Assembly: GCF_029626025.1 (NCBI RefSeq)
Contig: NZ_JARUBF010000001.1
Location: 186,001 to 250,000 of the forward strand
Direction of reading: 5' to 3'
Source: Solwaraspora sp. WMMD406
GTDB lineage: Bacteria; Actinomycetota; Actinomycetes; Mycobacteriales; Micromonosporaceae
Length of the DNA stretch: 64,000 bases
Of this stretch, positions 1 to 64,000 are shown in pieces. The position numbers and the translations under genes are program-made. The notes under the pieces were generated by a model. The model saw only the letters and a list, made by a program, of their open reading frames with translations, was not told where the DNA came from and ran no database searches. The stretch's first letter is position 1. Every line of letters starts with the position of its first letter.

Positions 1-760
1 CGCCTGCGCCGACGATGGCGAAGAAGACGTCCTCGAGGGTTGGCTGCTTCTCGACGTACTCGACCTTGGCGGGCGGGAGCAGCTGCTTGAGTTCGCCGAG
101 GGTGCCGTTGACGATGATGTGGCCCTCGTGGAGGATCGCGACGCGGTCGGCGAGACTCTCGGCCTCGTCCAGATACTGGGTGGTGAGCAGTACGGTCGTG
201 CCCTGGTCAGCGAGTTCCTTGACGGCCTGCCATACCTCGACGCGGGCCTGGGGGTCGAGCCCGGTCGTCGGCTCGTCGAGGAAGATGACCGGCGGGTTTC
301 CGACCAGACTCATGGCGAGGTCGAGACGGCGACGCATGCCGCCGGAGTACGTCGACACCCTCCGGGCTGCGGCGTCGGTCAACGAGAAACGACCGAGGAG
401 TTCGTCGGCGATCCTGCCCGGGTTGCGCAGGTGCCGCAGCCGGGCCACCAGAATGAGGTTTTCCCGGCCACTGAGGATCTCGTCGACCGCCGCGAACTGC
501 CCGGTGAGGCTGATGGACTCCCGTACCTGTGCCGCCTGGGTGGCGACGTCGAAGCCGTTGACGGTGGCGGTCCCCGCGTCCGCCTTGAGCAGTGTGGCGA
601 GCGCCCGTACGACGGTCGTCTTGCCGGCGCCGTTCGAGCCGAGCAGAGCGAAGATGCTGCCCCGCGCCACCTCGAAGTCCACCCCCCGCAGCACCTTCAG
701 CTGCTGGTAGGACTTCTCCAGCCCGCGTACGCGGATCGCCGGGGCCTGCCGCGTCGTCAT
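1..760 (-). CDS. DrrA-like ABC transporter ATP-binding protein (C-terminus beyond window)
   Basis: ATPase subunit of an ABC-2 type drug or antibiotic exporter; it would act at the inner face of the membrane with a permease that must lie left of the window. Walker A GSNGAGKT is at about residues 41-48, the signature YSGGMRRRLDLA near 138, and Walker B VIFLDEPTTGLD near 158, followed by the switch His region as TTQYLDEAE (His replaced by Gln, which is common in the DrrA group). About 253 codons are visible, whereas the family is usually 310-330, so the C-terminal part is cut by the window edge. Its ATG overlaps the TGA of the DUF1048 gene by four bases, so PadR, DUF1048 and this gene form one translationally coupled operon. 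The substrate is unknown. Confidence 0.93.
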   Translation of the reverse strand, partial: MTTRQAPAIRVRGLEKSYQQLKVLRGVDFEVARGSIFALLGSNGAGKTTVVRALATLLKADAGTATVNGFDVATQAAQVRESISLTGQFAAVDEILSGRENLILVARLRHLRNPGRIADELLGRFSLTDAAARRVSTYSGGMRRRLDLAMSLVGNPPVIFLDEPTTGLDPQARVEVWQAVKELADQGTTVLLTTQYLDEAESLADRVAILHEGHIIVNGTLGELKQLLPPAKVEYVEKQPTLEDVFFAIVGAG

Positions 761-1143
761 CGCGGTTCCTCCGCGCTCGCGGGGTCCTCACCGGCGGCGA
801 GCGCGATGGCGCGTGACAGCCGGTTCCGTTCCCGGCTCACGTACCCGCCCTTGTCGTAGTTGGCGATCAGCGTCTCCACGAACTCCACCGGGTCGTCTCC
901 GACGATGTCCCGGATCTGGGTGCCGTCCGCCGCCGCCCGCTCGAACAGGTCGGCGACGTCCTCGAACAGCGACGCCGCACTGTCGCCGTCCATCGCCCCG
1001 AAGTGCATCAGGTACCGCTCGATGGCGTCGACCGCCGCCCGGTACGGCGGTGGGAGCTTGCGCACGCGTGCCTTGTACGCCCGCCAGCGCCGCTTGGGGC
1101 CGACCACCTTGCCGAGGAATCCGTTCTCCGTGTCGAACATCAT
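757..1143 (-). CDS. DUF1048 family protein
   Basis: Small soluble protein of about 128 residues, recognised as DUF1048 from its helical, charged sequence (GPKRRWRAYKARV near the N-terminus, Asp/Glu-rich middle) and from its place between a PadR gene and a DrrA-like ATPase, a standard three-gene cassette in actinobacteria and firmicutes. The start is the ATG at 1143, which overlaps the PadR stop as ATGA and is preceded by AAGGAGACAAGCA. A second ATG follows directly. The molecular role of the family is not known; the context suggests an accessory to drug-responsive export. Confidence 0.88.
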   Translation of the reverse strand: MMFDTENGFLGKVVGPKRRWRAYKARVRKLPPPYRAAVDAIERYLMHFGAMDGDSAASLFEDVADLFERAAADGTQIRDIVGDDPVEFVETLIANYDKGGYVSRERNRLSRAIALAAGEDPASAEEPR

Positions 1144-1472
1144 TGCTTGTCTCCTTTGTGGAGTGTTTCCAGTCGTTCGGAGAGAAAAATCCAGGTCTTC
1201 CAGAACTCGTCGAGGTGCTCCCGCCCCTGGGCATTGAGCGAGTAGACCTTGCGCGGCGGCCCTTTCTCGGACGGGACCTTCTCCACGTCGACGAGGCGTT
1301 TCTGCTCGACCCTGACCAGCAGGGCGTAGACAGTGCCCTCCGCGATGTCGGCGAAGCCCTGCTCCCGGAGCCACGCGGTGATCTCGTACCCGTACGCGGG
1401 TCGCATCGACAGGACCGCCAGGACGATGCCCTCCAGCGTGCCCTTGAGCATCTCCGTCATCTGCCTGCTCAC
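1140..1472 (-). CDS. PadR family transcriptional regulator
   Basis: 110-residue winged-helix repressor. The N-terminal part (LKGTLEGIVLAVLSMRPAYG, then TAWLREQGF and TVYALLVRVEQKRLV) is the typical PadR DNA-binding fold, and the C-terminal helix for dimerisation is short, as in PadR-s1. A GTG start at 1472 is used here; an in-frame ATG at 1460 is an alternative. PadR proteins usually repress their own operon and a linked exporter and are released by a small aromatic or drug-like ligand. The two 21-base direct repeats directly upstream are the probable operator. Confidence 0.92.
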   Translation of the reverse strand: MSRQMTEMLKGTLEGIVLAVLSMRPAYGYEITAWLREQGFADIAEGTVYALLVRVEQKRLVDVEKVPSEKGPPRKVYSLNAQGREHLDEFWKTWIFLSERLETLHKGDKQ

Positions 1473-1492
1473 AGATCACCACCCCGCATGTC

Positions 1493-1536
1493 GGTACTAA
1501 GCAACACTGACTACCGGTACATAGTAACACTGACTA
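1493..1536. promoter_or_regulatory. Direct-repeat operator candidate of the PadR operon
   Basis: Two 21-base direct repeats, at 1493-1513 and 1516-1536, start 23 bases apart (about two helical turns). They share the ends ggtac and aacactgacta and differ at three central positions. They lie 20-64 bases upstream of the padR GTG, over the expected promoter, so binding would repress the whole PadR-DUF1048-ABC operon. Assignment to PadR is by position only. Confidence 0.6.
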
Positions 1537-1779
1537 GCCGCATCGCAAGTACCTCGCGACGGCGCCGACACAGGACCGGAAGCTGAGGGCAGTTCCGCCG
1601 CCGGCGGTGCCGGGTTGACCAGTACGGCACATCATCAGCTGTGGTACGCCCGATGAGGACGAGGTGGGCGAACAGGCGGCGGACCTCGTTGCTACTCGGC
1701 GGGATCAGGCTGTGCTCGCTTGGGGTGGTGCCCCCTTGGTGGCCTCGGCGGCGCGGGTGACGACGAGGACTTTGCAGTA
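1537..1779. other. Intergenic, no gene seen
   Basis: About 240 bases between the PadR promoter and the NRPS relic. Open frames here are short and resemble no protein family. The stretch probably contains further degraded NRPS sequence that cannot be aligned by eye. Confidence 0.5.
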
Positions 1780-2195
1780 CCAACCGATGCCCGGTTCGTT
1801 ACAAACCCGTTCGAACCAGGCCGCCTGTGCCAGACCGGCGACTGGGTACACTGGACGCCGAACGATGAATTGGAATTCATCGTTCGCATTGACCAGCAGG
1901 TGAAGCTACGTGGTTTAGTATCGAGCGCTGAAAGTCGAGGTACTTCGAAATAATATCATCTGATCCCAGCCGAATTCGTTGCGCCCGGCGCCCCACCACT
2001 GACCACGAACGGAAAATCGATTGCTCTGTGCTGCCACCTCCGTCGGCGCAGCGACCGGTCCTCGACGCGACGTACGAGGCAACGCAGAGCAGGGATGAAC
2101 GTCGGGTCGCCGGCATCTGGACCGAACCGATGTGGCACTTCACCCCTTTCAAGAGTGGGAAGAGTCTGAACAATTTTGATCTCGGAGCCACTGTG
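1780..2195 (+). pseudogene. Relic of an NRPS adenylation-PCP module
   Basis: Two blocks in different frames resemble consecutive parts of an NRPS module. The first (1780-1914) reads DARFVTNPFEPGR, then QTGDWVHW and ELEFIVRIDQQVKLRG, which are degraded forms of adenylation motifs A7 (YRTGDLVRW) and A8 (GRIDHQVKIRG). The second (about 2028-2195) reads LPPPSAQRPVLDATYEA, then DERRVAGIWTE and NNFDLGA, which match the linker after A10 and the start of a PCP domain (IWAEVLG...FFDLGGxS). About 110 bases between the blocks carry no similarity and the frame changes, so the module is dead. The second block is in frame with the MFS gene that follows. Confidence 0.72.
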
Positions 2196-3482
2196 ACAGA
2201 ATTCGACAAATCTCCTCGGGAAGCGCAGCGATCGGTCGCCCGATCATCCCGTCTCGGCCTGTTCCGCGAAGGCGATTTTCGGCGCTTCTTCGGCGCGACC
2301 CTAGCCGGTCAACTCGCTGACCGGTTCGTGTTTCTCGCGCTTCCTCTAGTGGCAATCGTCTGGGTTGAGGCTAATGAGTTCGAAGTCGGCGTTCTGACAG
2401 CGCTGACGACGGCCGGCTCGCTGCTGATCGGGCTTCCGGCGGGTGCCTGGATAGACCGCTGGCGCAAGCGCCCGGTCATGATCTCCACAGATCTGGTACG
2501 GGCAGGGCTGCTGCTGCTCGTGCCCCTGGCATGGTGGGCAGACGCCCTGTCGATCTGGCTGCTGTTTGCCGTCGCGCTCGCCCACGGCATGATGACCGTG
2601 CTGTTCGAGGTCGGCTACACCAGCTATCTTCCCGCACTTGTCGGCCGTGAGCGCCTGGTGGAGGGAAACGCGAAGATCGCTGCAGCGCGCTCCGCCATGA
2701 GCATCAGCGGCCCGGGCGTGGCCGGACCGCTGGTCGCCTGGCTGGGCGCACCGCTGACACTGGTCGTCAGCTCCGCCGGGATGCTGTTGTCTGCGCTGGG
2801 TGTGTTGCGAATCCGCAAGCCCGAACCGCAGCCACAGAAACCCGTCACCCGGCATCTCATCCGAGAAGTCGCAGAAGGATTGCGGTTCGTGCTTGGCCAT
2901 CCACTGTTACGCCCCATCCTGTTCACCGACGGCATCTTCAGCCTCTTCCTCATCACCTACCAGACCATGCTGCTGGTGTTCCTGTCCCGACACTTGAACC
3001 TTGGCTCGTTCGGTATCGGTCTGGTGCTCTCGGTAATGGCGTCAGGCGGACTCGCTGGTGCTCTGCTCGCCCGCCGAGTGATCGCCCGGATCGGCCCCGG
3101 CCCAGCTGTCTGGTTGACGACACTCTGCACGGCACCGGCCGCCGCGATACTGCCTATCGCCCGGCCCGGCTGGCTAGTCTGGCTTGCTGCCGCCGGACTA
3201 GCCCTCGTCTCCGCGGGCGGCGTGATCCGCTTGATCTCGCAGGTAGGGCTCCAACAGGCAGCCACGCCGGACCGGCTGCTTGGCCGGATGAGCGCCACTG
3301 CCCGCTTCGCCCAATGGGGCAGCATGCCGATCGGCGGACTGCTCGGTGGAGTACTCGGCGGGCTGCTCGGCGCGCAAGCCGTACTTTTCATCGGGGTAGC
3401 CGGAATGACAGCCGCGTTCCTGCCCGCCGTCCTGTCACCGCTGCGCACAACGCGCAAGCTACCGTCGACGGCAGGGGTGTGA
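2193..3482 (+). CDS. MFS exporter, MFS_3 (enterobactin-exporter-like) family
   Basis: Major facilitator transporter of 429 residues with about 12 hydrophobic segments. The N-terminal signature FRRFFGATLAGQLADRF is followed by LIGLPAGAWIDRWRKRPVM, the MFS motif A (G-x-x-x-D-R-x-x-R-R-x) between helices 2 and 3. The closest recognisable group is the MFS_3 family of siderophore and drug exporters. The frame is open back to 2028, but residues before the GTG at 2193 match an NRPS linker and PCP, so this GTG (ggag eight bases upstream) is preferred. It may have been the exporter of the lost NRPS product. Whether it serves the cluster downstream cannot be told from sequence. Confidence 0.85.
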   Translation: MTEFDKSPREAQRSVARSSRLGLFREGDFRRFFGATLAGQLADRFVFLALPLVAIVWVEANEFEVGVLTALTTAGSLLIGLPAGAWIDRWRKRPVMISTDLVRAGLLLLVPLAWWADALSIWLLFAVALAHGMMTVLFEVGYTSYLPALVGRERLVEGNAKIAAARSAMSISGPGVAGPLVAWLGAPLTLVVSSAGMLLSALGVLRIRKPEPQPQKPVTRHLIREVAEGLRFVLGHPLLRPILFTDGIFSLFLITYQTMLLVFLSRHLNLGSFGIGLVLSVMASGGLAGALLARRVIARIGPGPAVWLTTLCTAPAAAILPIARPGWLVWLAAAGLALVSAGGVIRLISQVGLQQAATPDRLLGRMSATARFAQWGSMPIGGLLGGVLGGLLGAQAVLFIGVAGMTAAFLPAVLSPLRTTRKLPSTAGV

Positions 3483-3483
3483 C

Positions 3484-3665
3484 CGTGGGGTTGACTTCGT
3501 TTGCCGGACAGGGCTGGGCTTCGGCTCAGAGATGACCTGCTGGCGGACGCTGCGCCGCTGGACCGACGCCGGCGGGTTCGGCCGGATCCACCAGATCTCG
3601 CTCTCCGAACTCAACGCCCGCGGCCGGCATCGACTGCTCCAGAGCGATCATCGACGGCGCGGGCA
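3484..3665 (+). pseudogene. Relic of an IS5-type transposase
   Basis: The frame reads FVCRTGLGFGSE, then MTCWRTLRRWTDAGGF and LSELNARG, matching the N-terminal region of actinobacterial IS5-family transposases (VLRTGxxW...GVTCWRRLRDWTEAGVW...LLAKL). After about 3625 the similarity jumps one frame, reading DCSRAIIDGAGTPP where the family has DWSRAxIDGSHV. The fragment is therefore truncated at both ends and frameshifted. It lies just after the MFS gene, and its presence agrees with the disrupted NRPS remains upstream. Confidence 0.7.
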
Positions 3666-3730
3666 CTCCACCCACGGTATGACGAACTGCCGACATCGGT
3701 GGTGGATCCGGCCGCTGACAGTTGGACGAC

Positions 3731-4672
3731 TCAGTGCGCCATGGCGGCGCTACGGTGTTCCTGCGGGCTCACGCCGTACACCCGCTTGAACGCCGAACTC
3801 AGGGCGAACCCGCTGCCGTAACCGACCTGCCGGGCGACCGCGTTGAGCGTGGCATCGGACTGGCGCAGCAGGTCGGCGGCCAGCGCCAGCCGCCACTCGG
3901 CCAGATAGGTCATCGGCGGGGTGCCGACGGCCTTGCGGAAACACTCCGCCAGCGTCGCCCGGGACACACCGACCTCGGCGGCGACCCGTGCCAACGTCCA
4001 GTCGTTCGCCGGATCCTCGTGGAACATCCGTAGCGCCTCGCCGGCCACCGGGTGCGCGTGCGCCCGGTACCAGGCCGGGGCTTCGCTGTCCGGGCGGTCG
4101 AACCACACGCGCAGTACCGAGATGAGCAGCAGGTCGAGCAGGCGGTCGAGTACGACGCCCTGTGCCGGTCCCTGTTTGGTGACTTCGCCGGCCAGCACCG
4201 AGATGAGCATCGAGTCCCAGGTGTCGTCGGAGATGACCAGCAGCGGCGGCAGTACGTCGAGCAGGCGCTGGCCGACGGCGCCGACCTCCTCGTACACCCC
4301 GAGCAGCATCTGGACCGACCCGTCGGGATTGCTGCCCCAGGTGCGGACTCCCAGCGACATCCGCTCCCGGAGCTCGACGCCGTCGGGCGTGAGGCACTGC
4401 TGTCCGGGGTGGACGATGACCTGCGGCGGAGTCGCCGTACCGTCGCTCATCACGTAGGGATCCGGCCCTCGGATGATGGCGACGTCACCTGGGCGCAGCC
4501 ACACCGGCTCGCCGTGGTCCGGCTCGACCCGAGCTTCGCCGCTCAGCATTGCCGCGAGGCAGAGCGGCGACTTGTCTTCGACCCGGATCGACCACGGCGG
4601 ATCCAGGATGGTACGGAGGAGGAAGGCACCACTGGCGCGCGGCCCTTCGAGCAGTCCTGCGAGTGCGTCCAC
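3731..4672 (-). CDS. AraC family transcriptional regulator
   Basis: 313-residue regulator with an N-terminal cupin sensor (AraC_binding_2 type: MLSGEARVEPDHGEPVWLRP, GDVAIIRGPDPYV) and a C-terminal pair of helix-turn-helix motifs (WTLARVAAEVGVSRATLAEC and LNAVARQVGYGSGFALSSAF, ending GVSPQEHR). The GTG at 4672 is chosen because the sequence before it is not conserved-looking; the frame itself stays open far upstream as antisense of the adenylation gene. It is divergent from an NmrA-like gene with 81 bases between. This pairing is common, and the regulator probably controls the neighbour in response to a small molecule. Confidence 0.92.
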   Translation of the reverse strand: MDALAGLLEGPRASGAFLLRTILDPPWSIRVEDKSPLCLAAMLSGEARVEPDHGEPVWLRPGDVAIIRGPDPYVMSDGTATPPQVIVHPGQQCLTPDGVELRERMSLGVRTWGSNPDGSVQMLLGVYEEVGAVGQRLLDVLPPLLVISDDTWDSMLISVLAGEVTKQGPAQGVVLDRLLDLLLISVLRVWFDRPDSEAPAWYRAHAHPVAGEALRMFHEDPANDWTLARVAAEVGVSRATLAECFRKAVGTPPMTYLAEWRLALAADLLRQSDATLNAVARQVGYGSGFALSSAFKRVYGVSPQEHRSAAMAH

Positions 4673-4753
4673 CGCCCAAGAGTAGACGATCGAATATGCA
4701 TTCCGGAATCCTGGCCATGGACCGTCCAGACAGCGGCGTCCAGACTTGTAGTC
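4673..4753. promoter_or_regulatory. Divergent promoter region of araC-like and nmrA-like genes
   Basis: 81 bases hold both promoters. A perfect 10-base palindrome attccggaat (4700-4709) lies near the middle and may be a regulator site. No clear Shine-Dalgarno sequence precedes the NmrA-like ATG, so its message may be leaderless or weakly translated. Confidence 0.4.
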
Positions 4754-5587
4754 ATGACAGCAAACGAGAACACCACGTTGGTCCTCGGCGGTACCGGCCG
4801 GGTCGGCCGCCGGGTCATCCAGAGGCTCGTCGAGCGCGGCGTGAACGTGCGGGTCGGCTCCCGCAGCGGTACGCCTCCGTTCGACTGGGAGCAGCCGTCC
4901 ACCTGGGCCGACGCCTTCGTCGGTGTCAAGTCCGCCTACCTGATGTACTACCCGGAGATCGAATGGCCCGGCGCCAGCGAGGCCGTCGCCAAGGCGGCCC
5001 AGCTGGCCGTCGACGCGGGCGTCCAGCGGCTGGTCCTCCTGTCCGCCCGAAACCAGGACGAGGCCGACCGGTGTGAGGACGCGGTGACGCGCCTCCCCGT
5101 CGAGTGGACCATCGTCGCCCCGGCCTCGTTCAACCAGAACTTCGACGAGGGCGTCTTCCTCGAGCCGCTGCGCCAGGGCGTGCTGGCCCTGCCCTGTGGC
5201 GACAACGCCGATCCGTTCGTCGACGCCAACGACATCGCCGACGTCGCGGTGGCCGCCCTCACCGAGGACGGCCACGTGGGCGAGCGCTACGAACTGACCG
5301 GTCCTCGTCTGTGGACCTTCGCCGAAGGGGTCGCCGAGATCTCCCGGGCGACGGGTCGTGAGCTCAGCTACGTACCGATCACTCGCGACGAGTTCGCCGA
5401 CGCGATCGTCAAGGACGGGGCACCGCGCGAGTTCGCCGATCCACTGGCGACGCTCATCTCCGAGTTCTTCGACGGCCGCAACAGCTCGCTGGCTGACGGT
5501 GTCGAGCGTGCCCTGCACCGCAAGCCCCGCGACTTCGCGGACTGGGTGGCCGAAGTCGCTCCCACGGGCGTGTGGAACGCCGCCTAG
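4754..5587 (+). CDS. NmrA-like NAD(P)-binding oxidoreductase
   Basis: 278-residue atypical short-chain dehydrogenase of the NmrA/HSCARG group. The N-terminal LVLGGTGRVGRRVIQ is the GxxGxxG dinucleotide loop, followed by NVRVGSRSG where Arg residues favour NADP. It has no YxxxK active pair, as usual for NmrA-like proteins, which act as redox sensors or as reductases of small substrates (quinone or azo reductases are often annotated this way). It is transcribed away from the AraC gene and ends 84 bases before the adenylation gene, so it could be the first gene of the cluster operon or a separate AraC target. Confidence 0.88.
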   Translation: MTANENTTLVLGGTGRVGRRVIQRLVERGVNVRVGSRSGTPPFDWEQPSTWADAFVGVKSAYLMYYPEIEWPGASEAVAKAAQLAVDAGVQRLVLLSARNQDEADRCEDAVTRLPVEWTIVAPASFNQNFDEGVFLEPLRQGVLALPCGDNADPFVDANDIADVAVAALTEDGHVGERYELTGPRLWTFAEGVAEISRATGRELSYVPITRDEFADAIVKDGAPREFADPLATLISEFFDGRNSSLADGVERALHRKPRDFADWVAEVAPTGVWNAA

Positions 5588-5671
5588 TCCGCGGCCGCCG
5601 GTGATGCCCGTCGAGCAGCGGCGGGTGCCGGTCTTGCGGTGATGTTGCGGGTGCGCCCGCACGATTCCAGT

Positions 5672-7204
5672 GTGAAATCTACACGGCTCTGGACTTCGTT
5701 CGCTCGCCAGGTCGACACCCGTCCCCTCGCCACGGCCCTCGTGGCGGGGGACCGGCACATTTCCTACGGCGAGCTGGCCGACTTGGTGGCCGACGCCTCG
5801 GCCATCCTCGACCAGCTCGACACCACCGGCGGCGCGCCGATCGGCGTGCCCGCCACCAAGACGCCCCGAACCATCGCCATGGTCCTGGCATGCCTGCGGG
5901 CGGGCCTGCCGGTGGTGCTTCCCTCGGCTACGCTGCCCGCCGCCACGTCGCGGCAACTCCTCGCCCGGGCCGGGTGCCGCCACGTCGTCGACGCCGACGA
6001 CGCCGGCCCCGGCCCGGCGGGAGGTACGCCAGGCCCGGCCACCCCCGTCGACTCCGACGACGTCGCCTTCGTGCTCACCACGTCGGGGTCGACGGGTCTT
6101 CCCAAACTGGTGCCGCTCACCGCAGGCGCGGTCGAGCGCTTCGCCGACTGGGCCGCCGTACAGTTCGACCTCGGCCCCGACGCCTCGGTACTCAACTACG
6201 CCCCGCTGAACTTCGATCTCTGTTTCCTCGACGTCTGGGCCACGTTGCACCACGGCGGGCGCGTGGTCCTGGTCGATCCGGACGCCGCCACCAACGGGCG
6301 CTATCTGCTCGACACGATCGACGACAACGCCGTGACCGTCGTGCAGGCCGTACCAATGGCCCATCAGCTGATGGTCGACTCCGCCGGCGATTCCGCCGGC
6401 GATCCGGCCCGGCAGCTCACCACGGTCCGCCATGCGCTGTTCACCGGCGATCACATGCCCGCCCGGTGCCTGGCCCGGTTGCCCGCCGTGTTCCCCGCCA
6501 GCCGCTTCTACAACGTGTACGGCTGCACCGAGACCAACGACAGCTTCCTGCACGAGGTCGACCGGGACGCGCTGCCCACCGACGGCGTCCCGCTCGGCAC
6601 CCCGTTGCCCGGCGTCGAAGCGGTCGTCCTCGACGACCAAGGCACTGTGGTCAGGGGCGCGGGGCGCGGCGAGTTGGTCGTCGCCACGCCGTTCCAGTCC
6701 GCCGGCTACCTGGGTGCCGACCCGGCGGTACCTGGTCCTTTCGTCGACGCCCCCGTGGGCCGACCGCCTGGCACCGCCACTCGCTTCTACCGGACCGGCG
6801 ACGTCGTGCGCCGTGACGGTTCCGGCGTCCTGCACCTCGAAGGACGCACCGACTTCCAGGTGAAGGTGCGCGGCACCCGAGTCAACACGGCTGTGGTGGA
6901 ACAGGTACTGCTCGATCACGACGAGGTCGCCGAGGCCGTCGTCCTCGCTGTCACCGACGCGGTCGCCGGCCACCTGCTGCACGCGGTCCTGCGCCGCGAG
7001 CCAGGAGCGACCGTCAACACGCTCCGCCTCCGCGAGCACTGTGCTCGGTACCTGCCGACGGCGGCCATTCCGTCGACCCTCCGCCTGTCCGAGACCCCCT
7101 TGCCCCGCACGTCGACCGGCAAGGTGGACCGCCAGTTTCTCGTCAAGACCCTGAGTCTGCCTCGCCCCGAGGCGACCACCACCAGAAAGGAACCAGCACG
7201 ATGA
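5672..7204 (+). CDS. Stand-alone amino-acid adenylating enzyme, PltF/RedM-like (L-prolyl-AMP ligase type)
   Basis: Activates a carboxylic acid with ATP and loads it on a carrier protein. Adenylation motifs are in order: A3 TSGSTGLPKLVPLT, A5 NVYGCTETND, A7 YRTGDVVR, A8 GRTDFQVKVRG and A10 PRTSTGKVDRQFL with the catalytic Lys. The segment LNFDLCFLDVWATLHHGG and the GCTETNDSF motif closely recall the PltF/RedM group that makes L-prolyl-S-PCP. About 510 residues, no fused carrier domain. The GTG at 5672 gives the usual N-terminus (KSTRLWTSFARQ); an ATG at 5642 is also in frame. The stop overlaps the ATG of the carrier protein gene, so the enzyme and its partner are made together. The substrate is inferred to be proline or a related amino acid. 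Confidence 0.9.
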   Translation: MKSTRLWTSFARQVDTRPLATALVAGDRHISYGELADLVADASAILDQLDTTGGAPIGVPATKTPRTIAMVLACLRAGLPVVLPSATLPAATSRQLLARAGCRHVVDADDAGPGPAGGTPGPATPVDSDDVAFVLTTSGSTGLPKLVPLTAGAVERFADWAAVQFDLGPDASVLNYAPLNFDLCFLDVWATLHHGGRVVLVDPDAATNGRYLLDTIDDNAVTVVQAVPMAHQLMVDSAGDSAGDPARQLTTVRHALFTGDHMPARCLARLPAVFPASRFYNVYGCTETNDSFLHEVDRDALPTDGVPLGTPLPGVEAVVLDDQGTVVRGAGRGELVVATPFQSAGYLGADPAVPGPFVDAPVGRPPGTATRFYRTGDVVRRDGSGVLHLEGRTDFQVKVRGTRVNTAVVEQVLLDHDEVAEAVVLAVTDAVAGHLLHAVLRREPGATVNTLRLREHCARYLPTAAIPSTLRLSETPLPRTSTGKVDRQFLVKTLSLPRPEATTTRKEPAR

Positions 7205-7461
7205 AGCACGAAGGCGTCATCAAGAGCTTTCTGATCAGCGAGTTCATGCCCGACGTCACGGCGTCGGAACTCGCCAACGACTACGACCTGCTCGCCAACG
7301 GTGTGATCGACAGCCTCGGGCTGCTCAAGCTCATCGCCTGGATCGAGACCGAGTTCGACGTCACCGTCGACGACGCGGCACTGGACCCGGACAACTTCCG
7401 CACGGTCGACGCCATCGACGCCTTCCTGGCGCGGACGTCGGTCCTGGCCAAGGCGAGCTAG
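7201..7461 (+). CDS. Discrete acyl/peptidyl carrier protein (partner of the adenylating enzyme)
   Basis: 86-residue carrier protein. The phosphopantetheine site is Ser38 in the motif GVIDSLGLLKL, and the protein is acidic, with a predicted four-helix pattern typical of PltL-like carriers. It overlaps the adenylation gene by four bases (ATGA) and is followed two bases later by the TrpD-like gene. It probably carries the activated amino acid through oxidation and further steps rather than being part of a PKS, as reported for the kosinostatin pyrrolopyrrole unit. Confidence 0.93.
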   Translation: MKHEGVIKSFLISEFMPDVTASELANDYDLLANGVIDSLGLLKLIAWIETEFDVTVDDAALDPDNFRTVDAIDAFLARTSVLAKAS

Positions 7462-7463
7462 CC

Positions 7464-8513
7464 GTGCACGACGCGTACGCCGCCCTGCAGGCCGGTCGAC
7501 CGGTCGACACCGCGATGTGGTCATCGTTCTGGGACGAGCTCAGCGCCAACACGCTCGACCCGGGCGAACCAGCGGCGCTCATGGCAGGACTCAGCCTCGA
7601 CATGGTCGCCCCCGAGACGCTCATCGACCTGGTGCGATCGCTGCGCGCGCGGCGCACCGGGCCGGTCCGCTCCTTCGCCGGAGCGGTCAACGTGGTCGGC
7701 ACGGGCGGCGGCGCGTCGACGTTCAACGTCTCCACCGCTGCCGCCTTCGTCGCCGCCGCGCTCGGGGCACGGGTCGTGAAGACCGGGTCGCGGGCCTACG
7801 CCAGCCGGTACGGCTCGATCGACCTGCTCGATCGGCTCGGTATCCCGCTGACGAAGTCGTACGACGAAACGGCAGCGTCGCTGGCTCGTCACGGCGTCGC
7901 CTTCGCTGGCTACTTCGTGTACCCGGTCGAGCTGACCGTGCTGGCCCGGCGCATTCTGCCGCTGCCCATGCGGCCGTACGGCCGGGTGCTCAACACACTG
8001 GGCCCGTTCCTACCGGCGTTGCCGGGAACGCGTCAACTCACCGGCCTGCCGAACCCCGGACTTCTGCCACTGGCACGCCGGCTGGCGGAGGCGGTCGACG
8101 ACCGCGAGGTGTGGCTGTCCACCAACGACGTCGGCGCCGACGAGCTGATCAGCTTCGCCAACAACGTCATTCACTGCGGCTCGCCGGCGGCCGAGATCCG
8201 ACTCGGTCCTGGTGATCTGGGCACGGCCGACGGCAGCATGCCGGACCTGGCGGCGGCGGCCGAACCAGACCGGGTGGTCGAGCACTTCCTGGACGTCGTG
8301 TCCGGGCGGGCGGGCGAAGTCGCCGTCCAGACCGTGGCCCTCAACGCCGCCGCACTGGTGATCGCGTCCGATGCGGAGTCGAGGTGGCGCCCGACCGTCG
8401 CCGCGGCGATCGCGGCGATGCACGACGGGGCGGTGCGCGAGCTGGTCGACGCCGTACGGGCCAGCAGGTCGATCCCGGCTGCGCTGGTAAGCGAGGTGAC
8501 CTCCGGTGGCTGA
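7464..8513 (+). CDS. TrpD-like phosphoribosyltransferase (anthranilate phosphoribosyltransferase homologue)
   Basis: 349 residues over the full TrpD fold, GTG start. TrpD joins anthranilate to PRPP. The PRPP loop is conserved as VVGTGGGASTFNVSTAAAF, but the Asp of GTGGD is Gly83 here, and KHGNR is KTGSR with Lys106 kept and the substrate-contact His replaced by Thr107. The metal-binding Asp-Glu pair is present (Asp226-Glu227 in GADELISF), and an Arg corresponding to the anthranilate-binding Arg lies in PYGRVLNTLGP (Arg174). Thus PRPP and Mg binding look largely intact while the acceptor site has changed. It sits two bases after the carrier protein gene and overlaps the TrpA-like gene by eight. 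The acceptor is inferred to be a cyclic amine or imine rather than anthranilate. Confidence 0.88.
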   Translation: MHDAYAALQAGRPVDTAMWSSFWDELSANTLDPGEPAALMAGLSLDMVAPETLIDLVRSLRARRTGPVRSFAGAVNVVGTGGGASTFNVSTAAAFVAAALGARVVKTGSRAYASRYGSIDLLDRLGIPLTKSYDETAASLARHGVAFAGYFVYPVELTVLARRILPLPMRPYGRVLNTLGPFLPALPGTRQLTGLPNPGLLPLARRLAEAVDDREVWLSTNDVGADELISFANNVIHCGSPAAEIRLGPGDLGTADGSMPDLAAAAEPDRVVEHFLDVVSGRAGEVAVQTVALNAAALVIASDAESRWRPTVAAAIAAMHDGAVRELVDAVRASRSIPAALVSEVTSGG

Positions 8514-9321
8514 CGGCTTCTTTCCCCAGCCGCCTGGTTTGGCGGTGTTCCTCAACGCCGGTGACCCGCCGTTCGACGTGCTCGACGACGTCGCCGACAT
8601 GCTCGACGACCACGAGGTCGACGTCCTGGAGTTGGGCGTGCCGTTTCCCGATTCGATAAGCGACGGACCGGTGATCCGCCGGTCCGCTGATCGGGCGCTC
8701 GCCGCCGGGACCGAACTCGAGGACGCCCTTGCCTTCGTCGCGCGGTGCCGGGCCCGGCACCGTCATCTGCGGGTGGTCGTTCTCGCCGACTGGGCGCACA
8801 CCGTCCGGCCCCGCTCGATGGCGCAGGTCGTCACGGCCATCGCGGAATCCGGGGCGGCGGGGGCGCTGCTCCACGGGGCGCCGCCGCGGGCCCGCCCGGA
8901 CTTCTACGACCGGGCCGGCGCCGCCGGGTTGCCCGTCGTCACCACCTGCTATGCGTCCTCCTCTGCCGAGGTCGTGGCCGAGGCGGGGTCCCACGCCTCT
9001 GCCTACGTGTATCTGGTGACGCACTACGGCCCAAGCGGCGCCGGCCCCGCCCCTGACCCGGACGCACTCCGTGTCCCGATAGACGCCCTGCGGGCCCTGA
9101 CCGACGCGCCGATCGCCGCCGGCTTCGGGGTGCGCACGGCAGCCGACGTCGAGCGGGTGCGTGCGGCCGGTGCCGACGCCGCCGTCGTCGGCAGCACCAT
9201 CGTCGCCTGCGCCGAGGCGGCGTTCACCAAGGGCGGTGACGTCGTCGGCGACCTCGCCGACCTCGTCACCGGCCTACGTCCCCACCATCGCCGGTCCCTA
9301 CGACCGGTCAGCCACTCCTGA
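8506..9321 (+). CDS. TrpA-like protein (tryptophan synthase alpha chain homologue)
   Basis: 271-residue TIM barrel related to the alpha chain, which splits indole-3-glycerol phosphate into indole and glyceraldehyde 3-phosphate. Both catalytic acids are kept with the right spacing: Glu42 in LELGVPF and Asp53 in SDGP (Glu49 and Asp60 in the enteric enzyme). The phosphate-binding loop near the C-terminus is recognisable as AAGFGVRTAADV. No TrpB gene is present anywhere in the window, so it must act alone, like the BX1 and indole-glycerol-phosphate lyase types. A retro-aldol removal of a glycerol-phosphate tail from a pathway intermediate is the likely job. GTG start, overlapping the TrpD-like gene by eight bases. 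Confidence 0.88.
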   Translation: MADGFFPQPPGLAVFLNAGDPPFDVLDDVADMLDDHEVDVLELGVPFPDSISDGPVIRRSADRALAAGTELEDALAFVARCRARHRHLRVVVLADWAHTVRPRSMAQVVTAIAESGAAGALLHGAPPRARPDFYDRAGAAGLPVVTTCYASSSAEVVAEAGSHASAYVYLVTHYGPSGAGPAPDPDALRVPIDALRALTDAPIAAGFGVRTAADVERVRAAGADAAVVGSTIVACAEAAFTKGGDVVGDLADLVTGLRPHHRRSLRPVSHS

Positions 9322-9334
9322 GAGGAACGATCCG

Positions 9335-9709
9335 ATGATCGTACGCAGCCTGGACAGCGTCAAGACCGTCGACTGGGGCAACGGTTTGAGCCGCCGTTTC
9401 CTGCTGGAGGGCGACGGGCTCGGCTACACCCTCACCGACACCACGGTGCGTGCCGGCACCAAGTCGCTGCTCGAGTACCGCAACCACCTGGAGGCCTGCT
9501 ACTGCATCGAGGGTTCCGGCGAGGTCGTCGCCCTCGACGGCACGGCGCACCGCATCACCCCGGGCACGCTCTACGCGCTCGACAAGCACGACGCCCACTA
9601 CCTCGTCGCCGACCCGGACACCGACCTGCGCCTGGTGTGCGTGTTCTCGCCCGCGTTGCGGGGCGACGAGCGGCACAGCCTGGACGCCGCCGGCGCCTCC
9701 GCTTACTGA
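9335..9709 (+). CDS. Ectoine-synthase-like cupin, probable cyclic-amidine-forming enzyme
   Basis: 124 residues, clearly of the EctC family: MIVRSLDSVK at the N-terminus, NHLEACYCIEGSGEV in the first cupin motif and GTLYALDKHDAHYLV in the second. The Glu, Tyr and His that bind the active-site iron in EctC fall in these motifs and are all present. EctC closes the tetrahydropyrimidine ring of ectoine by an intramolecular condensation that creates a cyclic amidine. There are no EctA, EctB or EctD genes here, so osmolyte synthesis is unlikely, and the enzyme has probably been recruited to close an amidine ring. Start ATG preceded by gagagg. It lies between the TrpA-like and dehydrogenase genes in the same operon. 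Confidence 0.9.
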   Translation: MIVRSLDSVKTVDWGNGLSRRFLLEGDGLGYTLTDTTVRAGTKSLLEYRNHLEACYCIEGSGEVVALDGTAHRITPGTLYALDKHDAHYLVADPDTDLRLVCVFSPALRGDERHSLDAAGASAY

Positions 9710-9719
9710 GGCCGCAGGC

Positions 9720-10856
9720 ATGCGCACCTGGGACGAGGATCAGCTCGCACTGCGCGAGGGCATGCGCCAGTGGTGCCAAGACCTTGCCGGCGCCGAGCAC
9801 GACGCCATCGGGACCGGGTTTCCGTGGGACGCGTGGAAGCAGTTCCGCTCGTCCGGGATACTCGGCCTGCCGTTCGACCCGGCCCACGGTGGGGCCGGTG
9901 CCGACCTGCTCACCACCATGTTCGTACTGGAGGCTCTGGGCCACGGGTGCCGCGACGGCGGGCTGAGCTTCTCCTTGGCCACCACCCTGTGCAGCACCGG
10001 GGTCCCGCTGCAGCACTTCGGGACCCCGGAGCAGAAGGAGCGGTACCTGCCGCGGGTGTGCTCGGGCGACCTGATCGGTGCCCACGCCATCAGTGAGCCC
10101 GACACCGGGTCGGACGCTCTGAGCATGCGGACGATGGCGGTCCGCGACGGCGACCACTTCGTGCTCAACGGCAGCAAGAGCTTCGTGACCAACGGCCCCA
10201 TCGCCGACGTGGTCGTCGTCTACGCCCGCACTCGACCCGGTGGTGGGCCGATCGGCATCACCGCCTTCCTGGTCGACGCGGACACTCCCGGTTTCTCGGC
10301 TGGACAGCCGATCAAGAAAATGGGATTGACGTCGTCGCCGATGAGCGAGCTGTACTTCGACGACTGCCGGATACCGGCCGACCGGGCCATCGGCGGGATC
10401 GGGCGGGGCTTCCTCCTGCTCGAGCACGTCATGAAGTGGGAGATCCTCTGCTCGTTCATCATCAACGTCGGGGAAATGCAGCATCGGTTCGAACGCTGCC
10501 TGGAGTACGCCCGGACCCGCACGCAGTTCGGCAAGCCGATCGGCTCGTTCCAGGCGATCTCCCACAAGCTGGTCGACATGCGCATCCAGCTCGAGACGGC
10601 ACGCCGGTGGCTGTACGACACCGCCGAACGCCTCGTCGCTGGCGAAGACGTCACGACGGACGTGGCTATCAGCAAGTTGATCACCAGTGAGGCGAACGTG
10701 GCCTCGGGGCTGGCGGCGATCCAGATCTTCGGCGGCAACGGCTACATGTCCGAGTACGGCCTCGATCGCGAGTTGGCCAACGCGGTGGGCGGCACCATCT
10801 ACTCGGGGACGACCGAGATTCAGTACAACCGGATCTCCTCGATGTTGGGGCTGTGA
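9720..10856 (+). CDS. Acyl-CoA-dehydrogenase-like flavoenzyme, prolyl-PCP oxidase type
   Basis: 378-residue FAD enzyme with the acyl-CoA dehydrogenase fold. It has ISEPDTGSD in the FAD/substrate region, ARTRTQFGKPIGSFQ, and the C-terminal FGGNGY...GTTEIQ. The Glu used by short- and medium-chain enzymes (IYEGT) is Ser here (IYSGT). A candidate base, Glu241 in MKWEILCS, sits where isovaleryl-CoA dehydrogenase and the prolyl-PCP dehydrogenases (PltE, CloN3 group) have theirs. Together with a PltF-like ligase and a carrier protein this suggests oxidation of a carrier-bound cyclic amino acid, possibly only to an imine or enamine rather than a full pyrrole. It overlaps the TrpF-like gene by four bases. 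Confidence 0.88.
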   Translation: MRTWDEDQLALREGMRQWCQDLAGAEHDAIGTGFPWDAWKQFRSSGILGLPFDPAHGGAGADLLTTMFVLEALGHGCRDGGLSFSLATTLCSTGVPLQHFGTPEQKERYLPRVCSGDLIGAHAISEPDTGSDALSMRTMAVRDGDHFVLNGSKSFVTNGPIADVVVVYARTRPGGGPIGITAFLVDADTPGFSAGQPIKKMGLTSSPMSELYFDDCRIPADRAIGGIGRGFLLLEHVMKWEILCSFIINVGEMQHRFERCLEYARTRTQFGKPIGSFQAISHKLVDMRIQLETARRWLYDTAERLVAGEDVTTDVAISKLITSEANVASGLAAIQIFGGNGYMSEYGLDRELANAVGGTIYSGTTEIQYNRISSMLGL

Positions 10857-11584
10857 CCGTGCTGCTCAAGGTGTGCGGCGCTACCAGCCGCAACGACGTC
10901 GCCCTACTCGCGGCCGCAGGCGCCGACCTGATCGGTCTCTGGCATGGGATCCCGGATGGTCACGCGGACCTGTCCCTCGGCCGGTTCACCGCCCTGGCAC
11001 GGGCGTGTCGTGCCGAACCGGGGACCCCGGTACGGCCGGCCCCGGAACCGATGTTGGTCACGTTCCTGCGAGATCCGACCGCTGTCCTCGGCGCGGCCCG
11101 CGCCGGCGACGTGCGGTGGCTGCAACTGCATGGCTACCAACCGCCGGGCATGGTGGCGGCGATCAAGCGAGCGTGGCCGGAGGCCACAGTGGTCAAGGTG
11201 CTGCACGTCACGGGTGACGTCTGCGCCGAGCGTCTGCTGCTGGCCTCGTACGAGCGGGCGGGGACCGACGTGTTCCTGTTCGACGCCACGGGTACCGGGG
11301 GGCGGGTCGGGAGTACCGGCCTGTCACTCGACCCCGATGTGGTGATCGATCTGGCGGAGGCGACCACCCGGCCGTTCCTCCTCGCCGGGGGCATCTCGGC
11401 GGCCACCCGCGAGCGATACGAGAAGGTCGCCGCCCACCCCCGCTTCGCGGGTGTCGACGTCGACACGGCGGCGCGGGATGTCACGGGAGCGTTCTGCGCC
11501 GACAGCGTCAGCGGTCTCCGACGCCATTGGCGTGCCGTCCGGTCCGGTCGGGGTGACCCGGCTTCGGTCGGGGCGGCTGCTTGA
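10853..11584 (+). CDS. TrpF-like protein (phosphoribosylanthranilate isomerase homologue)
   Basis: 243-residue TIM barrel. TrpF carries out an Amadori rearrangement of a phosphoribosyl amine. The general base Cys8 is in LLKVCGATS (family KICGIT), and the general acid Asp144 is in FLFDATGTGG. The phosphate-binding GG motif appears as LAGGISAAT, and the C-terminal GVDVDTAARD replaces the usual GVDVSSGVE. Catalytic residues are thus intact while the substrate-side loop differs. GTG start overlapping the dehydrogenase stop as GTGA. It would rearrange the product of the TrpD-like enzyme. Confidence 0.9.
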   Translation: MTVLLKVCGATSRNDVALLAAAGADLIGLWHGIPDGHADLSLGRFTALARACRAEPGTPVRPAPEPMLVTFLRDPTAVLGAARAGDVRWLQLHGYQPPGMVAAIKRAWPEATVVKVLHVTGDVCAERLLLASYERAGTDVFLFDATGTGGRVGSTGLSLDPDVVIDLAEATTRPFLLAGGISAATRERYEKVAAHPRFAGVDVDTAARDVTGAFCADSVSGLRRHWRAVRSGRGDPASVGAAA

Positions 11585-11733
11585 TCGTGGCGACCACGTC
11601 TCCCGGCGACACCGTCGTACGGACGCCGGGGGGCGTGGCGCCATGTCCGCTTGAGGGCGGTGGTGAGTGGCCGGGCGAGCCGCGCACCGACCGATCCGGA
11701 ATCGCTCGTCCACAAGCCAGAGGAGGTCGCCTG
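11585..11733 (+). other. Spacer between trpF-like and trpC-like genes
   Basis: About 150 bases without a convincing gene, unusual in this otherwise tightly overlapped operon. The frame of the TrpC-like gene is open back to 11581, but the residues are Gly/Pro/Arg-rich and unlike the alpha-0 helix of indole-glycerol-phosphate synthase. A good ribosome site (agaggagg) stands just before 11734. Confidence 0.5.
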
Positions 11734-12450
11734 ATGGCACCACCGTTCGTTGACGCCCTGATCGGCGCCCGACGTCCCGTGATCATGGAGTTGAAGCCTC
11801 GTTCGGCCGACGGCGACGATCTGTTCCGTGGCCGGTCACCGGCTGAGATCGTGGCCCGGTACGAGGCCGCAGGCGCTCCCTGCCTGTCGGTCGTCACCGG
11901 CCGTTGGTTCGGGGGTGACACCGACCTGCTGGCCGAGGTCGTCGGACGCACTGATCTGCCGGTGCTGCAGAAGGACTTCGTCACCAACGCCGGCCAGCTC
12001 CGCACGGCGAGCGAGCTCGGCGCGTCCGCGGTACTTCTCACGGCGACGCTACTACCGAAAGTCGCGCTGGCGCGGTTGGCCGAGCGGGCTCTCGCGCTCG
12101 GCCTCACCCCGTTCATCGAGGTCGCCAACGCTGCCGAGGTCGAGGCGCTTCCGGCGGGTGAGGGGTGTGTGGTGGCCGTCAACAACAGGGACATCCGAAT
12201 CCGGGAACGTGGGGATACCGACATCGACCGCAGTCTCCGACTGCTGCCGGCGGTGCGGCGCACGGGGTCGCCGTGCCCGGTCAGCGCCAGCGGTATCGAC
12301 GACCCGCAGGTGGCAGCCGGACTGCTCAATGCCGGCTTCGCCGGACTGCTGGTCGGGACACACCTGCTGCGGGCCGACCGCCTTGAGTCATGGTGCGAGA
12401 AGCTCGACGACCTGCGTTCAGCGTCGCCCGCGCCGCGTCCAGTGGGCTGA
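11734..12450 (+). CDS. TrpC-like protein (indole-3-glycerol-phosphate synthase homologue)
   Basis: 238-residue TIM barrel. The family closes a pyrrole ring from an enol-phosphate with loss of CO2. Catalytic residues can be placed: Glu19 and Lys21 in IMELKPRS, Lys80 in VLQKDFV, Glu129 in FIEV, and Asn150/151 in VNNRD. The second Glu of the SESG motif is replaced by Ala185 (SASGI). The N-terminal alpha-0 helix of the family is almost absent, since the barrel begins within 15 residues. The start has a strong ribosome site (agaggagg). The gene's last 125 bases overlap the convergent regulator gene. Likely ring closure in the pathway, but with altered acid-base chemistry. Confidence 0.88.
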   Translation: MAPPFVDALIGARRPVIMELKPRSADGDDLFRGRSPAEIVARYEAAGAPCLSVVTGRWFGGDTDLLAEVVGRTDLPVLQKDFVTNAGQLRTASELGASAVLLTATLLPKVALARLAERALALGLTPFIEVANAAEVEALPAGEGCVVAVNNRDIRIRERGDTDIDRSLRLLPAVRRTGSPCPVSASGIDDPQVAAGLLNAGFAGLLVGTHLLRADRLESWCEKLDDLRSASPAPRPVG

Positions 12451-15376
12451 GGGACAGGTCGTCCCACTCCACGGCGCAGGGCACACCGAGCTCGTCGGCG
12501 GCCGCGATCACCCGGGAGGCGAGGTCGTTGGCTTCGAGGTACCGCCGCCCCGCGACGAGGACACGGGCGACCCGCAAGGGGCGCTCCTGGTCGTACGGGT
12601 CGAGTTCCATGGCCGACTCGAGTCGGCTCATCGCCTCGTCCATGTCGCCCGCGTCGAGAGCGGCTGTCAACACGATGTCGAGCAGTCCGAGCACCCGTCG
12701 ACGGACGACCTCGCGGCGCTGGGCGATGCCGTCGTCGTAAAGGTCGTCGGGCAGCAGCGGCCCGCCGTAGGCGGCGAGGGCGACACGTGCCCGGGAGACC
12801 CGCTCGTTGTGCTGTGCGGCGGCGGCCGCCCGGGCCAGGTCCTCGAACGAGTGCAGGTCGACCTTGCACGAGGACAGCGACAGCAACTGCCCCGTACGGT
12901 TGATCAGCGTGCCGTAGGTGGCGCGGGCCCGGGTCAGTACGTTCTTGAGCCGACGCTGGCCGACCCCGGGCATCTCACCCGGCCACAGCGTCTCGACCAC
13001 GGTCTCGACCCGAACGGACCCGCCCGCGAGCACGAGATGCTTCACCAGTTGGCTGACCCGGCCGGTCCCGGGGCAGACTCCGATGCCCTGACGGACCTCG
13101 AACCCACCCAGCACCCGTACCGCGTAGTGGCCGCCGTTGGGCGAGGCGGCGGTCACGACGGCCGGGGGCAGTCGGATGGCCGATCGCAGGACGCCGACCA
13201 CGCGCTGCTCGCGGCGGTCGGGCAGGTCGGGATGACCGAGGCTGGCGGCACGGTCCAGGGCGGCCAGGAGGCACTGGTGGGCGGCGTCCGCCTCGCCGGC
13301 GGCGTGGCGGACGTAGCCGGTCAGCAGTTCGGCTTTCCACTGCAGAGAAGGGGCGATCTCGCCGTCTTTGAGCATGCGCTGCAGCACGTCCGCCGCCTCG
13401 GGCTCGCCCCGACGGGCACCGATGAATGCCTCGGTCAGCGCGAGAGTCACCGGGTCCTCGATGCGGTGCTCTCGAGCGGCGGCAAGCAGCCGGGCCGACG
13501 GCGCGTCGGCCCCGACCACGGCGCAGGCGTCGGCGGCCTCGCACAGGAACAGCAGACCGCCGCCGTCGTGGATCAGCTGGCCTAGGTGCGCCTCGGCGCG
13601 GGCCAGTTGGTCGAGCACTCCGGACATGTCATGGTCGTTGGACGCGACGATCAGGCGGGTCCAGGCGGCGTGCCCGGTCACCCAGTCGATCCGCAGTACC
13701 TCGGCGAGCCGCATGGCGTCGTCGAGGATGGCGAGTGACCGCTCGCCCTCACCGCCCAGGGCCAGCAGCCGGGCCTCCATGACCAGGCACAACATGCGGT
13801 CGAACTGGGTGTCGCTGGCGGCACCGAGCCAGCGCAGCAGAACGGCACCTTCGCCGGTCTTGCCCAGGGCGGACAGGACCTCGGTGGCGAGGCTCCGCTG
13901 GACCCCGGCGACGCGTCCGGGTTCACCCAGCTCGCCCCACGTGATGGCGGCCTGGCGCATGGCGTTCTCGGCCCGGCGCAGGCTCGGTCGGTCGGAGCGG
14001 TCGGACAACGCCATGCCCAGGGCCTCGAGCAGGCTGGCCTGGGCACGGGTGCCTTCGGGCGCACTGGCGAGAAGCCGCTCGACCTGGGCGAGCACGTCGA
14101 GGTCGCGCAGCTGTGCCCGCTGGATCAGCCATTCGCTTTCGACTTCGAGGGCAAGGTCGTCGTCGTCGTCGCGCTCGCGCACCACACGCAGAGCCCGACC
14201 GATGACCTCTCGTTCCTCGGCGAGCTGGCCGACGTTGCGGTGGATCCGGGCCAGGTGCAGCAGCACCTGGGGGGCGGCTTCGGCCGCCGGCCCGAGGCGG
14301 GCCATCAGCTGGATGAACTCGACCGGGTCGAGCTGGTTGATCCGTGCGGTGGACAGCTTCGCGATGAGGGTGGCCGCCTGTTCGGGCTCGCCGCTGTCGA
14401 CCAGCAGACTGGCCGCGGCCAGCTCGGCACCCTGCGACATCAGCAGTGGGGCGGCCCGCTGGGCGATGGCCGGGTCGAGTGGTGCGAGCGCGGACAACGT
14501 TTCCTTCGACTCGCTGCACAGCCGCGACCAGCCGTCGGCGCCGACGGCGAACGGAATGCCCGCCCGGATGAGGCGTCGCAGCAGCCCCGGCTGGCCCAAC
14601 CCTTCGACGAGACTGTCGTTGACCACCGGAAACGCGGCCACCTGGGTCAGCAGATATCGGTCGGCCGGGTCAAGGTCACAGGCGTAGTGGTCCATCAGCT
14701 GACGGATCAGGTTGGTGTGCCGGAGCAGCACGGTGGCGGCCGCCATGCGGTCGGACGTCCGGGCGAGCCGCCGCAGCATCACCAGCAGCAACGCCGCCCA
14801 TCCGCCAGAGAGGTCGTGCAGGGTGGTAGCGAGCCGTTCGCCGTCTTGGTCGCCGACCTCCAGCCGGGCGAGGGCCATCGCCTCGGCCGGGGTGAGACGC
14901 AGGTCCTGGGTGTTGAACCGCTCGGCGGTGCCCCGAAACTCCATGGCAGCCAGCGGTGCCGGCAGCAGCCGGCTGCTGACCAGGATGCGCACCGGCTGCG
15001 CACCGTCCTGGGCCAGGCCGGCCAGCCAGGACGCGGCCTCGTCGGTGAGGGCCTCGGCGTTGTCGATCAGCAGCAAACCTGGCCTGGGCGATGTGGCCAG
15101 CAGCTCGCCTACCCGTCCGGCGGCGCCGTTGGCCGACATCCGTGGCCATCCGGTCCGCTGGTCGGCCGCGTCAAGGATCGCCGAGGTGAGCTCGTCGACC
15201 GTGACCGGGTGGTCGCGTGGCAGGCACACCTCGATGCCACTACTGACACTGGACCGGACCTGTCCGACAAGGACGCTTTTACCGAAACCCCCGCCTGCCT
15301 CTATGAGGACCGAGTGTCTCGCGTTGACAATCTCCTCCACGAGCCGCTGACGCGGGACGAAAGGCATTAGCGCCAT
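12326..15376 (-). CDS. Large ATPase regulator with C-terminal BTAD (SARP-type) domain
   Basis: 1016 residues. An N-terminal P-loop ATPase (GGGFGKS at about 28-34, Walker B-like LLLIDNAE near 100, MalT/LuxR-LAL style) is followed by about 600 residues of helical repeats. From about residue 770 there is a winged-helix domain (RVLGGFEVRQG, then KHLVLAGGSVRVETVVETLWPG and RRLKNVLTRAR) with a BTAD domain to the end. The order is the reverse of AfsR/SARP proteins, in which the DNA-binding and BTAD parts come first. It converges on the TrpC-like gene with a 125-base overlap of the coding ends. It is probably a cluster activator that couples ATP or ligand binding to transcription. Confidence 0.85.
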   Translation of the reverse strand: MALMPFVPRQRLVEEIVNARHSVLIEAGGGFGKSVLVGQVRSSVSSGIEVCLPRDHPVTVDELTSAILDAADQRTGWPRMSANGAAGRVGELLATSPRPGLLLIDNAEALTDEAASWLAGLAQDGAQPVRILVSSRLLPAPLAAMEFRGTAERFNTQDLRLTPAEAMALARLEVGDQDGERLATTLHDLSGGWAALLLVMLRRLARTSDRMAAATVLLRHTNLIRQLMDHYACDLDPADRYLLTQVAAFPVVNDSLVEGLGQPGLLRRLIRAGIPFAVGADGWSRLCSESKETLSALAPLDPAIAQRAAPLLMSQGAELAAASLLVDSGEPEQAATLIAKLSTARINQLDPVEFIQLMARLGPAAEAAPQVLLHLARIHRNVGQLAEEREVIGRALRVVRERDDDDDLALEVESEWLIQRAQLRDLDVLAQVERLLASAPEGTRAQASLLEALGMALSDRSDRPSLRRAENAMRQAAITWGELGEPGRVAGVQRSLATEVLSALGKTGEGAVLLRWLGAASDTQFDRMLCLVMEARLLALGGEGERSLAILDDAMRLAEVLRIDWVTGHAAWTRLIVASNDHDMSGVLDQLARAEAHLGQLIHDGGGLLFLCEAADACAVVGADAPSARLLAAAREHRIEDPVTLALTEAFIGARRGEPEAADVLQRMLKDGEIAPSLQWKAELLTGYVRHAAGEADAAHQCLLAALDRAASLGHPDLPDRREQRVVGVLRSAIRLPPAVVTAASPNGGHYAVRVLGGFEVRQGIGVCPGTGRVSQLVKHLVLAGGSVRVETVVETLWPGEMPGVGQRRLKNVLTRARATYGTLINRTGQLLSLSSCKVDLHSFEDLARAAAAAQHNERVSRARVALAAYGGPLLPDDLYDDGIAQRREVVRRRVLGLLDIVLTAALDAGDMDEAMSRLESAMELDPYDQERPLRVARVLVAGRRYLEANDLASRVIAAADELGVPCAVEWDDLSLSPLDAARATLNAGRRASRTMTQGGRPAAGVSRPAVRRSRH

Positions 15377-16033
15377 AAGAGGCTGACCCCTCTATGCCAG
15401 CTGAATCGGCAACCGTAGCAACACCATCACACCGGTCGAAGCTACTTTAGACTAACACGATCGGAGCGTTAGAAATCAACATGTTGGTTTTCGCTGAGTG
15501 TCCGGGTGTGTACAGCTAACGGCTGATCGACCGCTCGCGGGAGAGACGCCCTGATTACGACGATGCCACCACCGAGCAGCAGGTCGGCGGGCTGACGACG
15601 GCAGCCCCAGAGAGCCGTGCCTCGACACCGACGTCGGTCGATCGGACTCGGGGCGGCCAGAGGCGACCGCATCCCGCCCGGATATCTCAGGACATGGGGG
15701 ACAGAACCGATCGGTGTCGCGGGTGGACGGTGAGGAGACCGCCGAGGGGTGGCAACCCCGGTCCCGCCGGCCGTCCGCCGTCGTCGTCGTCGTCGGGCAG
15801 CGCACGATCGGCGCCCGCCTGGCCAGCACGTCCGGCAGCCGACCCCAAGCCGACGATTTTTGCCAACACCGACAAATTGCTGGACGGCGTGGCCAAGTAG
15901 CAGAGGCGGATCTCCGCCCGACCCATCTGGTCGCGCTCGTCGACTGCGTCATCGGTCAAGATCATGAAAAGTCCGGCACGAACCCTGATACTCCTGGTCA
16001 TGGCCATATCGTCGATATGCCGCGCCATCCCGG
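15377..16033. other. Promoter side of the regulator and flank of the insertion element
   Basis: About 650 bases with no recognisable protein on either strand. The part next to 15377 should hold the promoter of the BTAD regulator. The part next to 16033 should hold one end of the ISAzo13-type element, but no inverted terminal repeat could be paired by eye with the other end. A 113-codon frame on the minus strand (16028 to 15687) looks unlike a real protein. Confidence 0.4.
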
Positions 16034-18157
16034 CTACTCGTGCTCGGCCACAGCGGCGAGGAGTCCAGCGGCAGTGCGGTGCCGCCGCTCGGCCACGCCG
16101 ATCCTCCGGGGGTGGGCGCGGAGGATCGGCAGTACGTCGTTGATCGCACCGCGCAGCGTACTGCGGCTGACGTTCAGCAGCTCAGCGAGGACGTCGATGC
16201 CGCAGACACCGCGTTGGTAGAGAATGGCCGCGAGGATCCGGTCGCCGTCGGTGATCTTCTGCCGGAAGACACCACCGCGGGTCCCTGGCCGCCGCCGGTC
16301 GCCGCGTCGGCTGTCCCGGCGCTCTTCGACCACAGCTGCGTACGGCACCATCAGCTCTTCCAAGAGGGTGTGCAGTGCCGCGCGGCTCATGCCGGTCAGT
16401 ACGGGGTCGGTCAGCGCCTCACGGGTGGGATCCCCCGCTGGAGGGCGTCGACCAGAAGCGGTGTCGCGCGCCCAGGTTAGTAGGTCGTCGGCACGGGTGA
16501 AGTGGCGCGCGACAGCCGGGATGATGCTGATCTTCTGCTCCGCCAGCAGCTGGCGGGTCGCTTTGATCACCTTTCCGATGGTGACCGGGTTAATCTCGAG
16601 CACGTCACACAGCACCTTCTGGGAGCAGACCTGCCGCAAGTAGAGGACAGTGACCAAGACCTGGTCCGACGGCGAGAGCAGCGGTCGGCCACGACTGCTG
16701 GTGGTGGGCACACCCGCGCCGCCACGCGATAGGTCGCGGCGTCGTTCGGCATGGGCCGTCCGGGCCGCCTGAGCCGCGGCCAGCCTCGCCCGCAGGGCAT
16801 CCAGTTCTTCGCCGCTCATCCCGGTCAGCCGGGGATCCGCGAGCAGTTCCAGGGTCTGGGCTCGGGCCTCAGCACGGTCAGCAGCGCGATCGGCGCGATC
16901 GGCGGTGCCGGGCCTGGTGCCGGGCCCGGCACCGGGAGCGTCGGTCGGAGCTATGTGGTAGTTCCACCGGCCGTGCACATCGGACGCGGGCGTCGACAGG
17001 TTCTGCCGCCGATCGTGACCGTCGGCAATGCGAGTTGCACCAACGCCCGAGTCGGATGCGGCCGTACCCGTGGTCGTCATGATCGTATTCACCACCACCT
17101 CGTGGCTGGTCAGGGAACGCCCGCTCCAGCTCATGGAGAGATGGGAGAACAGCTGGTACCCGATGGTGTTCCATTTCGAGGTGCCAGCCGGAAAATGACA
17201 CACCATGATCGTCAGTCCGGTCTCGGCGGCCCGTGCCGCGAGCTCCGCCTTCCACAACCGGTGGCGATAGCCGTTGGCGGCTCCGGCGTCCGCCGCGATC
17301 AACAGACGGTTGGCAGCTGGATACTCCAGCGCGCCCCGCTCGCGCCACCAGCACCCGATCGAGGCGACCGCGAACGCTGTCGTCTCATGGTCGATGCCGA
17401 CGCTCACCCATCCCTTGTCGACGGTCGGCCCGGCAACCCCGAACGCGTCGACGCCTGGACCGACGAAGCCGCGACCCTCGACGCGGACCGGCTGTTCGAG
17501 CGGTCGCCGGTCGGGTCCGTCCGGCGGCCGAGGTCCTTCTTGATCGGCCTCCGCCGGCCGACGGCCGAGTTGTTCCTTCTTCCTCGTGTCCACGCTGATC
17601 ACCGGCTCGCCGGCCAAGAGATGCTGTTTGACCAGCTCGTTGATGTAATGGAACTGGACGTCCCGGTCGGGGTGCCGCTGGCCCTCCAGCGTCTTGGCGG
17701 CCCCTCGTGACGTGAAACCGTTCTCCCGCAGCAGCCGCCCCACGGTCGGCGCCGTCACCCGATGGCCCTGCCGAGTCAGCTCTCCGGCCAAACACCGCAA
17801 CGACTTCGTCGTCCAGCGCAGCGGCGACGTCGGATCGCCGTGTTCGTCCGGCTCGACGAGTGCCATCAGCGCGGGTACCAGCTCCGGATCGGCGGTTTCG
17901 GCCCGCATACGGCCCGCGCCGGACCGGCGGATCCGCCCCGCCGGCAGCGCGTCGGCACCACCTTCGAGTTCGGACACCCCTTTGCGTACGGTCGATTCGC
18001 TCACGCCGGCCGCTCGCGCGACCGTCCGGATCCCGCCGTGCCCCAGCAACCGGGCCTCGGTCGCCAGCGCCAGCCGTTGTTGCCGCTCGTTCAGGTGCGG
18101 TAACAGCTGGGCGAAGCGCGTCGCAAGCTGATCGTTGACAATCTTCGACAATCCCAT
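16034..18157 (-). mobile_element. ISAzo13-family transposase with long C-terminal extension
   Basis: Transposase gene of about 707 residues (ATG at 18157 with ggtggg upstream; 18187 also possible). The first 400 residues follow the ISAzo13/Rhodopirellula-type pattern: IVNDQLATRFAQLLPHLNER, RWTTKSLRCLAGEL, VISVDTRKKEQLG (first Asp), DKGWVSVGIDHETTAFAV, ADAGAANGYRHRLWK (second Asp) and PAGTSKWNTIGYQLFSHLS. At the last site the family has IEHRLF, so the third acidic residue is missing here. About 300 further residues contain two HTH-like segments (LLSPSDQVLVTVLYLRQVCS, ILAAILYQRGVCGIDVLAEL). It sits directly after the shortened SARP gene and is probably inactive. Confidence 0.82.
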
Positions 18158-18193
18158 CCCACCCACAACCCCGAGACCATGTAGCAAGTGCGG

Positions 18194-20194
18194 TTACTTC
18201 ACGGCTCCGAGCTCGTGGTGGTGCTGACTCGTTGCCCCAGGCTCCGCCTGTTGCCAGGAGGTGACGTGACGACGTCGGGCGTCGCTGACCTGTTCGTCGA
18301 CCGCCTGCCGGACGACGGTGTGCCGAAATTCGTAGATCGCCGGCCGGTACGGGTGTCGGGCGCCTGCGGCGGTCACCTCGGTGAGGATCCCGACCTCCAG
18401 CAGTGCCTCGAGCGCGTCCAGGGCCGACAGCACGTCCAAGCCGGCCGCGCCAGCGACCGCGTCGAAGGCGAAGGACGGCCCGGTGACCGCCGCGACCTGG
18501 AGCAGCCGGGTGGCGTTCTGTCCGATGGCGGCCTGCTTGGCGGCCACCAGCCGCGCGACCGCCGGTGGTACCGAGTCCGAGCCGGCCTTGTGCCGCAACA
18601 TCTCGACCAGCATGAACGGGTTCCCGCCGCTGCGGGCATGCGCCCGGCGGATCGGGTCCGCGTCGGTGCCGGCCGTGTCGACGCTCTCCCTGGTGGTCGC
18701 ACCGTCGGCGACGATCGATCCGGTGTCCAGCTTCTGCGTGAGTGCCCGGGTGGAAGCGAAGTCGAGGCCGCCGAGGGCTATCTCGGTCCCTTCGCCGACG
18801 TGCTCGAACGGAAGCATCGCCTCGTCCAGGCTGGCCCGCACCCGTCGTCGGTCGGAGGTCGGCAGGTCGTTGCGGGCTGCGGCGACAACGCACAGCCGGG
18901 CATCCGCGGTGGTACGCAGCACATGTCGCAGCAGCGCCGCCGTCTGCGGATCGGCCCAATGGACGTCGTCGATGAGCAACGCGCAGGGCCGCTCGCTGGC
19001 CGCCACCAGCAGCAACTGGGTCAACGCGGCGAACAGGATCGACTGTTCCGGCAGTTCACCGGGCGGACAGGGCCCGCCGAGTGAGGGGAGCAGCAGCCGC
19101 AACGGACCCCGTACGGCCGGGGAAACCGCTTCGAGTGGGTCGTCGGGCGAGGCCGCGACGTAGCCGTCCAGCGCCTCCACGAAAGGCTGGTACGGGATCA
19201 TCGCGCCCTCGTCGCATCGGCCCACCAGCAGCAGCCCGCCCTCGGTGGCCATCGCCTCCCCGGCCTCGCGCAGCAGACGTGTCTTGCCGATGCCGGACTC
19301 GCCCGTGACCAGGACGAACTGCCGACTTCCTCGGCTGGCCCGGGCCCAGGCCCCGGTCAGCATCGCCATCTCGTGATGGCGCCCGACGAACGGAACCGGA
19401 CGGTGCTCGGCGGTGGTCCTGGTACCCGGCGCGGTCGGTGCCGACGAAGGGCCGAGCAACGCCAGATAGGCGGCCTCGGTCTCCGGCGACGGATCGACGC
19501 CCAATTCCTCGGCGAGGTACCGGCGCAGTCGCTGGTACGCCCGCAGGGCCTCGCCCCGGTTTCCCATGGCCTCGCGTACCGCCATGAGGCAACGGTGCGC
19601 ACTCTCCCGCTCTGGTGCCCGGGTCGTCGCCTCCTCGGCGAGGAGAGCCGCCCGGTTGTGGTCCCCCGTGCCCGTCGCCGCCCGGCTGGCGATCTCGAGG
19701 GCCGTGACCAGGCACTCGGTCAACCGCTCGCGCTGTTCGCCGACCCAGTCGCCCTCGTGCTCGGACAGAAACGGGAAACGCAGCCGATCCGCCGCCTCCG
19801 TGGCGAGCCGATCGGCCCCGGCCAGGTCGCCGGCGTTGAGCGCCTGCTGGGCCGCTGCCACCGAACGGGTCGCGTACCGCACGTCGACCAGCACTCCTTT
19901 GCCCAGTGCGAGCACGTACCGCCCACCTCGTTTGACCAGGGGGTTCGTCTCCTCGGCCTGCAGCGGTCCGACGAACGCCCGCAGCCGGCTCACCAAGGTA
20001 CGCAGGGCCGACGCCCAGGTGGGCGGAAGCTCGCCTGGCCAGATCACGTCAGCCAGCTCGTGCCGCGTCACCCCCTCGGGACCAGCCAGGACGAGACGCG
20101 CGAACGCCACTCTGGTCTGTGCGCTCTGAAGGTGGTGCACGGTGCCCGCGCACCGCACGGCCATCGGTCCCAGCAGTTCGATCGCAGTGTCCAT
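18194..20194 (-). CDS. SARP-type regulator with AAA ATPase domain, apparently 3'-truncated
   Basis: 666 residues. An OmpR-type winged helix (about 1-90: MDTAIELLGPMAVR, ELADVIWPGELPPTWASAL) is followed by a BTAD domain (to about 245) and an ATPase with GESGIGKT and CALLIDDVHWADPQ. AfsR/SARP proteins of this kind normally continue with several hundred residues of TPR repeats. Here the sequence stops shortly after FRHTVVRQAVDEQV, where the repeat part should begin, and the insertion-element transposase starts within 40 bases. The ATG at 20194 is chosen because it begins the domain; the frame is open to 20389. It is divergent from the carrier protein gene at 20443 and is probably the activator of the KASIII operon. 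Confidence 0.88.
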   Translation of the reverse strand: MDTAIELLGPMAVRCAGTVHHLQSAQTRVAFARLVLAGPEGVTRHELADVIWPGELPPTWASALRTLVSRLRAFVGPLQAEETNPLVKRGGRYVLALGKGVLVDVRYATRSVAAAQQALNAGDLAGADRLATEAADRLRFPFLSEHEGDWVGEQRERLTECLVTALEIASRAATGTGDHNRAALLAEEATTRAPERESAHRCLMAVREAMGNRGEALRAYQRLRRYLAEELGVDPSPETEAAYLALLGPSSAPTAPGTRTTAEHRPVPFVGRHHEMAMLTGAWARASRGSRQFVLVTGESGIGKTRLLREAGEAMATEGGLLLVGRCDEGAMIPYQPFVEALDGYVAASPDDPLEAVSPAVRGPLRLLLPSLGGPCPPGELPEQSILFAALTQLLLVAASERPCALLIDDVHWADPQTAALLRHVLRTTADARLCVVAAARNDLPTSDRRRVRASLDEAMLPFEHVGEGTEIALGGLDFASTRALTQKLDTGSIVADGATTRESVDTAGTDADPIRRAHARSGGNPFMLVEMLRHKAGSDSVPPAVARLVAAKQAAIGQNATRLLQVAAVTGPSFAFDAVAGAAGLDVLSALDALEALLEVGILTEVTAAGARHPYRPAIYEFRHTVVRQAVDEQVSDARRRHVTSWQQAEPGATSQHHHELGAVK

Positions 20195-20254
20195 GAGTGG
20201 GCCGCCCCCGCAGTCGGAAGTTGCTTGTCTGGTGTCGACAGGGTCCGGCGCGGC

Positions 20255-20288
20255 GGTACCAGCGGGGTACCGGCGTCGCGGTGGTACC
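20255..20288. promoter_or_regulatory. Repeated ggtacc motifs, SARP-box candidate
   Basis: The hexamer ggtacc occurs at 20255-20260, 20266-20271 and 20283-20288, between the divergent SARP and carrier protein genes. The first two starts are 11 bases apart, the spacing seen for SARP direct repeats. Binding by the neighbouring regulator is inferred from position. Confidence 0.4.
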
Positions 20289-20442
20289 GCCGGTCCGTCG
20301 ACCACGGCCGTCGCAGAGCGCCGCGCCGGCCAGCGGCGGATCGACGTGTACGGGCGGGACGAGGTCTGAGGCTTGCGAATCGCTTGCACCGGCGCTCGTA
20401 CGTTCCATCCGTCAGATCGATCACGATGACCAGGAGTGCGCC

Positions 20443-20718
20443 ATGCAGCTTCCTACGCTCGAGGTGTCCGTCGACCGGTTGATGGCGGTGAGCCGGATCG
20501 AGGACTTCGATCCGGACACGCCGCTGACCTCGTCCGGCGTCGACTCGCTCGACCTCATGGAATGGGTCTACGACATGCAGGAGCGGTACCCGGACATGGG
20601 AGTGGACGAGTCGATCGTCGAAAGCATCGACGACACCGTCACCTTCCGGGGAATTCACCAGCAGTTGCTGACCGCCCGCGGTGCCGTCCCGGTCGCCTCC
20701 GCGACCGGCGACGCGTGA
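20443..20718 (+). CDS. Acyl carrier protein
   Basis: 91-residue carrier protein with the phosphopantetheine site Ser35 in [19 protein letters not shown] good ribosome site (caggag) precedes the ATG. Its stop overlaps the GTG of the KASIII gene, so it is the probable acyl acceptor for the acyltransferase and the condensing enzyme. It is clearly different from the first carrier protein at 7.2 kb, so the cluster has two carriers with separate jobs. Confidence 0.92.
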
Positions 20719-21734
20719 CCGCGCAGCTGCCGATGTCGGGCGTCGGCGTCATCGGGTGGGGTAGCTACCTACCCGAGGGCAGATTGACCAATGCGGAGCT
20801 CGCTGAACGGTTCGGTGTGGACGACGACTGGATCGTGCATCGTACCGGCATCAGGGAACGGCGAATCGTCGGACCGGGCGAGACCACCGCCTCGCTGGCC
20901 GTCGAGGCCGGTCGGCGGGCGCTGGACAACGCCGGGGTGCGACCCGATGAAATCTCGCACCTCATCCTCGCCTCGGGTACGCCCGAGCAGTTGTCGCCGG
21001 CGACGTCCGCGTTCGTACAGCGGGAACTGGGCACGTCCGGCGGCGCCCACGACGTGAACGCCGAATGCGCCAGCTTCGCCTACGGGTTCGTGGTCGCGGC
21101 CGGGCTCATGGCGATCGACCCACGGCCGGTCCTGCTGATCGGCAGCGACACGCACTCGCTCGTCGTCAACCCCGAGGACCGGGACCTGGGCGTGCTGATC
21201 GGTGACGGAGCCGGGGCGGTCGTCCTGGCACCCCACGACCGCAGCTGGCTACGAACCTGGGACATGGGTTGCGACGGGACCAAGGTCGAGAGCCTCAAGA
21301 TCCCGGCCGGCGGCAGCCGGCAGCCGGCGAGCGAGGCGACGCTTCGTGAGAAGCTGCACTACGCCCAGATCAAGGGCAACGAGATCTACCTGCACGCCGT
21401 CCGGTTCACCGTGGGCTCGCTACGTCGCACGCTCGAGTCGGCGAACCTCGGCCCCGACGACATCGACCACCTGCTGCCGCACCAGGCGAACCTGCGCATC
21501 ATCGACTCGATCGTCGAGCGCAGTGGGGTGCCTCGGGACCGACTGATCACCAACATCGAGCACTACGGCAACACCGGGGCGGCGTCGATGCCGATCGCCC
21601 TGGCCGAGGCGCTCGACGCCGGGCGCATCCAGCGGGGCGACCGTGTGATGTTCGCGGCGTTCGGTGCCGGCATGGTGTGGGTCACCGCCCTGATCGAATG
21701 GGGCGCGGGCGAGCCGACGGGGTGGCGGTCGTGA
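20715..21734 (+). CDS. 3-oxoacyl-ACP synthase III (FabH-like, KASIII)
   Basis: 339-residue condensing enzyme of the thiolase fold. The full Cys-His-Asn triad is visible: Cys118 in [10 protein letters not shown], His256 in [10 protein letters not shown] and Asn286 in HYGNTGAAS. FabH-like enzymes condense an acyl-CoA or acyl carrier with malonyl-ACP, or act as acyl transferases in secondary metabolism. With no other ketosynthase in the window it is the only C-C bond-forming condensing enzyme, so one round of extension is the limit unless genes elsewhere help. GTG start overlapping the ACP stop; its own stop overlaps the ketoreductase GTG. Confidence 0.92.
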
Positions 21735-22498
21735 CCGCCCCCGCAGGTGCCCGCCCGCTGTCGGCGCAGCGCCCGGAGAAGCCGGTCGCTCTGGTCACCG
21801 GTGCGTCCGGCGGCTTCGGTGCCGCCGTGGCGGTCGAGCTCGACCGGCTCGGCTGCCGCGTCGCGCTGCACTACAACCGTGCCGCCGACGGTGCCCGCGA
21901 GGTCAGCGAGCGCCTCGGGAACGACTCCGTCGTCGTCCAAGCCGACGTCAGCGACTGGGACTCGGTCAACGCCCTCCACCATCAGGTCGTCGAGAGTCTC
22001 GGCGAGGTCGACATCCTGGTCAACAACGCCGCCGTCCGCAAGGACTCGCTGCTGATGAGCCAGTCGCCCGAGGTATGGGGCGAGGTCATCCAGACGAATC
22101 TGATGGGCACCTTCCACATGTGTCGCGCCGCACTGCCGTCCATGATCAAACGACGGTGGGGGCGGATCATCAACGTGGTCTCGCCGTCGGCCCTGGTCGC
22201 CACACCCGGCCAGACCGCCTACGCCGCTTCCAAGTCCGGGGTGATCGCGCTGACCCGCACGCTGGCCACCGAGTGCGGCCGGCGCGGGGTGACGGTCAAC
22301 GCCATATCGCCGGGGTTCATGGAGACCCGGATGACGGCGAGCGCCACCGAGAAATTTCGGCAGAACCTCGCCGCCAACCTGCCGGTCCCCCGGCTGACCA
22401 CCCCCGAGGAGGTCGCTCCGGCCATCGGCGTCTTCCTCGACAACGGTTACCTGACCGGACAGGTGCTCAGTGTCGACGGTGGGATCTCGCTCACCTGA
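21731..22498 (+). CDS. 3-oxoacyl-ACP reductase (FabG-like SDR)
   Basis: 255-residue short-chain dehydrogenase. TGASGGFGAAVA near residue 24 is the NADP-binding TGxxxGxG loop, ILVNNAAV the NNAG motif, and the catalytic set is Ser151, Tyr164 and Lys168 (YAASK). The C-terminal YLTGQVLSVDGG is typical of FabG. It would reduce the beta-keto product of the KASIII enzyme. Overlaps the KASIII gene by four bases. Confidence 0.92.
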   Translation: MTAPAGARPLSAQRPEKPVALVTGASGGFGAAVAVELDRLGCRVALHYNRAADGAREVSERLGNDSVVVQADVSDWDSVNALHHQVVESLGEVDILVNNAAVRKDSLLMSQSPEVWGEVIQTNLMGTFHMCRAALPSMIKRRWGRIINVVSPSALVATPGQTAYAASKSGVIALTRTLATECGRRGVTVNAISPGFMETRMTASATEKFRQNLAANLPVPRLTTPEEVAPAIGVFLDNGYLTGQVLSVDGGISLT

Positions 22499-22528
22499 GA
22501 CATTTCAACCACTGTGGAGGACAGCGAT

Positions 22529-23740
22529 GTGACGGCCACCGACGTGGCGCACGGTACAGCGCTGCTGCTGTGCTGGGCGGGGGCAGATCCGGCCGGTGAA
22601 CGCGTCGCCCGGGCCAGGGTCGCCGAGGCGCTGCGGGCCGGGGCTCCGCTGCCCGGTCCGGGCCCGGGGGCGGTACGCGGGGCAGTGGTCACGACGGGGG
22701 CCCAAGCCCTCGACCACCTCGCGGCCGCCCCGGTACGGCGGGTTCCGGCCGGTGGCCCCCGGCCGGTCGCCCTGCTGCTGCCGGGACACGGGTCCCAGCA
22801 CCACGCGATGGCGACCGGCCTGTACCGCGACGAACCCGTGTTCCGGGCGGCCGTCGACGACGTCCTCCTGGCATGGCGGGCCGAGGGCGAGGCGATCCGC
22901 GCCGACTGGCTCGGCACCGGTGCGGGTGCCGGGATTCCGATCGACGACGTACGTCGTGCCCAGCCGCTGCTGTTCGCCGTCGGCTACGGGCTGGGCCGGC
23001 TCCTGATGAGCTGGGGCGTCACGCCGACCGAGGCGCTGGGACACAGCGCCGGTGAGGTCGTGGCGGCCACGCTGGCCGGGGTGTTCACCGTCGCGGAGGC
23101 CGTGGCACTGGTACGTGGACGGGTCGGCGCGGCCACGGCGATTCCGCCCGGCGGGATGCTCGCCGTGGCCGCGTCCGTCGACCGGCTGGGCCCGTACCTG
23201 TCTGGACAGGTCGCGGTGGCGGCGGTGAATGCCGACCGTCGGACGACGCTGGCCGGGCCGGGCGCCGAACTGGCCGCAGTGGCGGCCCGGCTCGCAGCCG
23301 ACGGGGTGTCCGTCCGGGCTATTCCGGGCACCACCCCGTTTCACAGCCCGGCGATGGAACCGGCTGTCGCAGCCGCCGAGCTGGCCTTCGTCGCCGTGCC
23401 CGGCCCGGCCCGGTTTCCCGTCCGATCCGGCTACACCGGGCAGCTTCTGACGCCCGAGCAGGCAGGCTCCGCGCGGTTCTGGGCCCGGCAGGTCGTCGAC
23501 ACCGTCCACTTCGGGTCCGCGTTGACGGCGCTGCTCGGCGGCGGGGACCGCCTGCTCGTCGAGTGCGGACCGGGCCGGACCCTGTCCGCGTTCGCCTCCC
23601 GGCAGCACGCGGTACGCGCCGGTGGCAGCGCGGTACTGTCCATGCTGCCCGGCGGCCGGTCGGACCGTCGCGCCGTTCTCGAGACCGCAGCGGCCCTCTG
23701 GTGTGAGGGCCACCAGCTCGCTCTTGACGGCCGTTGGTGA
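22529..23740 (+). CDS. Discrete acyltransferase derived from a type I PKS
   Basis: 403 residues. The malonyl-transferase core has LLLPGHGSQHHAMATG, the nucleophile Ser173 in GHSAGEVV, the Arg of LVRGRVGAA that binds the extender carboxylate, and the His272 region TPFHSP. The motifs GHSAGE and TPFH are neither the common malonyl (HAFH) nor the methylmalonyl (YASH) pattern, so the extender is open. An N-terminal stretch of about 70 residues resembles the KS-AT linker of modular synthases, and sequence after the stop resembles the post-AT linker. This suggests the gene was cut out of a type I PKS. The GTG at 22529 follows ggagg; an earlier GTG at 22514 is in frame. Confidence 0.88.
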   Translation: MTATDVAHGTALLLCWAGADPAGERVARARVAEALRAGAPLPGPGPGAVRGAVVTTGAQALDHLAAAPVRRVPAGGPRPVALLLPGHGSQHHAMATGLYRDEPVFRAAVDDVLLAWRAEGEAIRADWLGTGAGAGIPIDDVRRAQPLLFAVGYGLGRLLMSWGVTPTEALGHSAGEVVAATLAGVFTVAEAVALVRGRVGAATAIPPGGMLAVAASVDRLGPYLSGQVAVAAVNADRRTTLAGPGAELAAVAARLAADGVSVRAIPGTTPFHSPAMEPAVAAAELAFVAVPGPARFPVRSGYTGQLLTPEQAGSARFWARQVVDTVHFGSALTALLGGGDRLLVECGPGRTLSAFASRQHAVRAGGSAVLSMLPGGRSDRRAVLETAAALWCEGHQLALDGRW

Positions 23741-24007
23741 GTCGTCCGGGCCCGTGCGATCCTGCCGTTCTCGCACCCGCTGGGACGCACTGTGTGCTCG
23801 CCGGCCCCCGCTCCGCCGCGCCGGCCCGACTTCACGGCGCCGGCCGCCGACCCCACCGGATCGCCCCCCGAGTCAACCGCGCCGGCCGCCGACCCCACCG
23901 GATCGCCCCCCGAGTCGACCGCGCCGGCACCGCTGGGACCAGGCAAGATACCGTCCGCGGCGAACGAGCTTGCGTTCTCCTTGCGATTCCAGGCGTACCA
24001 ACGAGGT
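23741..24007 (+). repeat. Vestigial PKS linker and 42-base tandem repeat
   Basis: Reading on past the acyltransferase TGA in the same frame gives ARAILPFSHPLGRT, similar to the LPTYPF linker that follows AT domains in modular PKSs. Further on, a 42-base unit is repeated twice in tandem (23837-23878 and 23879-23920) with a short third start. The repeats differ at one base and would encode a 14-residue Pro-rich unit. No gene is likely here; the FAD-oxidase promoter or ribosome site must lie near 23990. Confidence 0.55.
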
Positions 24008-25504
24008 ATGAATAGCGACCTCACCCGCCGGAAGGTCCTCTCCGGTCTTGCTGTCGGCGTGGGCGCGGCGGTCCTCGGATGGAACCCCACCACCCGGGCG
24101 TGGGCCACCGCCCCTGATCCGACAGCTCGCATCAAGCATGTTCCCGCCCTCGACGGCACGCTCGTTCTCCCCGCCGACACGTCGGCGTTCAGCGAGGACT
24201 TCGGCCACCTCTTCACCCGACAGCCGCAGGCTGTCCTCACCCCCGGCTCGGTGTACGACATCCAGAAAACCGTCCGCTACGCCCGCATCAACCGGATTCC
24301 CGTCGCGGTCAACGGGCAGAGCGGGACCGGCAACGACGACCGCGAGTCGCACTCTCACTACGGTCAGGCGCTGGTCGAGGGTGGCATCGCCATCGACCCG
24401 AAACCCCTCGGCTCGATCCACTGGATCTCGCGGGGCATCGCCGACGTCGATGCCGGCGTCACCTGGTCGACGCTGGCGCTGCGGGCGTTGGAGTCCGGCC
24501 AGTCGCTGCCCGTCTACAACGACTTCGCCCACCTGTCGATCGGCGGCACGCTGAGCGTCGGCGGCCTCGGCGGCACCAGCCAGCGTTACGGCTCCCAGGC
24601 CGACAACGTGGAGTGGCTTCTGGTGGTCACCGGCACCGGCCGGCTGGTCAAGTGCTCCCGCTACCACAACCGTGACCTGTTCGAAGCGGTCCTCGTCGGC
24701 GGCGGGCAGTACGGCATCATCGTGCGGGTCGGTGTCAAGCTGATCCCGGCGAAGACGACCGTCCGCTCGCTCGAGTTCACCTACACCGACCGGGCCGCCT
24801 TCCTCCGGGACTCGTTGGCCGTCATGCGGGCCGGCGTGGTCAGCGACCAGAACGGTTACGCGGAGCCTCGGGCCGATGGCGGCGGCTGGACCTACCGGTT
24901 GGCGCTCGGCATGTTCTTCTCGGAACCCGACCAGCCCGACGTCGCCGCGCTGCAGGCCGTGCTCTCACCCGAGGCGACCGCCGGCCCGACTGCCGACATG
25001 CCGTACCGCGACTGGCTGCTGCGCTTCGACCCGAACTGGGCGGCGCTCAAGGCGGCCGGGTTCTGGGGCAGCAAGAAGCCGTGGCTCATGATGTTCGTCG
25101 GCGTGGAGAACACCCCTGCCTATCTCGACACCGTCCTCGGCGAACTGACGGCCACCCAGATGGGTCCCGGACCGGTCCGGATCTCACCGATGAGCGCCCG
25201 GCCCCTGACCCGGCCCAATTTCATCCTTCCCTACCACCAGTCGGAGGAATTCTTCGAGGTCAGCCTCATCCGGATCCCGGCGCCGAATCACCCGGACGTG
25301 GCGGGCCTGCTGTCGCAGAACCGTCGCTTCTACGACCGGGCCGTCGACCTCGGGGCCAAGCGCTACCTGGTGGGCTCGGTGCCCTCGATGACCCAGTCCG
25401 ACTGGCAGGCCCACTACGGGTCGCGGTGGAACCAGCTCGTCGCCCTCAAACGCCAGTACGACCCGGCCGGGATCCTCACCCCGGGTCAGGGCATCTTCGC
25501 CTGA
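24008..25504 (+). CDS. Tat-exported FAD-linked oxidase, cytokinin-oxidase-like
   Basis: 498 residues. The N-terminus has a twin-arginine signal (LTRRKVLSGLAVGVGAAVLG), so the folded flavoprotein is exported. A PCMH-type FAD domain follows, with VLTPGSVYDIQKTVRYARIN and SHSHYGQALVEGGIAID, where His115 matches the covalent FAD His of the GHSxxGQ motif. GGTLSVGGLGGTSQRYGSQ and GGGQYGIIVRVGVKL complete the FAD site, and the C-terminal half resembles the substrate domain of cytokinin dehydrogenases. The upstream frame is open but Pro-rich and not part of the protein. Such enzymes oxidise amines or alcohols; here a late oxidation of the cluster product outside the cell is likely. Confidence 0.88.
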   Translation: MNSDLTRRKVLSGLAVGVGAAVLGWNPTTRAWATAPDPTARIKHVPALDGTLVLPADTSAFSEDFGHLFTRQPQAVLTPGSVYDIQKTVRYARINRIPVAVNGQSGTGNDDRESHSHYGQALVEGGIAIDPKPLGSIHWISRGIADVDAGVTWSTLALRALESGQSLPVYNDFAHLSIGGTLSVGGLGGTSQRYGSQADNVEWLLVVTGTGRLVKCSRYHNRDLFEAVLVGGGQYGIIVRVGVKLIPAKTTVRSLEFTYTDRAAFLRDSLAVMRAGVVSDQNGYAEPRADGGGWTYRLALGMFFSEPDQPDVAALQAVLSPEATAGPTADMPYRDWLLRFDPNWAALKAAGFWGSKKPWLMMFVGVENTPAYLDTVLGELTATQMGPGPVRISPMSARPLTRPNFILPYHQSEEFFEVSLIRIPAPNHPDVAGLLSQNRRFYDRAVDLGAKRYLVGSVPSMTQSDWQAHYGSRWNQLVALKRQYDPAGILTPGQGIFA

Positions 25505-25578
25505 CCCGGCCGACGGCCTTCTCCACCCACCGGTCGACGGCCCACCCGACCCCTCAAGCCCAGCAAGGAGACCATGCC

Positions 25579-25953
25579 ATGCCGGCACACCGCCCGGAAG
25601 ACATCCCCGGCCTCATCGCAGCGGCCTTCAACAACAACGACATGCAGGCCATGCTCGACATCTACGAGCCGGACGGCATCCTCGTCACGCCGCCGGACGG
25701 CGCCCAAGAGGTGGGGCTCGAGGCCGTGACCGAAGCCCTCAAACCGATGTTCGCCGCCATCACGGCGGCGGAGATCACGATGACCAGCGTGATGCGGGCC
25801 GGCGACATCGCCATGACCCACGCCGACTGGCACCTCATGGGCAAGGACGAGGCCGGAGAACTGATCGACCTCCGTGGCAAGGGTACGGTCGTGTCCCGCC
25901 AGCAGCCCGACGGCACGTGGCGGATCCTCTTCGACGATCCGGTCGGGGTCTGA
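25579..25953 (+). CDS. SnoaL/NTF2-like protein
   Basis: 124-residue protein of the SnoaL-like/DUF4440 type: IPGLIAAAFNNNDMQAMLDI, YEPDGILVTPPDG, and AMTHADWHLMGKDE followed by WRILFDDPVGV. The fold is used by polyketide cyclases, ketosteroid isomerases and hydratases, and also by proteins of no known activity. aaggag stands about nine bases before the ATG at 25579. It lies 74 bases after the FAD oxidase and 12 before the thioesterase gene, so it belongs to the same operon. Function unknown; a cyclase or isomerase role is possible. Confidence 0.85.
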   Translation: MPAHRPEDIPGLIAAAFNNNDMQAMLDIYEPDGILVTPPDGAQEVGLEAVTEALKPMFAAITAAEITMTSVMRAGDIAMTHADWHLMGKDEAGELIDLRGKGTVVSRQQPDGTWRILFDDPVGV

Positions 25954-25965
25954 GGGCGGCCTGGC

Positions 25966-26415
25966 ATGCGAACCCCGTTCAGCGTCCGCATCCAGACCCG
26001 CGGCTACGAGCTCGATCGACAGGGCCATCTCAACCAGGCCGTGTACATGCAGTACGCGGAGCACGCCCGCTGGCGGTTCTTCCACGCCGCCGGCCTCACC
26101 CAGGACGTCCTGGGTGAGGCCGGCATCGGCCCCGTACTGCTCAAGGCGACCGTCCGGTTCCAGCGCGAGCTGCAGTCCGGGGACGAGGTCGACGTGGGCT
26201 GTGTCGTCAGCGGCGGGCAAGGCAAGCTCGTCGAACTCATGCAGCGCTTCGAGCGGCCGGACGGGACCTCGGTGGCCCGGATCGAAGCCGTGATCGGGCT
26301 GCTCGACCTGACCACTCGCCAGCTGCTGCGGGATCCACGCGCCACCATGCGTGAGCTGGCCACGAAGCCTGACGTACTCGGTCTCCACGCGGCGCCGAGC
26401 ATGGCCGGGGCCTGA
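25966..26415 (+). CDS. Hot-dog thioesterase (4HBT family)
   Basis: 149-residue acyl-thioesterase. The family motif around the active-site helix is seen as GYELDRQGHLNQAVYMQYAE followed by HARW. Such enzymes release acyl groups from ACP or CoA. It is the last gene of the apparent cluster and would be a candidate to release the product of the ACP/KASIII/KR set or to clear misloaded carriers. Confidence 0.88.
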   Translation: MRTPFSVRIQTRGYELDRQGHLNQAVYMQYAEHARWRFFHAAGLTQDVLGEAGIGPVLLKATVRFQRELQSGDEVDVGCVVSGGQGKLVELMQRFERPDGTSVARIEAVIGLLDLTTRQLLRDPRATMRELATKPDVLGLHAAPSMAGA

Positions 26416-26581
26416 CGACGCCGTCAGGTTCCCGGTGCGACGGCACCGACAACGGCGTACTGGTCCGGTGTGGTCCCCACGTCACCGGACTCGGCGCGAG
26501 GCGGCCACCGCTGAGCGGTCCTCCAGTTGTTCCCGACCGGGGAACGGAGACCGCGGGCGGTGGCCGCTGCCACGAGGGCGC

Positions 26582-26740
26582 TCAGCGCCGCATGGCCTGC
26601 CGGATCCAGCCACGGATGTTGTCGATCCGGGAGGTCGTCTCGACATCCGCGTGCGGGCAGCCCGGTCCGAAGCTTTCCACCGAGACCAGCTGCGGCGGCC
26701 CGTACCCGGGCTCCAGGAAGTACGGCGGGTCCGAGTCACG
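26582..26740 (-). pseudogene. Relic of a trypsin-like serine protease (C-terminal end)
   Basis: The minus strand reads RDSDPPYFLEPG, then PPQLVSVESFGPGCP and TSRIDNIRGWI before a stop. This lines up with the chymotrypsin-fold end (GDSGGPxF...VGVxSxGxGC...TRVxxxxxWI). The active-site motif GDSGGP has decayed to RDSDPP, and there is no upstream coding sequence in this frame. The remaining sequence between 26416 and 26932 shows no gene. Confidence 0.55.
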
Positions 26741-26932
26741 GAGATGGACGCGGGCCGGTCCGCGACACCCAACCGCTCCGGGGGCCTTGCACCAACAGCA
26801 GCACCGCCGTCCCTGCCAGGCCGGCCGCCCCGGCGGCGGACGGCCCGAGGCCGACTCGAGGAGGCCGGTCGCGACAGTGGCACGACCAGCCTCCTCCCGA
26901 CCCCGGTGCGCTGAGCCGGTGGCGTCGGCGGG

Positions 26933-28162
26933 TCAGCCCGGCAGGGCTACCTGCGCGGGAGTCAGCCGATGGGTGGTGGTGCCGTCGCCGAGCTGCCCGT
27001 GCGTGTTGTCACCCCAGCACCACAGCGTGCCGTCGGTGCGCGTCGCGCAGGCGTGATAGGTCACGCCAAGGCCGCCCGTCCAGGCGATGGCGGTGCCGAC
27101 CTGGGTCGGGCTCGACCGGTGGGTGGTGGTGCCGTCCCCCAGCTGTCCCGACGCGTTCCGGCCCCAGCACCACAGGCTGCCATCGGTACGCGCCGCGCAC
27201 GACGAGTCGACGCTCGCCTCGACATTCGCCCAGGTGGTGCCGGTCCCGACCCGCAGCGGGGTGGTCTGGGAGCTGGAGCCCTCGCCCAACTGGCCGTAGC
27301 CGTTCTCGCCCCAGCACCACAGCGTGCCGTCGACACGCACCGCGCAGGTGTGTACGTAGCCGGCCGTCGCGCCGGCCCACGTGGCGGTGGTACCGACCTG
27401 TGTCGGTGTCGCCCGATAGCTCAGAATCCCAAGGCCGAGCTGCCCGTCCGAACTACTGCCCCAACACCACAGGGTGCCGTCGGTCTGCACGGCACAGGTG
27501 TGGGCGTAACCGGTCGTGACGCTCGCCCACGTGGTCGCCGTACCGACTTGTACCGGGGTGGTCGCCTTGGAGGGAGACAGGCCGACACCGAGCTGAGCGT
27601 GGCGGTTCGTGCCCCAGCACCACAGGGTGCCGGTGGTCTGAACGGCGCAGGTGTGACTGTTGCCGGCGCTGACGGTCACCCAGGTGGTGCCGGTGCCGAC
27701 CTGCACGGGGGTGTTCCGCTTGGTGGTCGTGCCGTCGCCGAGCTGCCCCTTGGCGTTGTTGCCCCAGCACCACAGTGTTCCGTCGGTACGTACCGCGCAA
27801 GCGTGCCCGCCTCCGGCGTCGACGCTCGCCCAGGTGGTCACGGTACCGGCCTGCACCGGACTGGTCCGGTTGGTGTTGGTCCCGTCGCCGAGCTGGCCGT
27901 AGAAGTTGTTGCCCCAGCACCACAGCGTTCCATTTGTACGGATCACACAGGTGTGCAGGTCGCCGGCGGCGACCTGAGACCCCGACGCGGCGGTGATCGA
28001 GGCGTCCGTGCTCCGGTCGGCGGGGCCGACGCCCGCCGACGCCGCGCCTGCGGTGAACCCGATCGCCAGTACGGCGATCCCGGCGGAGGCCACCGCTGCC
28101 ACGGCGGTACGGGCCACCCGCCGCCATCGCGTCCGCAGCCAGCCCTCCTGATGTTCGTTCAT
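26933..28162 (-). CDS. Secreted RCC1-repeat (beta-propeller) protein
   Basis: 409 residues. After an Arg-rich N-terminus and a hydrophobic stretch (AVAAVASAGIAVLAIGFTAG) ending ASAG, a signal peptide is likely, followed by seven repeats. Each has the core HTCAVxTDGTLWCWGxN, then GQLGDG and TPVQVGTxTTWAxV, so a seven-bladed RCC1-type propeller is expected. Each repeat has two Cys that could pair outside the cell. The ATG at 28162 follows gggag. Proteins of this kind are common in actinobacteria and myxobacteria; the ligand is unknown. It is not obviously part of the cluster. Confidence 0.9.
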   Translation of the reverse strand: MNEHQEGWLRTRWRRVARTAVAAVASAGIAVLAIGFTAGAASAGVGPADRSTDASITAASGSQVAAGDLHTCVIRTNGTLWCWGNNFYGQLGDGTNTNRTSPVQAGTVTTWASVDAGGGHACAVRTDGTLWCWGNNAKGQLGDGTTTKRNTPVQVGTGTTWVTVSAGNSHTCAVQTTGTLWCWGTNRHAQLGVGLSPSKATTPVQVGTATTWASVTTGYAHTCAVQTDGTLWCWGSSSDGQLGLGILSYRATPTQVGTTATWAGATAGYVHTCAVRVDGTLWCWGENGYGQLGEGSSSQTTPLRVGTGTTWANVEASVDSSCAARTDGSLWCWGRNASGQLGDGTTTHRSSPTQVGTAIAWTGGLGVTYHACATRTDGTLWCWGDNTHGQLGDGTTTHRLTPAQVALPG

Positions 28163-28600
28163 GTCCTGATCTCCCAAAGATCGTCGTTGCGCGTCGTGGA
28201 CGCAGTGCTGCCCCGGCAGGTCACCAGTGACCCACCATTACATAGACGAAACTCTACATTGATGCGTATCAACCTTAGCGATGACCTGCCGGACCCGCCG
28301 TTACCGCTTGCGGTACACCACCAGCGTCACGGGCGAGACCGTGCGGTAACACCACAAAAGCCAAGACGACCCGGACCACTGCCACCGACCGGCGATCGTC
28401 CCGGGTCGGGCAGCGGTGGTCGGTTACGCTCGCTTCGAGACCGTTATAGATTAGTTACTTCAATTTGTGGCTACTGTAAGCTCGCAACGACGGCCTTCGA
28501 TGACGACGCGGGGACCTGGAGCCGGCACCGTCTTCGCGCGGACGAAGGTGTGAGCAGGGTCTGAGCAGGGTCGCCTGGCGAGCCCGCGCGTGGCTCGCGC
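28163..28600. other. Intergenic region upstream of the RCC1 gene
   Basis: About 440 bases. The part next to 28163 holds the RCC1 gene promoter. A locally AT-richer patch (28440-28480, gttatagattagttac) stands out from the surroundings. No protein or RNA gene is recognisable. Confidence 0.5.
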
Positions 28601-28860
28601 GTGCCAGCCGGCGCCCTCCACGTGCTCGACTACGGCACCGGCTGGGGTAGCGGTGACGCCAGCTCGGCGGTGTACCGGATCGAGTACGACGCCGGCGGCG
28701 GCCGGGCGCCGATCGCGGCCGCGACCGCCGATCCGACCACCGGCAACGCGCCGCTGACCGTACAGTTCAGCTCGGCCGGAACCATTGATCCGGACGGGGA
28801 CGCCATCACGTACGCGTGGGACTTCACCACGAACGGCAGCACCGACTTCGCGCTGTGCGG
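28601..28860 (+). pseudogene. Fragment of a secreted sugar dehydrogenase/PKD protein
   Basis: The frame reads LHVLDYGTGWGSGDASSAVY, then RIEYDAGGGRAPIAAATADP and VQFSSAGTIDPDGDAITYAW before the similarity stops. This is the end of a glucose/sorbosone-dehydrogenase-like beta-propeller followed by a PKD domain (the PDGDxxxYxWDFG motif). Nothing of the enzyme lies upstream and the PKD domain breaks off at TDFAL, so the piece is a remnant. Confidence 0.7.
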
Positions 28861-28873
28861 ATCGATCCGGCTT

Positions 28874-28915
28874 GCGGGCGGTGACCTTCGGCACCTGTCG
28901 AAGGTCACCGCCTGC
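28874..28915. terminator. Hairpin at the end of the PKD fragment
   Basis: Arms at 28874-28889 (gcgggcggtgaccttc) and 28900-28915 (gaaggtcaccgcctgc) pair over 16 bases with one mismatch and a 10-base loop. There is no U-run. It may be a terminator or the end of the event that truncated the PKD gene. Confidence 0.5.
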
Positions 28916-28979
28916 GGGTTTCCCCGAAGGTCGACGGGGTAGTCGACCGCGGCATCCCGCCGGCCGACGAGGAGCTGCT

Positions 28980-29429
28980 GTGAGACTGGCACCCAACTGG
29001 AGCACCATGGCCCGCACCGGTACCCGGGGCGTCGTCGCGGCGATGGCCATGTCCGGGCTGCGGCAGGCCACCACGTCGCTCGACATGCTGGAGAACTCCC
29101 CGCCGAAGTCGGTGATGGAGAAGCTCGCACCACAGCTGCTCGATCGGCTGCACCCGAGTCGGCACCCGGCTCTGCTGGCGGCCGCGCACTGGAGTTACGG
29201 CCTCGGTGCCGGGATCGTCTTCGGAGCACTCCCGGCCCACCTGCGTCATCGGCTGTGGGTCGGTCCGGCGTACGGGCTGGTCCTGCTGGCCGCCTTCCAC
29301 CTCGGTGTCGCTCCGGCGCTGCGGATCGAGCGGCGGTTCACCGACGTGCACGAGCAACTGTCCCTGATCGCCGACCATCTCCTGTACGGCATTGTGGTGG
29401 CCGGCGTCCCCATGCCGCACCGCGACTGA
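28980..29429 (+). CDS. Small membrane protein of unknown function
   Basis: 149 residues with three or four hydrophobic segments (GVVAAMAMSG near the start, GLGAGIVFGALP, AYGLVLLAAFHLGVAPAL, HLLYGIVVAGVP). GTG start with gaggag upstream. The pattern of a Met/Gly-rich first helix and a His near the last helix recalls DUF1440/DUF6789-like proteins, and a similar protein is encoded at 52323-52778. No function can be given. Confidence 0.75.
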   Translation: MRLAPNWSTMARTGTRGVVAAMAMSGLRQATTSLDMLENSPPKSVMEKLAPQLLDRLHPSRHPALLAAAHWSYGLGAGIVFGALPAHLRHRLWVGPAYGLVLLAAFHLGVAPALRIERRFTDVHEQLSLIADHLLYGIVVAGVPMPHRD

Positions 29430-29475
29430 ACCGCGCGCGTCGCGACTGGACCGAAGTTGGTTGCCGGCCTGAGCG

Positions 29476-30480
29476 CTATCGGCTCTCACGGGCGTCCGCC
29501 GGGGCAGCGATCGCCGCCTCGGCGGCCGGCGGCACGGGTTCGACCGACGGTACCGGTTCGGCCGCCGGCACGGCCTCGATCGGCGGGTCGGTCTGCTTCG
29601 CCCGATTAGCGAGGTAGACACCGACCAGGACGACCAGCCCGCCGACGATCTGCGCGGCGCTCGGAGTCTCCCGCAGCAGTGCGATGGCGGCGACGATGGT
29701 GATCACCGGGACCAGGTTGATGAAGCTGGACGCCTTGGACGCCCCGATCTGCTCGATGCCGTGGTTGAAGAAGACGTAGGCGAGCACCGACGAGCCCACA
29801 CACATGAAAACGGCCGCGAACAGCAGATCGGCCGGCAGGCCGGGCAGCCGGCCGAGATCCCGGACAGCCCCGTCGGAGAGCAACAGCCAGGGCAGGAGAG
29901 CCAGACTGCCGTACGCGAAGATGTAGTAGGTCTGCACCATGGACGTGGCCCGGGGCGCGAACCAGCGCAGCAGGAAGTTGTACAGGCCGAAGCAGAGCGT
30001 ACTGGCGATCAGTAGCAGGTCACCGACGTTGTAGCGGGACTCCGCGACCACCCGCCAGTCCATCCGCGTGATGATGAGCACGACCCCCAGGTAGGAGACG
30101 ACGAATCCGGCGGTCTGCCACCGGTTGGACCGTTCCCGCCTGGCCAGCACGCTCAGGCCGAGGGTGACCAGCGGGATCGTGGCCTCGGCCAGCGCCGCGT
30201 TGATCGCGGTACTGCGGGCGAGCCCTTCGAAGTAGAAGTAATAGCAGAGGGTCACCCCCACCACGCCGAGGATCGCGAACTGACCGTGTTCACGGAGGGT
30301 GACACGCAGCCGCAGCCGCATCGCCAGGCAGACGGCGAGCAGCGCGACGGCGGCGACGGCGAACCGGCTGAAGGTCACCGACGCGGGCAGCAGCGAGTCC
30401 AGCAGCAACTTGCCGGCGATCGCCGAACCACCCCAGAAGAACGCCGCCGCCACCAGCGCGGCATAGGTCAGACTCCGCAA
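29476..30480 (-). CDS. EamA (DMT superfamily) transporter
   Basis: 334 residues, ten hydrophobic segments in two EamA halves (AALVAAAFFWGGSAIAGKLL in the first, IASTLCFGLYNFLLRWF and VFMCVGSSVLAYVFFNHGIE in the second). DMT exporters move amino acids, nucleosides or drugs out of the cell. TTG start with ggag six bases upstream. It lies 35 bases after the radical-SAM gene on the same strand, and it would be a natural exporter for a product of that enzyme. Confidence 0.9.
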   Translation of the reverse strand: MRSLTYAALVAAAFFWGGSAIAGKLLLDSLLPASVTFSRFAVAAVALLAVCLAMRLRLRVTLREHGQFAILGVVGVTLCYYFYFEGLARSTAINAALAEATIPLVTLGLSVLARRERSNRWQTAGFVVSYLGVVLIITRMDWRVVAESRYNVGDLLLIASTLCFGLYNFLLRWFAPRATSMVQTYYIFAYGSLALLPWLLLSDGAVRDLGRLPGLPADLLFAAVFMCVGSSVLAYVFFNHGIEQIGASKASSFINLVPVITIVAAIALLRETPSAAQIVGGLVVLVGVYLANRAKQTDPPIEAVPAAEPVPSVEPVPPAAEAAIAAPADARESR

Positions 30481-30515
30481 CCGCTTCTCCTACGACGCTT
30501 CGCCGCCATCGGCGC

Positions 30516-32138
30516 TCAGGCCAGCACCGGCTCGAGCGTGCCGTTGGGCGCCAGCGTCGTGAGGAACGTCGCTTGCAGGGCACCCAGCGCGCGCATCTGG
30601 CCGTCGACGAACGATAGCAGTTCACCGTGTGCCGGCCCGGCCCATCGTGGATCCGCGTCGAGTCGGGTGAGAAGTCCGTCCATGAAGGCGTACGTCTGTT
30701 GTTGAATCCTGCTGATTCCGGCTTCCAGTTGTGCTTCGGTCGTGGCCCACGCCGCTGGTCCGTCATAGAAGCACTTGATCCGTACCAGGTCACGCAGTCG
30801 ACGGGTGAGGTGGTCCTCGAATCTGGGCAGCAGGTAGTTGGTGTTGAGATCGGTGAGGATCCGCAGCAGTGTGGTGGCGGCCGGGTCGTCGAGGTCGTAG
30901 TTGGCGACGTCCCAGACCGACCGGCGCGGCTTCACCGACATTTCATCACCGAGCCGGATTCCGGGCAGCGTCTCCACCCTGGAAGTCAGGTTCCACACCG
31001 TGCAGAGTCCGACCTGCCGGAGAAACCTGAGTGTGTTGCGGATCTGCGGCAGAGTAACCTGCTGATGAAAGGTGATCACGCCGTTGGTGGAGCCCCACAC
31101 GCCCAGCTTGCGTAGCTCGGTGAACGCCCTGAGCGAGGCGTTGGTGTGGACCTTCTTGTTGTAGATGTCCAGCGTCTCGTCGTCGCCCGCCTCCAGACCG
31201 AGGTAGGTGCTGACCATCCCGACGCCGCGCAATCGACGGATCAGGGCGAGGTCACCCGGGTTGTCGAAGTCGAAGCTGTCCGCCCGTACGAAGACGTCGA
31301 ACGGTATGCGCAACTGACGCTCCTCCAGCTCGGCGCAGAGTCCGAGGATCCAGCTGCGACTGTTGAGCGACCGAGTCACGAACGTGGCGTCGTAGAACCG
31401 GAGCAGGAGGTTGCGCTCCGCGAAGAACGGTAGAAGCGACTCCATCTCGTCCACCAGGTTCTTGGGTGAACGGTATCGAAGGCTCATGGTGTCGTTGCCG
31501 AGGAACCGGTTGGCGTTGCAGAAGGAGCAGGGAAACGGGCATCCCCGCTGGCCGAGGATGCCGATCTCGATCGGGACCCCGCGATCCCTGCACCGCTGGG
31601 CCACGTCCCGCGCCGCGAACGGCAGCACGTCCAGCGACGGCATCGGGGTACGGTTGGGGTTGCGCACGACCCGCTGCTGGTCCTCGGCGAAGTAGGAAAC
31701 GCCCCGCAGCGCGTACGGATCGTCGCCGCTCTCGATGGCCCCCGCCAGGTCGACCAGCCCGTCCTCCCCTTCTCCCCGGATGACGAAGTCGACGCACCGG
31801 TATTCACCGAGCAACTTCTCGTCGAGATAGGTGGCGTGTTCGCCACCGAAGACGATGGTGGCCGGACCGGACATCTTGACGAGCTGTGCGAGTTTCAACG
31901 CGGACGGCAGGGTGGCGTAGTTGACACTGACACCGATCAGCCCGAATTCGGATTCGGTGATCTCTCGGCTCGCCTCCCGCTCGTTCTTGCGGTCCGCCCG
32001 GAGATCGATGATGGAGACGTCGTGTCCGTTGTGCCGGAGGAGCGCGGCGGCGAGGCCGAGAGCCAGGTTCTCGTGATAGACGTACATTTCCCGCATGTCG
32101 TCGTTGTCGGTTTGCGGGTTCACCAGAGCGATCTTCAC
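30516..32138 (-). CDS. B12-binding-type radical SAM enzyme
   Basis: 540 residues. The N-terminal 150 residues have the B12-binding fold (KIALVNPQTDND, GHDVSIIDLRAD, ATIVFGGEHATYL), but the His of DxHxxG is not obvious, so cobalamin binding is uncertain. The radical SAM core has Cys200, Cys204 and Cys207 in RGCPFPCSFCNANRF and the GGE-like STYLGLEAGDDETL. The C-terminal 120 residues are helical and of unknown role. GTG start directly overlapping the stop of a 33-codon frame. B12-type radical SAM enzymes often methylate unactivated carbons or build RiPPs and other natural products. Confidence 0.9.
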   Translation of the reverse strand: MKIALVNPQTDNDDMREMYVYHENLALGLAAALLRHNGHDVSIIDLRADRKNEREASREITESEFGLIGVSVNYATLPSALKLAQLVKMSGPATIVFGGEHATYLDEKLLGEYRCVDFVIRGEGEDGLVDLAGAIESGDDPYALRGVSYFAEDQQRVVRNPNRTPMPSLDVLPFAARDVAQRCRDRGVPIEIGILGQRGCPFPCSFCNANRFLGNDTMSLRYRSPKNLVDEMESLLPFFAERNLLLRFYDATFVTRSLNSRSWILGLCAELEERQLRIPFDVFVRADSFDFDNPGDLALIRRLRGVGMVSTYLGLEAGDDETLDIYNKKVHTNASLRAFTELRKLGVWGSTNGVITFHQQVTLPQIRNTLRFLRQVGLCTVWNLTSRVETLPGIRLGDEMSVKPRRSVWDVANYDLDDPAATTLLRILTDLNTNYLLPRFEDHLTRRLRDLVRIKCFYDGPAAWATTEAQLEAGISRIQQQTYAFMDGLLTRLDADPRWAGPAHGELLSFVDGQMRALGALQATFLTTLAPNGTLEPVLA

Positions 32139-32236
32139 CGATACCCCCCGTAGCTCAGCGCCGGGCCACAGTCCCCGGCTCGGTCGGCGAGGCGGCGTTC
32201 CGGGTATGCCGGCACACCACTGTCGACCGCCGACAT
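32135..32236 (-). CDS. Possible leaderless 33-residue peptide gene upstream of the radical-SAM gene
   Basis: A 33-codon frame starts with ATG at 32236 and its TGA overlaps the radical-SAM GTG as GTGA. The peptide begins MSAVDSGVPAYPERR and ends CGPALSYGGYR. There is no ribosome site, but a -10-like TAGAAT lies exactly seven bases before the ATG, the distance expected for a leaderless message. The Cys- and Tyr/Gly-rich tail would suit a RiPP core, though it could equally be only a coupling leader. Confidence 0.4.
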   Translation of the reverse strand: MSAVDSGVPAYPERRLADRAGDCGPALSYGGYR

Positions 32237-32243
32237 GGGCAGG

Positions 32244-32272
32244 ATTCTATATAGATGGTGGCGCGCGGTCCA
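32244..32272 (-). promoter_or_regulatory. Promoter candidate for the radical-SAM/EamA operon
   Basis: On the minus strand, TGGACC (32272-32267), 17 bases, TAGAAT (32249-32244), then seven bases to the ATG at 32236. Both hexamers fit actinobacterial housekeeping promoters. Confidence 0.55.
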
Positions 32273-32729
32273 GGTCTGGTCGAACCGATCCTCGAGTTTG
32301 CACTGTCCGTGACCGACAGTGTTGATCATCGAAATGGCCGGACCGCCAGCGGACGTATCCGCATGGCAGGCCGGACAAGAGTAACGCCCCTAACCCGCAC
32401 GAGTAGGACAATCGCCGGCATGGACGGCCGCGCTGACGTGTTCCGATCCACGAGATCGCCGGTTGCCGTGCGTCGATCTACCCAACGGCCGCCCTCAGCC
32501 TAAAACGTCCGAGGTCATACCTAATTACGTTGATCGGTCATTGTAAATTGTCGATGAAGAGGCTGTTTCAGTGGTATCGCCCCAGAGCTCGTCTGCTCCG
32601 GCACCGTACCCCCGGCGGAGAGCCGGAAGCCGCCTGGCTGCCAGCCGCAGCCGCAGGCGCGTGAGGCGGCCGACGGTCCGGGCGCGCGGCGGTGCCCCGG
32701 TCGGGCCCCGCCGCGCAAGCCAGACCGGA
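32273..32729. other. Intergenic, no gene seen
   Basis: About 450 bases between the radical-SAM promoter and the amphi-Trp gene. The part from 32600 to 32720 is rich in Arg/Ala-type codons on all frames and gives only low-complexity shadows. Terminator or promoter elements could not be fixed. Confidence 0.5.
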
Positions 32730-33023
32730 CTACTCCGCGGTGACGTCGTCCGCCGCCGCGTCGGTGTCGACGGGCTGGTCCGCCTGGCTGGCCGGTCCGG
32801 CGGCCTGCTTCGGGTTCGTCCAAGAGAACTCGATCTCGATCGCGAACTCGTCGGTGTCCTCCTGTTCGATCTCCAACTCGCACCGCACCTGGTCGGCGAC
32901 GGAGATCGCGCCGCCTGCTCCGTAGAAGACCTGTCCGTTGTCGTCCAGCTGACTGGCCAGCTGGCGCAGCCACGCGGCCAGATCGGCTCGGGAAACGGTC
33001 CGGGTGTCTTCGTAGATGTCCAC
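32730..33023 (-). CDS. Amphi-Trp domain protein
   Basis: About 97 residues (GTG at 33023 after aagga; a GTG at 33044 is also in frame). The sequence VDIYEDTRTVSRADLAAWLR, then LASQLDDNGQVFYG and IEIEFSWTNP, matches the amphi-Trp domain seen in small actinobacterial and archaeal proteins. The C-terminal 25 residues are acidic and Ala-rich. Function unknown. Confidence 0.78.
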   Translation of the reverse strand: MDIYEDTRTVSRADLAAWLRQLASQLDDNGQVFYGAGGAISVADQVRCELEIEQEDTDEFAIEIEFSWTNPKQAAGPASQADQPVDTDAAADDVTAE

Positions 33024-33109
33024 GTCGCCATCCTTACATTCCACTCACGACTGACTGCGGGCCGGGTGGGTACGGAGCCGGCGGAAAGCGGGACAGGGGT
33101 CGACGCGAA

Positions 33110-34198
33110 TCAGGCTGACGACGAGCGTGACCAGCCCTGCGGGCCGTCGGCGACGTCGGTGGCCACGTCGGTGGCGGCGTCCGCGGCCTGGGCGTCCCAT
33201 CGAGACACCCTGGCCCGCTTCCCCCACGGAGGTGCCGGAGCCGGCCGGGGACGCGGTACGGTCAGGTCGGCGATCGGCACGTACACCTGGGCGTCCACCG
33301 CGTCGGCCCAGAGCAGGGCGGCGGCCACGCTGCTCGGCCGCAGCCGGGGATCCCGGGCCATCGAGCGGAGGCACAGGTCGACCACGTCGGCGGGCAGTCC
33401 GTCGATCGGCGGCAGTGGTTCTGGCGCGATGTGCCGGGGCGGCCGTCGCATGCCGGGTTTCAGCGGCCACGGCAGCCGGCCCGCCAGGCAGAGGTAGAGC
33501 AGCACGCCGGTCGCGTAGCTGTCGCTGGCCGGGGTGGCCGCGCCACCGTCCCACCGCTCGGGTGCGACGAACGCCGGCGTACCTTGCAGGCTGCCGTCGG
33601 GATCGGTCTCCGCCCAGCCGGCCGCCTTGGCGATGCCGAAGTCGAGTACCTTGGCCCCGGACGGCGTGAGCACGACGTTGGCCGGCTTGATGTCGCGGTG
33701 CACGATTCCTTGGGCGTGGGCGGCGGCGAGCGCGGCGCTGACCTCGGCGCAGATCCGGACCGCTATCCGCCAGTCGAGCGCTCCGGTCGCCAGGTGCGCG
33801 GAGAGTGTCAAGCCTTGGACCAGTTCCATCACGATGTACGGGCCCGGTTCCCCGTTCGGGCCGTCGGCCAGGCCGAAGTCGTGGACGCTGGCGACGTTGG
33901 GGTGGGCCAACCGTGCCGCCGCCCTGGCCTCCCACCGGACCTTTTCCAGCAGCGTCTCGCGGTCGGCGCGGTCGGCGCGGTCGGCCGCGATCATCTTGAC
34001 CGCCACGGGCCGGTCGAGCACTTCGTCGTGCGCCTGCCACACCTGTGACATGCCGCCCACGCCGACCAGCAGGTCAAGGCGGTACCGGCCACCCAACGTC
34101 CGCATGACCTTCCCCACGCCGCCGTTGCACGGATCGACGACGTTCGTCGCCGCTTCCCTCTTCTCGTCGTCCCGGTGGTCGGAGACCACCAGCTTCAT
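33110..34198 (-). CDS. Soluble Hanks-type serine/threonine protein kinase
   Basis: 362 residues. The kinase domain spans about residues 38-290: LLVGVGGMSQVWQAHD, the ATP-anchoring Lys in PVAVKMIAAD, the catalytic loop HRDIKPANVVL, the Mg loop DFGIAK and the substrate loop GTPAFVAPERWDG. No transmembrane helix and no PASTA or other sensor domain is seen; the C-terminal tail is Ala/Pro/Arg-rich. The kinase is therefore cytosolic. ATG at 34198 with ggggta upstream; the frame is open further, but only with low-complexity residues. Confidence 0.9.
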   Translation of the reverse strand: MKLVVSDHRDDEKREAATNVVDPCNGGVGKVMRTLGGRYRLDLLVGVGGMSQVWQAHDEVLDRPVAVKMIAADRADRADRETLLEKVRWEARAAARLAHPNVASVHDFGLADGPNGEPGPYIVMELVQGLTLSAHLATGALDWRIAVRICAEVSAALAAAHAQGIVHRDIKPANVVLTPSGAKVLDFGIAKAAGWAETDPDGSLQGTPAFVAPERWDGGAATPASDSYATGVLLYLCLAGRLPWPLKPGMRRPPRHIAPEPLPPIDGLPADVVDLCLRSMARDPRLRPSSVAAALLWADAVDAQVYVPIADLTVPRPRPAPAPPWGKRARVSRWDAQAADAATDVATDVADGPQGWSRSSSA

Positions 34199-34341
34199 CC
34201 GTACCCCTTGATCAGGAGAGGGAAACGCCGCCGGGTGGTGACCCGGGCCGGGTCGCCCGGAGTGGTGACCGGCCGGTGCCGGCACCGGCCCTGGCGGGTT
34301 CGATGCCGGCACCGGCCGGTCGGCGTGAGCGAAACGGACAG

Positions 34342-35760
34342 TCAGCCCACCGGGCTGGTGAACGCCGGCTGCGGGGTCACGACGCGCTTCATGGCGGCCC
34401 GCACGGTGTCCGCCACGTCGGCGTCAGCGCGGGCTGGTGCGTCGTAGAGGTGTTCGAAGGTGCCGGAGACGTCGACGATCACGTGGGTGGAGCCCGCGTG
34501 GTTGTAGATGTTGAATCGGAAGTCTGGTCCGATCCAGGCGAGCGCGGCGTTCGGCACGGTCTCCCCCGCGTACGGGTTGAGGGTGCTGGCGAGCGGCTGC
34601 CCGACTCCGGGCATCTGCGGCCAGATGGTGAGGTGGGTGTTGGCGGTCGGGTTCACCGCGGTGACGTTCGCCGACAGGACCCACGTGTTCTGTGTACCGA
34701 CCGTGCCGGGGCTGGTGATCGTCGCCGTGGCCGCCGGGCCGAGCGCGCCGGGGGCACCGAGGCCGATCCGGGTGTCGGTGATCCGGGTGGGGGTCACCGG
34801 ACGGAACCGCATCCCGTAGCCGTCGAAGCTGACGTCGAAGGCACCGACGAGGTCGACCACGACGTGCGTACCCATGGCGGACCCGTTGTGGATCGCGATC
34901 GACGGCAGCTCGGGGCAGGGGTAGTGCACCGGGCAGCGAGCGACCGGCACGATCGCCAGGTTGGGCACGGTCCGGCCGGCGGTGAAGTTGAGCGTCGACG
35001 CGGTCGGCACGTCACCGATGCCGTTCCAGGTGGTCAGGTGCCCGTTCGCCAGCGGGCTGACGGCGGTCACGTTGACGACGACGGCTCGGGCGGCCGGGTT
35101 GTAGAAGTCACCGAAGTCGATCGGGATGGTGACGACGTGACCGCCTTCGAGTCGACCGCCGAAGCTGGGATCACGGGTGTCCAGGATCCGGAGAGGTTCG
35201 AACGGGTAGTACTCGCTGCCGGTCACGGCCTCGGCGGCGGAGATGTAGTAGCCGGTCACGTCGGCGATGACCTGGGTGCTGCCGCCTCGGTGCAGGATGG
35301 ATACCCGGCCGCCGGTGCCGACCGGCACGGTCACGGAGTTGGCGATGGTCTTGCCGGCGGTGAAGTTCAGGTTGGAGGTCGCGGGCTGGGACCCGCCGGT
35401 CGGGAAGACCGTCAGGTGCCCGGCTGCGGTCGGCGCGGTGACGGTGACGTTGAGCACGACCGCGGACACACCAGTGGCCGGTACGGCATGCAGCCCGGCG
35501 ACCTGCACGTTGGTCACCTGGTTGTCGGTGACCGCGCCGGCCGGGGCACCGAGTCCGATACGGGTGTCGAGCAGCCGCGCCGGCCCGACGGAGTTGAACG
35601 TGCCGACCGCACCCGTCGGAGCGGCGTTGGCCGACGTGGTGGCCGATGTGGTGGCCGACGCGATGGCCGGCTCGGCGTGGGCGGGACTCGGACTGGCTGC
35701 GAGGGCAGTCAGCAGTGCGACGGCGCTGGCACTGGCGCCAGCGACGCGGATTGCGCGCAA
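34342..35760 (-). CDS. Secreted three-repeat surface protein
   Basis: 472 residues. A signal peptide (RAIRVAGASASAVALLTALA, ending SPAHA) is followed by three repeats of about 130 residues, each starting PARLLDTRIGLGAP, LRILDTRDPSFGG or TRITDTRIGLGAP. Each repeat continues with VVLNVTVTAPTAAGHLTVFP, then SNLNFTAGKTIANSVTVPVG and STQVIADVTGYY. Such repeats occur in extracellular proteins of actinobacteria, sometimes beside hydrolase domains, and are thought to bind cell-wall or other polymers; no catalytic domain is present here. The start is put at a TTG after gggggttcc because it begins the signal peptide. Confidence 0.85.
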   Translation of the reverse strand: MRAIRVAGASASAVALLTALAASPSPAHAEPAIASATTSATTSANAAPTGAVGTFNSVGPARLLDTRIGLGAPAGAVTDNQVTNVQVAGLHAVPATGVSAVVLNVTVTAPTAAGHLTVFPTGGSQPATSNLNFTAGKTIANSVTVPVGTGGRVSILHRGGSTQVIADVTGYYISAAEAVTGSEYYPFEPLRILDTRDPSFGGRLEGGHVVTIPIDFGDFYNPAARAVVVNVTAVSPLANGHLTTWNGIGDVPTASTLNFTAGRTVPNLAIVPVARCPVHYPCPELPSIAIHNGSAMGTHVVVDLVGAFDVSFDGYGMRFRPVTPTRITDTRIGLGAPGALGPAATATITSPGTVGTQNTWVLSANVTAVNPTANTHLTIWPQMPGVGQPLASTLNPYAGETVPNAALAWIGPDFRFNIYNHAGSTHVIVDVSGTFEHLYDAPARADADVADTVRAAMKRVVTPQPAFTSPVG

Positions 35761-35880
35761 GGTGGAACCCCCATGTCGAGGACCGGGATCAGCGGTCTGG
35801 TGGATGCCAGCAGCAACCGTCCAAAGTGGCCCATCGCGGCGGCTGGGATCCACACCCTACCGGCTCCGGGTGACATCGAC

Positions 35881-36170
35881 GTGCCCTGTGGGCAGAACAT
35901 CCTCGTCGGCCGGTACAGCAGGCCGGCGAACTGGGCCGGGCCGAGCATGGAGGACGCGGCGCGGGCCGCCGCCGCCCACGACATGATCCTCGACCTGCCG
36001 TACGGCTACGACACCCTGCTCGACCGCGAGTTCAAGAACGGTCACGACCTGTCCGGTGGCCAGTGGCAGCGGCTGGTCGCCGCCCGCAGCCTCTACCGGG
36101 TCGCCCGGCTGCTGGTCTGCGACGAGCCCTCCGCCGCGCTCGACGCCCCTGCAGGCCAGCGGATACCTGC
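35881..36170 (+). pseudogene. Remnant of an ABC exporter ATPase domain
   Basis: The plus frame reads NILVGRYSRPANW, then LPYGYDTLLDREFKNG, HDLSGGQWQRLVAARSLYR and LLVCDEPSAALDA, the Q-loop to Walker B part of a lipid/peptide ABC exporter. Walker A and the membrane domain are absent, and the sequence stops at the coding end of the spermidine-synthase-like gene. It is clearly a fragment, facing the two flanking minus-strand genes. Confidence 0.78.
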
Positions 36171-36192
36171 CGGACGACACCCCGGCGTCGGC

Positions 36193-37839
36193 TCAGTAGC
36201 CCCGCCATGCCTCCCGGCTGTATTCCAACACCCGGGGCTGCAGCAGCGTCGACGCCTCGACCGGCATCCGGTCCCGGTCCGGCGGGAAGACCTCGGCGGC
36301 CCGCAGCACCCGCTGGCCGAGGAAACGCAGCGTCGGCGCGTCACCCGGCAGGGTCAGCGTCGGCGCGCGGGCCGCGTCGGCGGTCGAGGCCGCGAGCACG
36401 AATCCCCAGTCGCCGAAGGACGGCACGTCGACGTGGTACGGCGTACCGACGTATCCGGCCCGCAGGATCGACGCCTCGATGCTCCAAAACGCGCGCGGGG
36501 CGAAGTACGGCGACCCGGCCTGCACCACCAGCCGTGCCTGCGGGGCGAGGACGTTGCGGATCAGCGCGTAGAACTCCACCGAGTACAGCTTGGCGGTGGC
36601 CGTCTGGTCCGGATCGGGCAGGTCGACGATGACCGCGTCGAAGCGGTCCCCGGCGGTCCGCAACCAGGTGAAGGCGTCGGTGTGCACCAGCCGTACCCGA
36701 GGGTCGTCGAAGGATCCACCGTTGAGCGCCCGGATGTCCGGGTCGGTACGCGCCAGCGCCACCACCGCCGGATCCAGTTCGACGAGCGTCACCGACGCCA
36801 CGTCCGGGTAACGCAGCACCTCCCGCAGTGCCATCCCGTCACCGCCGCCGAGCACCAGTACCCGGCCGCGCGGGCCGGCCAGCGCCGGATGGACCAGCGC
36901 CTCGTGGTAGCGGTATTCGTCGACCGAGCTGAACTGCAGGTCGCCGTCGAGGTAGAGGCGCAGATCGGGTCGTTCGGAGACCGCCGACAGCGACCGGGTC
37001 AGCACGATTTCCTGGTAGCGGCTGCGTTCGGCGTGCACCACCGGATCGCGGTAGAGCTGCTGGCGGGTGGTCACCTCGAAGTCCTCGGCGATCAGGAACG
37101 CGCCACCGAGCAGGACACCGACTCCTACGGTGGCCACGCTGACCGCCACCCGGCCACGGGCGGTCAGATCGCGGCGGAACACGGTGGCGACGAGCAGGAT
37201 GCCAGCCAGGGCGTTGACCAGGCCGACCACCAGAGCGCCGCGCAGTTGACCGAACATCGGGATCAGCAGTAGCGGGAACGCCAACGCGCCGAGCAGCGCG
37301 CCGACGTAGTCGGCGGCGAACAGGTCGGCGACCGCGCTGCCGGCCGCCTGTTTGCGAATTCGCTGCAGCAGGACCATCAGCAGCGGGATCTCCGCCCCGA
37401 TCAGCAAACCGAGAACGAAGGCGGTCGCCACCAACGCGGGAACGTACAGGTTCAGCCAGGCGAACGCGGCGTACAGCCCGAACACCGACAGCCCGCCGAG
37501 CAGGGCCAGGGTGAGTTCCACCGCGGCGAACGCGGCGACGGCGTGCCCCTGCAGCGGCTTGGCGGCCAGCGCGCCGACGCCCATGGCGAAGACCATCACC
37601 CCGAGCACGATCGACGCCTGCCCGACGGTGTCACCGATCAGGTAGCTGCCGAGGGCGACCAACGCGAGTTCGTACACCAGGCCGCAGGCGGCGCAGACGA
37701 AGACCGCCGCGAGGACGGCGGGCCGCGCCAGGCGGCCGAACAGGCCGGCACGAGCCGCCGGACCGGGATGACCGGGACCGGTGTCGCCGTGGCCGGCAGG
37801 GTCGGGACCGCCCGGTACGGCGGCCACGACGCTCGACAT
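36193..37839 (-). CDS. Membrane-anchored spermidine-synthase-like protein
   Basis: 548 residues. The first 250 residues form seven or eight transmembrane helices (VFVCAACGLVYELALVALGS, VLGVMVFAMGVGALAAKP and so on); the rest is an aminopropyltransferase fold with VLVLGGGDGMALREVLRYPD and VTLVELDP (SAM/dcSAM site), VIVDLPDPDQ and LYSVEFY. The Asp pair that binds putrescine in true spermidine synthases is only partly matched, so the substrate is open. It is the last gene of a five-gene operon (DUF4178, DUF2617, DUF4247, DUF350, this gene) conserved in actinobacteria; its start shares one base with the DUF350 stop. Confidence 0.9.
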   Translation of the reverse strand: MSSVVAAVPGGPDPAGHGDTGPGHPGPAARAGLFGRLARPAVLAAVFVCAACGLVYELALVALGSYLIGDTVGQASIVLGVMVFAMGVGALAAKPLQGHAVAAFAAVELTLALLGGLSVFGLYAAFAWLNLYVPALVATAFVLGLLIGAEIPLLMVLLQRIRKQAAGSAVADLFAADYVGALLGALAFPLLLIPMFGQLRGALVVGLVNALAGILLVATVFRRDLTARGRVAVSVATVGVGVLLGGAFLIAEDFEVTTRQQLYRDPVVHAERSRYQEIVLTRSLSAVSERPDLRLYLDGDLQFSSVDEYRYHEALVHPALAGPRGRVLVLGGGDGMALREVLRYPDVASVTLVELDPAVVALARTDPDIRALNGGSFDDPRVRLVHTDAFTWLRTAGDRFDAVIVDLPDPDQTATAKLYSVEFYALIRNVLAPQARLVVQAGSPYFAPRAFWSIEASILRAGYVGTPYHVDVPSFGDWGFVLAASTADAARAPTLTLPGDAPTLRFLGQRVLRAAEVFPPDRDRMPVEASTLLQPRVLEYSREAWRGY

Positions 37840-38264
37840 CAGCTGATCGCCGCCGCGACGATGGCCCCGGTGGCGAGGTGGATCACGGCGGTGACCCAGA
37901 CGGCGGGGTGCGCCTCGGCGTCGACCAGGATGTCGCCGAGCTTGCCGGGGGTGACGGCGTCGAGCAGCACGAACGACAGCGCCATCACGGCCAGACCGAG
38001 GAGGCCGTACGCGCTGGTGCCGAGCAGGCCGACGACGAAGTCGTTCTCTCCGGCGGCGATCGCGGCGACCACGATGGTGCCGACCGCGAGGAGGTTGGAG
38101 GCCAGCACCACGGTGGCGTTGCGGTTGCGGTCGACCCAGATCTGGTCCCGCAGCCGGCCCGGAGTGATCACGTCGACCAGTACGTAGCCGATGGCCATCA
38201 GGACCAGGCCGACGCCGCCGTAGGCGAGGGTGAGCAGCAAATCGACGAAGAGTGTACGCAGCAT
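37839..38264 (-). CDS. DUF350 membrane protein
   Basis: 141 residues with four hydrophobic segments arranged as two similar halves (YGGVGLVLMAIGYVLVDVI and GLLGLAVMALSFVLLDAV, each followed by TPG+L). This duplicated pattern is typical of DUF350. ATG with ggag about seven bases before. The gene lies between DUF4247 and the spermidine-synthase-like gene; the role is unknown. Confidence 0.88.
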   Translation of the reverse strand: MLRTLFVDLLLTLAYGGVGLVLMAIGYVLVDVITPGRLRDQIWVDRNRNATVVLASNLLAVGTIVVAAIAAGENDFVVGLLGTSAYGLLGLAVMALSFVLLDAVTPGKLGDILVDAEAHPAVWVTAVIHLATGAIVAAAIS

Positions 38265-38288
38265 GAGGGGCTCCAGATGGTTAAGGGA

Positions 38289-38714
38289 TCACTTGCCGGT
38301 GCCGGGACCGCCGCCGCGGGTGGTGCTGCCACGGGTCCAGCTCCAGGAGTTGCCGACTGTGGACCGGTACCGGGGGTAGGCCGTCGTCATCCGTTCGACG
38401 AGGATCAGCGTCCCCAACGCGTACGGCAGGATCACCACCGAATCGTCGCCGTACCGCAGGTAGTAGCGGTCCGCCTGGGTGTGCTGGTCGTCGGGCCGGA
38501 ACGTACGGGTGAGTTCCTGCATCACCTGCCGGGGCGCGCGGTCGGACCGAAAGCCCTTGGCGTCGGAGCCGATGTCGTCGACGACCGAACGGGTGTAGGT
38601 GCGTTCGACGTAGCTCCGTGGGGAGAACGTCCCGAACGCCAGGCCGGAGCAGGAGACGACGACGCCGACCAGGGCGGTCAGCACGCCTCCGATGATCCAT
38701 TTACGGGAAGTCAC
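38289..38714 (-). CDS. DUF4247 protein
   Basis: 141 residues with one N-terminal membrane helix (WIIGGVLTALVGVVVSCSG, perhaps a lipoprotein because of the Cys) followed by YVERTYTRSVVDDIGSDAKG, DRYYLRYGDDSVVILPY and RYRSTVGNSWSW. This agrees with DUF4247. Overlaps the DUF2617 stop by four bases. Confidence 0.85.
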   Translation of the reverse strand: MTSRKWIIGGVLTALVGVVVSCSGLAFGTFSPRSYVERTYTRSVVDDIGSDAKGFRSDRAPRQVMQELTRTFRPDDQHTQADRYYLRYGDDSVVILPYALGTLILVERMTTAYPRYRSTVGNSWSWTRGSTTRGGGPGTGK

Positions 38715-39214
38715 GAGATCGTCACCACCGTTTCGGTCTCGACGAGTTCGGCGGTCTGGGGATAGGCGTGCCAGGTTCGCCAGGTCACCGCGTCCTCGCC
38801 GAACCGGGCGTACAGGGCGGTCACCGCGTCCGGGCTGCCGGCGAAGACGCCGACCAAGCCGTGTGGATCGTCGGCGAGGCGGTCCCGCAGGTCGGCGACC
38901 TCGCGGGTGAGTTCGGCCGCGTCGAGGACGCGGATCCGGGCGGCGAAGCGGTAGCCGGCGCCGTCGTCGACGCGCGGCGGCAGATCCCGGCGCGGACCGG
39001 GCAGGCAGGCCACGGTTTCGATCAGGTCACCGGCGGGACCGGAGAACACCACCTGGTGTGACGCGCCGAGTAGCCGCAGCCGCAGCCCGGCCGGCCGAGC
39101 CGGTGGCAGCGGTATTTGGAGAACGTGCAGCGCGGGCTGTTCGGGCAGACCCAGCGCGAAGCTGAGATCGGCGGCGGTGGTGTCGGCGTACGGTGCGTCG
39201 AGCGTGACCAGCAT
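38711..39214 (-). CDS. DUF2617 protein
   Basis: 167 residues, soluble. The sequence LVTLDAPYADTTAADLSFAL at the N-terminus, SHQVVFSGPAGDLIETVACL in the middle and VTWRTWHAYPQTAELVETET at the end agree with DUF2617. It is placed one base after the DUF4178 stop. The family has no assigned function but is constant in this operon. Confidence 0.85.
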   Translation of the reverse strand: MLVTLDAPYADTTAADLSFALGLPEQPALHVLQIPLPPARPAGLRLRLLGASHQVVFSGPAGDLIETVACLPGPRRDLPPRVDDGAGYRFAARIRVLDAAELTREVADLRDRLADDPHGLVGVFAGSPDAVTALYARFGEDAVTWRTWHAYPQTAELVETETVVTIS

Positions 39215-39215
39215 G

Positions 39216-39875
39216 TCAAGCGGTCCGTCCGGTCGACGGCTGACCACCGCTGGGATAGATCATCAGCTCGGCCCGGTGCAGGACCTCACCGAGTCCGACC
39301 TCCCACCGCGGCGAGTCGCCGTACCCCTCGAAGGACAGCCGGGCGTTGTCGGGTGCGGTGTAGTCGTGGTAGCGCACCGTCCCGCTGGGCGCGAGCCCGG
39401 TCGCGCCGACACTGGTGAACCGGGCCTGGCCGGATTCGTCGAGCCGGTAGCGCCGACCGGCGTGGTCGATCGAGGGCGCTCCGGGGCGCAGGCCCGGGTC
39501 GGGCGCGGCCTCGGTCCAGAGCACGACTTCGAGGTCCGGGTCGGATTCGACGGACAGCCACACCTTGGCGCCCCGGGCGTCGTCGAGGAAGTGCTCGCTC
39601 CAGGTCCAGCTGCCTTCGGCGAAGTGCAGACTGCCCCGTACGGCGTACGACTGGCCTCGGATTTCCACGATGTCACCGGGAGCGAGCCGGCGTGGATCGC
39701 CGCGCAGCGCGTCGGTGTCCCCGCTGTGGAACGGGTCCACCGGTCCTCGCCCGGACGACTTCGTCGCGCTGGAACGCACCCGCGTACGCCACACGACGAT
39801 CAGCACCGTCACTGTCCCGGCGACCGCGATCACGCATCCGAGTCCGGTGACCAGGTAGGCCATGGTCCCGTTCAT
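39216..39875 (-). CDS. DUF4178 membrane protein, first gene of the operon
   Basis: 219 residues with one N-terminal helix (AYLVTGLGCVIAVAGTVTVL) and a C-terminal DUF4178 domain (PGDIVEIRGQSYAVRGSLHF, WSEHFLDDARGAKVWLSVES, VRYHDYTAPDNARLSFEGYG). Start ATG preceded by gggggg. This is the promoter-proximal gene of the operon that ends with the spermidine-synthase-like protein. Confidence 0.86.
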   Translation of the reverse strand: MNGTMAYLVTGLGCVIAVAGTVTVLIVVWRTRVRSSATKSSGRGPVDPFHSGDTDALRGDPRRLAPGDIVEIRGQSYAVRGSLHFAEGSWTWSEHFLDDARGAKVWLSVESDPDLEVVLWTEAAPDPGLRPGAPSIDHAGRRYRLDESGQARFTSVGATGLAPSGTVRYHDYTAPDNARLSFEGYGDSPRWEVGLGEVLHRAELMIYPSGGQPSTGRTA

Positions 39876-40047
39876 CGCCGCCCCCCATTCCTCGTTTCCT
39901 CGCACTGGTCGAAGACCGTAGCAAGGACGTGCACGTCGACCCATGGGAGGCTTTTGGGTAATCGATTGACCACGATGCGCGACTGACTCGATGTGTCATT
40001 GACGCGGGTCCGGGTATCCGCGCTGTCATCGAGTGTTGGGATGAGAA

Positions 40048-40485
40048 ATGGACTTCGAGCCGACGATCAGGACGGTCGGGACAGCAATCGACACGGCCGG
40101 CGTGGGAATCATCTTGATCGGAGCCGTCGTCGGTACCGTCCGCTTCTTGTCCGGCACATTTCGTAAACACAATCCGACTATGGCCTACCGCCGTTATCGG
40201 CAGGGCCTCGGCCGCGCGGTCCTGCTCGGTCTGGAGTTCCTCGTCGCCGGGGACATCATCCGCACCGTCGCCATTTCACCTACCTTCAGCAGTGTTGGGG
40301 TGCTAGCGCTCATTGTTGCCGTACGTACCTTTTTGAGCTTTTCACTCGAAGTCGAACTTACCGGTCGCTGGCCCTGGCAGGACTCCCGGGCGCAGCGCCA
40401 GCCAGCAGGCCGGACGACCGAGTCCCGACTAGAAGGGACCGGTCAGCCGCGCCCCGGCGGGGATGATCCGGCTGTTCACGGGTAG
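40048..40485 (+). CDS. DUF1622 membrane protein
   Basis: 145 residues with three hydrophobic helices (GVGIILIGAVVGTVRFL, AVLLGLEFLVAGDIIRTVA, GVLALIVAVRTFLSFSLEVE). The arrangement and the motif FLVAGDIIRTVA are typical of DUF1622. The C-terminal 40 residues are hydrophilic. It is divergent from the DUF4178 operon with 172 bases between the starts; no function known. Confidence 0.85.
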   Translation: MDFEPTIRTVGTAIDTAGVGIILIGAVVGTVRFLSGTFRKHNPTMAYRRYRQGLGRAVLLGLEFLVAGDIIRTVAISPTFSSVGVLALIVAVRTFLSFSLEVELTGRWPWQDSRAQRQPAGRTTESRLEGTGQPRPGGDDPAVHG

Positions 40486-40531
40486 TCGACGGCGACCAGG
40501 AGTCAGGCGAGCGTCACCGTCGGGAGGCGTC

Positions 40532-40723
40532 ATGTCAGGCAAACGTCCAGGCAGCAAGGGATACGACACACAGCGTGCCCGGCTACGCAAGGAGCTGGAG
40601 AACTCCGGGCAGGCCAACGACGCGGGGGCCGACGAACGAGCCAACGAGATCCTGCAGACCGAACGCGGTCGCGAAGGTGTCCTGCGTACCGAGCGTGGTC
40701 TGGGGCCCAAGGGTGAGCGGTAA
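40532..40723 (+). CDS. Small charged conserved-type protein
   Basis: 63 residues (MSGKRPGSKGYDTQRARLRK, ending RTERGLGPKGER) with more than 40% charged residues and no membrane segment. ATG with ggagg seven bases upstream. It resembles small hydrophilic proteins that are common near stress genes in actinobacteria. No function assigned. Confidence 0.6.
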   Translation: MSGKRPGSKGYDTQRARLRKELENSGQANDAGADERANEILQTERGREGVLRTERGLGPKGER

Positions 40724-40739
40724 CCGTCGGCCGGAGTGA

Positions 40740-40970
40740 GTGGCGACGCCGGCGGTCGCGCCCGCGCTGCTGCTGGTCGCGCTGCTACCGGTGGCCGCCG
40801 CGATGCCGGCGCTCGTCGCGCTCGCGGTCCTGGCCGTCGTCACGGTCACCGGAGTGATCCTCGGAAACGTGCATGCCCGGCCGCAACGTCAGGCGATCCG
40901 CGACATCCGCCTCGCCGAGCAACAGTCCCTGGAGAGTACGGAGACCGACTGGCGGCGCCGACAGGACTGA
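40740..40970 (+). CDS. Small membrane protein
   Basis: 76 residues: two adjoining hydrophobic segments (PALLLVALLPVAAAMPALVA, LAVLAVVTVTGVILGN) and a charged tail ending in Arg-rich residues. GTG start with ggag just before it and 16 bases after the preceding stop. The hydrophobic pattern supports a real gene, but it is not a recognised family. Confidence 0.5.
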   Translation: MATPAVAPALLLVALLPVAAAMPALVALAVLAVVTVTGVILGNVHARPQRQAIRDIRLAEQQSLESTETDWRRRQD

Positions 40971-41045
40971 CACCCCGCCCACGATGTCGCCCGACACCTG
41001 CACTGTGGATCCGGCAGGTCTGGAGCGGCGTGAAAAGCTGGGACG

Positions 41046-43601
41046 GTGACAACAGTGGCCCGCCCGGCGCGGACGCACCGGCCCGGCCGGATCTGGCGAA
41101 CGTTGGCCCCGCTGTGGATCGCGCTCACCGTCGGGGCCGCGTACGCGATCGGTTCCGGCTGCGCCTGGCTGCTGTTCCACGCCTCGGCGGTCGGGGCGGT
41201 CTTCTTCCCACCCGCCGGGGTGACGCTCGGCGCGCTGATCCTGGTCCGGCGCAGGCACTGGGTCTGGGTGCTGGGCGCGGCCGGCACGGTCGAATTCGGG
41301 ATTAACCTCTGGCAAGGGCTCGACCCGATGGCCGCCGCCGGATTCGTGCTGACCAACGTCGCCGAACCGTTGGTCGGCGCCACCCTGCTGCGGCACTTCC
41401 GGCCAGACCGGATCGATCTGACCCGCTACCGCGACGCGGTCGCGTTCCTCGGCTGCGCGGTCGGCGCGGGACCGCTGTTCGGCGCGGTGATCGGCGCCTC
41501 GACCAGCGTGCTGTCGATGGAGGCCGGCTGGTGGGCGGCGTTCGGACGGTTCTGGGCCGGCGACGGTCTGGCCGTGCTGACGCTCGGCGCGGCGCTGGTC
41601 GGCCTCGACTCGGCACGCGGCCGGTTCCGGCTCGGCCGAGCCCTGCGTGGGGTGGCCGCGCTGGGCACCACCGCCGCGCTGACCGTCGTCGGGTTCTGGC
41701 CCCGGGAGGTTCCGCTGGCCTACCTGCCGGTGCCGGTGCTGCTCGCGGTCGGGTTCCGCGGGCGGGTGGCGACCGTCGGCGCCTCCGGCTTCGTGATGGC
41801 CTTCTTCGCCAACCTGCTCAGCGCCGCCGGCCGTGGACCGTGGTCCGGGCTGGCCAGCCAGCCCCGGCTGGAGGCGGCCACCCTGCAGGTCTATCTGGCC
41901 GTCGTGGTGCTCGGCGCGTGGGCACTGTCGGTCGCGGTCGCGCAACGCGACCGGGCGCAGGCCGAGTCCCGCCGGGAGGTGGCCGCCCGCCGACGACTGC
42001 AGGCGCTGCAGGACGTGACCGCCGGGCTGGCCACCGCCGCCACCTCCGATCAGGTGGTCCGGGTCCTGGTCGAGCAGGGCGTCAGTCTGGTCGCCGACCA
42101 CGGCGCGGTGGCGTTGACCGACGGCGGCGGTCGACGCCTGCGGACCTGGACGACGGACGCCGTACCGGAGAAGGTCGCCGATCGCTTCGCCGAACTCCCG
42201 CTCGACGCGGGCGGCCGGGTGCCGATCGTGGACGCCGTACGGACGGCCCGGCCGATCCGGCTCCCGTCGCTGGCCGCGTTGACCGCCCGTTATCCGGAGT
42301 TGGCCGCGACCCAGGCCGAGCCCGGCATCCGGAGTCTGCTGGTGCTGCCGATCCGGGCTGGCGACCGCTGCCTGGGTGCCTTGGCGTTCGCGTTCCACCA
42401 CGACGACGCGATCTCCCCGGAGGTGGCGTCCATCGCGCAGACCCTGGCCGAACTCGCCGGGCAGGCGGTGGAACGCGCGCAACTGTACGAGGCCGAGCAC
42501 GCGGCGGCCCACGAACTGCAGCGGTCGCTGCTGCCGGACATCTCCGACGACCTCCCCGGGGTGACCGCCGGCGTCTGCTACCAGCCGGCGGAACGGGGCC
42601 GCGACGTCGGCGGTGACTGGTACGACGTGTTCGAACTGCCCGGAAACCGGGTCGCTATCGCTGTCGGGGACGTGGTCGGCCACGGCCTGTCGGCGGCAAT
42701 CACCATGGGCCGGCTGCAGCAGACGTTACGGTCGGTGGCGCGGACCGGGGCCGCACCAGTCGAGGTGTTGGAGGCGCTGGACACGGCCTGCGGCACGATC
42801 GCCGGGGCCGACTACACCACCGTCGGCTACGCCGAGTACAGCCCGACCGACCGGCTGTTGACCTACGCCTGCGCGGGACATCCACCGCCGCTGCTGGTCG
42901 CCGACGGCGTCGCCACTTACCTGACCGGCGCCCGGTCCCTACCGTTACGGCTCGTTCCCTGGACGCGCCGGCAGGCACAGCTGCGCGTTCCGGACGGCGC
43001 GCTGTTGGTGTGGTACTCCGACGGCCTGATCGAGCGCCGGGACCAAGTGATCGACACCGGGCTGGGTCGGCTGAGCACGATCGCCGCCGGTCTACCCGGT
43101 GACGAGCCGCAGCAATGGTGCGACCGGTTGCTCACGGACATGACCGCCGGCCAGGCGATCACCGACGACATCGTGGTGGTCTGTGTACGCCTGGGCGGGC
43201 TGCCGACCGATGGAGAACAGGCGACGGTGCTGCGGGCTACCTTGTCGTCGCCGGCGGATCTGGCGGCAACCCGCCAGGCGCTGCGGAGATGGTCGGCCGG
43301 GCACGAGATGTCCGCCGACCAGACCGACGCGCTCCTCGCCACCTGCAACGAGGCGTTGATCAACGCGCTGGAGCACGCCTACCACGGTCGGCCGGCCGGC
43401 CCGGTCGCGCTGCAGGTGGTGCTGCTCGATCGACAACAGGTACGGGTCGAGGTCACCGATCGGGGTGCGTGGCGGGGGCATTCGTACGGCGACGGCGACC
43501 GGGGCCGGGGACTGGACCTGATCAACCGGTTGTCCCGACGGGCGGTGCTGGATCTCAGCGAGGCGGGTACCCGCGTCACCATCACCCTGCCCGGACGGTG
43601 A
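41046..43601 (+). CDS. MASE1-GAF-SpoIIE phosphatase-HATPase sensor protein
   Basis: 851 residues with four parts: a MASE1 membrane sensor (about 15-300, eight helices), a GAF domain (about 320-480: ALQDVTAGLATAATSDQVVR, LLVLPIRAGDRCLGALAFAF), a PP2C/SpoIIE phosphatase (about 500-710: ERGRDVGGDWYDVFELPGNR, VGDVVGHGLSAAITMG) with its metal-binding Asp residues, and a C-terminal anti-sigma-type ATPase (about 720-850: NEALINALEHAYHGR, DRGRGLDLINRLS). It probably controls a sigma-factor partner switch from the membrane. GTG start. No RsbV or anti-sigma gene is adjacent. Confidence 0.93.
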   Translation: MTTVARPARTHRPGRIWRTLAPLWIALTVGAAYAIGSGCAWLLFHASAVGAVFFPPAGVTLGALILVRRRHWVWVLGAAGTVEFGINLWQGLDPMAAAGFVLTNVAEPLVGATLLRHFRPDRIDLTRYRDAVAFLGCAVGAGPLFGAVIGASTSVLSMEAGWWAAFGRFWAGDGLAVLTLGAALVGLDSARGRFRLGRALRGVAALGTTAALTVVGFWPREVPLAYLPVPVLLAVGFRGRVATVGASGFVMAFFANLLSAAGRGPWSGLASQPRLEAATLQVYLAVVVLGAWALSVAVAQRDRAQAESRREVAARRRLQALQDVTAGLATAATSDQVVRVLVEQGVSLVADHGAVALTDGGGRRLRTWTTDAVPEKVADRFAELPLDAGGRVPIVDAVRTARPIRLPSLAALTARYPELAATQAEPGIRSLLVLPIRAGDRCLGALAFAFHHDDAISPEVASIAQTLAELAGQAVERAQLYEAEHAAAHELQRSLLPDISDDLPGVTAGVCYQPAERGRDVGGDWYDVFELPGNRVAIAVGDVVGHGLSAAITMGRLQQTLRSVARTGAAPVEVLEALDTACGTIAGADYTTVGYAEYSPTDRLLTYACAGHPPPLLVADGVATYLTGARSLPLRLVPWTRRQAQLRVPDGALLVWYSDGLIERRDQVIDTGLGRLSTIAAGLPGDEPQQWCDRLLTDMTAGQAITDDIVVVCVRLGGLPTDGEQATVLRATLSSPADLAATRQALRRWSAGHEMSADQTDALLATCNEALINALEHAYHGRPAGPVALQVVLLDRQQVRVEVTDRGAWRGHSYGDGDRGRGLDLINRLSRRAVLDLSEAGTRVTITLPGR

Positions 43602-43778
43602 ACCGGCCGGGGACACCCCACAGCGGGACGGCCGAGAACATGGACGGCCGCTGCGGTGCGCGAAACGCCGGATCGATCCAGTTCGGCAAACGCTTTCCGG
43701 GCCAGAAGGGACGCGCGAGGCCAGCTCACCCACCGCCACCAGACCGCATGATCACCGCCACGGTGGGTAGCCGGTGTG

Positions 43779-45656
43779 ATGGCCGACATCGCCAGCCACG
43801 GACTGCTCAGTGACTGTCAGGGCGCAGCCCTGGTCTCCCAGGCAGGATCCGTCGACTGGTGGTGCCCCGCCCGGTTCGACGCGCCGAGCGTCTTTGCCCG
43901 GCTGCTCGATCCCCAGGCCGGACACTGGTCGATCGCCCCGGCCGACGAGCACACGACGACCCGGCGGTACCTGGACGGCACCATGGTGCTGCGGACCGAC
44001 TTCCAGACCACGACCGGGCGACTACGGGTCACCGACGCCCTCGCGCTCGGCCCCGGCGAACGCGGCCACCGCATCGGGCTCGGCTCACCACACCAACTAC
44101 TCCGTCAGGTGGAGGCGACCGCCGGGACCGTCGACGTGGCCGTCGAGGTGGCGGCCCGACCCGGCTACGGACTGGTCATGCCGACCGCCACCAGCATCGG
44201 TACCGACGGTGTCGAACTGACCGGCGGCGGCGACCGACTCACCCTGACCTGCGGCGCCGACCTGCCGCTGACCGTCACCGACGGCACGATCCGCGCGCGC
44301 CTCACCCTCACCGAGGGCGACACGGTCCGCTTCGCGCTCCGCCACCGGCCCGCCAACGACCAGCGCGGTGGCCCGGACCCGTCGGCGTCCGTCGACGACA
44401 CCATCGCCGCCTGGCGGTCCTGGGCGGAACTGCACCACGGCTACCAGGGCCCCTACCTCGACCAGGTACGCCGCAGCGCGTTGGTGTTGCAGGCGTTGAC
44501 CTACCAACCGACCGGGGCGGTGGTCGCCGCCCCCACCACCTCCCTGCCCGAGGAGGTCGGCGGCACCGCCAACTGGGACTACCGGTACGGCTGGCTGCGC
44601 GACGGCGCCTTCACCATGCAGGCGCTGTGGGTCGCCGCCTGCCCGGACGAGGCGCACCGCTTCTTCGACTGGACGGCCGGCTCGGCCGGCACGCCCGTCA
44701 ACGGCCACGGGCTACCAGCCGGACAACCCGTACCGATCATGTTCGGGGTGGGCGGCGAGCGCGACCTGACCGAACACACCCTCGACCACCTCGCCGGATA
44801 CCGGGACTCGCGGCCGGTGCGGGTCGGCAACGACGCCTGGCGACAGCGGCAGCTCGACGTACTCGGCGAGGTGCTGCAGGGGGCCTGGATCATGCGCGAC
44901 CACCTCGCCGACATCTCCCCCGGTACGGCACGATTCCTGCGCGCGCTGGCCGATCGGGCGGCGACCGGCTGGACCGAACCGGACGCCGGGATCTGGGAAG
45001 GCCGCGAGGGCCACCGGCACTACGTCACCTCGAAAGTGATGTGCTGGGTGGCACTCGACCGGGGGATCCGGTTGGCACGACTGATCGACGCCGACCCCGA
45101 CACCGAGGTAGGCCGCTGGCGACGGGCCCGCGAAGACGTCCGAGCCGCGATCCTCGCCCACGGCTGGGACGCCCGGCGGCAGGCGTTCGTCGGCGCGTTC
45201 GGCTCGCCACACCTCGACGCCGGCGTACTGATCATGCCGATGGTGGGCTTCCTGCCCGGGACCGATCCTCGGATGGCGTCGACGATCGACGTCATCGAGC
45301 AGGAGCTGGGCCATGACGGACTGGTGCAACGCTGGACCGGCGCCGGCGACGAGGGAGCCTTCCTGATCTGCTCGTACTGGCTGGCCGAGGCGCATGCCCT
45401 GGCCGGCCGGCCGGACCGGGCACGGGCGGTGTTCGACCGGGCCACCCGGTGCGCCAACGACCTGGGTCTGCTGGCCGAGGAAGTCGACCGCCGCGACGAC
45501 AGCCCGATCGGCAACTTCCCCCAGGGGCTGTCGCACATCGGGCTGATCAACGCGGCGTGGACCATCTCCGAAGCCGAGCTGGCCGTCGGCGTCCACCCCG
45601 CTCACACCGGCAGCGGCGCGGCCGACAACCGCAGCCCGGCCAGCGAGTCCCGGTAG
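43779..45656 (+). CDS. Glycoside hydrolase family 15 protein (glucoamylase/trehalase type)
   Basis: 625 residues. The N-terminal super-sandwich domain (ASHGLLSDCQGAALVSQAGS, SVDWWCPARFDAPSVFARLL) is followed by the alpha/alpha-barrel with NWDYRYGWLRDGAFTMQALW and WTGAGDEGAFLICSYWLAEA, which carry the likely acid residues. No signal peptide, so the enzyme is intracellular, which fits the GH15 trehalase or glucoamylase group of actinobacteria. Its last 55 bases overlap the convergent glycosyltransferase gene. ATG used; a GTG stands three bases before. Confidence 0.92.
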   Translation: MADIASHGLLSDCQGAALVSQAGSVDWWCPARFDAPSVFARLLDPQAGHWSIAPADEHTTTRRYLDGTMVLRTDFQTTTGRLRVTDALALGPGERGHRIGLGSPHQLLRQVEATAGTVDVAVEVAARPGYGLVMPTATSIGTDGVELTGGGDRLTLTCGADLPLTVTDGTIRARLTLTEGDTVRFALRHRPANDQRGGPDPSASVDDTIAAWRSWAELHHGYQGPYLDQVRRSALVLQALTYQPTGAVVAAPTTSLPEEVGGTANWDYRYGWLRDGAFTMQALWVAACPDEAHRFFDWTAGSAGTPVNGHGLPAGQPVPIMFGVGGERDLTEHTLDHLAGYRDSRPVRVGNDAWRQRQLDVLGEVLQGAWIMRDHLADISPGTARFLRALADRAATGWTEPDAGIWEGREGHRHYVTSKVMCWVALDRGIRLARLIDADPDTEVGRWRRAREDVRAAILAHGWDARRQAFVGAFGSPHLDAGVLIMPMVGFLPGTDPRMASTIDVIEQELGHDGLVQRWTGAGDEGAFLICSYWLAEAHALAGRPDRARAVFDRATRCANDLGLLAEEVDRRDDSPIGNFPQGLSHIGLINAAWTISEAELAVGVHPAHTGSGAADNRSPASESR

Positions 45657-46780
45657 GACCCGTCGTCGAGGACCCGGGCCACCGCATCGGCGATCCGGTC
45701 CGCGCAGCCGACGTCGAGCAACCGGTACGGCGCGTCCCGGTCGGTGCCCGCGCCCGCGTCGAGGTCGATCCCGATCCCCAACCGCCGCACCTGACGGGCG
45801 ACCAACGGCTGGTCGCCGAAGAACGGTACGACGACCATCGGCACCCGGGCCAGGATCGCCTCGTGAAAGCTGTTGCCACCGCCGTGGGTGACGAACACGT
45901 CCGCCCGGCTGAGCACCCGCTGCTGGTCGACGGCGTGACAGACGGTCCAGTTGGCCGGATAACGGTCGAGGATCCGCCGCCCTCTGGTGGGAAACACGAC
46001 GGTGACCTCGCCGCCACCCCAGCGCTCGGCCAGGCCGGCGACGCAGCGACGCAGCGCCCCGACCAGCCGTGGCTCGGCCTGCCACAGGTTGTCCAGCACC
46101 TCGGTGCCGAACGACAGGTAGATCAGCGGCCGACCGCCGCGCCCGGCCGGGCGTCGCCAACCATCGGAGAGGTAGCCGGCGAACTGGTACCGCCCGGTGG
46201 CCGCCCGGTTGGTCCGGAAGTCGGCCGGGGTCACCGACGGATACGACCAGAGGACGTCGAGGTCGCCGGGCAGGTGCAGGCTGTTGGAGACGAGTTCGAC
46301 ACCGGCCGGGTCGACACCGAGCCCGTACCGCCGGTCCAGCCGCTCGATCGCCGCCATGTTGGTCGCTGACCGCACACAGCGGAGCAGGTAGTCGGTGTCG
46401 ACCAGCGGCCCGACCAGGCCCGGTATCGAACTCCACGCCGGCACGCCCAGATACCGGGCGACCAAGTGCCCCTCGACCGCGCAGAAGTCGTACAGGACCA
46501 GGTCGGGGTCGAAACCACGGGCCGCTGTCAGGCACTCGTCGAACAGCCGGTACGCCCGGTCGAACACCCGGTCGGCCGGGGTGTTGACGAAGTCGCGGCA
46601 GCCGGGCACCGAGACCGTCAGTCCGGCGAGGTCACCGAGGCGGGGCACGGTGGTCTGCCGGTCGACGAGCACGATCCGGAAGCTGTGCTCGGCCCGGTGG
46701 GCGCGGACCAGCCGCTTGAGGATGTTGAGATGCCCCTCGTTGGGAATACTGACGACCAGCACCCGTCGTCGTCGCGACAT
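45602..46780 (-). CDS. UGT/MGT-type glycosyltransferase
   Basis: 392-residue GT-B enzyme of family 1. N-terminal VLVVSIPNEGHLNILKRLVR, C-terminal nucleotide-sugar site PLIYLSFGTE, VCHAVDQQRVLSRADVFVTH and HGGGNSFHEAILARVPMVVV, then PFFGDQPLVA. The group includes macrolide-inactivating and natural-product glycosyltransferases. ATG with gggagg upstream. The frame is open much further upstream only as antisense of the GH3 gene. It lies between GH15 and GH3 genes, so a glycosylation/deglycosylation pair is possible. Confidence 0.9.
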   Translation of the reverse strand: MSRRRRVLVVSIPNEGHLNILKRLVRAHRAEHSFRIVLVDRQTTVPRLGDLAGLTVSVPGCRDFVNTPADRVFDRAYRLFDECLTAARGFDPDLVLYDFCAVEGHLVARYLGVPAWSSIPGLVGPLVDTDYLLRCVRSATNMAAIERLDRRYGLGVDPAGVELVSNSLHLPGDLDVLWSYPSVTPADFRTNRAATGRYQFAGYLSDGWRRPAGRGGRPLIYLSFGTEVLDNLWQAEPRLVGALRRCVAGLAERWGGGEVTVVFPTRGRRILDRYPANWTVCHAVDQQRVLSRADVFVTHGGGNSFHEAILARVPMVVVPFFGDQPLVARQVRRLGIGIDLDAGAGTDRDAPYRLLDVGCADRIADAVARVLDDGSYRDSLAGLRLSAAPLPV

Positions 46781-46928
46781 CGCGCCTCCCCGCACCCACC
46801 GCGCGGCCGCCGACCAGGCACGGCGCGCCTCAGCCCGGCTAGCGACTTCCCCGACGCGGGTCACCCAAACCGGCGGTCGCCGACGAGGCACCCGCCCACG
46901 ACCCTGCCGGCCCGCTAACGTCGGCCGG

Positions 46929-48683
46929 GTGCCCCGCCAGCCGACCATCACCCAGCGACCGTGGCGGGTGGCCGAACTGTTGGGGCGGATGAGCCTGCCG
47001 GAAAAGGCGGGGCTGCTGTTCCACCCGATGATCGGCATCGGTCCGGGCGGAACGCTGGCCACCGCCGACCCGGACGCCGGCCTGCACGCCGCCGAGGAAC
47101 TCGTCGCGCACCAGCACATCAGCCACGTCAACCTGGTCGGCTCCGCGTCGGCCGGGGAGCTGGCCCGTTGGCACAACCGGCTGCAGGAGCTGGCCGCGTC
47201 GACCCGGCTCGGCGTACCGGTGACGGTGTCCACCGACCCCCGGCACGCCCGATCGGCCAACCCCAACACAGCGGCGTTGGCCGGCCCGTTCTCCACCTGG
47301 CCGGAGCCGCTGGGGCTGGCCGCGATCGGCGACCCGGAGCTGGTCCGGCGACACGCCGACACCGTCCGACGCGAATACCTGGCGGTCGGCATCCGGGTCG
47401 CGCTGCACCCGCAGGCCGACGTCGCGACCGAGCCGCGCTGGCCACGCGTACTGGGCACGTTCGGTGAGGACCCGGAGCTGGTCAGCCGGCTCACCGTGGC
47501 GTACCTCGCGGGGTTGCAGGGCCCGACGCTCGGACCCGGCAGCGTCGCCGCGCTGGTCAAGCACTTCCCCGGCGGCGGCCCGGTCCGCACCGGCGAGGAC
47601 CCCCATTTCCGGTACGGCGCCGAGCAGGCCTACCCGGGTGGCCGCCTCGCCGCTCACCTGGCGCCGTTCGTGGCCGCCGTACGGGCCGGCGCCGCGCAGG
47701 TGATGGTCGGCTACGGGCTGCCGGTCGGCACCGAGCTGCCGCCGGTCGCGTTCGCGTTCAACCACGAGGTGGTGACCGGCCTGCTGCGCCGCCGGCTCGG
47801 CTTCGACGGGGTGATCTGCGCCGACTGGGGGGTGCTGACCGACGCCTGCTTCCGGGGCGAGCACCGGCCGGCCCGCGCCTGGGGCGTCGAGCATCTCGAC
47901 CCGGGGCAGCGGCTACGGACCGCGTTGCACGCCGGGGTCGACCAGTTCGGCGGTGAGGCCCGCCCGGACCTGGTGGTCGGCCTGGTCCGCGCCGGTCAGG
48001 TCACCGAGGAGCGGATCGACGCGTCGGCCGGCCGGGTGCTGCGGGACAAGCTCCGGCTCGGGTTGTTCGACCAGCGGTACGTCGATCCGGAGCGCGCCGA
48101 GGCCGAGGTCGGCAACGCGGCGGCCCGCGCCGACGGATTGGCCGCCCAGCGGGCCTGCGTGACGTTGCTGCGCAACGCCGCGCCGGGTGCCCATGCCCGG
48201 CTGCCGCTCGCCGCCGGCCTGCGGGTGTATGCCGAAGGGCCGTTGCGGGCCGCCTTGTCGCCCCGCTGGACGGTGGTGTCGCGGCCGGACCTGGCGGACG
48301 TGGCGGTGCTCCGGCTGGCCGCGCCGTACGAGCGGCGGGCCGGCCAGATCGAGGCGTACTTCCACGCCGGGCCGCTGGAGTTCCCGCCCGGCGCGCTGGA
48401 CCGGGTGCTGGCAATCGCGGCGACCGTACCGACCGTGGTCGACGTCTACCTGGACCGGCCGGCGGTGCTGACCGAACTCGCCGCTCGGGTCGCGGCGCTG
48501 CTGGTCAGCTTCGGCGTCGACGACGCGGCCCTGGTCGACGTGCTCGCCGGGCAGGCGGCGCCGGCCGGCCGGCTGCCGTTCGACCTGCCCCGCAGTCAGC
48601 GGGCGGTGCTGGCCGGGCAACCGGACGCGCCGTTCGACGATCCTGACCCGGTGTTCCGCTACGGCCACGGACTGACGTACTGA
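46929..48683 (+). CDS. Glycoside hydrolase family 3 protein
   Basis: 584 residues. The catalytic TIM barrel (about 1-370) shows FGEDPELVSRLTVAYLAGLQ, VKHFPGGGP and the nucleophile Asp in FDGVICADWGVLTD. The C-terminal sandwich ends RLPFDLPRS...FRYGHGLTY, as in beta-glucosidases, including the final GHGLTY motif. No signal peptide, so the enzyme appears cytosolic. GTG start at 46929. The neighbour on the other strand is a glycosyltransferase; GH3 and MGT pairs are known to protect macrolide producers (OleR/OleI), though there the hydrolase is secreted. Confidence 0.9.
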   Translation: MPRQPTITQRPWRVAELLGRMSLPEKAGLLFHPMIGIGPGGTLATADPDAGLHAAEELVAHQHISHVNLVGSASAGELARWHNRLQELAASTRLGVPVTVSTDPRHARSANPNTAALAGPFSTWPEPLGLAAIGDPELVRRHADTVRREYLAVGIRVALHPQADVATEPRWPRVLGTFGEDPELVSRLTVAYLAGLQGPTLGPGSVAALVKHFPGGGPVRTGEDPHFRYGAEQAYPGGRLAAHLAPFVAAVRAGAAQVMVGYGLPVGTELPPVAFAFNHEVVTGLLRRRLGFDGVICADWGVLTDACFRGEHRPARAWGVEHLDPGQRLRTALHAGVDQFGGEARPDLVVGLVRAGQVTEERIDASAGRVLRDKLRLGLFDQRYVDPERAEAEVGNAAARADGLAAQRACVTLLRNAAPGAHARLPLAAGLRVYAEGPLRAALSPRWTVVSRPDLADVAVLRLAAPYERRAGQIEAYFHAGPLEFPPGALDRVLAIAATVPTVVDVYLDRPAVLTELAARVAALLVSFGVDDAALVDVLAGQAAPAGRLPFDLPRSQRAVLAGQPDAPFDDPDPVFRYGHGLTY

Positions 48684-48718
48684 CCGGCGAGGTCCGTCGT
48701 CGATCTGCCCGGCACCCG

Positions 48719-49465
48719 TCAGCGGCGCGGTTCCCACGCGAAGAGTCGGGCGGCCAGCACGAGGGCGACGACGACCCAGCCCAGGGTGGGGGCCAGCAGG
48801 ACCAGCGAGTCCGTCACGGCGACGCCGCCGTTCCAGGCGTCGACGACCAGTTCGGTGGCCGCGCCGCCGGGAAGTAGGCGCTTGAGCAGGGTGAAATCCT
48901 CGGTGCCGGTGATTCCCACCCAGCTCGTCACGGCGATCACCCCGAGGCTGACCGGCAGGGTCGTCACCTGGGCGTGCTCGGGTGAGTTCGTCAGCCCGGC
49001 GGTGGCCAACCCCAGGCCGATCAACATGATCAGCGTCGCGACGACCGCCGCCGCGAGCAGCGGCACGTTCGCCGGCTGGCCGGCCACCACCCCGAGTACG
49101 GTCAGGATCGCGGTGACCTGGACCAGGGCGATGACGGTCGCCGGGGTGAGCAGGCCGGCGAGGATCGTGGTGTCGCTCGCCGTGGTGGAACGCAGCCGTT
49201 TGAGGAAGAGGTTCTGCCGGCGGGAGGCGAGCGTGGTCACCGTGGTGGCGTACAACCCGAACGCGCCCACGGTGAACACCACCACCCCCGCGATGTAGCC
49301 GAGGCTGCCCAGCGTCGCGAAGGCGTCGTGCCGGTAGACGAAGAACCCGCTGACCACCACGGGCATGACGAAACTCGTGACCAGCACGAGCCGGTTCCGG
49401 AGGATCTGGGTCAGTTCACTGACAGCGATGGAGTGCATGGCGGCGCGGTCCGTCCTTGTTGTCAT
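48719..49465 (-). CDS. ABC-2 type transporter permease
   Basis: 248 residues with six hydrophobic helices (LVLVTSFVMPVVVSGFFVY, GYIAGVVVFTVGAFGLYATT and others). The motif LFLKRLRSTTASDTTILAGL between helices 2 and 3 is typical of drug/antibiotic ABC-2 permeases. The start is the ATG at 49465, 25 bases after the ATPase stop. It forms an exporter with the ATPase and is divergent from a DesK/DesR-like two-component pair, the usual arrangement for a regulated exporter. Confidence 0.92.
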   Translation of the reverse strand: MTTRTDRAAMHSIAVSELTQILRNRLVLVTSFVMPVVVSGFFVYRHDAFATLGSLGYIAGVVVFTVGAFGLYATTVTTLASRRQNLFLKRLRSTTASDTTILAGLLTPATVIALVQVTAILTVLGVVAGQPANVPLLAAAVVATLIMLIGLGLATAGLTNSPEHAQVTTLPVSLGVIAVTSWVGITGTEDFTLLKRLLPGGAATELVVDAWNGGVAVTDSLVLLAPTLGWVVVALVLAARLFAWEPRR

Positions 49466-49490
49466 GGGGTTGTCACGGGTTCGGGGAGGT

Positions 49491-50378
49491 TCATTCGGTG
49501 CCGATGGTGCGAAACACGTCGTCGAGTCGGGTCGGCCCGGCTTCGAGGCCACGCAACTCCACGGTGTGCTCCTGCGCCCAGCGCAGCAGGATGTGCAGAT
49601 CCCGCTGCAGGTCGAGGGTCTCGATGCGTACCGTGCCGCCGTCGCCCGGTTCGGCCGGCAGCGGCAGCGCCGGGGCGGATGCCGCCGGCAGCGAGAAGCT
49701 GATCACGGCCGGCAGGGACCGGGTCAGTTCCGCGACGGTTCCCTCCCGGCGCAGCGTGCCCTGGTGCATCAGACCGATCCGGTCGGCGCGCTGCTGGGCT
49801 TCTTCCAGGTAGTGCGTGGTGAGCACGACGGTCGAGCCGTCCTCGCGCAGCCTGTCGATGACGTCCCACAGACCGTCGCGGGACTGGATGTCCAGGCCGG
49901 TGGTCGGCTCGTCCAGGAAGATCAACTCCGGGGCACCGTACGCGGCGGTGGCGAAATCCAATCGCCGTTTCTCCCCGCCGGAGAGCTGGGCGACCAGGGT
50001 GCCGGACTTGCGGGTGAGGTCGACCATGCCGAGCACCCGGTCGACGTGGTCGACCCGCTGGCTGAGTCTGCCGATCAGCCGGACCGTCTCCCGCACGGTG
50101 AGATCCGGGGAGAACCCGCTCTCCTGCAGCATGATGCCCATCCGTGGTCGCACGGCCGCCCGGTCACGGGGGCTCTGCCCGAAGACCCGCACGACCCCCG
50201 AGGTCGCCGTACGGTGGCCTTCGACGGTTTCCAGCGCCGAGGTCTTGCCGGCTCCGTTCGTACCGAGCAGGGCGTAGAGCTCACCCTTGCGTATCTGGAG
50301 GGAAAGGTCCTTGACGGCGTGGAAATCACCGTAGGAGACGTTGAGGCGTTGGACGTCGATGACTGGTGTCGTGGACAT
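49491..50378 (-). CDS. ABC transporter ATP-binding protein (drug export type)
   Basis: 295 residues. Walker A GTNGAGKTS, Q-loop GIMLQESGF, signature LSGGEKRRLDFA, Walker B ELIFLDEPTTGLD and switch His in LTTHYLEEA are all intact, unlike the ATPase at the left edge of the window, where the switch His is Gln. The C-terminal 70 residues (DUF4162-like) regulate partner choice. Operon with the permease downstream. Confidence 0.93.
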   Translation of the reverse strand: MSTTPVIDVQRLNVSYGDFHAVKDLSLQIRKGELYALLGTNGAGKTSALETVEGHRTATSGVVRVFGQSPRDRAAVRPRMGIMLQESGFSPDLTVRETVRLIGRLSQRVDHVDRVLGMVDLTRKSGTLVAQLSGGEKRRLDFATAAYGAPELIFLDEPTTGLDIQSRDGLWDVIDRLREDGSTVVLTTHYLEEAQQRADRIGLMHQGTLRREGTVAELTRSLPAVISFSLPAASAPALPLPAEPGDGGTVRIETLDLQRDLHILLRWAQEHTVELRGLEAGPTRLDDVFRTIGTE

Positions 50379-50512
50379 GCCGTCAATTTCAGCGCTCAGC
50401 GCGCCCGCCGGTCAGTGCGACCACGTCACCACTTCGCGATGACATTCCCGCCGGTGCACCCGTGACGTAGTGTCACTGGTGGCCAGCCCGGAACCGGACG
50501 AATACTCAGGAG

Positions 50513-51664
50513 ATGCCCGAGCACACCGAGCCCACGCGGCGGCGGCTACGCAAGCTCAACCTCGTCATGCTGGTCCCGCCGCTCGCGGTCGGCGGGGCTG
50601 CCGTGGTGGTGGCCGACTCCCGCACCTGGTGGGACGCGGTCATCCTGGCCTCGAGCGTGATCGGGGCGCTGGTGGCCTTCGAACGGTGGACTGCACGTGA
50701 CTTGACCCGGTTCGCCCCGTTCTGTGTGATCGTCACCGCCGCCGTCTGGCCCCTCGGCGTACTGGTGATCGACAGCCCGAGAGCGTCGTACGGCCTGGCC
50801 CTCGCCGGCTCCCTCGTCGTCCCCCACCTGAAGCGGTACCGGGCCGCGGCGGCCGTGGGTCTCGTCGGCTACGTCGCCGTGGTGGGCGCCACACGGCTGC
50901 TGGTGTCGTCCGAGGACGTCTCCGATGTCCTCCTGCAGTACGTCGTCCTTCCCGCCGGTGCGGTCGCGGTGATCACCGGCCTGATGTTCCCGAACAAGCG
51001 GTTCTACGACGTCGTCGAGGAGTTGCAGGAGTCCCGCAGACGGGAAGCGGAGCTGGCCGTCTTCCGGGAACGGGTCCGGTTCGCCAGCGACCTACACGAC
51101 ATCCAGGGCCACACCTTGCACGTGGTGAAGCTCAAGATCGCGCTAACCCGCAAACTGGTCCGCAGCGACCCCGACCGGGTCGACAACGAACTGCGGGAGA
51201 TCTACTCCCTGGTCAGCGACACGATCAAGCAGACCAAGGAGCTCGCCTACGCGCAGCGGCGGCTCAACCTCTCCGCCGAGTTGGAAAACGCCAAGAACCT
51301 CTTCGAAGCCGCCGGCATCCGGGTCCGCGTGGACCGCGAGGCCGAGGTCGACACCCGTGCGGACGAACTGCTCGGCCAGGTGCTGCGCGAGACGACGACC
51401 AACATCCTGCGGCACGCGCAGGCCACCCAGGTGAAAATCACTGTGTCCGGCTCGGGAATCAGCGTGGTCAACGACGGCGCGCCACCGAGTCCGCTGCCCG
51501 AGCTTCGCGGCCTGGCAACGCTGCGAGAACGGGTGGCCGACAGCGCCGGTGAGCTCACCGTGGAGCAGACCGACGGGCGCTTCCTGACCGCAGCGACCTT
51601 CCCGCGCCCGAGCTCTGGCGCCGGTGCCGGCCCCAGTGCCGAATCCCGTGTGGAGGACCGATGA
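50513..51664 (+). CDS. Histidine kinase, HisKA_3 (DesK/NarX) type
   Basis: 383 residues. Five or so N-terminal membrane helices (residues 15-165), a coiled linker (VVEELQESRRREAELAVFR), the phospho-acceptor His195 in SDLHDIQGHTLHVVKLKIAL and a degenerate HATPase with TTTNILRHAQATQVKITV, then LRGLATLRERVAD. The family senses membrane state or envelope-active drugs. An aggag stretch touches the ATG at 50513, too close for an ideal ribosome site, so the start is less sure. Its stop overlaps the response regulator ATG by four bases. Confidence 0.92.
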   Translation: MPEHTEPTRRRLRKLNLVMLVPPLAVGGAAVVVADSRTWWDAVILASSVIGALVAFERWTARDLTRFAPFCVIVTAAVWPLGVLVIDSPRASYGLALAGSLVVPHLKRYRAAAAVGLVGYVAVVGATRLLVSSEDVSDVLLQYVVLPAGAVAVITGLMFPNKRFYDVVEELQESRRREAELAVFRERVRFASDLHDIQGHTLHVVKLKIALTRKLVRSDPDRVDNELREIYSLVSDTIKQTKELAYAQRRLNLSAELENAKNLFEAAGIRVRVDREAEVDTRADELLGQVLRETTTNILRHAQATQVKITVSGSGISVVNDGAPPSPLPELRGLATLRERVADSAGELTVEQTDGRFLTAATFPRPSSGAGAGPSAESRVEDR

Positions 51665-52284
51665 CGCAGGCCGCCGCCCCACCGACCACCGTGGTGCTCG
51701 CCGACGACGAAGTCCTGCTCCGCAAGGCGATGGCCGCACTGCTCCCACTCGAAGGCGACATCACCGTGCTCGCCGAAGCGGCCGACGGCGCGGCGGCCAT
51801 CCAGGCGACCCTGCAGCACCGGCCCGACGTGCTCGTCATCGACTTGGAGATGCCCGGCGTGGACGGGCTCGCCGCCGTCGCGGAGATCCGCCGGACCCGG
51901 CCCGAGCAGGTCATCCTGATGCTGACCCGGCACGCCCGGCCGGGCGTGCTCCGCCGGGCTCTCCGACTCGGTGTCCAGGGCTTCGTCAGCAAGTCGGCCG
52001 AGCCGGCACACATCGCCTCGGTCATCGGCGCCCTGCACACGGGCAAGCGGTGGATCGATCCGGATGTCTCGGCGCTCGCCGTCATCGACGACTGCCCGCT
52101 GACCGACCGGGAGATCGACGTGCTGCGGGCGACCGGCGACGGGTATTCGGTAGCCGACATCGCCGCCCGGCTCCACCTCGCCGAAGGCACCGTCCGCAAC
52201 TATCTGTCCAACGCGATGCAGAAGACCCAGACTCGGACCCGGCACGACGCCGCCCGCTACGCCCGCGAGCACGACTGGCTCTGA
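51661..52284 (+). CDS. LuxR/NarL-family response regulator
   Basis: 207 residues. Receiver domain with the acidic pair in VLADDEVLLR, the phospho-acceptor Asp61 in VLVIDLEMPG and the Lys of GFVSKSAEP; C-terminal HTH with LTDREIDVLRATGDGYSVAD and AEGTVRNYLSNAMQKTQ. It should control the divergent ABC exporter together with the kinase gene it overlaps. Confidence 0.94.
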   Translation: MTQAAAPPTTVVLADDEVLLRKAMAALLPLEGDITVLAEAADGAAAIQATLQHRPDVLVIDLEMPGVDGLAAVAEIRRTRPEQVILMLTRHARPGVLRRALRLGVQGFVSKSAEPAHIASVIGALHTGKRWIDPDVSALAVIDDCPLTDREIDVLRATGDGYSVADIAARLHLAEGTVRNYLSNAMQKTQTRTRHDAARYAREHDWL

Positions 52285-52322
52285 ACCTGGTGGTACGCCG
52301 TGCACCGGCGCGGCGTCCGTGC

Positions 52323-52778
52323 TCAGTCTCGGGCGTGGACCTTGTGCAGCACAGCGGCGGCAACCAGACCGTACGCCAGATGCGGCACGACGTCCGACGC
52401 CCAGTCGGCGGCGCTCCACTGACGCGGATCGGACACCTTGAGCACGGTCATCGGGGCGTCGGAACCGGCCATCGCCAGCGCCGCGAGCAACCCGGTGGCC
52501 GCCCAGATCGGGACCCGCCGGGGGCCGACCACGGCGTAGAGCGCGGCTGCGCCGAGACCGGTGACGTAGCCGAGCAGCGGCCCGAGGCCGGCTCGCCGGT
52601 TGCTCGCCGTTTCCTCGTCACCGAGCGGTACGTGCAGCGTCTCGGCCAGCCGGCCGACACTGCGTTCCGGCGTGCTGCTCGCCGGCCTGGCCCGGCCGGC
52701 CATGTCGAGGTAGGTGACCATGTTGAGGGCGCTGGTGCCGGCCGCACCGGCCAGCAGCCCGCTCCAGATTCGCCGCAT
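52323..52778 (-). CDS. Small membrane protein, DUF1440/6789-like
   Basis: 151 residues. First hydrophobic segment GLLAGAAGTSALNMVTYLDM, then GPLLGYVTGLGAAALYAVVG, PIWAATGLLAALAMAGSD and VPHLAYGLVAAAVLHKVH. The arrangement and the His near the end resemble the protein at 28980-29429. ATG at 52778; the open frame before it is Arg/Gly-rich and unlikely. Function unknown. Confidence 0.7.
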   Translation of the reverse strand: MRRIWSGLLAGAAGTSALNMVTYLDMAGRARPASSTPERSVGRLAETLHVPLGDEETASNRRAGLGPLLGYVTGLGAAALYAVVGPRRVPIWAATGLLAALAMAGSDAPMTVLKVSDPRQWSAADWASDVVPHLAYGLVAAAVLHKVHARD

Positions 52779-52824
52779 GCCGCCCGGGTACCCGGCCGTG
52801 CGGCGAGCTAACGCGCGCCCTGCT

Positions 52825-52858
52825 CCTCTGATGTCTGGACGCCTCTGATGTCTGGACG
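52825..52858. repeat. 17-base tandem repeat
   Basis: Unit cctctgatgtctggacg is repeated twice without change (52825-52841, 52842-52858), 47-80 bases upstream of the membrane protein start. It may be a slippage product or a regulator site. Confidence 0.7.
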
Positions 52859-52925
52859 CCTGGAGTCGTCGGCCGCCGGCCCGGGCCGAGCCGGCCGGCC
52901 CTGGTACCCGTACTCCGTTTGGCGC

Positions 52926-52963
52926 TGATCCCCCTGCGGGATCATGATCCCGCAGGGGGATCA
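52926..52963. terminator. Perfect 38-base palindrome
   Basis: tgatccccctgcgggatca is followed directly by its exact reverse complement, so every base is paired with no loop. It lies 108 bases downstream of the HTH/DUF4180 operon end and upstream of the membrane protein gene. As RNA it would form a very stable hairpin, so a terminator is the likeliest role; there is no U-run. Confidence 0.6.
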
Positions 52964-53071
52964 CGGCGGAACACACAATTGTTCCCGCCCGGACTGCGCG
53001 GGGTGGCCGGCGGTCATGCGACGCCCCGCCTGGTCAGCCGTAGCCAGTCGATCGACGACAGCAGGTGAGGG

Positions 53072-53434
53072 TCAGGTGGTGAGGCGGGCGGCGAGGGCGG
53101 CGAGGTCGTCGACGAACCAGATCTGGTTGCCCCGGTTCGACTCGACGATCAGCTCACGCAGGGCCGTACTGGCGGCTGTCTGGGCGGTGAGGTCGCCGAT
53201 CACGACCAGCCGCAGTCGGTAGTTGACGAACTTCTGCATGATCTCCCCGGCCACCCCGGTACGCAGCGTGAAGAACCGTTCGTCCAGTCGGCTCACCGGG
53301 ACCGCCACGATCTCGGCGGCGGCGTACGCCAGGCCGATCACGTCGAGGGCGTCCTGGTCGCTGGCGATCAGCGGTCCGGCCGGGTCACAGACCAGCACCG
53401 GTACGCCGGACACCTCGACGATCTCGTCAGCCAT
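53072..53434 (-). CDS. DUF4180 protein
   Basis: 120 residues, soluble, with VLVCDPAGPLIASDQDALDV, AVPVSRLDERFFTLRTGVAG and EIMQKFVNYRLRLVVIGDL, which match DUF4180 (a family named only from conservation). It overlaps the HTH gene by eight bases, so the two are made together. Often found next to MerR-type or other small regulators. Confidence 0.85.
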   Translation of the reverse strand: MADEIVEVSGVPVLVCDPAGPLIASDQDALDVIGLAYAAAEIVAVPVSRLDERFFTLRTGVAGEIMQKFVNYRLRLVVIGDLTAQTAASTALRELIVESNRGNQIWFVDDLAALAARLTT

Positions 53435-53912
53435 CGCTGCCCGCTCCCTTGTTCGAACCGGTCTGGAACATGCCGCTGCCCGAGCGGGTCACCGTGTCGA
53501 TCACCGACAGGATCTCGGTGACGGACGCCAGGCCACCGAACAGGATGATCTTGAGCCGCTGCCGGGTCGGGTCGTACGCGGTCTGTAGCCGCAGCGGCGG
53601 TTCGGTGGACTCCCGGACCCCGCCCTGCGATCCGGCGACGAGCAGGGTGCTCAACCGGTCGGCGTCACCGGCGCTCACCGCGTCCACGTCGACGATCGCC
53701 GAAACCTCGATGCCGGTCCGCGCCTCGCTCGCCGCAGCCACGGCACCCGCCGGTCGACCGGTGAACGCGTCGAGGTCGGCCGGCGCGATCCGGTACTGCT
53801 TGCCGATCCGTACGGCTGGTAGCCGGCCGTCTCGGATGTAGCCACGGACGGTACGCACGTGCAGGTCGAGGCGATCCGCCACCTGCTCGACCGACAACCA
53901 GGAACTACTCAT
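53427..53912 (-). CDS. Excisionase-type HTH regulator with C-terminal sensor-like domain
   Basis: 161 residues. The N-terminal 55 residues form a MerR/excisionase-like winged HTH (WLSVEQVADRLDLHVRTVRG, YIRDGRLPAVRIGKQYRI, APADLDAFTGRP). The C-terminal 90 residues (VSAIVDVDAVSAGDADRLST, LKIILFGGLASVTEILSVID) form an alpha/beta domain of unknown ligand. ATG at 53912 with ggaag before it; an earlier start at 53936 is possible. It probably controls its own operon. Confidence 0.82.
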   Translation of the reverse strand: MSSSWLSVEQVADRLDLHVRTVRGYIRDGRLPAVRIGKQYRIAPADLDAFTGRPAGAVAAASEARTGIEVSAIVDVDAVSAGDADRLSTLLVAGSQGGVRESTEPPLRLQTAYDPTRQRLKIILFGGLASVTEILSVIDTVTRSGSGMFQTGSNKGAGSDG

Positions 53913-54079
53913 TACTTCCCTATCCGCTCCGGCCAAGCTGACGATAGGTGAGCATAGCGGCGTCTTCCCTGCCGGTCCAAGATCCGGACGGTCCGCCGCC
54001 CGTACCCCAGGTTTGTCGCACCGGTTCGATACAACTTCTCGCGTAACGGATCACCGAAACACCCCTGGAGGGCAACTCA

Positions 54080-54592
54080 GTGGAAGCGGACGACGTCGCC
54101 TGGCAGCGGCGCAGCACGGTACGGGTGGTGCCCGCGACACGACCCCGCAAGCTGACGAAGGTCCCCTTCGTCGAGATGGCGGACGGACGGCTACAGGGCG
54201 TGGTGTCCAGCGGGTCGGACATCCAGCGGGTCTACGTCTCCTCGATCGCCGCCGGCACCCACGAGTTGAGCTGCGGCACCAACAACAACCGGCCCTGCGG
54301 CGGGCTGCACGGCGCGGCCTGCAACCACATCACCCTGCTGGCCGCGGAGGCGATCGTGCAGTACGGCGCCGACCAGGTCCTGCGCTTCCTCCGGCTGGAG
54401 ACCGACGGCGAGATCACCTACGGTCACGAACTCATCTGGTTGCTCGACCGCTCCGTCACGATAGCGGCGACCTCGCCGGCACCGGCCGTGTTCAGCCGGT
54501 TCCTCCGCCATCTGTCCTACCTGGAACTTCCCGGCAGCAGCGACGCGCTGCCCGAGATGCACTGGTTCCCGGCCGGGGCGGTGAACCGCTGA
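54080..54592 (+). CDS. SWIM-like zinc-binding protein of the MoxR-VWA island
   Basis: 170 residues. The cluster of metal ligands is Cys65, Cys73, Cys81 and His83, and the last pair gives the C-x-H end of a SWIM zinc finger, while the first C-x-C is not complete. GTG start with ggaggg upstream. It is the first gene of the five-gene island that continues with a 487-residue protein, a VWA protein, a MoxR ATPase and a DUF5682 protein; the genes touch or overlap except for the 62-base gap before MoxR. SWIM-type proteins are common partners of such islands. Confidence 0.78.
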   Translation: MEADDVAWQRRSTVRVVPATRPRKLTKVPFVEMADGRLQGVVSSGSDIQRVYVSSIAAGTHELSCGTNNNRPCGGLHGAACNHITLLAAEAIVQYGADQVLRFLRLETDGEITYGHELIWLLDRSVTIAATSPAPAVFSRFLRHLSYLELPGSSDALPEMHWFPAGAVNR

Positions 54593-56055
54593 TGCGCGGC
54601 GCACAGCTCGCCGAACTCACCGGCGGTACGCCGGCCGGCGTACCGGAGGCGCTCGCCGTGGTCGACGGCTTCGACCAGGTCCTGGTCGGCGGCCTGGGCC
54701 GGCTCGCCCCGCAGCAGGCGGCGGCGCTGGCCGAGTTGGCCGGGGCGGTGGCGAGCACCCCGCTCGGTGCCGCCGTCGCCGAAGCGGTCGACAAGGTGGC
54801 CGCCGGATCGATCGGCGACGAACAGTTGCTGCGGCTGGCCGGTGCCCGTACGGCGATCCTCGGTGCCACCCACGACGCGCTACGCGACCGGCTCGACACC
54901 GCCCTCGGCCGGACGCGCGACGCGTGGACGGCGACGACGACCCCCGCCGGTACGGTGGACGGACGGCTGCTCGCCGCCCGGTCCTGGCTGGCCGAACTGG
55001 TCATCACCGGGTGGCGCAACGTCGACCACGACCTGGTGTCGACCAGCCAGCAGGCGCTGCACGCGCTGCTGGCCGAGCCGGCGCTGCGCCGCTGCGCGGT
55101 GCTACTCGACGGGTTCGCCGCCGAGTTGGCCTACGCCAGCCCGGTGGCGACCATGGATCGGCTGCCGGTACGCCGCTGGGCCGACCTGTGGACCCGCAGC
55201 ATGCTGGCGACCAGCCCACCGGACCAACCGGCCGCGCCGGAGCCGGTCTCCGGTCGACTGCTGCCGCTCGGCGTCGACGTACACGAGCATTCGACCGCCG
55301 TACAGCTGCAGGTCCACGCCCTGCTGGAGACGGACGGCGGACCGGCCGGCGACGCCGCCGCGCGACTGGTCCGGGTCAACGTCTCCGCCGCCAAAGTCGA
55401 CACGATCGTCGGCCCGGCGCTGTGGCAGTTGTTCGCCGAGCATCCGGTGCTGCTGGCCGCGTTGGCCGGGCGACTCAGCCTGGACGTCACCGACCTGCCC
55501 TTGCATCCCGGCGGTGACCTGGTGTGGCGCGACGACCAAGCCCGGCCCGGTACGCCAGCCGATCCGTTCGCGGCGGCCCGGGTGCGGCTCGGCGACGCAC
55601 TCGCCCCGGCGGTGCCGCCACTGGACCGGCATCCGGCCACGATCGCCGAGCCGGTGCTGCTGGACGGCTACACGGTGGACACCGAGGGCGGGTTGACCTT
55701 CGACCTCGACGGCACCCGGATCGCGGTCGACGTCGACCGGCTGCCGGGCTGCGGCCCGCTCACCGCCGACCTGGTCGCCGCCTCGACGGCCTGCGTCGGG
55801 CTGCTGCGCTGGGACGATGCCGGCGGCGGCACCGCCGCCGCGACCGACACCGCGACCGCCGGCACCGCCGTCGGCGGCGGCTGGTCGGTGCAGCCGACCG
55901 GCGTACAGACGACGGTAAAGCGCAAGAAGGTCGACGTCCACACCGGAGACTGGGCGCAGGGACCGACCGACCCCAAGGTGGCCAAGGCGGTGGCCCGCTC
56001 CGGCGACACCATCGCGGTGCTGCGGGAACGGGCAGGACGGTTGTTGCGAAAATGA
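54592..56055 (+). CDS. MoxR-island protein of unknown function
   Basis: 487 residues, rich in Ala/Leu/Asp, mostly helical at the N-terminus (ALAELAGAVASTPLGAAVAE) and beta-rich in the middle (LLPLGVDVHEHSTAVQLQVH). A Gly/Thr-rich linker (about 415-440) leads to a basic tail (VKRKKVDVH). The start overlaps the previous stop (TGATG) and its stop overlaps the VWA ATG. No family recognised by eye; position indicates a dedicated subunit of the island. Confidence 0.75.
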   Translation: MRGAQLAELTGGTPAGVPEALAVVDGFDQVLVGGLGRLAPQQAAALAELAGAVASTPLGAAVAEAVDKVAAGSIGDEQLLRLAGARTAILGATHDALRDRLDTALGRTRDAWTATTTPAGTVDGRLLAARSWLAELVITGWRNVDHDLVSTSQQALHALLAEPALRRCAVLLDGFAAELAYASPVATMDRLPVRRWADLWTRSMLATSPPDQPAAPEPVSGRLLPLGVDVHEHSTAVQLQVHALLETDGGPAGDAAARLVRVNVSAAKVDTIVGPALWQLFAEHPVLLAALAGRLSLDVTDLPLHPGGDLVWRDDQARPGTPADPFAAARVRLGDALAPAVPPLDRHPATIAEPVLLDGYTVDTEGGLTFDLDGTRIAVDVDRLPGCGPLTADLVAASTACVGLLRWDDAGGGTAAATDTATAGTAVGGGWSVQPTGVQTTVKRKKVDVHTGDWAQGPTDPKVAKAVARSGDTIAVLRERAGRLLRK

Positions 56056-57386
56056 CCCATTCGGTGAATCACCACGAGAACCGGCGGCAAGTGCTCTACT
56101 GGCGGCTGCTGGCCCGGCTGTTCGACGGGCAGGAGCAGGCCGCGTTGGAGCGGGCCAGCACGGCGGTGGTCGACGACGTCGGCCTGCCGGCCGCGCTGCT
56201 CGACCCGTCGGTCTCGGTCGACACCGTCGTGCAGCGGTTCCCGGAACTGGCCGACGAGCTGCCCGGCCTGCTCGCACCGAAGCCAGGGGACGAACCCGAC
56301 GACGACGGAGCCGACGAGGTCGCAGCCGGCGACGTCGCGGACCAGGTCGGGGCCGATGAGGTACGCCGGGCCGCGCTGGCGTCGAAGCTGCTGCTCAACA
56401 TCTTCGCCACCGGAAGCGGGGACGTGTCCGCGACCCAGTTGGCCACCTGGCAGGCCGACGCCGGCTGGTACCAGCAGGCCTGTGGGGTCACACCGGGCCG
56501 CCGCGACGGGGTGCTCGGCGCCATCGAAGGTGACCTGGTGCGCCGGATGCGACTGCGGGAGGTGCTGGCCGACCCGGCGTTGGCCCGTCAGCTCACGCCG
56601 AGCATGTCGCTGATCGAGCAGTTGCTGCGGGACAAGTCGAACCTGTCCGGGGTGGCGTTGGCCAACGCCAAAGCACTGATCCGGCGCTTCGTCGACGAGG
56701 TCGCCGAGGTGCTCAAGACGCAGGTGCAGCAGACCAGCGTCGGCACCATCGACCGGTCGATCCCGCCGAAGCGGGTGTTCCGCAACCTCGACCTGGACCG
56801 GACCATCTGGAAGAACCTGCCCAACTGGAGCCCCACCGACGAACGGCTCTACGTCGACCGGCTGTTCTACAAGCAGACCGCCAAGCGGACCACGCCGGCC
56901 CGGCTGATCGTCGTCGTCGACCAGTCGGGGTCGATGGTGGACGCCATGGTCAACTGCACGATCCTGGCGTCGATCTTCGCCGGGCTGCCCAAGGTGGACG
57001 TCCATCTGGTCGCCTACGACACCCGGGCGCTGGACCTGACGCCGTGGGTGCACGACCCGTTCGAGGTGCTGCTGCGTACCCAGCTCGGCGGCGGAACGGA
57101 CGGCTCGGCGGCACTGGAACTGGCCCGACCCAAGATCGTCGACCCGCGCAACACCGTCATGGTGTGGATCTCCGACTTCTACGAGTGGAAGTCGCAGGAG
57201 GTCTTCGACGGGCTGCAGGCGGTGCACCGCAGCGGCGCCAAGCTGATCCCGGTCGGCTCGGTCTCCAGCGGCGGCCAGCAGAGCGTCAATCCGTGGTTCC
57301 GGCAGCGGCTCAAGGACCAAGGCACCCCCGTGCTCTCCGGGCACGTCCGCAAGCTCGTCGCCGAGCTCAAGAACTTCCTCACCTGA
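56052..57386 (+). CDS. VWA domain protein (CoxE/MoxR-partner type)
   Basis: 444 residues. The C-terminal von Willebrand A domain has the MIDAS motif D290-x-S-x-S in VVDQSGSMVDA, then LGGGTDGSAALELARPKI and TVMVWISDFYEW. The N-terminal 280 residues are helical with an acidic stretch near 80-105. MoxR ATPases and VWA proteins act together as chaperone-like complexes that insert or remodel metals and complexes. Overlaps the preceding gene by four bases. Confidence 0.92.
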   Translation: MTHSVNHHENRRQVLYWRLLARLFDGQEQAALERASTAVVDDVGLPAALLDPSVSVDTVVQRFPELADELPGLLAPKPGDEPDDDGADEVAAGDVADQVGADEVRRAALASKLLLNIFATGSGDVSATQLATWQADAGWYQQACGVTPGRRDGVLGAIEGDLVRRMRLREVLADPALARQLTPSMSLIEQLLRDKSNLSGVALANAKALIRRFVDEVAEVLKTQVQQTSVGTIDRSIPPKRVFRNLDLDRTIWKNLPNWSPTDERLYVDRLFYKQTAKRTTPARLIVVVDQSGSMVDAMVNCTILASIFAGLPKVDVHLVAYDTRALDLTPWVHDPFEVLLRTQLGGGTDGSAALELARPKIVDPRNTVMVWISDFYEWKSQEVFDGLQAVHRSGAKLIPVGSVSSGGQQSVNPWFRQRLKDQGTPVLSGHVRKLVAELKNFLT

Positions 57387-57448
57387 GACACCGAAGACAC
57401 CGACCTCGCCGTACCGCCCGATCATTCCGATGAGGAGAAAACCGAGTC

Positions 57449-58564
57449 ATGTCCGCAGAAATGCTGCGCGCCCCCGCCGAGATCAAGTACGCCGAGGAAC
57501 TCGACTGGCTCGAATCGGTCGACGACGGCCCGAAGCCGTTCTCCTGGCGGCTCAGCCCCAAGATGGTGCGGCTGTTCATCCTCGGTTCGGAACGCGCCGA
57601 CGGCTTGGACCGGACCATCGACCAGAAGTGGTTCGGTGACCGCAGCTTCGTTGAGCGCAGCATCGTCACCCTGGCCTCCGACCGGGGTCTGCTGCTGATC
57701 GGCGACCCGGGCACCGGCAAGAGCTGGCTGGCCGAGCTGCTGGCGGCGGCGCTCAGCCGCAACTCGACCCTGGTGGTGCAGGGCACCGCCGGCACCACCG
57801 AGGATCACATCAAGTATTCGTGGAACGTGTCGATGGTGATCGCCAAGGGACAGTCCCGGCAGTCGATGATCCCGTCGCCGATCATGACCGCGATGGAGCA
57901 GGGCGTGATCGGCCGGTTCGAGGAGCTGACCCGCTCCACCAGCGACGTGCAGGACGCGCTGATCTCGATCCTGTCGGAGAAGTACGTCTCGATCCCGGAG
58001 CTGGACTCGGACAACATCGTCTTCGCCCAGCCCGGCTTCTCGATCATCGCCACCGCCAACAGCCGCGACCGGGGCGTCAACGATTTGTCGTCGGCGCTCA
58101 AGCGGCGGTTCAACTTCGTGCGGATCCCGGTGGTGACCAACAAGCGCAGCGAGGCGGAGATCGTCAAGTTCCGCACCGCCGAGCTGCTGCGCCGCCACCA
58201 GATCGACCTGGAGGTGCCGCCGACCCTGCTCGACGTGCTGCTACAGAGCTTCGCCGACCTGCGTACCGCCGCCGCGTCGGCGACCAGCGACGACGAGAAG
58301 CTGGAGTCGGCGCTGTCCACCGCCGAGCAGATCGGGGTGTTGGAGGACGCGATCCTGCACAGCCAGTTCTTCGGCGACCGGACCCTGCGTGCCGAGACCC
58401 TGGCCGGCTCGATGGTCGGTTCGCTGGCCCGGCGCAGCCCGGAGGACCTGGCCATCCTCAACAAGTTCTGGCACGGGGTGATCGAGCCGCGTAGCAAGGC
58501 CGACGGCGGCGAGTGGCCGGCCTTCCTCGAAGGCGGCCGGCAGAGCATCGCGACCCTGTCGTGA
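57449..58564 (+). CDS. MoxR-type AAA+ ATPase
   Basis: 371 residues. Walker A GDPGTGKS (85-92), then QGTAGTTEDHIKYSWN, Walker B-like GRFEELTRSTSDVQDAL, sensor 1 IIATANSRDRGV and the arginine finger region LSSALKRRFNF. In the Walker B position this protein has the order FEE rather than DEI, as in MoxR relatives of this island type. ATG with gatgagg upstream. Its stop overlaps the DUF5682 GTG by four bases. Confidence 0.93.
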   Translation: MSAEMLRAPAEIKYAEELDWLESVDDGPKPFSWRLSPKMVRLFILGSERADGLDRTIDQKWFGDRSFVERSIVTLASDRGLLLIGDPGTGKSWLAELLAAALSRNSTLVVQGTAGTTEDHIKYSWNVSMVIAKGQSRQSMIPSPIMTAMEQGVIGRFEELTRSTSDVQDALISILSEKYVSIPELDSDNIVFAQPGFSIIATANSRDRGVNDLSSALKRRFNFVRIPVVTNKRSEAEIVKFRTAELLRRHQIDLEVPPTLLDVLLQSFADLRTAAASATSDDEKLESALSTAEQIGVLEDAILHSQFFGDRTLRAETLAGSMVGSLARRSPEDLAILNKFWHGVIEPRSKADGGEWPAFLEGGRQSIATLS

Positions 58565-61533
58565 GTACGCCGGCTGTGCACTCTGCCGCGGTCGGCGAGC
58601 CGGCACCCGGCCGGTTCGAGGCGCTGCGGGAGCAGTTGGCGAACGCCGCGACCACGTTCGCCGGCTCCCCGGACGCGCTGACCGGCATCCTCGCCGGCAT
58701 GGTCGACGACGTCGACCGGGCGCTCGCCGAGGAGCTGGAGATCTTCCCGGTCTGTCACCACTCGCCGTCGTCGGCGTTGGCGATGGTCCGCCGGCTGCAC
58801 CAGAAGCAGCCCAAGGTGATCTACCTGGAGCTCTGCGAGGACCTGCAGCCGCTGCTGACCGAACTACGCAACTGCGAGTTGCCGGTGGCGTTGCAGGCGT
58901 TCGCCAGCGACCTCGACGGGTTTCCGGCCGGGGCGGGACCGTTGAGTGTGATCGCGCCGATCACCGAGGCGTCCGCCGAGTACCAGGCGATCGCGTACGC
59001 CCTGGAGACGCCGGGGGTGGAGTTGCTGCTGGTGGACCGCTCCACCGACCACGTCTTCCAGTGGCAGTCCCCACCCGACGACGGGCCGGCGGCGACCCCG
59101 GCGACGGACGCCGACGACGCGGGTGACCCGACTCAGGAAGACGACAAGGCGCTGCACGGTGACGCGGTCGGGGTCGAGATCGGCGATCTGCGGCCGGGTT
59201 TCGCCGAACTGGAGGCGTACCTGCTGCACCACGGCAAGGTGCGGCACTGGTCGGAATGGTGGGACCAGTACGTCGAGCAGCCGCTGATCGGCGCCGACCA
59301 CGACACGTACCGGCAGGTCATGGTCATGATCGGCAGCCTGTTCCGGCGGCTGCGGCCGGCGGACGCGCGGCGCACCGACCGCGACGAGGACCGGGAACGC
59401 TACATGTGGACCCGAATGCGCGAGCACCTGGCCGCCTCCGGCGTCGACCCGGCCGACTGCCTGTACGTCTGCGGCGCGTTCCACGCGGCGAGCCGGGTCG
59501 AGCAGTTCGGCGTACGGTCGACCGCGTCCTTCGAGATCACCCCGCGCACCGGCACCGAGTGGCGGTACGGGCTGATCCCGTCCAGCCACTCGGCGATCGA
59601 GGCGCAGTTCGGGCTGGCCGGCGGCGCGGTGTCGATCGCCGCCGCCACCTGGCAGAAGGCGCTGACCGCCAGCAAGGTCACCCCGTACCGGTTAGCGGGG
59701 CAGGCCGGTGGCCGCAAGCGTACGGCCCGCAAGTCGAAGGCGGCGGCCGTGGCGACGGCCGGAGCCACCGCCGGCGCGGCGGGCGGCGGCGCCGACCGGC
59801 TCACCAGCTTCCTGGCCACCCCGTCGCGGCCCGGTGAGCTCGACGAGACCGAACTGCTCGGCTGGTGTGTCGACATCGTGCGGCTGGCCCGGCGCAACAG
59901 CTACCTGGCCAGTACGGCCGACGCGATCGCCATCTTCGAGACGGCGGTGTTGCTGGCCGGGATGCGCAACCGGCGGCGGCCCACCCCGTACGACTTCGCC
60001 GACGCCGCCGTCACCTGTATCGAAAAGGACGTGGTGCCGGGGCGGCGCGACGTCCGCCGGCTCTGCGAGATCATGTTCGGTGGGGACCGGATCGGCCGGG
60101 TCGGCTACGACGCGTTGCCGCCGCTGGCCCGCGACGTCTACGACCGGCTGGCCCCGCTCGGGCTGGACCTGCGGAAACGGACCGTGCAGCGGGCGCTGCT
60201 GGATCTGCGTGGCGAGCCCACGTTGCGGGCCTGCTCCGATCTGCTGTGGATGCTGCGTCGGCTGCTACCGCCGGACGCGGTGCGCCCGATCATGGGCGAA
60301 CGGCGGCTCGGGGAGCAGTCCGTACAGGAGAGCTGGGACGTGGCGATCGGCCGTCACCAGCGGTCGATCATCGAGCTCGGCTACGAGGGCGTCAGCATCG
60401 AGCAGGTCTTGGAGCTGCGGCTGCGCAAGGCCGCCTGGGATTCGCAGGCGACGGCGTCGACGGCGCTCGCGGCGGTCGAGGATTCGCTGCTCTATCTGCG
60501 CAACCGGCGGTTCACCGACGAGTTGGGTGCCCGCGCGGTGCAGTTGCTGGCCGCCGAACGTACCGTCGACCACGCCCCGGAGGTGCTGCGCCGGATCCGG
60601 TCACTGCTGTCGTATTACCGGACCACCGGCGGCGGTGAGCTGCCGGCCTGGTGTCAGGCGTTCGTCACCACCGGGTACGCCCACTACTGCACGCTGCTGC
60701 CGACCGCGTTCGTCGACGACGAGACCGGGTTGCGTCAGGTCGCCGCGATGTTGGGCTTCCTGATGAGCATGGAGAGCCTGGCGATGGCGCTCGGCTGCGA
60801 CCGGGCACAGCTGGAGTTGGCGGTACGCCAGTCCCATCCGCAGGCCCCGGCGAAGGTGGCGCTGCTGTGGGCGGCGCAGTCCCAGCTTGGTCAGTTGCCG
60901 CTGGCCGAGTTGCGGGCCCGCTGTGCGGAGCTGCTGGCCAGCCCGTTGACCGTTGGGGCGTTTCCGCGTTACCTGAGTGGCTTCGTGCAAGCGTTGGAGC
61001 CTGTGCCGACGTTGGCACCGTTCGTCGTGGAGGTGTTGTCGGCGGCGTTCGGTCAGCTGCCCGATCGGGTGCTGCTGCCCTGGCTGCCGACGCTGCTGAC
61101 CACGCTGCGCGATCAGGCCGGCGAGTTGTTGCCGGTGCTGGTCCGGGAGGCGGGTCGGACCTTCCCGGCGACGCTGCCGGCGTTGGACGCCTGGGCGCCG
61201 CCGTGGACGCCGGTTTCGGCGGCGGGCGGGTCGGCGGCGACCTCGCCGGCGGCGGGCGGATCGTCCGGCGGGCGGATCGCGCGGTACGCGATGGCTGGTC
61301 CGGTGCCGGAGTTGCTGGCCGGCTTTCCGCTGACCGGCGTCGCGGTGGCCGACCTGCTCGACTGCGCGGCCGAGCCGATCGGTACGGCGACCTCAGGGCA
61401 CCGACCGGCCGCGCTGTCCGGTGATGTCGACCCGGCCGGCCCGCATCCGGCCGTGACCGACCTGCTGGAACGGTTCCCGGCGAGCGCGGTCGGGGCGGCG
61501 GCCCGGCTCGGACTGGTCGGCACCGCCGGTTGA
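58561..61533 (+). CDS. DUF5682 protein
   Basis: 990 residues. The N-terminal motif FPVCHHSPSSALAMVRRL, then KVIYLELCEDLQPLL, and CLYVCGAFHAASRV near 300, agree with DUF5682, a TraB/ChaN-like fold; the family has PVRHHSP where this protein has PVCHHSP. The next part, near 390-420, is a basic Ala-rich linker, and the remainder is helical with Arg/Leu-rich repeats. GTG start overlapping the MoxR stop. The family is the signature large subunit of these MoxR-VWA islands; no activity is proven. Confidence 0.88.
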   Translation: MSTPAVHSAAVGEPAPGRFEALREQLANAATTFAGSPDALTGILAGMVDDVDRALAEELEIFPVCHHSPSSALAMVRRLHQKQPKVIYLELCEDLQPLLTELRNCELPVALQAFASDLDGFPAGAGPLSVIAPITEASAEYQAIAYALETPGVELLLVDRSTDHVFQWQSPPDDGPAATPATDADDAGDPTQEDDKALHGDAVGVEIGDLRPGFAELEAYLLHHGKVRHWSEWWDQYVEQPLIGADHDTYRQVMVMIGSLFRRLRPADARRTDRDEDRERYMWTRMREHLAASGVDPADCLYVCGAFHAASRVEQFGVRSTASFEITPRTGTEWRYGLIPSSHSAIEAQFGLAGGAVSIAAATWQKALTASKVTPYRLAGQAGGRKRTARKSKAAAVATAGATAGAAGGGADRLTSFLATPSRPGELDETELLGWCVDIVRLARRNSYLASTADAIAIFETAVLLAGMRNRRRPTPYDFADAAVTCIEKDVVPGRRDVRRLCEIMFGGDRIGRVGYDALPPLARDVYDRLAPLGLDLRKRTVQRALLDLRGEPTLRACSDLLWMLRRLLPPDAVRPIMGERRLGEQSVQESWDVAIGRHQRSIIELGYEGVSIEQVLELRLRKAAWDSQATASTALAAVEDSLLYLRNRRFTDELGARAVQLLAAERTVDHAPEVLRRIRSLLSYYRTTGGGELPAWCQAFVTTGYAHYCTLLPTAFVDDETGLRQVAAMLGFLMSMESLAMALGCDRAQLELAVRQSHPQAPAKVALLWAAQSQLGQLPLAELRARCAELLASPLTVGAFPRYLSGFVQALEPVPTLAPFVVEVLSAAFGQLPDRVLLPWLPTLLTTLRDQAGELLPVLVREAGRTFPATLPALDAWAPPWTPVSAAGGSAATSPAAGGSSGGRIARYAMAGPVPELLAGFPLTGVAVADLLDCAAEPIGTATSGHRPAALSGDVDPAGPHPAVTDLLERFPASAVGAAARLGLVGTAG

Positions 61534-61565
61534 CCGGTCGGGGTGGGCTGGCCGACGCCAGCTGC

Positions 61566-61602
61566 CCGGTCGGGGTGGGCTGGCCGACGCTGGTCAGCCC
61601 AC
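61566..61602. terminator. Hairpin terminator between convergent genes
   Basis: A 25-base direct repeat (61534-61558 and 61566-61590, period 32) is followed by ggtcagcccac (61591-61601), which pairs with gtgggctggcc in the second copy with one mismatch. The structure lies in the 83 bases between the convergent DUF5682 and GIDE-like genes and could stop transcription from both sides. Confidence 0.55.
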
Positions 61603-61616
61603 CCGACGGGTACGGA

Positions 61617-62306
61617 TCACCCGACGGCGGCGATGGTGAGCAGGACCGCGAGGACGGCCGACAGTAGCGAGATCCCGAACGACCATCGTTGGAAACCGGC
61701 GTATCGGGTCGACAGTTCGGACGGCTCCGCGCCGACGACCGTCCCGTCCGTCCAGTCGTCCCGCGCCAGCTCCGGTTCGGCCCCGCGCCGGCGCACCACG
61801 CCGGCCACCGTCACCGGCCGGTCCGCCACGACGACGTACTCGTGCAACCGGTAGGTGATGCTCTTTCCCGGACGCGTGCCGCCGTCGCGGTCTGCCACCG
61901 ACTGTCGGATCATCGGCGACCGGCTGGCCAACAGGCTCTGCCGACCGAGCGTGACGGTGACCGGAATGCGGGTCGGAGCGTCGCCATCGTCGGTGTAGAG
62001 GTGGCGGTCGCCCCATTCCTGCTCGACGGTCTCGGTCGTCTCGGTGGCCTCCGAGCTGATCTCGCGGGTCGCCCGTCGGACGATCTGATACCAGACACAC
62101 GGCTCGCCGGAGAAGGGACCGTACCCGAGCCGGCCGTTGCCCGTCCGACCGGTGACGATCACCTTGGTGCCCGGCCGTGCGGCTGCCACCTGCGCGAAGG
62201 TGAGGACCGGTCGGCTCCGTAGCCGTCGCCACCGCAGCTGGCCGCGCCGGAACAGCACGGCGCTGAGCACCGCCACCACGTACAGCAGAAACGCGCTGAA
62301 GCCCAC
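61617..62306 (-). CDS. GIDE/MULAN-like membrane protein
   Basis: 229 residues, one helix at each end (FSAFLLYVVAVLSAVLFRRG and GISLLSAVLAVLLTIAAVG). The middle follows the GIDE domain of E3-ligase-like proteins: PGTKVIVTGRTGNG, GEPCVWYQIVRRATRE, SITYRLHEYVVVADRPVTV. No RING domain, as in bacterial homologues. The GTG at 62306 gives the first helix; earlier starts exist but add only low-complexity residues. Confidence 0.78.
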   Translation of the reverse strand: MGFSAFLLYVVAVLSAVLFRRGQLRWRRLRSRPVLTFAQVAAARPGTKVIVTGRTGNGRLGYGPFSGEPCVWYQIVRRATREISSEATETTETVEQEWGDRHLYTDDGDAPTRIPVTVTLGRQSLLASRSPMIRQSVADRDGGTRPGKSITYRLHEYVVVADRPVTVAGVVRRRGAEPELARDDWTDGTVVGAEPSELSTRYAGFQRWSFGISLLSAVLAVLLTIAAVG

Positions 62307-62526
62307 GACATCAGGATCGCCGAGTCGGGCAAGCGCACTGGCGCTCCAAGACCCCCTCGGCATGCTAGGTTTGCCGGGTTGCAGTTGATTTCCACATGGC
62401 ACCGGAGCAACCGGGTGTCAGAACCGTCGGGCATTGGCAGACTCTGCCGGTCTCACCGGATGGATTGATGAGTGCGGCAGCAGGGGATCCGCACGTCGCG
62501 GATCCGCCACCCGGCAAGGAGCAGAC

Positions 62527-62730
62527 ATGGCAACTGGCACCGTCAAGTGGTTCAACGCCGACAAGGGCTTCGGCTTCATCACCCAGGACGGCGGAGAGCC
62601 CGACGTCTTCGCCCACTTCTCGGCGATCGCGTCCAGCGGCTTCCGCACTCTCGAGGAGAACCAGCGGGTCGAGTTCGACGTCGAACAGGGACAGAAGGGC
62701 CTGCAGGCCGCCAACATCCGGGTGATCTGA
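62527..62730 (+). CDS. Cold shock protein (CspA family)
   Basis: 67-residue nucleic-acid-binding protein. [20 protein letters not shown] holds RNP1 (KGFGFI) and VFAHFSAI holds RNP2. It melts RNA secondary structure and is often abundant. ATG with aaggag seven bases upstream. The 120 bases before it may form the long leader usual for these genes. Confidence 0.96.
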
Positions 62731-62732
62731 GG

Positions 62733-63497
62733 TTGTCCCCGTCCCTCGGGACGCGGCCGACGCCAGCGTCACCCAAGGGCGGGCACCTCTCCCCCGACGC
62801 CCTTCGTCGTCATTCGGATGCCCTGCAGCGTCAGCTCTTCGCCGACGCCGCCGGCTCGGGCGACGCTGGCGCCGATCAGCTCAGGCTGACCCGGGTCCCG
62901 CTCGCCCCGGAGATCCGGCTGTACCTCGCCGAGGACCCGACGCTGCTCTGGGCCCGGCTCGAAGCAGCGGCCGGTCGCCGACTACCACCGCCGTTCTGGG
63001 CTTCGGCCTGGGCCGGCGGTCAGGCGTTGGCCCGGTATCTGTTCGACCACCCGGAGGTCGTCGCCGGCCGGCGGGTGCTCGACCTCGCCTCCGGATCCGG
63101 CCTGGTCGCCATCGCGGCGGCCATGGCCGGTGCGGCCACCGTCGCCGCCAACGACATCGACCCGTACGCGACGACCGCGATCAGTCTCAACGCCATCGCC
63201 AACGAGGTGCGCGTCACCATCACGCGCGACGATCTGCTCGACGAGGGCCTCGTCGACGTCGACGTGGTGCTGGCCGGTGACGCCCTCTACAGCGGCGAGT
63301 TGGCGGCCCAGGTACTGCCGTTTCTCAGTCGGCACACCGACCAGGGCGTACGGGTGCTGGTCGGTGATCCGGGCCGGGGACACTGCACCGTCGACCGGCT
63401 CGAACCGGTGGCCAGGTACCGGCGCGCGACGCTCGGTGTCGCCGAGGATTCCTTGATCGACCGCGTTCAGGTGTTGGCGATGTCGCCGCGCCCCTGA
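62733..63497 (+). CDS. Class I SAM-dependent methyltransferase
   Basis: About 254 residues. SAM site with VLDLASGSGLVAIAAAMAGA (motif I) and VAANDIDPYATTAISLNAIA (motif II), then VVLAGDALYSGELAAQVLPF. The region LPPPFWASAWAGGQALARYL before motif I is typical of the protein-lysine methyltransferase group (PrmA/ETFB-lysine type, METTL20-like). The start is uncertain: a TTG at 62733, two bases after the cold-shock stop, is used because the reading frame has no better choice near the N-terminal helix. Confidence 0.8.
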   Translation: MSPSLGTRPTPASPKGGHLSPDALRRHSDALQRQLFADAAGSGDAGADQLRLTRVPLAPEIRLYLAEDPTLLWARLEAAAGRRLPPPFWASAWAGGQALARYLFDHPEVVAGRRVLDLASGSGLVAIAAAMAGAATVAANDIDPYATTAISLNAIANEVRVTITRDDLLDEGLVDVDVVLAGDALYSGELAAQVLPFLSRHTDQGVRVLVGDPGRGHCTVDRLEPVARYRRATLGVAEDSLIDRVQVLAMSPRP

Positions 63498-63561
63498 TTC
63501 GCATCGGGCGCGGGTCGCTGGGGCGCGGGTCGCTGGTCGCTGATGTCGGTCACCGATCGGG

Positions 63562-64000
63562 TCACCCCGGCCCCGGCGACCGGCTCGGCTCGGACGAGCC
63601 GGGCGGCCCGACGAGGCCGGCGTCGCGGGCCAGCAGCGCAGCCTGCACCCGGTCACCGACACCCAGTTTGGCGAAGACGGCCGAAAGCTGGTTACGGATG
63701 GTCTTGGCGCTCAGGCCGAACCGGCGGGCGATCTGCGTGTTGCCCTCCCCCGCCGCCAGATACCGCAGGATCTCCCGCTCGCGCGGGGTGAGCTGGTCGA
63801 ACGGCGGGGGCAGCGCGGCCGGTCGCCGTGCTTCGCCGGCCAGCGCGGCCAGCCGGATGCCCGGCCCCAACACCAAACCTCCACCCGCGACGGTACGCAG
63901 TGCGTCGACCACCACGTCAGGATCGGTGTCCTTGAGCAGATAGCCCCGGGCGCCGGCCCGCATCGCGCGCGCCACCAACTCGTCGTCGTCGGCCATGGTC
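63562..64000 (-). CDS. LuxR-family response regulator (N-terminus beyond window)
   Basis: The visible 146 codons carry the end of a receiver domain (AMRAGARGYLLKDTDPDVVV, where the Lys is the conserved one) and a LuxR HTH (LTPREREILRYLAAGEGNTQ, IARRFGLSAKTIRNQLSAVF). The phospho-acceptor Asp must lie right of the window. A partner histidine kinase is likely in that direction. Confidence 0.9.
   Translation of the reverse strand, partial: TMADDDELVARAMRAGARGYLLKDTDPDVVVDALRTVAGGGLVLGPGIRLAALAGEARRPAALPPPFDQLTPREREILRYLAAGEGNTQIARRFGLSAKTIRNQLSAVFAKLGVGDRVQAALLARDAGLVGPPGSSEPSRSPGPG

Follow-up and report, generated by a model that had tools for sequence, protein, structure and literature searches.

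An eight-gene cassette within a wider cluster

The window (the whole stretch of Solwaraspora sp. WMMD406 DNA that was analysed, 64,000 nucleotides) carries eight + strand genes between positions 5639 and 12450, in the order A enzyme, carrier, TrpD-, TrpA-, EctC-, ACAD-, TrpF- and TrpC-like. All eight were recognised by profiles (Pfam and NCBIfam):

5639..7204, +: A enzyme, stand-alone adenylation (AMP-binding 202 bits, 1.8e-59; specificity positions DLLQLTVDSK)
7201..7461, +: PCP, stand-alone carrier protein (PP-binding 24 bits, 4.3e-05; phosphopantetheine Ser38)
7464..8513, +: TrpD-like phosphoribosyltransferase, predicted to transfer PRPP onto an amine (Glycos_transf_3 5e-33; Glycos_transf_3/TrpD 115/137)
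8506..9321, +: TrpA-like retro-aldolase (Trp_syntA 141, 6e-41)
9335..9709, +: EctC-like cupin, predicted cyclic-amidine former (Ectoine_synth 125, 4e-36)
9720..10856, +: acyl-CoA-dehydrogenase-type flavoenzyme, ACAD (top NCBIfam models RedW 376, PigA 370)
10853..11584, +: TrpF-like Amadori isomerase (PRAI 31/50, 4e-7)
11734..12450, +: TrpC-like enzyme for ring closure, lacking the N-terminal alpha-0 lid (IGPS 130, 1e-37; Shine-Dalgarno at start)

Neighbouring genes overlap by 4 bp (A enzyme/PCP and ACAD/TrpF) or 8 bp (TrpD/TrpA), and the remaining gaps, TrpF/TrpC excepted, measure 2-13 bp. The true start of TrpC is almost certainly the ATG at 11734, not 11581: AGAGGAGG lies immediately 5′ of it, and a start at this position is also in line with TrpC relatives. 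TrpF and TrpC are thus non-overlapping and 149 bp apart, and the tight run described in the original prediction holds for the genes, their order and most junctions, but not for an overlap of these two. As that prediction had stated, general profile searches, rather than ones aimed at these three families, matched none of the examined ORFs of 3.7-26.4 kb to TrpE, TrpG or TrpB.

The surrounding cluster spans about 3.7-26.4 kb, wider than the 5642-12450 first proposed, and we found no published report for it; within 26.5-64 kb, profiling covered only a few ORFs. The flanking genes are as follows, with identities to relatives:

3731..4549, -: AraC-type regulator, Cupin_6 + HTH_18 (Pfam; 85-91% in KC213, WZ.A104 and S. 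alkaliphilus)
4778..5587, +: NmrA-like NAD(P)-binding reductase (Pfam; 80-85% in KC213, WZ.A104 and S. alkaliphilus)
12326..15376, -: large BTAD/STAND regulator (Pfam; 77-79% in three relatives)
18194..20389, -: SARP-type regulator, BTAD + AAA (Pfam; ~73% in KC213 and WZ.A104)
20436..21734, +: FabH-type ketosynthase III, KSIII (NF006829 319 bits; 82-83% in KC213 and WZ.A104)
21677..22498, +: FabG-type ketoreductase, SDR (TIGR01830 242 bits, cut-off of 298 not reached; 84-85% in KC213 and WZ.A104)
22514..23740, +: acyltransferase, AT, malonyl-type motif GHSAG ... FHS (Acyl_transf_1 3e-33; 73% in KC213)
23792..25504, +: FAD-dependent oxidase, FAD_binding_4 + Cytokin-bind (Pfam; ~82% in KC213 and WZ.A104)
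25435..25953, +: SnoaL-like / DUF4440 protein (Pfam; 68-69% in KC213 and WZ.A104)
25966..26415, +: 4HBT-type thioesterase (Pfam; 72-78% in KC213 and WZ.A104)

The AraC-type regulator is common to window-class clusters, and the BTAD/STAND regulator is convergent with the TrpC-like gene and overlaps its 3′ end. The KSIII sequence, whose true start probably lies near 20733, holds the residues of the Cys-His-Asn triad. Micromonospora KC213 holds the complete set of KSIII, FabG, AT, FAD oxidase, SnoaL and thioesterase genes; at the class W locus of S. alkaliphilus (L030), these KSIII-to-thioesterase genes were not found in the 7 kb past the regulator, so this tail does not always lie beside the cassette. 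A motif scan detected no KS-alpha/CLF motif of a type II ketosynthase anywhere in the window, and neither the genome's five PF04673 cyclase matches nor the 10 listed of its 26 PF00109 matches lie inside it. The earlier statement that the window holds no type II PKS genes therefore stands for ketosynthases, but polyketide-type KSIII, AT, FabG and SnoaL genes are present at 20.4-26.0 kb.

Distribution of the module and its match to kosinostatin clusters

The module, whole or partial, was found at 83 other distinct related loci, where its partner genes are of five or more kinds; all eight genes are present at 66 of them and collinear at 63, which bears out the proposed co-occurrence. Given the identical order at 63 of the 83 loci, the linkage of the eight genes is far beyond chance. 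Near-complete relatives lack a match to EctC (L078) or to TrpA (L063), and two loci (L104 and L108) have, of the eight, PCP, TrpD, TrpF and TrpC only. The window itself belongs to a distinct four-member clade (support 1.0). Partner genes in sister loci include type II PKS, FabF/MaoC/BioF, NRPS, or TrpB plus UbiD; some sister clusters also have UbiD, UbiX-type and TrpB-like genes. The Lentzea and Actinokineospora loci (L060, L098 and L078) carry transglutaminase-core, TrpB-like, UbiD and UbiX-type genes beside the cassette. In sister class S the additions are a BioF-like enzyme and a KS, reminiscent of prodigiosin.

A KS-alpha motif lies beside the module at four loci (L086, L100, L021 and L028). 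One of these belongs to Micromonospora okii TP-A0468 (L100), whose eight genes stand in identical order and share 51% (A enzyme), 50% (PCP), 50% (TrpD), 54% (TrpA), 69% (EctC), 62% (ACAD), 48% (TrpF) and 59% (TrpC) identity with those of the window. M. okii is the kosinostatin producer according to part of PMC8698034, and S. spiroverticillatus (L086), with the same eight genes and order, carries a version B kosinostatin cluster according to excerpts of PMC13099267. The eight genes thus almost certainly constitute the module for the kosinostatin pyrrolopyrrole, the rare bicyclic amidine found in that antitumour antibiotic, placed in a different cluster. The same excerpts count the full kosinostatin cluster in 18 of 34,389 actinobacterial genomes (PMC13099267); the module is far more widespread than kosinostatin itself. 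The match with the producer, the co-occurrence and the low identity to the genome's Trp copies (below) support the original view of a tryptophan-like line acting on a carrier-bound unit, and we have good confidence that the cassette yields a carrier-bound pyrrolopyrrole-type product. The final product probably differs from kosinostatin, as had been expected, since no KS-alpha was found and the flanking genes differ.

Conserved residues of the cassette enzymes

Alignment row counts given here take in the window plus two loci entered twice. The A-enzyme alignment, with a median pairwise identity of 53%, has 81 near-invariant columns out of 479; the specificity code is near-invariant over the 74 rows, overall identity notwithstanding, with D235, Q278, D330 and S331 in every row and T301 in 71. 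These codes are predictions, the specificity positions having been placed by motif relative to GrsA, and DLLQxTxDSK is not known to match any code exactly. Asp235 we take to be the alpha-amine anchor. That these positions are kept at a median identity of 53% suggests that all cassette A enzymes probably load one substrate, an alpha-amino acid; glutamine is a reasonably likely candidate for this precursor. The phosphopantetheine Ser of the PCP is present in 77 of 77 rows.

For the EctC-like cupin, 10 metal-, substrate- and product-contacting residues have been named in P. lautus EctC. Nine (W21, S23, R25, T40, Y52, E57, Y84, H92 and F106) are conserved in all 77 rows; the tenth, N38, is replaced in every one (Thr in 72, Cys in three, Ala in two). 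In the structure of the P. lautus enzyme (PMC6344544), the carboxylate of the substrate is contacted by Asn38, whose replacement fits a carrier-bound (thioester) substrate; Asn38 to Thr could also signal a change other than carboxylate loss. Arg25, which holds the carboxylate via a water, is retained, and three residues are inserted after Trp21. The protein exceeds its NCBIfam cut-off (138.5 versus 128), and the genome has no second EctC-like gene. It is an ectoine-synthase homologue, likely with the same type of reaction but probably on a different substrate. The ACAD reached neither equivalog cut-off (376/650 bits for RedW, 370/500 for PigA); by NCBIfam scores, its closest relatives are these prolyl-PCP dehydrogenases.

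The Trp-like enzymes are distant from the genome's other copies (38% for TrpC, 39% over 158 aa for TrpD and 28% for TrpA, the three compared), far from the relation above 60% that would have marked them as primary tryptophan enzymes. TrpD, TrpF and TrpC score below their NCBIfam cut-offs, TrpA above its own; the TrpD-like protein, at 137 bits against 199 for TIGR01245, forms a separate subfamily. In cassette TrpD, Ser (74/76) or Ala (2/76) replaces the Asn that touches the anthranilate carboxylate. The anthranilate-carboxylate Arg (R164 Ss, R193 Mtb) is possibly kept in a shifted register (R162 in 67/76), and this enzyme may thus still recognise a carboxylate. Catalytic equivalents are retained throughout: TrpA E49 and D60 in 75 of 76 rows (one gap), TrpF C7 and D126 in 82 of 82, and TrpC E51, K53, K110, E159 and N180 in 86 of 86. 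The TrpF-like model has a pLDDT of 92.7, and the top 11 PDB matches are PRAI structures without exception, including a bifunctional one. At the TrpC R182 position, a carboxylate-contacting Arg, 82 of the 86 rows have Lys, one Gly and one Ala, and Arg survives in only two, the window's TrpC among them; a Lys at this site might also bind a carboxylate. Seven of the 86 rows have Gly at the Ser211 position.

A proposed carrier-bound pathway and its alternatives

From the genes and their families, the kept catalytic residues, the shared cassette and the near-invariant code, we infer glutamine as the substrate, the order of the steps and the end product as follows, with acyl masses on the carrier by arithmetic. 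The A enzyme would load L-glutamine on the carrier (128), and the EctC-like cupin would condense the side-chain amide with the alpha-amine, expelling water to yield 5-amino-3,4-dihydro-2H-pyrrole-2-carbonyl-S-carrier (110), from which the RedW/PigA-like flavoenzyme would remove two hydrogens to form 5-aminopyrrole-2-carbonyl-S-carrier (108). The TrpD-like enzyme would add phosphoribose to the exocyclic amine (320), the TrpF-like enzyme would carry out an Amadori shift (320), and the TrpC-like enzyme would close the second ring onto the free beta-carbon, losing only water because no carboxylate is available to lose (302). The amidine closure has a precedent in H. elongata EctC, which forms precisely this five-ring amidine from glutamine in a very inefficient side reaction (PMC5924519), and IGPS ring closure without decarboxylation is possible, at 41,000-fold lower efficiency (PMC7681013). 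The TrpA-like enzyme would then release glyceraldehyde 3-phosphate, leaving pyrrolo[2,3-b]pyrrole-2-carbonyl-S-carrier (132), and in the window class KSIII, AT and FabG may extend this acyl group by one malonate unit. By atom count, the C5N2 of glutamine and two ribose carbons account precisely for the pyrrolo[2,3-b]pyrrole ring and its carbonyl. We regard this glutamine-based, carrier-bound route with window-class malonate extension as the best explanation overall, and as moderately probable. The original prediction had placed amidine closure last; an early step on glutamine is judged more likely.

In a rather unlikely variant, EctC would act first on free glutamine and the A enzyme would then load the cyclic amidine, a proline analogue, with later steps unchanged. 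The pocket may indeed hold a ring: the stand-alone prolyl-carrier ligase 6o6e is among the A enzyme's top PDB hits (ranked after NRPS multidomain chains), the ACAD is nearest to prolyl-PCP dehydrogenases, and D330 could hold an amidinium. H. elongata EctC makes the five-ring amidine from free glutamine, but, according to parts of PMC5924519, as a very inefficient side reaction and with the equilibrium of the free compounds far toward glutamine. The consistent replacement of Asn38, the binder of the free carboxylate, also speaks against this variant.

Distinctly unlikely is that the same module and product start from carrier-loaded nicotinic acid, contracted to a pyrrole before the Trp-like steps. 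Portions of three sources assign nicotinic acid and ribose as the origin of the kosinostatin pyrrolopyrrole (PMC7918784 Table 5, PMC5321127, PMC8400222), and the producer has the same eight genes. This route would, however, give no evident task to the EctC-like enzyme and no clear part to the second amidine nitrogen. Aryl-acid A domains, the type that would activate nicotinate, are not known to carry Asp235; the cassette enzymes have Asp in 74 of 74 rows, M. okii included, which together with the near-invariant code argues against the published precursor. To our knowledge, none of the eight cassette families contracts pyridine rings. Ma 2013, the sole published study of the module that we know of, reportedly based the assignment on feeding experiments, and we know of one antibiotic family with this pyrrolopyrrole ring system.

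A very improbable route, near the order first proposed, would oxidise carrier-loaded proline to pyrrole-2-carbonyl for annulation by the Trp-like enzymes, with the EctC amidine last. The prodigiosin-type affinity of the ACAD and the prolyl ligase match would suit it, but the ACAD lies far under both cut-offs, the A pocket is polar through Q278, D330 and S331, an Amadori shift is not chemically easy for a pyrrole nitrogen, and the second nitrogen has no source. Duplicate or decaying primary tryptophan genes, suggested by homology to TrpD, A, F and C, are refuted to near certainty by homologues elsewhere in the genome at 28-39% identity, the own subfamily with intact catalytic residues, the lack of TrpE/G/B finds at 3.7-26.4 kb and the cassette linkage at 66 of 83 loci.

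Implications

The glutamine-based route tentatively leads to a broader view, to which we give slightly less than even weight: a second, carrier-bound Trp-like pathway from glutamine and ribose to pyrrolo[2,3-b]pyrrole operates in at least five cluster kinds, the partner genes of Lentzea and Actinokineospora (L060, L098 and L078, the last without an EctC match) make a free pyrrolopyrrole isostere of tryptophan, and the published nicotinic acid origin is then wrong. UbiD, UbiX-type and TrpB-like genes in sister clusters would make sense for a product that is a heteroaromatic acid and, once decarboxylated, takes the place of indole. Our findings suggest that, in many soil bacteria, an unusual ring is built by a second, tryptophan-like chemistry. 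With the module, whole or partial, at 83 distinct loci and five or more kinds of partner genes, this chemistry, rare at first sight, is probably common and for the most part uncharacterised. For a pathway in which the enzymes are at odds with the published precursor, the proposal supplies a concrete mechanism; it also hints at a potentially new tryptophan-like amino acid and at enzymes with which bicyclic amidines might be made.

Comparison with known systems

The cassette shares reaction types and catalytic residues with primary tryptophan biosynthesis (TrpD, TrpF, TrpC and TrpA), but differs in the presumed carrier-bound substrate, the altered carboxylate contacts of TrpD and most TrpC rows, the missing alpha-0 lid of TrpC and a cluster in which no TrpE/G or TrpB was found. 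Its EctC-like member and ectoine synthase both belong to the amidine-forming cupin family, with the iron ligands (E57, Y84 and H92) and nine of 10 contacts in common, whereas Asn38 is replaced throughout the window's family, which sits within a Trp-like cassette. With the prolyl-PCP route (PigI/PigA, RedM/RedW) the window shares a stand-alone A enzyme, a PCP and a carrier-specific ACAD homologue; the polar A pocket, the sub-cut-off ACAD and the additional EctC and Trp-like enzymes set it apart. The closest system is the kosinostatin (quinocycline B) module of M. okii (gene groups kstB/kstC), where all eight genes recur in identical order at 48-69% identity, with A-domain codes of one class (DLLQVTLDSK versus DLLQLTVDSK). 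In contrast to the kosinostatin cluster, the window, where no KS-alpha was found, combines this module with KSIII, FabG, AT, FAD oxidase, SnoaL and thioesterase genes.

An eight-gene cassette recurs across genomes

Profile searches with the open reading frames of the window (bases 186001-250000 of contig C1, in a genome of 7.16 Mb) recognized every one of the eight genes listed in the original prediction, all of them on the + strand:

5639-12450, +, cassette encoding an A enzyme, a carrier protein (PCP) and TrpD-, TrpA-, EctC-, acyl-CoA-dehydrogenase (ACAD)-, TrpF- and TrpC-like proteins

The predicted gene run stands except for the start of the TrpC-like gene, which moves from 11581 to an ATG at 11734 with a clear Shine-Dalgarno sequence. 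This gene shares its 3′ end (12326-12450) with a large regulator gene encoded on the - strand, and a similar overlap is found in Micromonospora KC213. By profile score, the closest families to the ACAD are RedW and PigA, dehydrogenases of the carrier type. The TrpF-like protein is the weakest homologue by sequence; because its PDB sequence search reached only E 0.2, it was folded with AlphaFold (pLDDT 92.7), and the 11 best PDB matches of the model were all phosphoribosylanthranilate isomerases, one of them a bifunctional enzyme. Its positions labelled H31, G149 and R43 vary across rows and were not used in the argument.

All five relatives from the genome search (G handles) have the same eight-gene order; in G061 a further gene is inserted between ACAD and TrpF. 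The TrpC-like alignment, scanned once against the species-genome collection, yielded 90 relatives, the best 80 of which were kept (L handles). Among the resulting 85 rows (80 + 5), all eight genes are present in 68 and collinear in 65. Since two of these rows are duplicates (G034/L057 and G104/L087 are the same loci, with the same proteins), the distinct loci number 83. The co-occurrence anticipated in the original prediction was borne out, with the eight genes together at 66 of the 83 and collinear at 63; L083, L091 and L105 are complete but not collinear. Residue counts for the A enzyme, Trp-like and EctC-like proteins below include both duplicate pairs twice, as well as the window.

Matches below fixed tblastn bit thresholds were scored absent, such as the TrpD of L088, at 102 bits just under. 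Among the 17 incomplete rows, which count L088, some are short stretches or run into the end of a contig (L033, L043, L058, L072, L074, L089, and L102). At these thresholds, L078 lacks a match to EctC, L063 to TrpA, and L073 to both the A enzyme and TrpF; L084 has TrpF, TrpC and a partial ACAD, L104 and L108 hold four of the eight genes, and L067, L095 and L101 hold TrpC only. L104, L108 and L095 represent a reduced Actinokineospora variant with TrpC, TrpB-like and UbiD genes, to which L104 and L108 add PCP, TrpD and TrpF; no A, EctC, ACAD or TrpA match passed the tblastn thresholds in these three.

The module occurs in Streptomyces, Kitasatospora, Micromonospora, Nocardiopsis, Lentzea, Actinokineospora, Kibdelosporangium, Rhodococcus, and Arthrobacter, and some matches come from metagenome-assembled genomes that bear the labels Solirubrobacterales, Dormiibacterota, and Acetobacteraceae. 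In six Streptomyces or Kitasatospora strains, the TrpC-like query matched two loci apiece (L075/L076, L077/L092, L056/L090, L068/L082, L073/L096, and L069/L107).

The cassette is distinct from primary metabolism

An osmolyte (ectoine) role was rejected because the genome search found no EctC-like gene besides that of the cassette. A role in primary tryptophan synthesis was likewise rejected. The genome has other copies of TrpD (3058829), TrpC (3341197) and TrpA (3343277), to which the cassette proteins are only 39% (over 158 aa), 38% and 28% identical, respectively, and the TrpD-like protein reaches 279-333 bits in five further genomes, while no remaining match listed for the 151 genomes (150 relatives and its own) exceeds 77 bits. 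The close relation to primary enzymes that the original prediction had named as a test was thus not found for TrpD, TrpC, or TrpA. A further tryptophan synthase alpha homologue lies at G000:C1:5780074-5780757 in the window's own genome, besides the copy near TrpC and that of the cassette.

Partner genes define five classes

Flank families were profiled on representatives only, and a missing neighbour is weak evidence because flank lengths differ. Class S, which includes L054, L039, and L053, comprises 46 of 86 rows (window and duplicates counted), with a FabF-type ketosynthase in 42, a MaoC-like dehydratase in 45 and a BioF-like oxoamine synthase in 39; in the 37 rows with all three, these genes lie upstream of the A gene. 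The set recalls prodigiosin logic, seemingly applied to a different ring. Class K is marked by a type II KS-alpha motif, detected by motif scan at L100, L086, L021, and L028; L046 was assigned to it by name, coming from a Nocardiopsis strain described in an excerpt of PMC7918784 as having an almost complete kosinostatin cluster. Motif matches at L069 and L088 were dropped as chance.

Class T consists of six loci with a TrpB-like family (the two members profiled score 685 and 691 bits) and a UbiD-family gene in all six. Three of them (L060, L098, and L078) also have a UbiX-type flavoprotein, profiled at L060, and a transglutaminase-core gene, whose family was profiled at L046; together with the cassette, these genes and those for the TrpB-like and UbiD proteins possibly make up the whole pathway to an amino acid resembling tryptophan, L078 being without an EctC match. 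A transglutaminase-core family member, placed between ACAD and TrpF at several class K and T loci, was noted at 11 loci, including L086 (8560-9324), L046 (8665-9324), and L078 (7251-7958). In class N, an NRPS condensation-carrier family, profiled at L082 only, is present in L056, L069, L076, L082, L092, and also G085; these loci group in one clade with L041. The family accounts for some of 20 'other' flank cases, which are partly resolved.

Class W is made up of the window, L029, L030, and L031. When the eight proteins of 67 loci were concatenated for a tree, with G034 and G104 left out, class W came out as a clade of four (support 1.0) and W, K, T and N together as a clade of 23 (0.995), apart from a second clade with 44 members, mostly S.

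The window's own cluster

Comparison of the window by blastn and tblastn with the three other class W strains (about 80% identity) delimited a common stretch at 3.7-15.4 and 18.2-26.4 kb, which contains an AraC regulator, an NmrA-like protein, the cassette, two BTAD regulators, KSIII, FabG, AT, an FAD oxidase, a SnoaL-like protein, and a 4HBT thioesterase. On sequence inspection, KSIII has the residues of a Cys-His-Asn triad and AT has a malonyl-type motif. Micromonospora KC213 has the whole gene set in a different order, Streptomyces WZ.A104 has all genes except AT, at whose place its contig ends, and in S. alkaliphilus (L030) just one half is present, which starts with AraC and stops after the first BTAD regulator. 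A short contig was ruled out as the cause of the missing KSIII-to-thioesterase genes in L030, where 7 kb with other genes follow. The next genes at this locus (11750-18779) look unrelated. KSIII and the FAD oxidase are not unique to class W, as relatives of both occur at some class S loci (L066, G029, and G034). Two genes of the window lie apart from the shared set:

16034-18187, between the two regulators, ISAzo13-family transposase (profile 402 bits, cut-off 200)
30516-32138, -, B12-binding radical SAM protein, outside the shared cluster

The 15.4-18.2 kb stretch with the transposase is absent from Micromonospora KC213 and Streptomyces WZ.A104.

A candidate route from carrier-bound glutamine

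Three constraints, namely the A-enzyme code, the EctC residues and the chemistry of EctC on glutamine, point to carrier-bound glutamine as the probable substrate. The A enzymes have a median pairwise identity of 53%, with 81 of 479 columns near-invariant. Their specificity positions nevertheless read D-L-L-Q-x-T-(I/V/L)-D-S-K, with D235, Q278, D330 and S331 in 74/74 rows and T301 in 71/74. Asp235 in an A domain marks an alpha-amino acid substrate.

Ten residues of P. lautus EctC contact metal, substrate or product, Asn38 touching the substrate carboxylate directly (PMC6344544, in excerpt). The EctC-like proteins keep nine of the ten in 77/77 rows and replace Asn38 in 77/77, so a thioester substrate is a natural reading; an eleventh position, Cys104, is Cys in 72 rows and Ser in 5. 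Arg25, a water-mediated carboxylate contact, is also kept, which was counted against carboxylate loss. From glutamine, ectoine synthase can form ADPC, a five-membered cyclic amidine, though very inefficiently and against an unfavourable equilibrium (PMC5924519, in excerpt). In an alternative order of steps the EctC-like enzyme would act on free glutamine first.

With glutamine on the carrier, the EctC-like enzyme would close it to a cyclic amidine, and a single two-electron oxidation by the ACAD would aromatise that ring. The aminopyrrole so formed has an exocyclic amine, which would take the place of the amine of anthranilate. The TrpC-like enzyme would close the ring with loss of water only, because the neighbouring nucleophilic carbon has no carboxylate; an IGPS closes the ring on a decarboxylated substrate 41,000-fold less well (PMC7681013, in excerpt).

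Several carboxylate contacts, whose structural roles in TrpD and TrpC are described in excerpts of PMC9835598, PMC10520873, and PMC7681013, are altered. Asn109 of TrpD is Ser in 74 and Ala in 2 of 76 rows, and Arg182 of TrpC is Lys in 82/86 and Arg in 2, one of them the window. Two observations count against the route: the TrpD Arg that binds the anthranilate carboxylate may be kept in a shifted register (R162 in 67/76), an insertion before FNxLGP being placeable in two ways, and Ser211 of the TrpC-like protein is Gly in 7/86. The TrpC-like protein is without the alpha-0 lid, as would fit a substrate delivered by a carrier. The TrpA-like protein keeps both catalytic acids in 75/76 rows, with one gap.

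The five carbons and two nitrogens of glutamine together with ribose C1 and C2 would add up to pyrrolo[2,3-b]pyrrole-2-carbonyl. The UbiD and TrpB-like genes of class T would fit a pyrrolopyrrole acid product, since the decarboxylated acid would give an indole-like partner for serine. Against glutamine stands the published precursor of the kosinostatin pyrrolopyrrole, nicotinic acid, as named in excerpts of PMC7918784, PMC5321127, and PMC8400222.

Relation to kosinostatin

The original prediction of a tryptophan-like, carrier-bound line of kosinostatin type is supported, with the amendments above. Micromonospora okii TP-A0468 (L100), which produces kosinostatin (PMC8698034, in excerpt), and Streptomyces spiroverticillatus (L086), assigned version B of the kosinostatin cluster (PMC13099267, in excerpt), both have the eight genes in the window's order and a KS-alpha motif nearby. 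On this basis, we regard the cassette as the kstB and kstC module of Ma et al., as relayed in an excerpt of PMC7918784. The window as a complete kosinostatin cluster was rejected, since it has no KS-alpha/CLF or PF04673 match and none of the listed PF00109 matches. Our literature search, with subscription papers mostly beyond its reach, turned up the module only in connection with kosinostatin. The cassette represents this pyrrolopyrrole module placed in a different cluster, and belongs to a large family on which the search brought no report. Putative carriers of the complete kosinostatin cluster number 18 among 34,389 genomes (PMC13099267, in excerpt); the module alone is clearly commoner than the cluster from which it is known.
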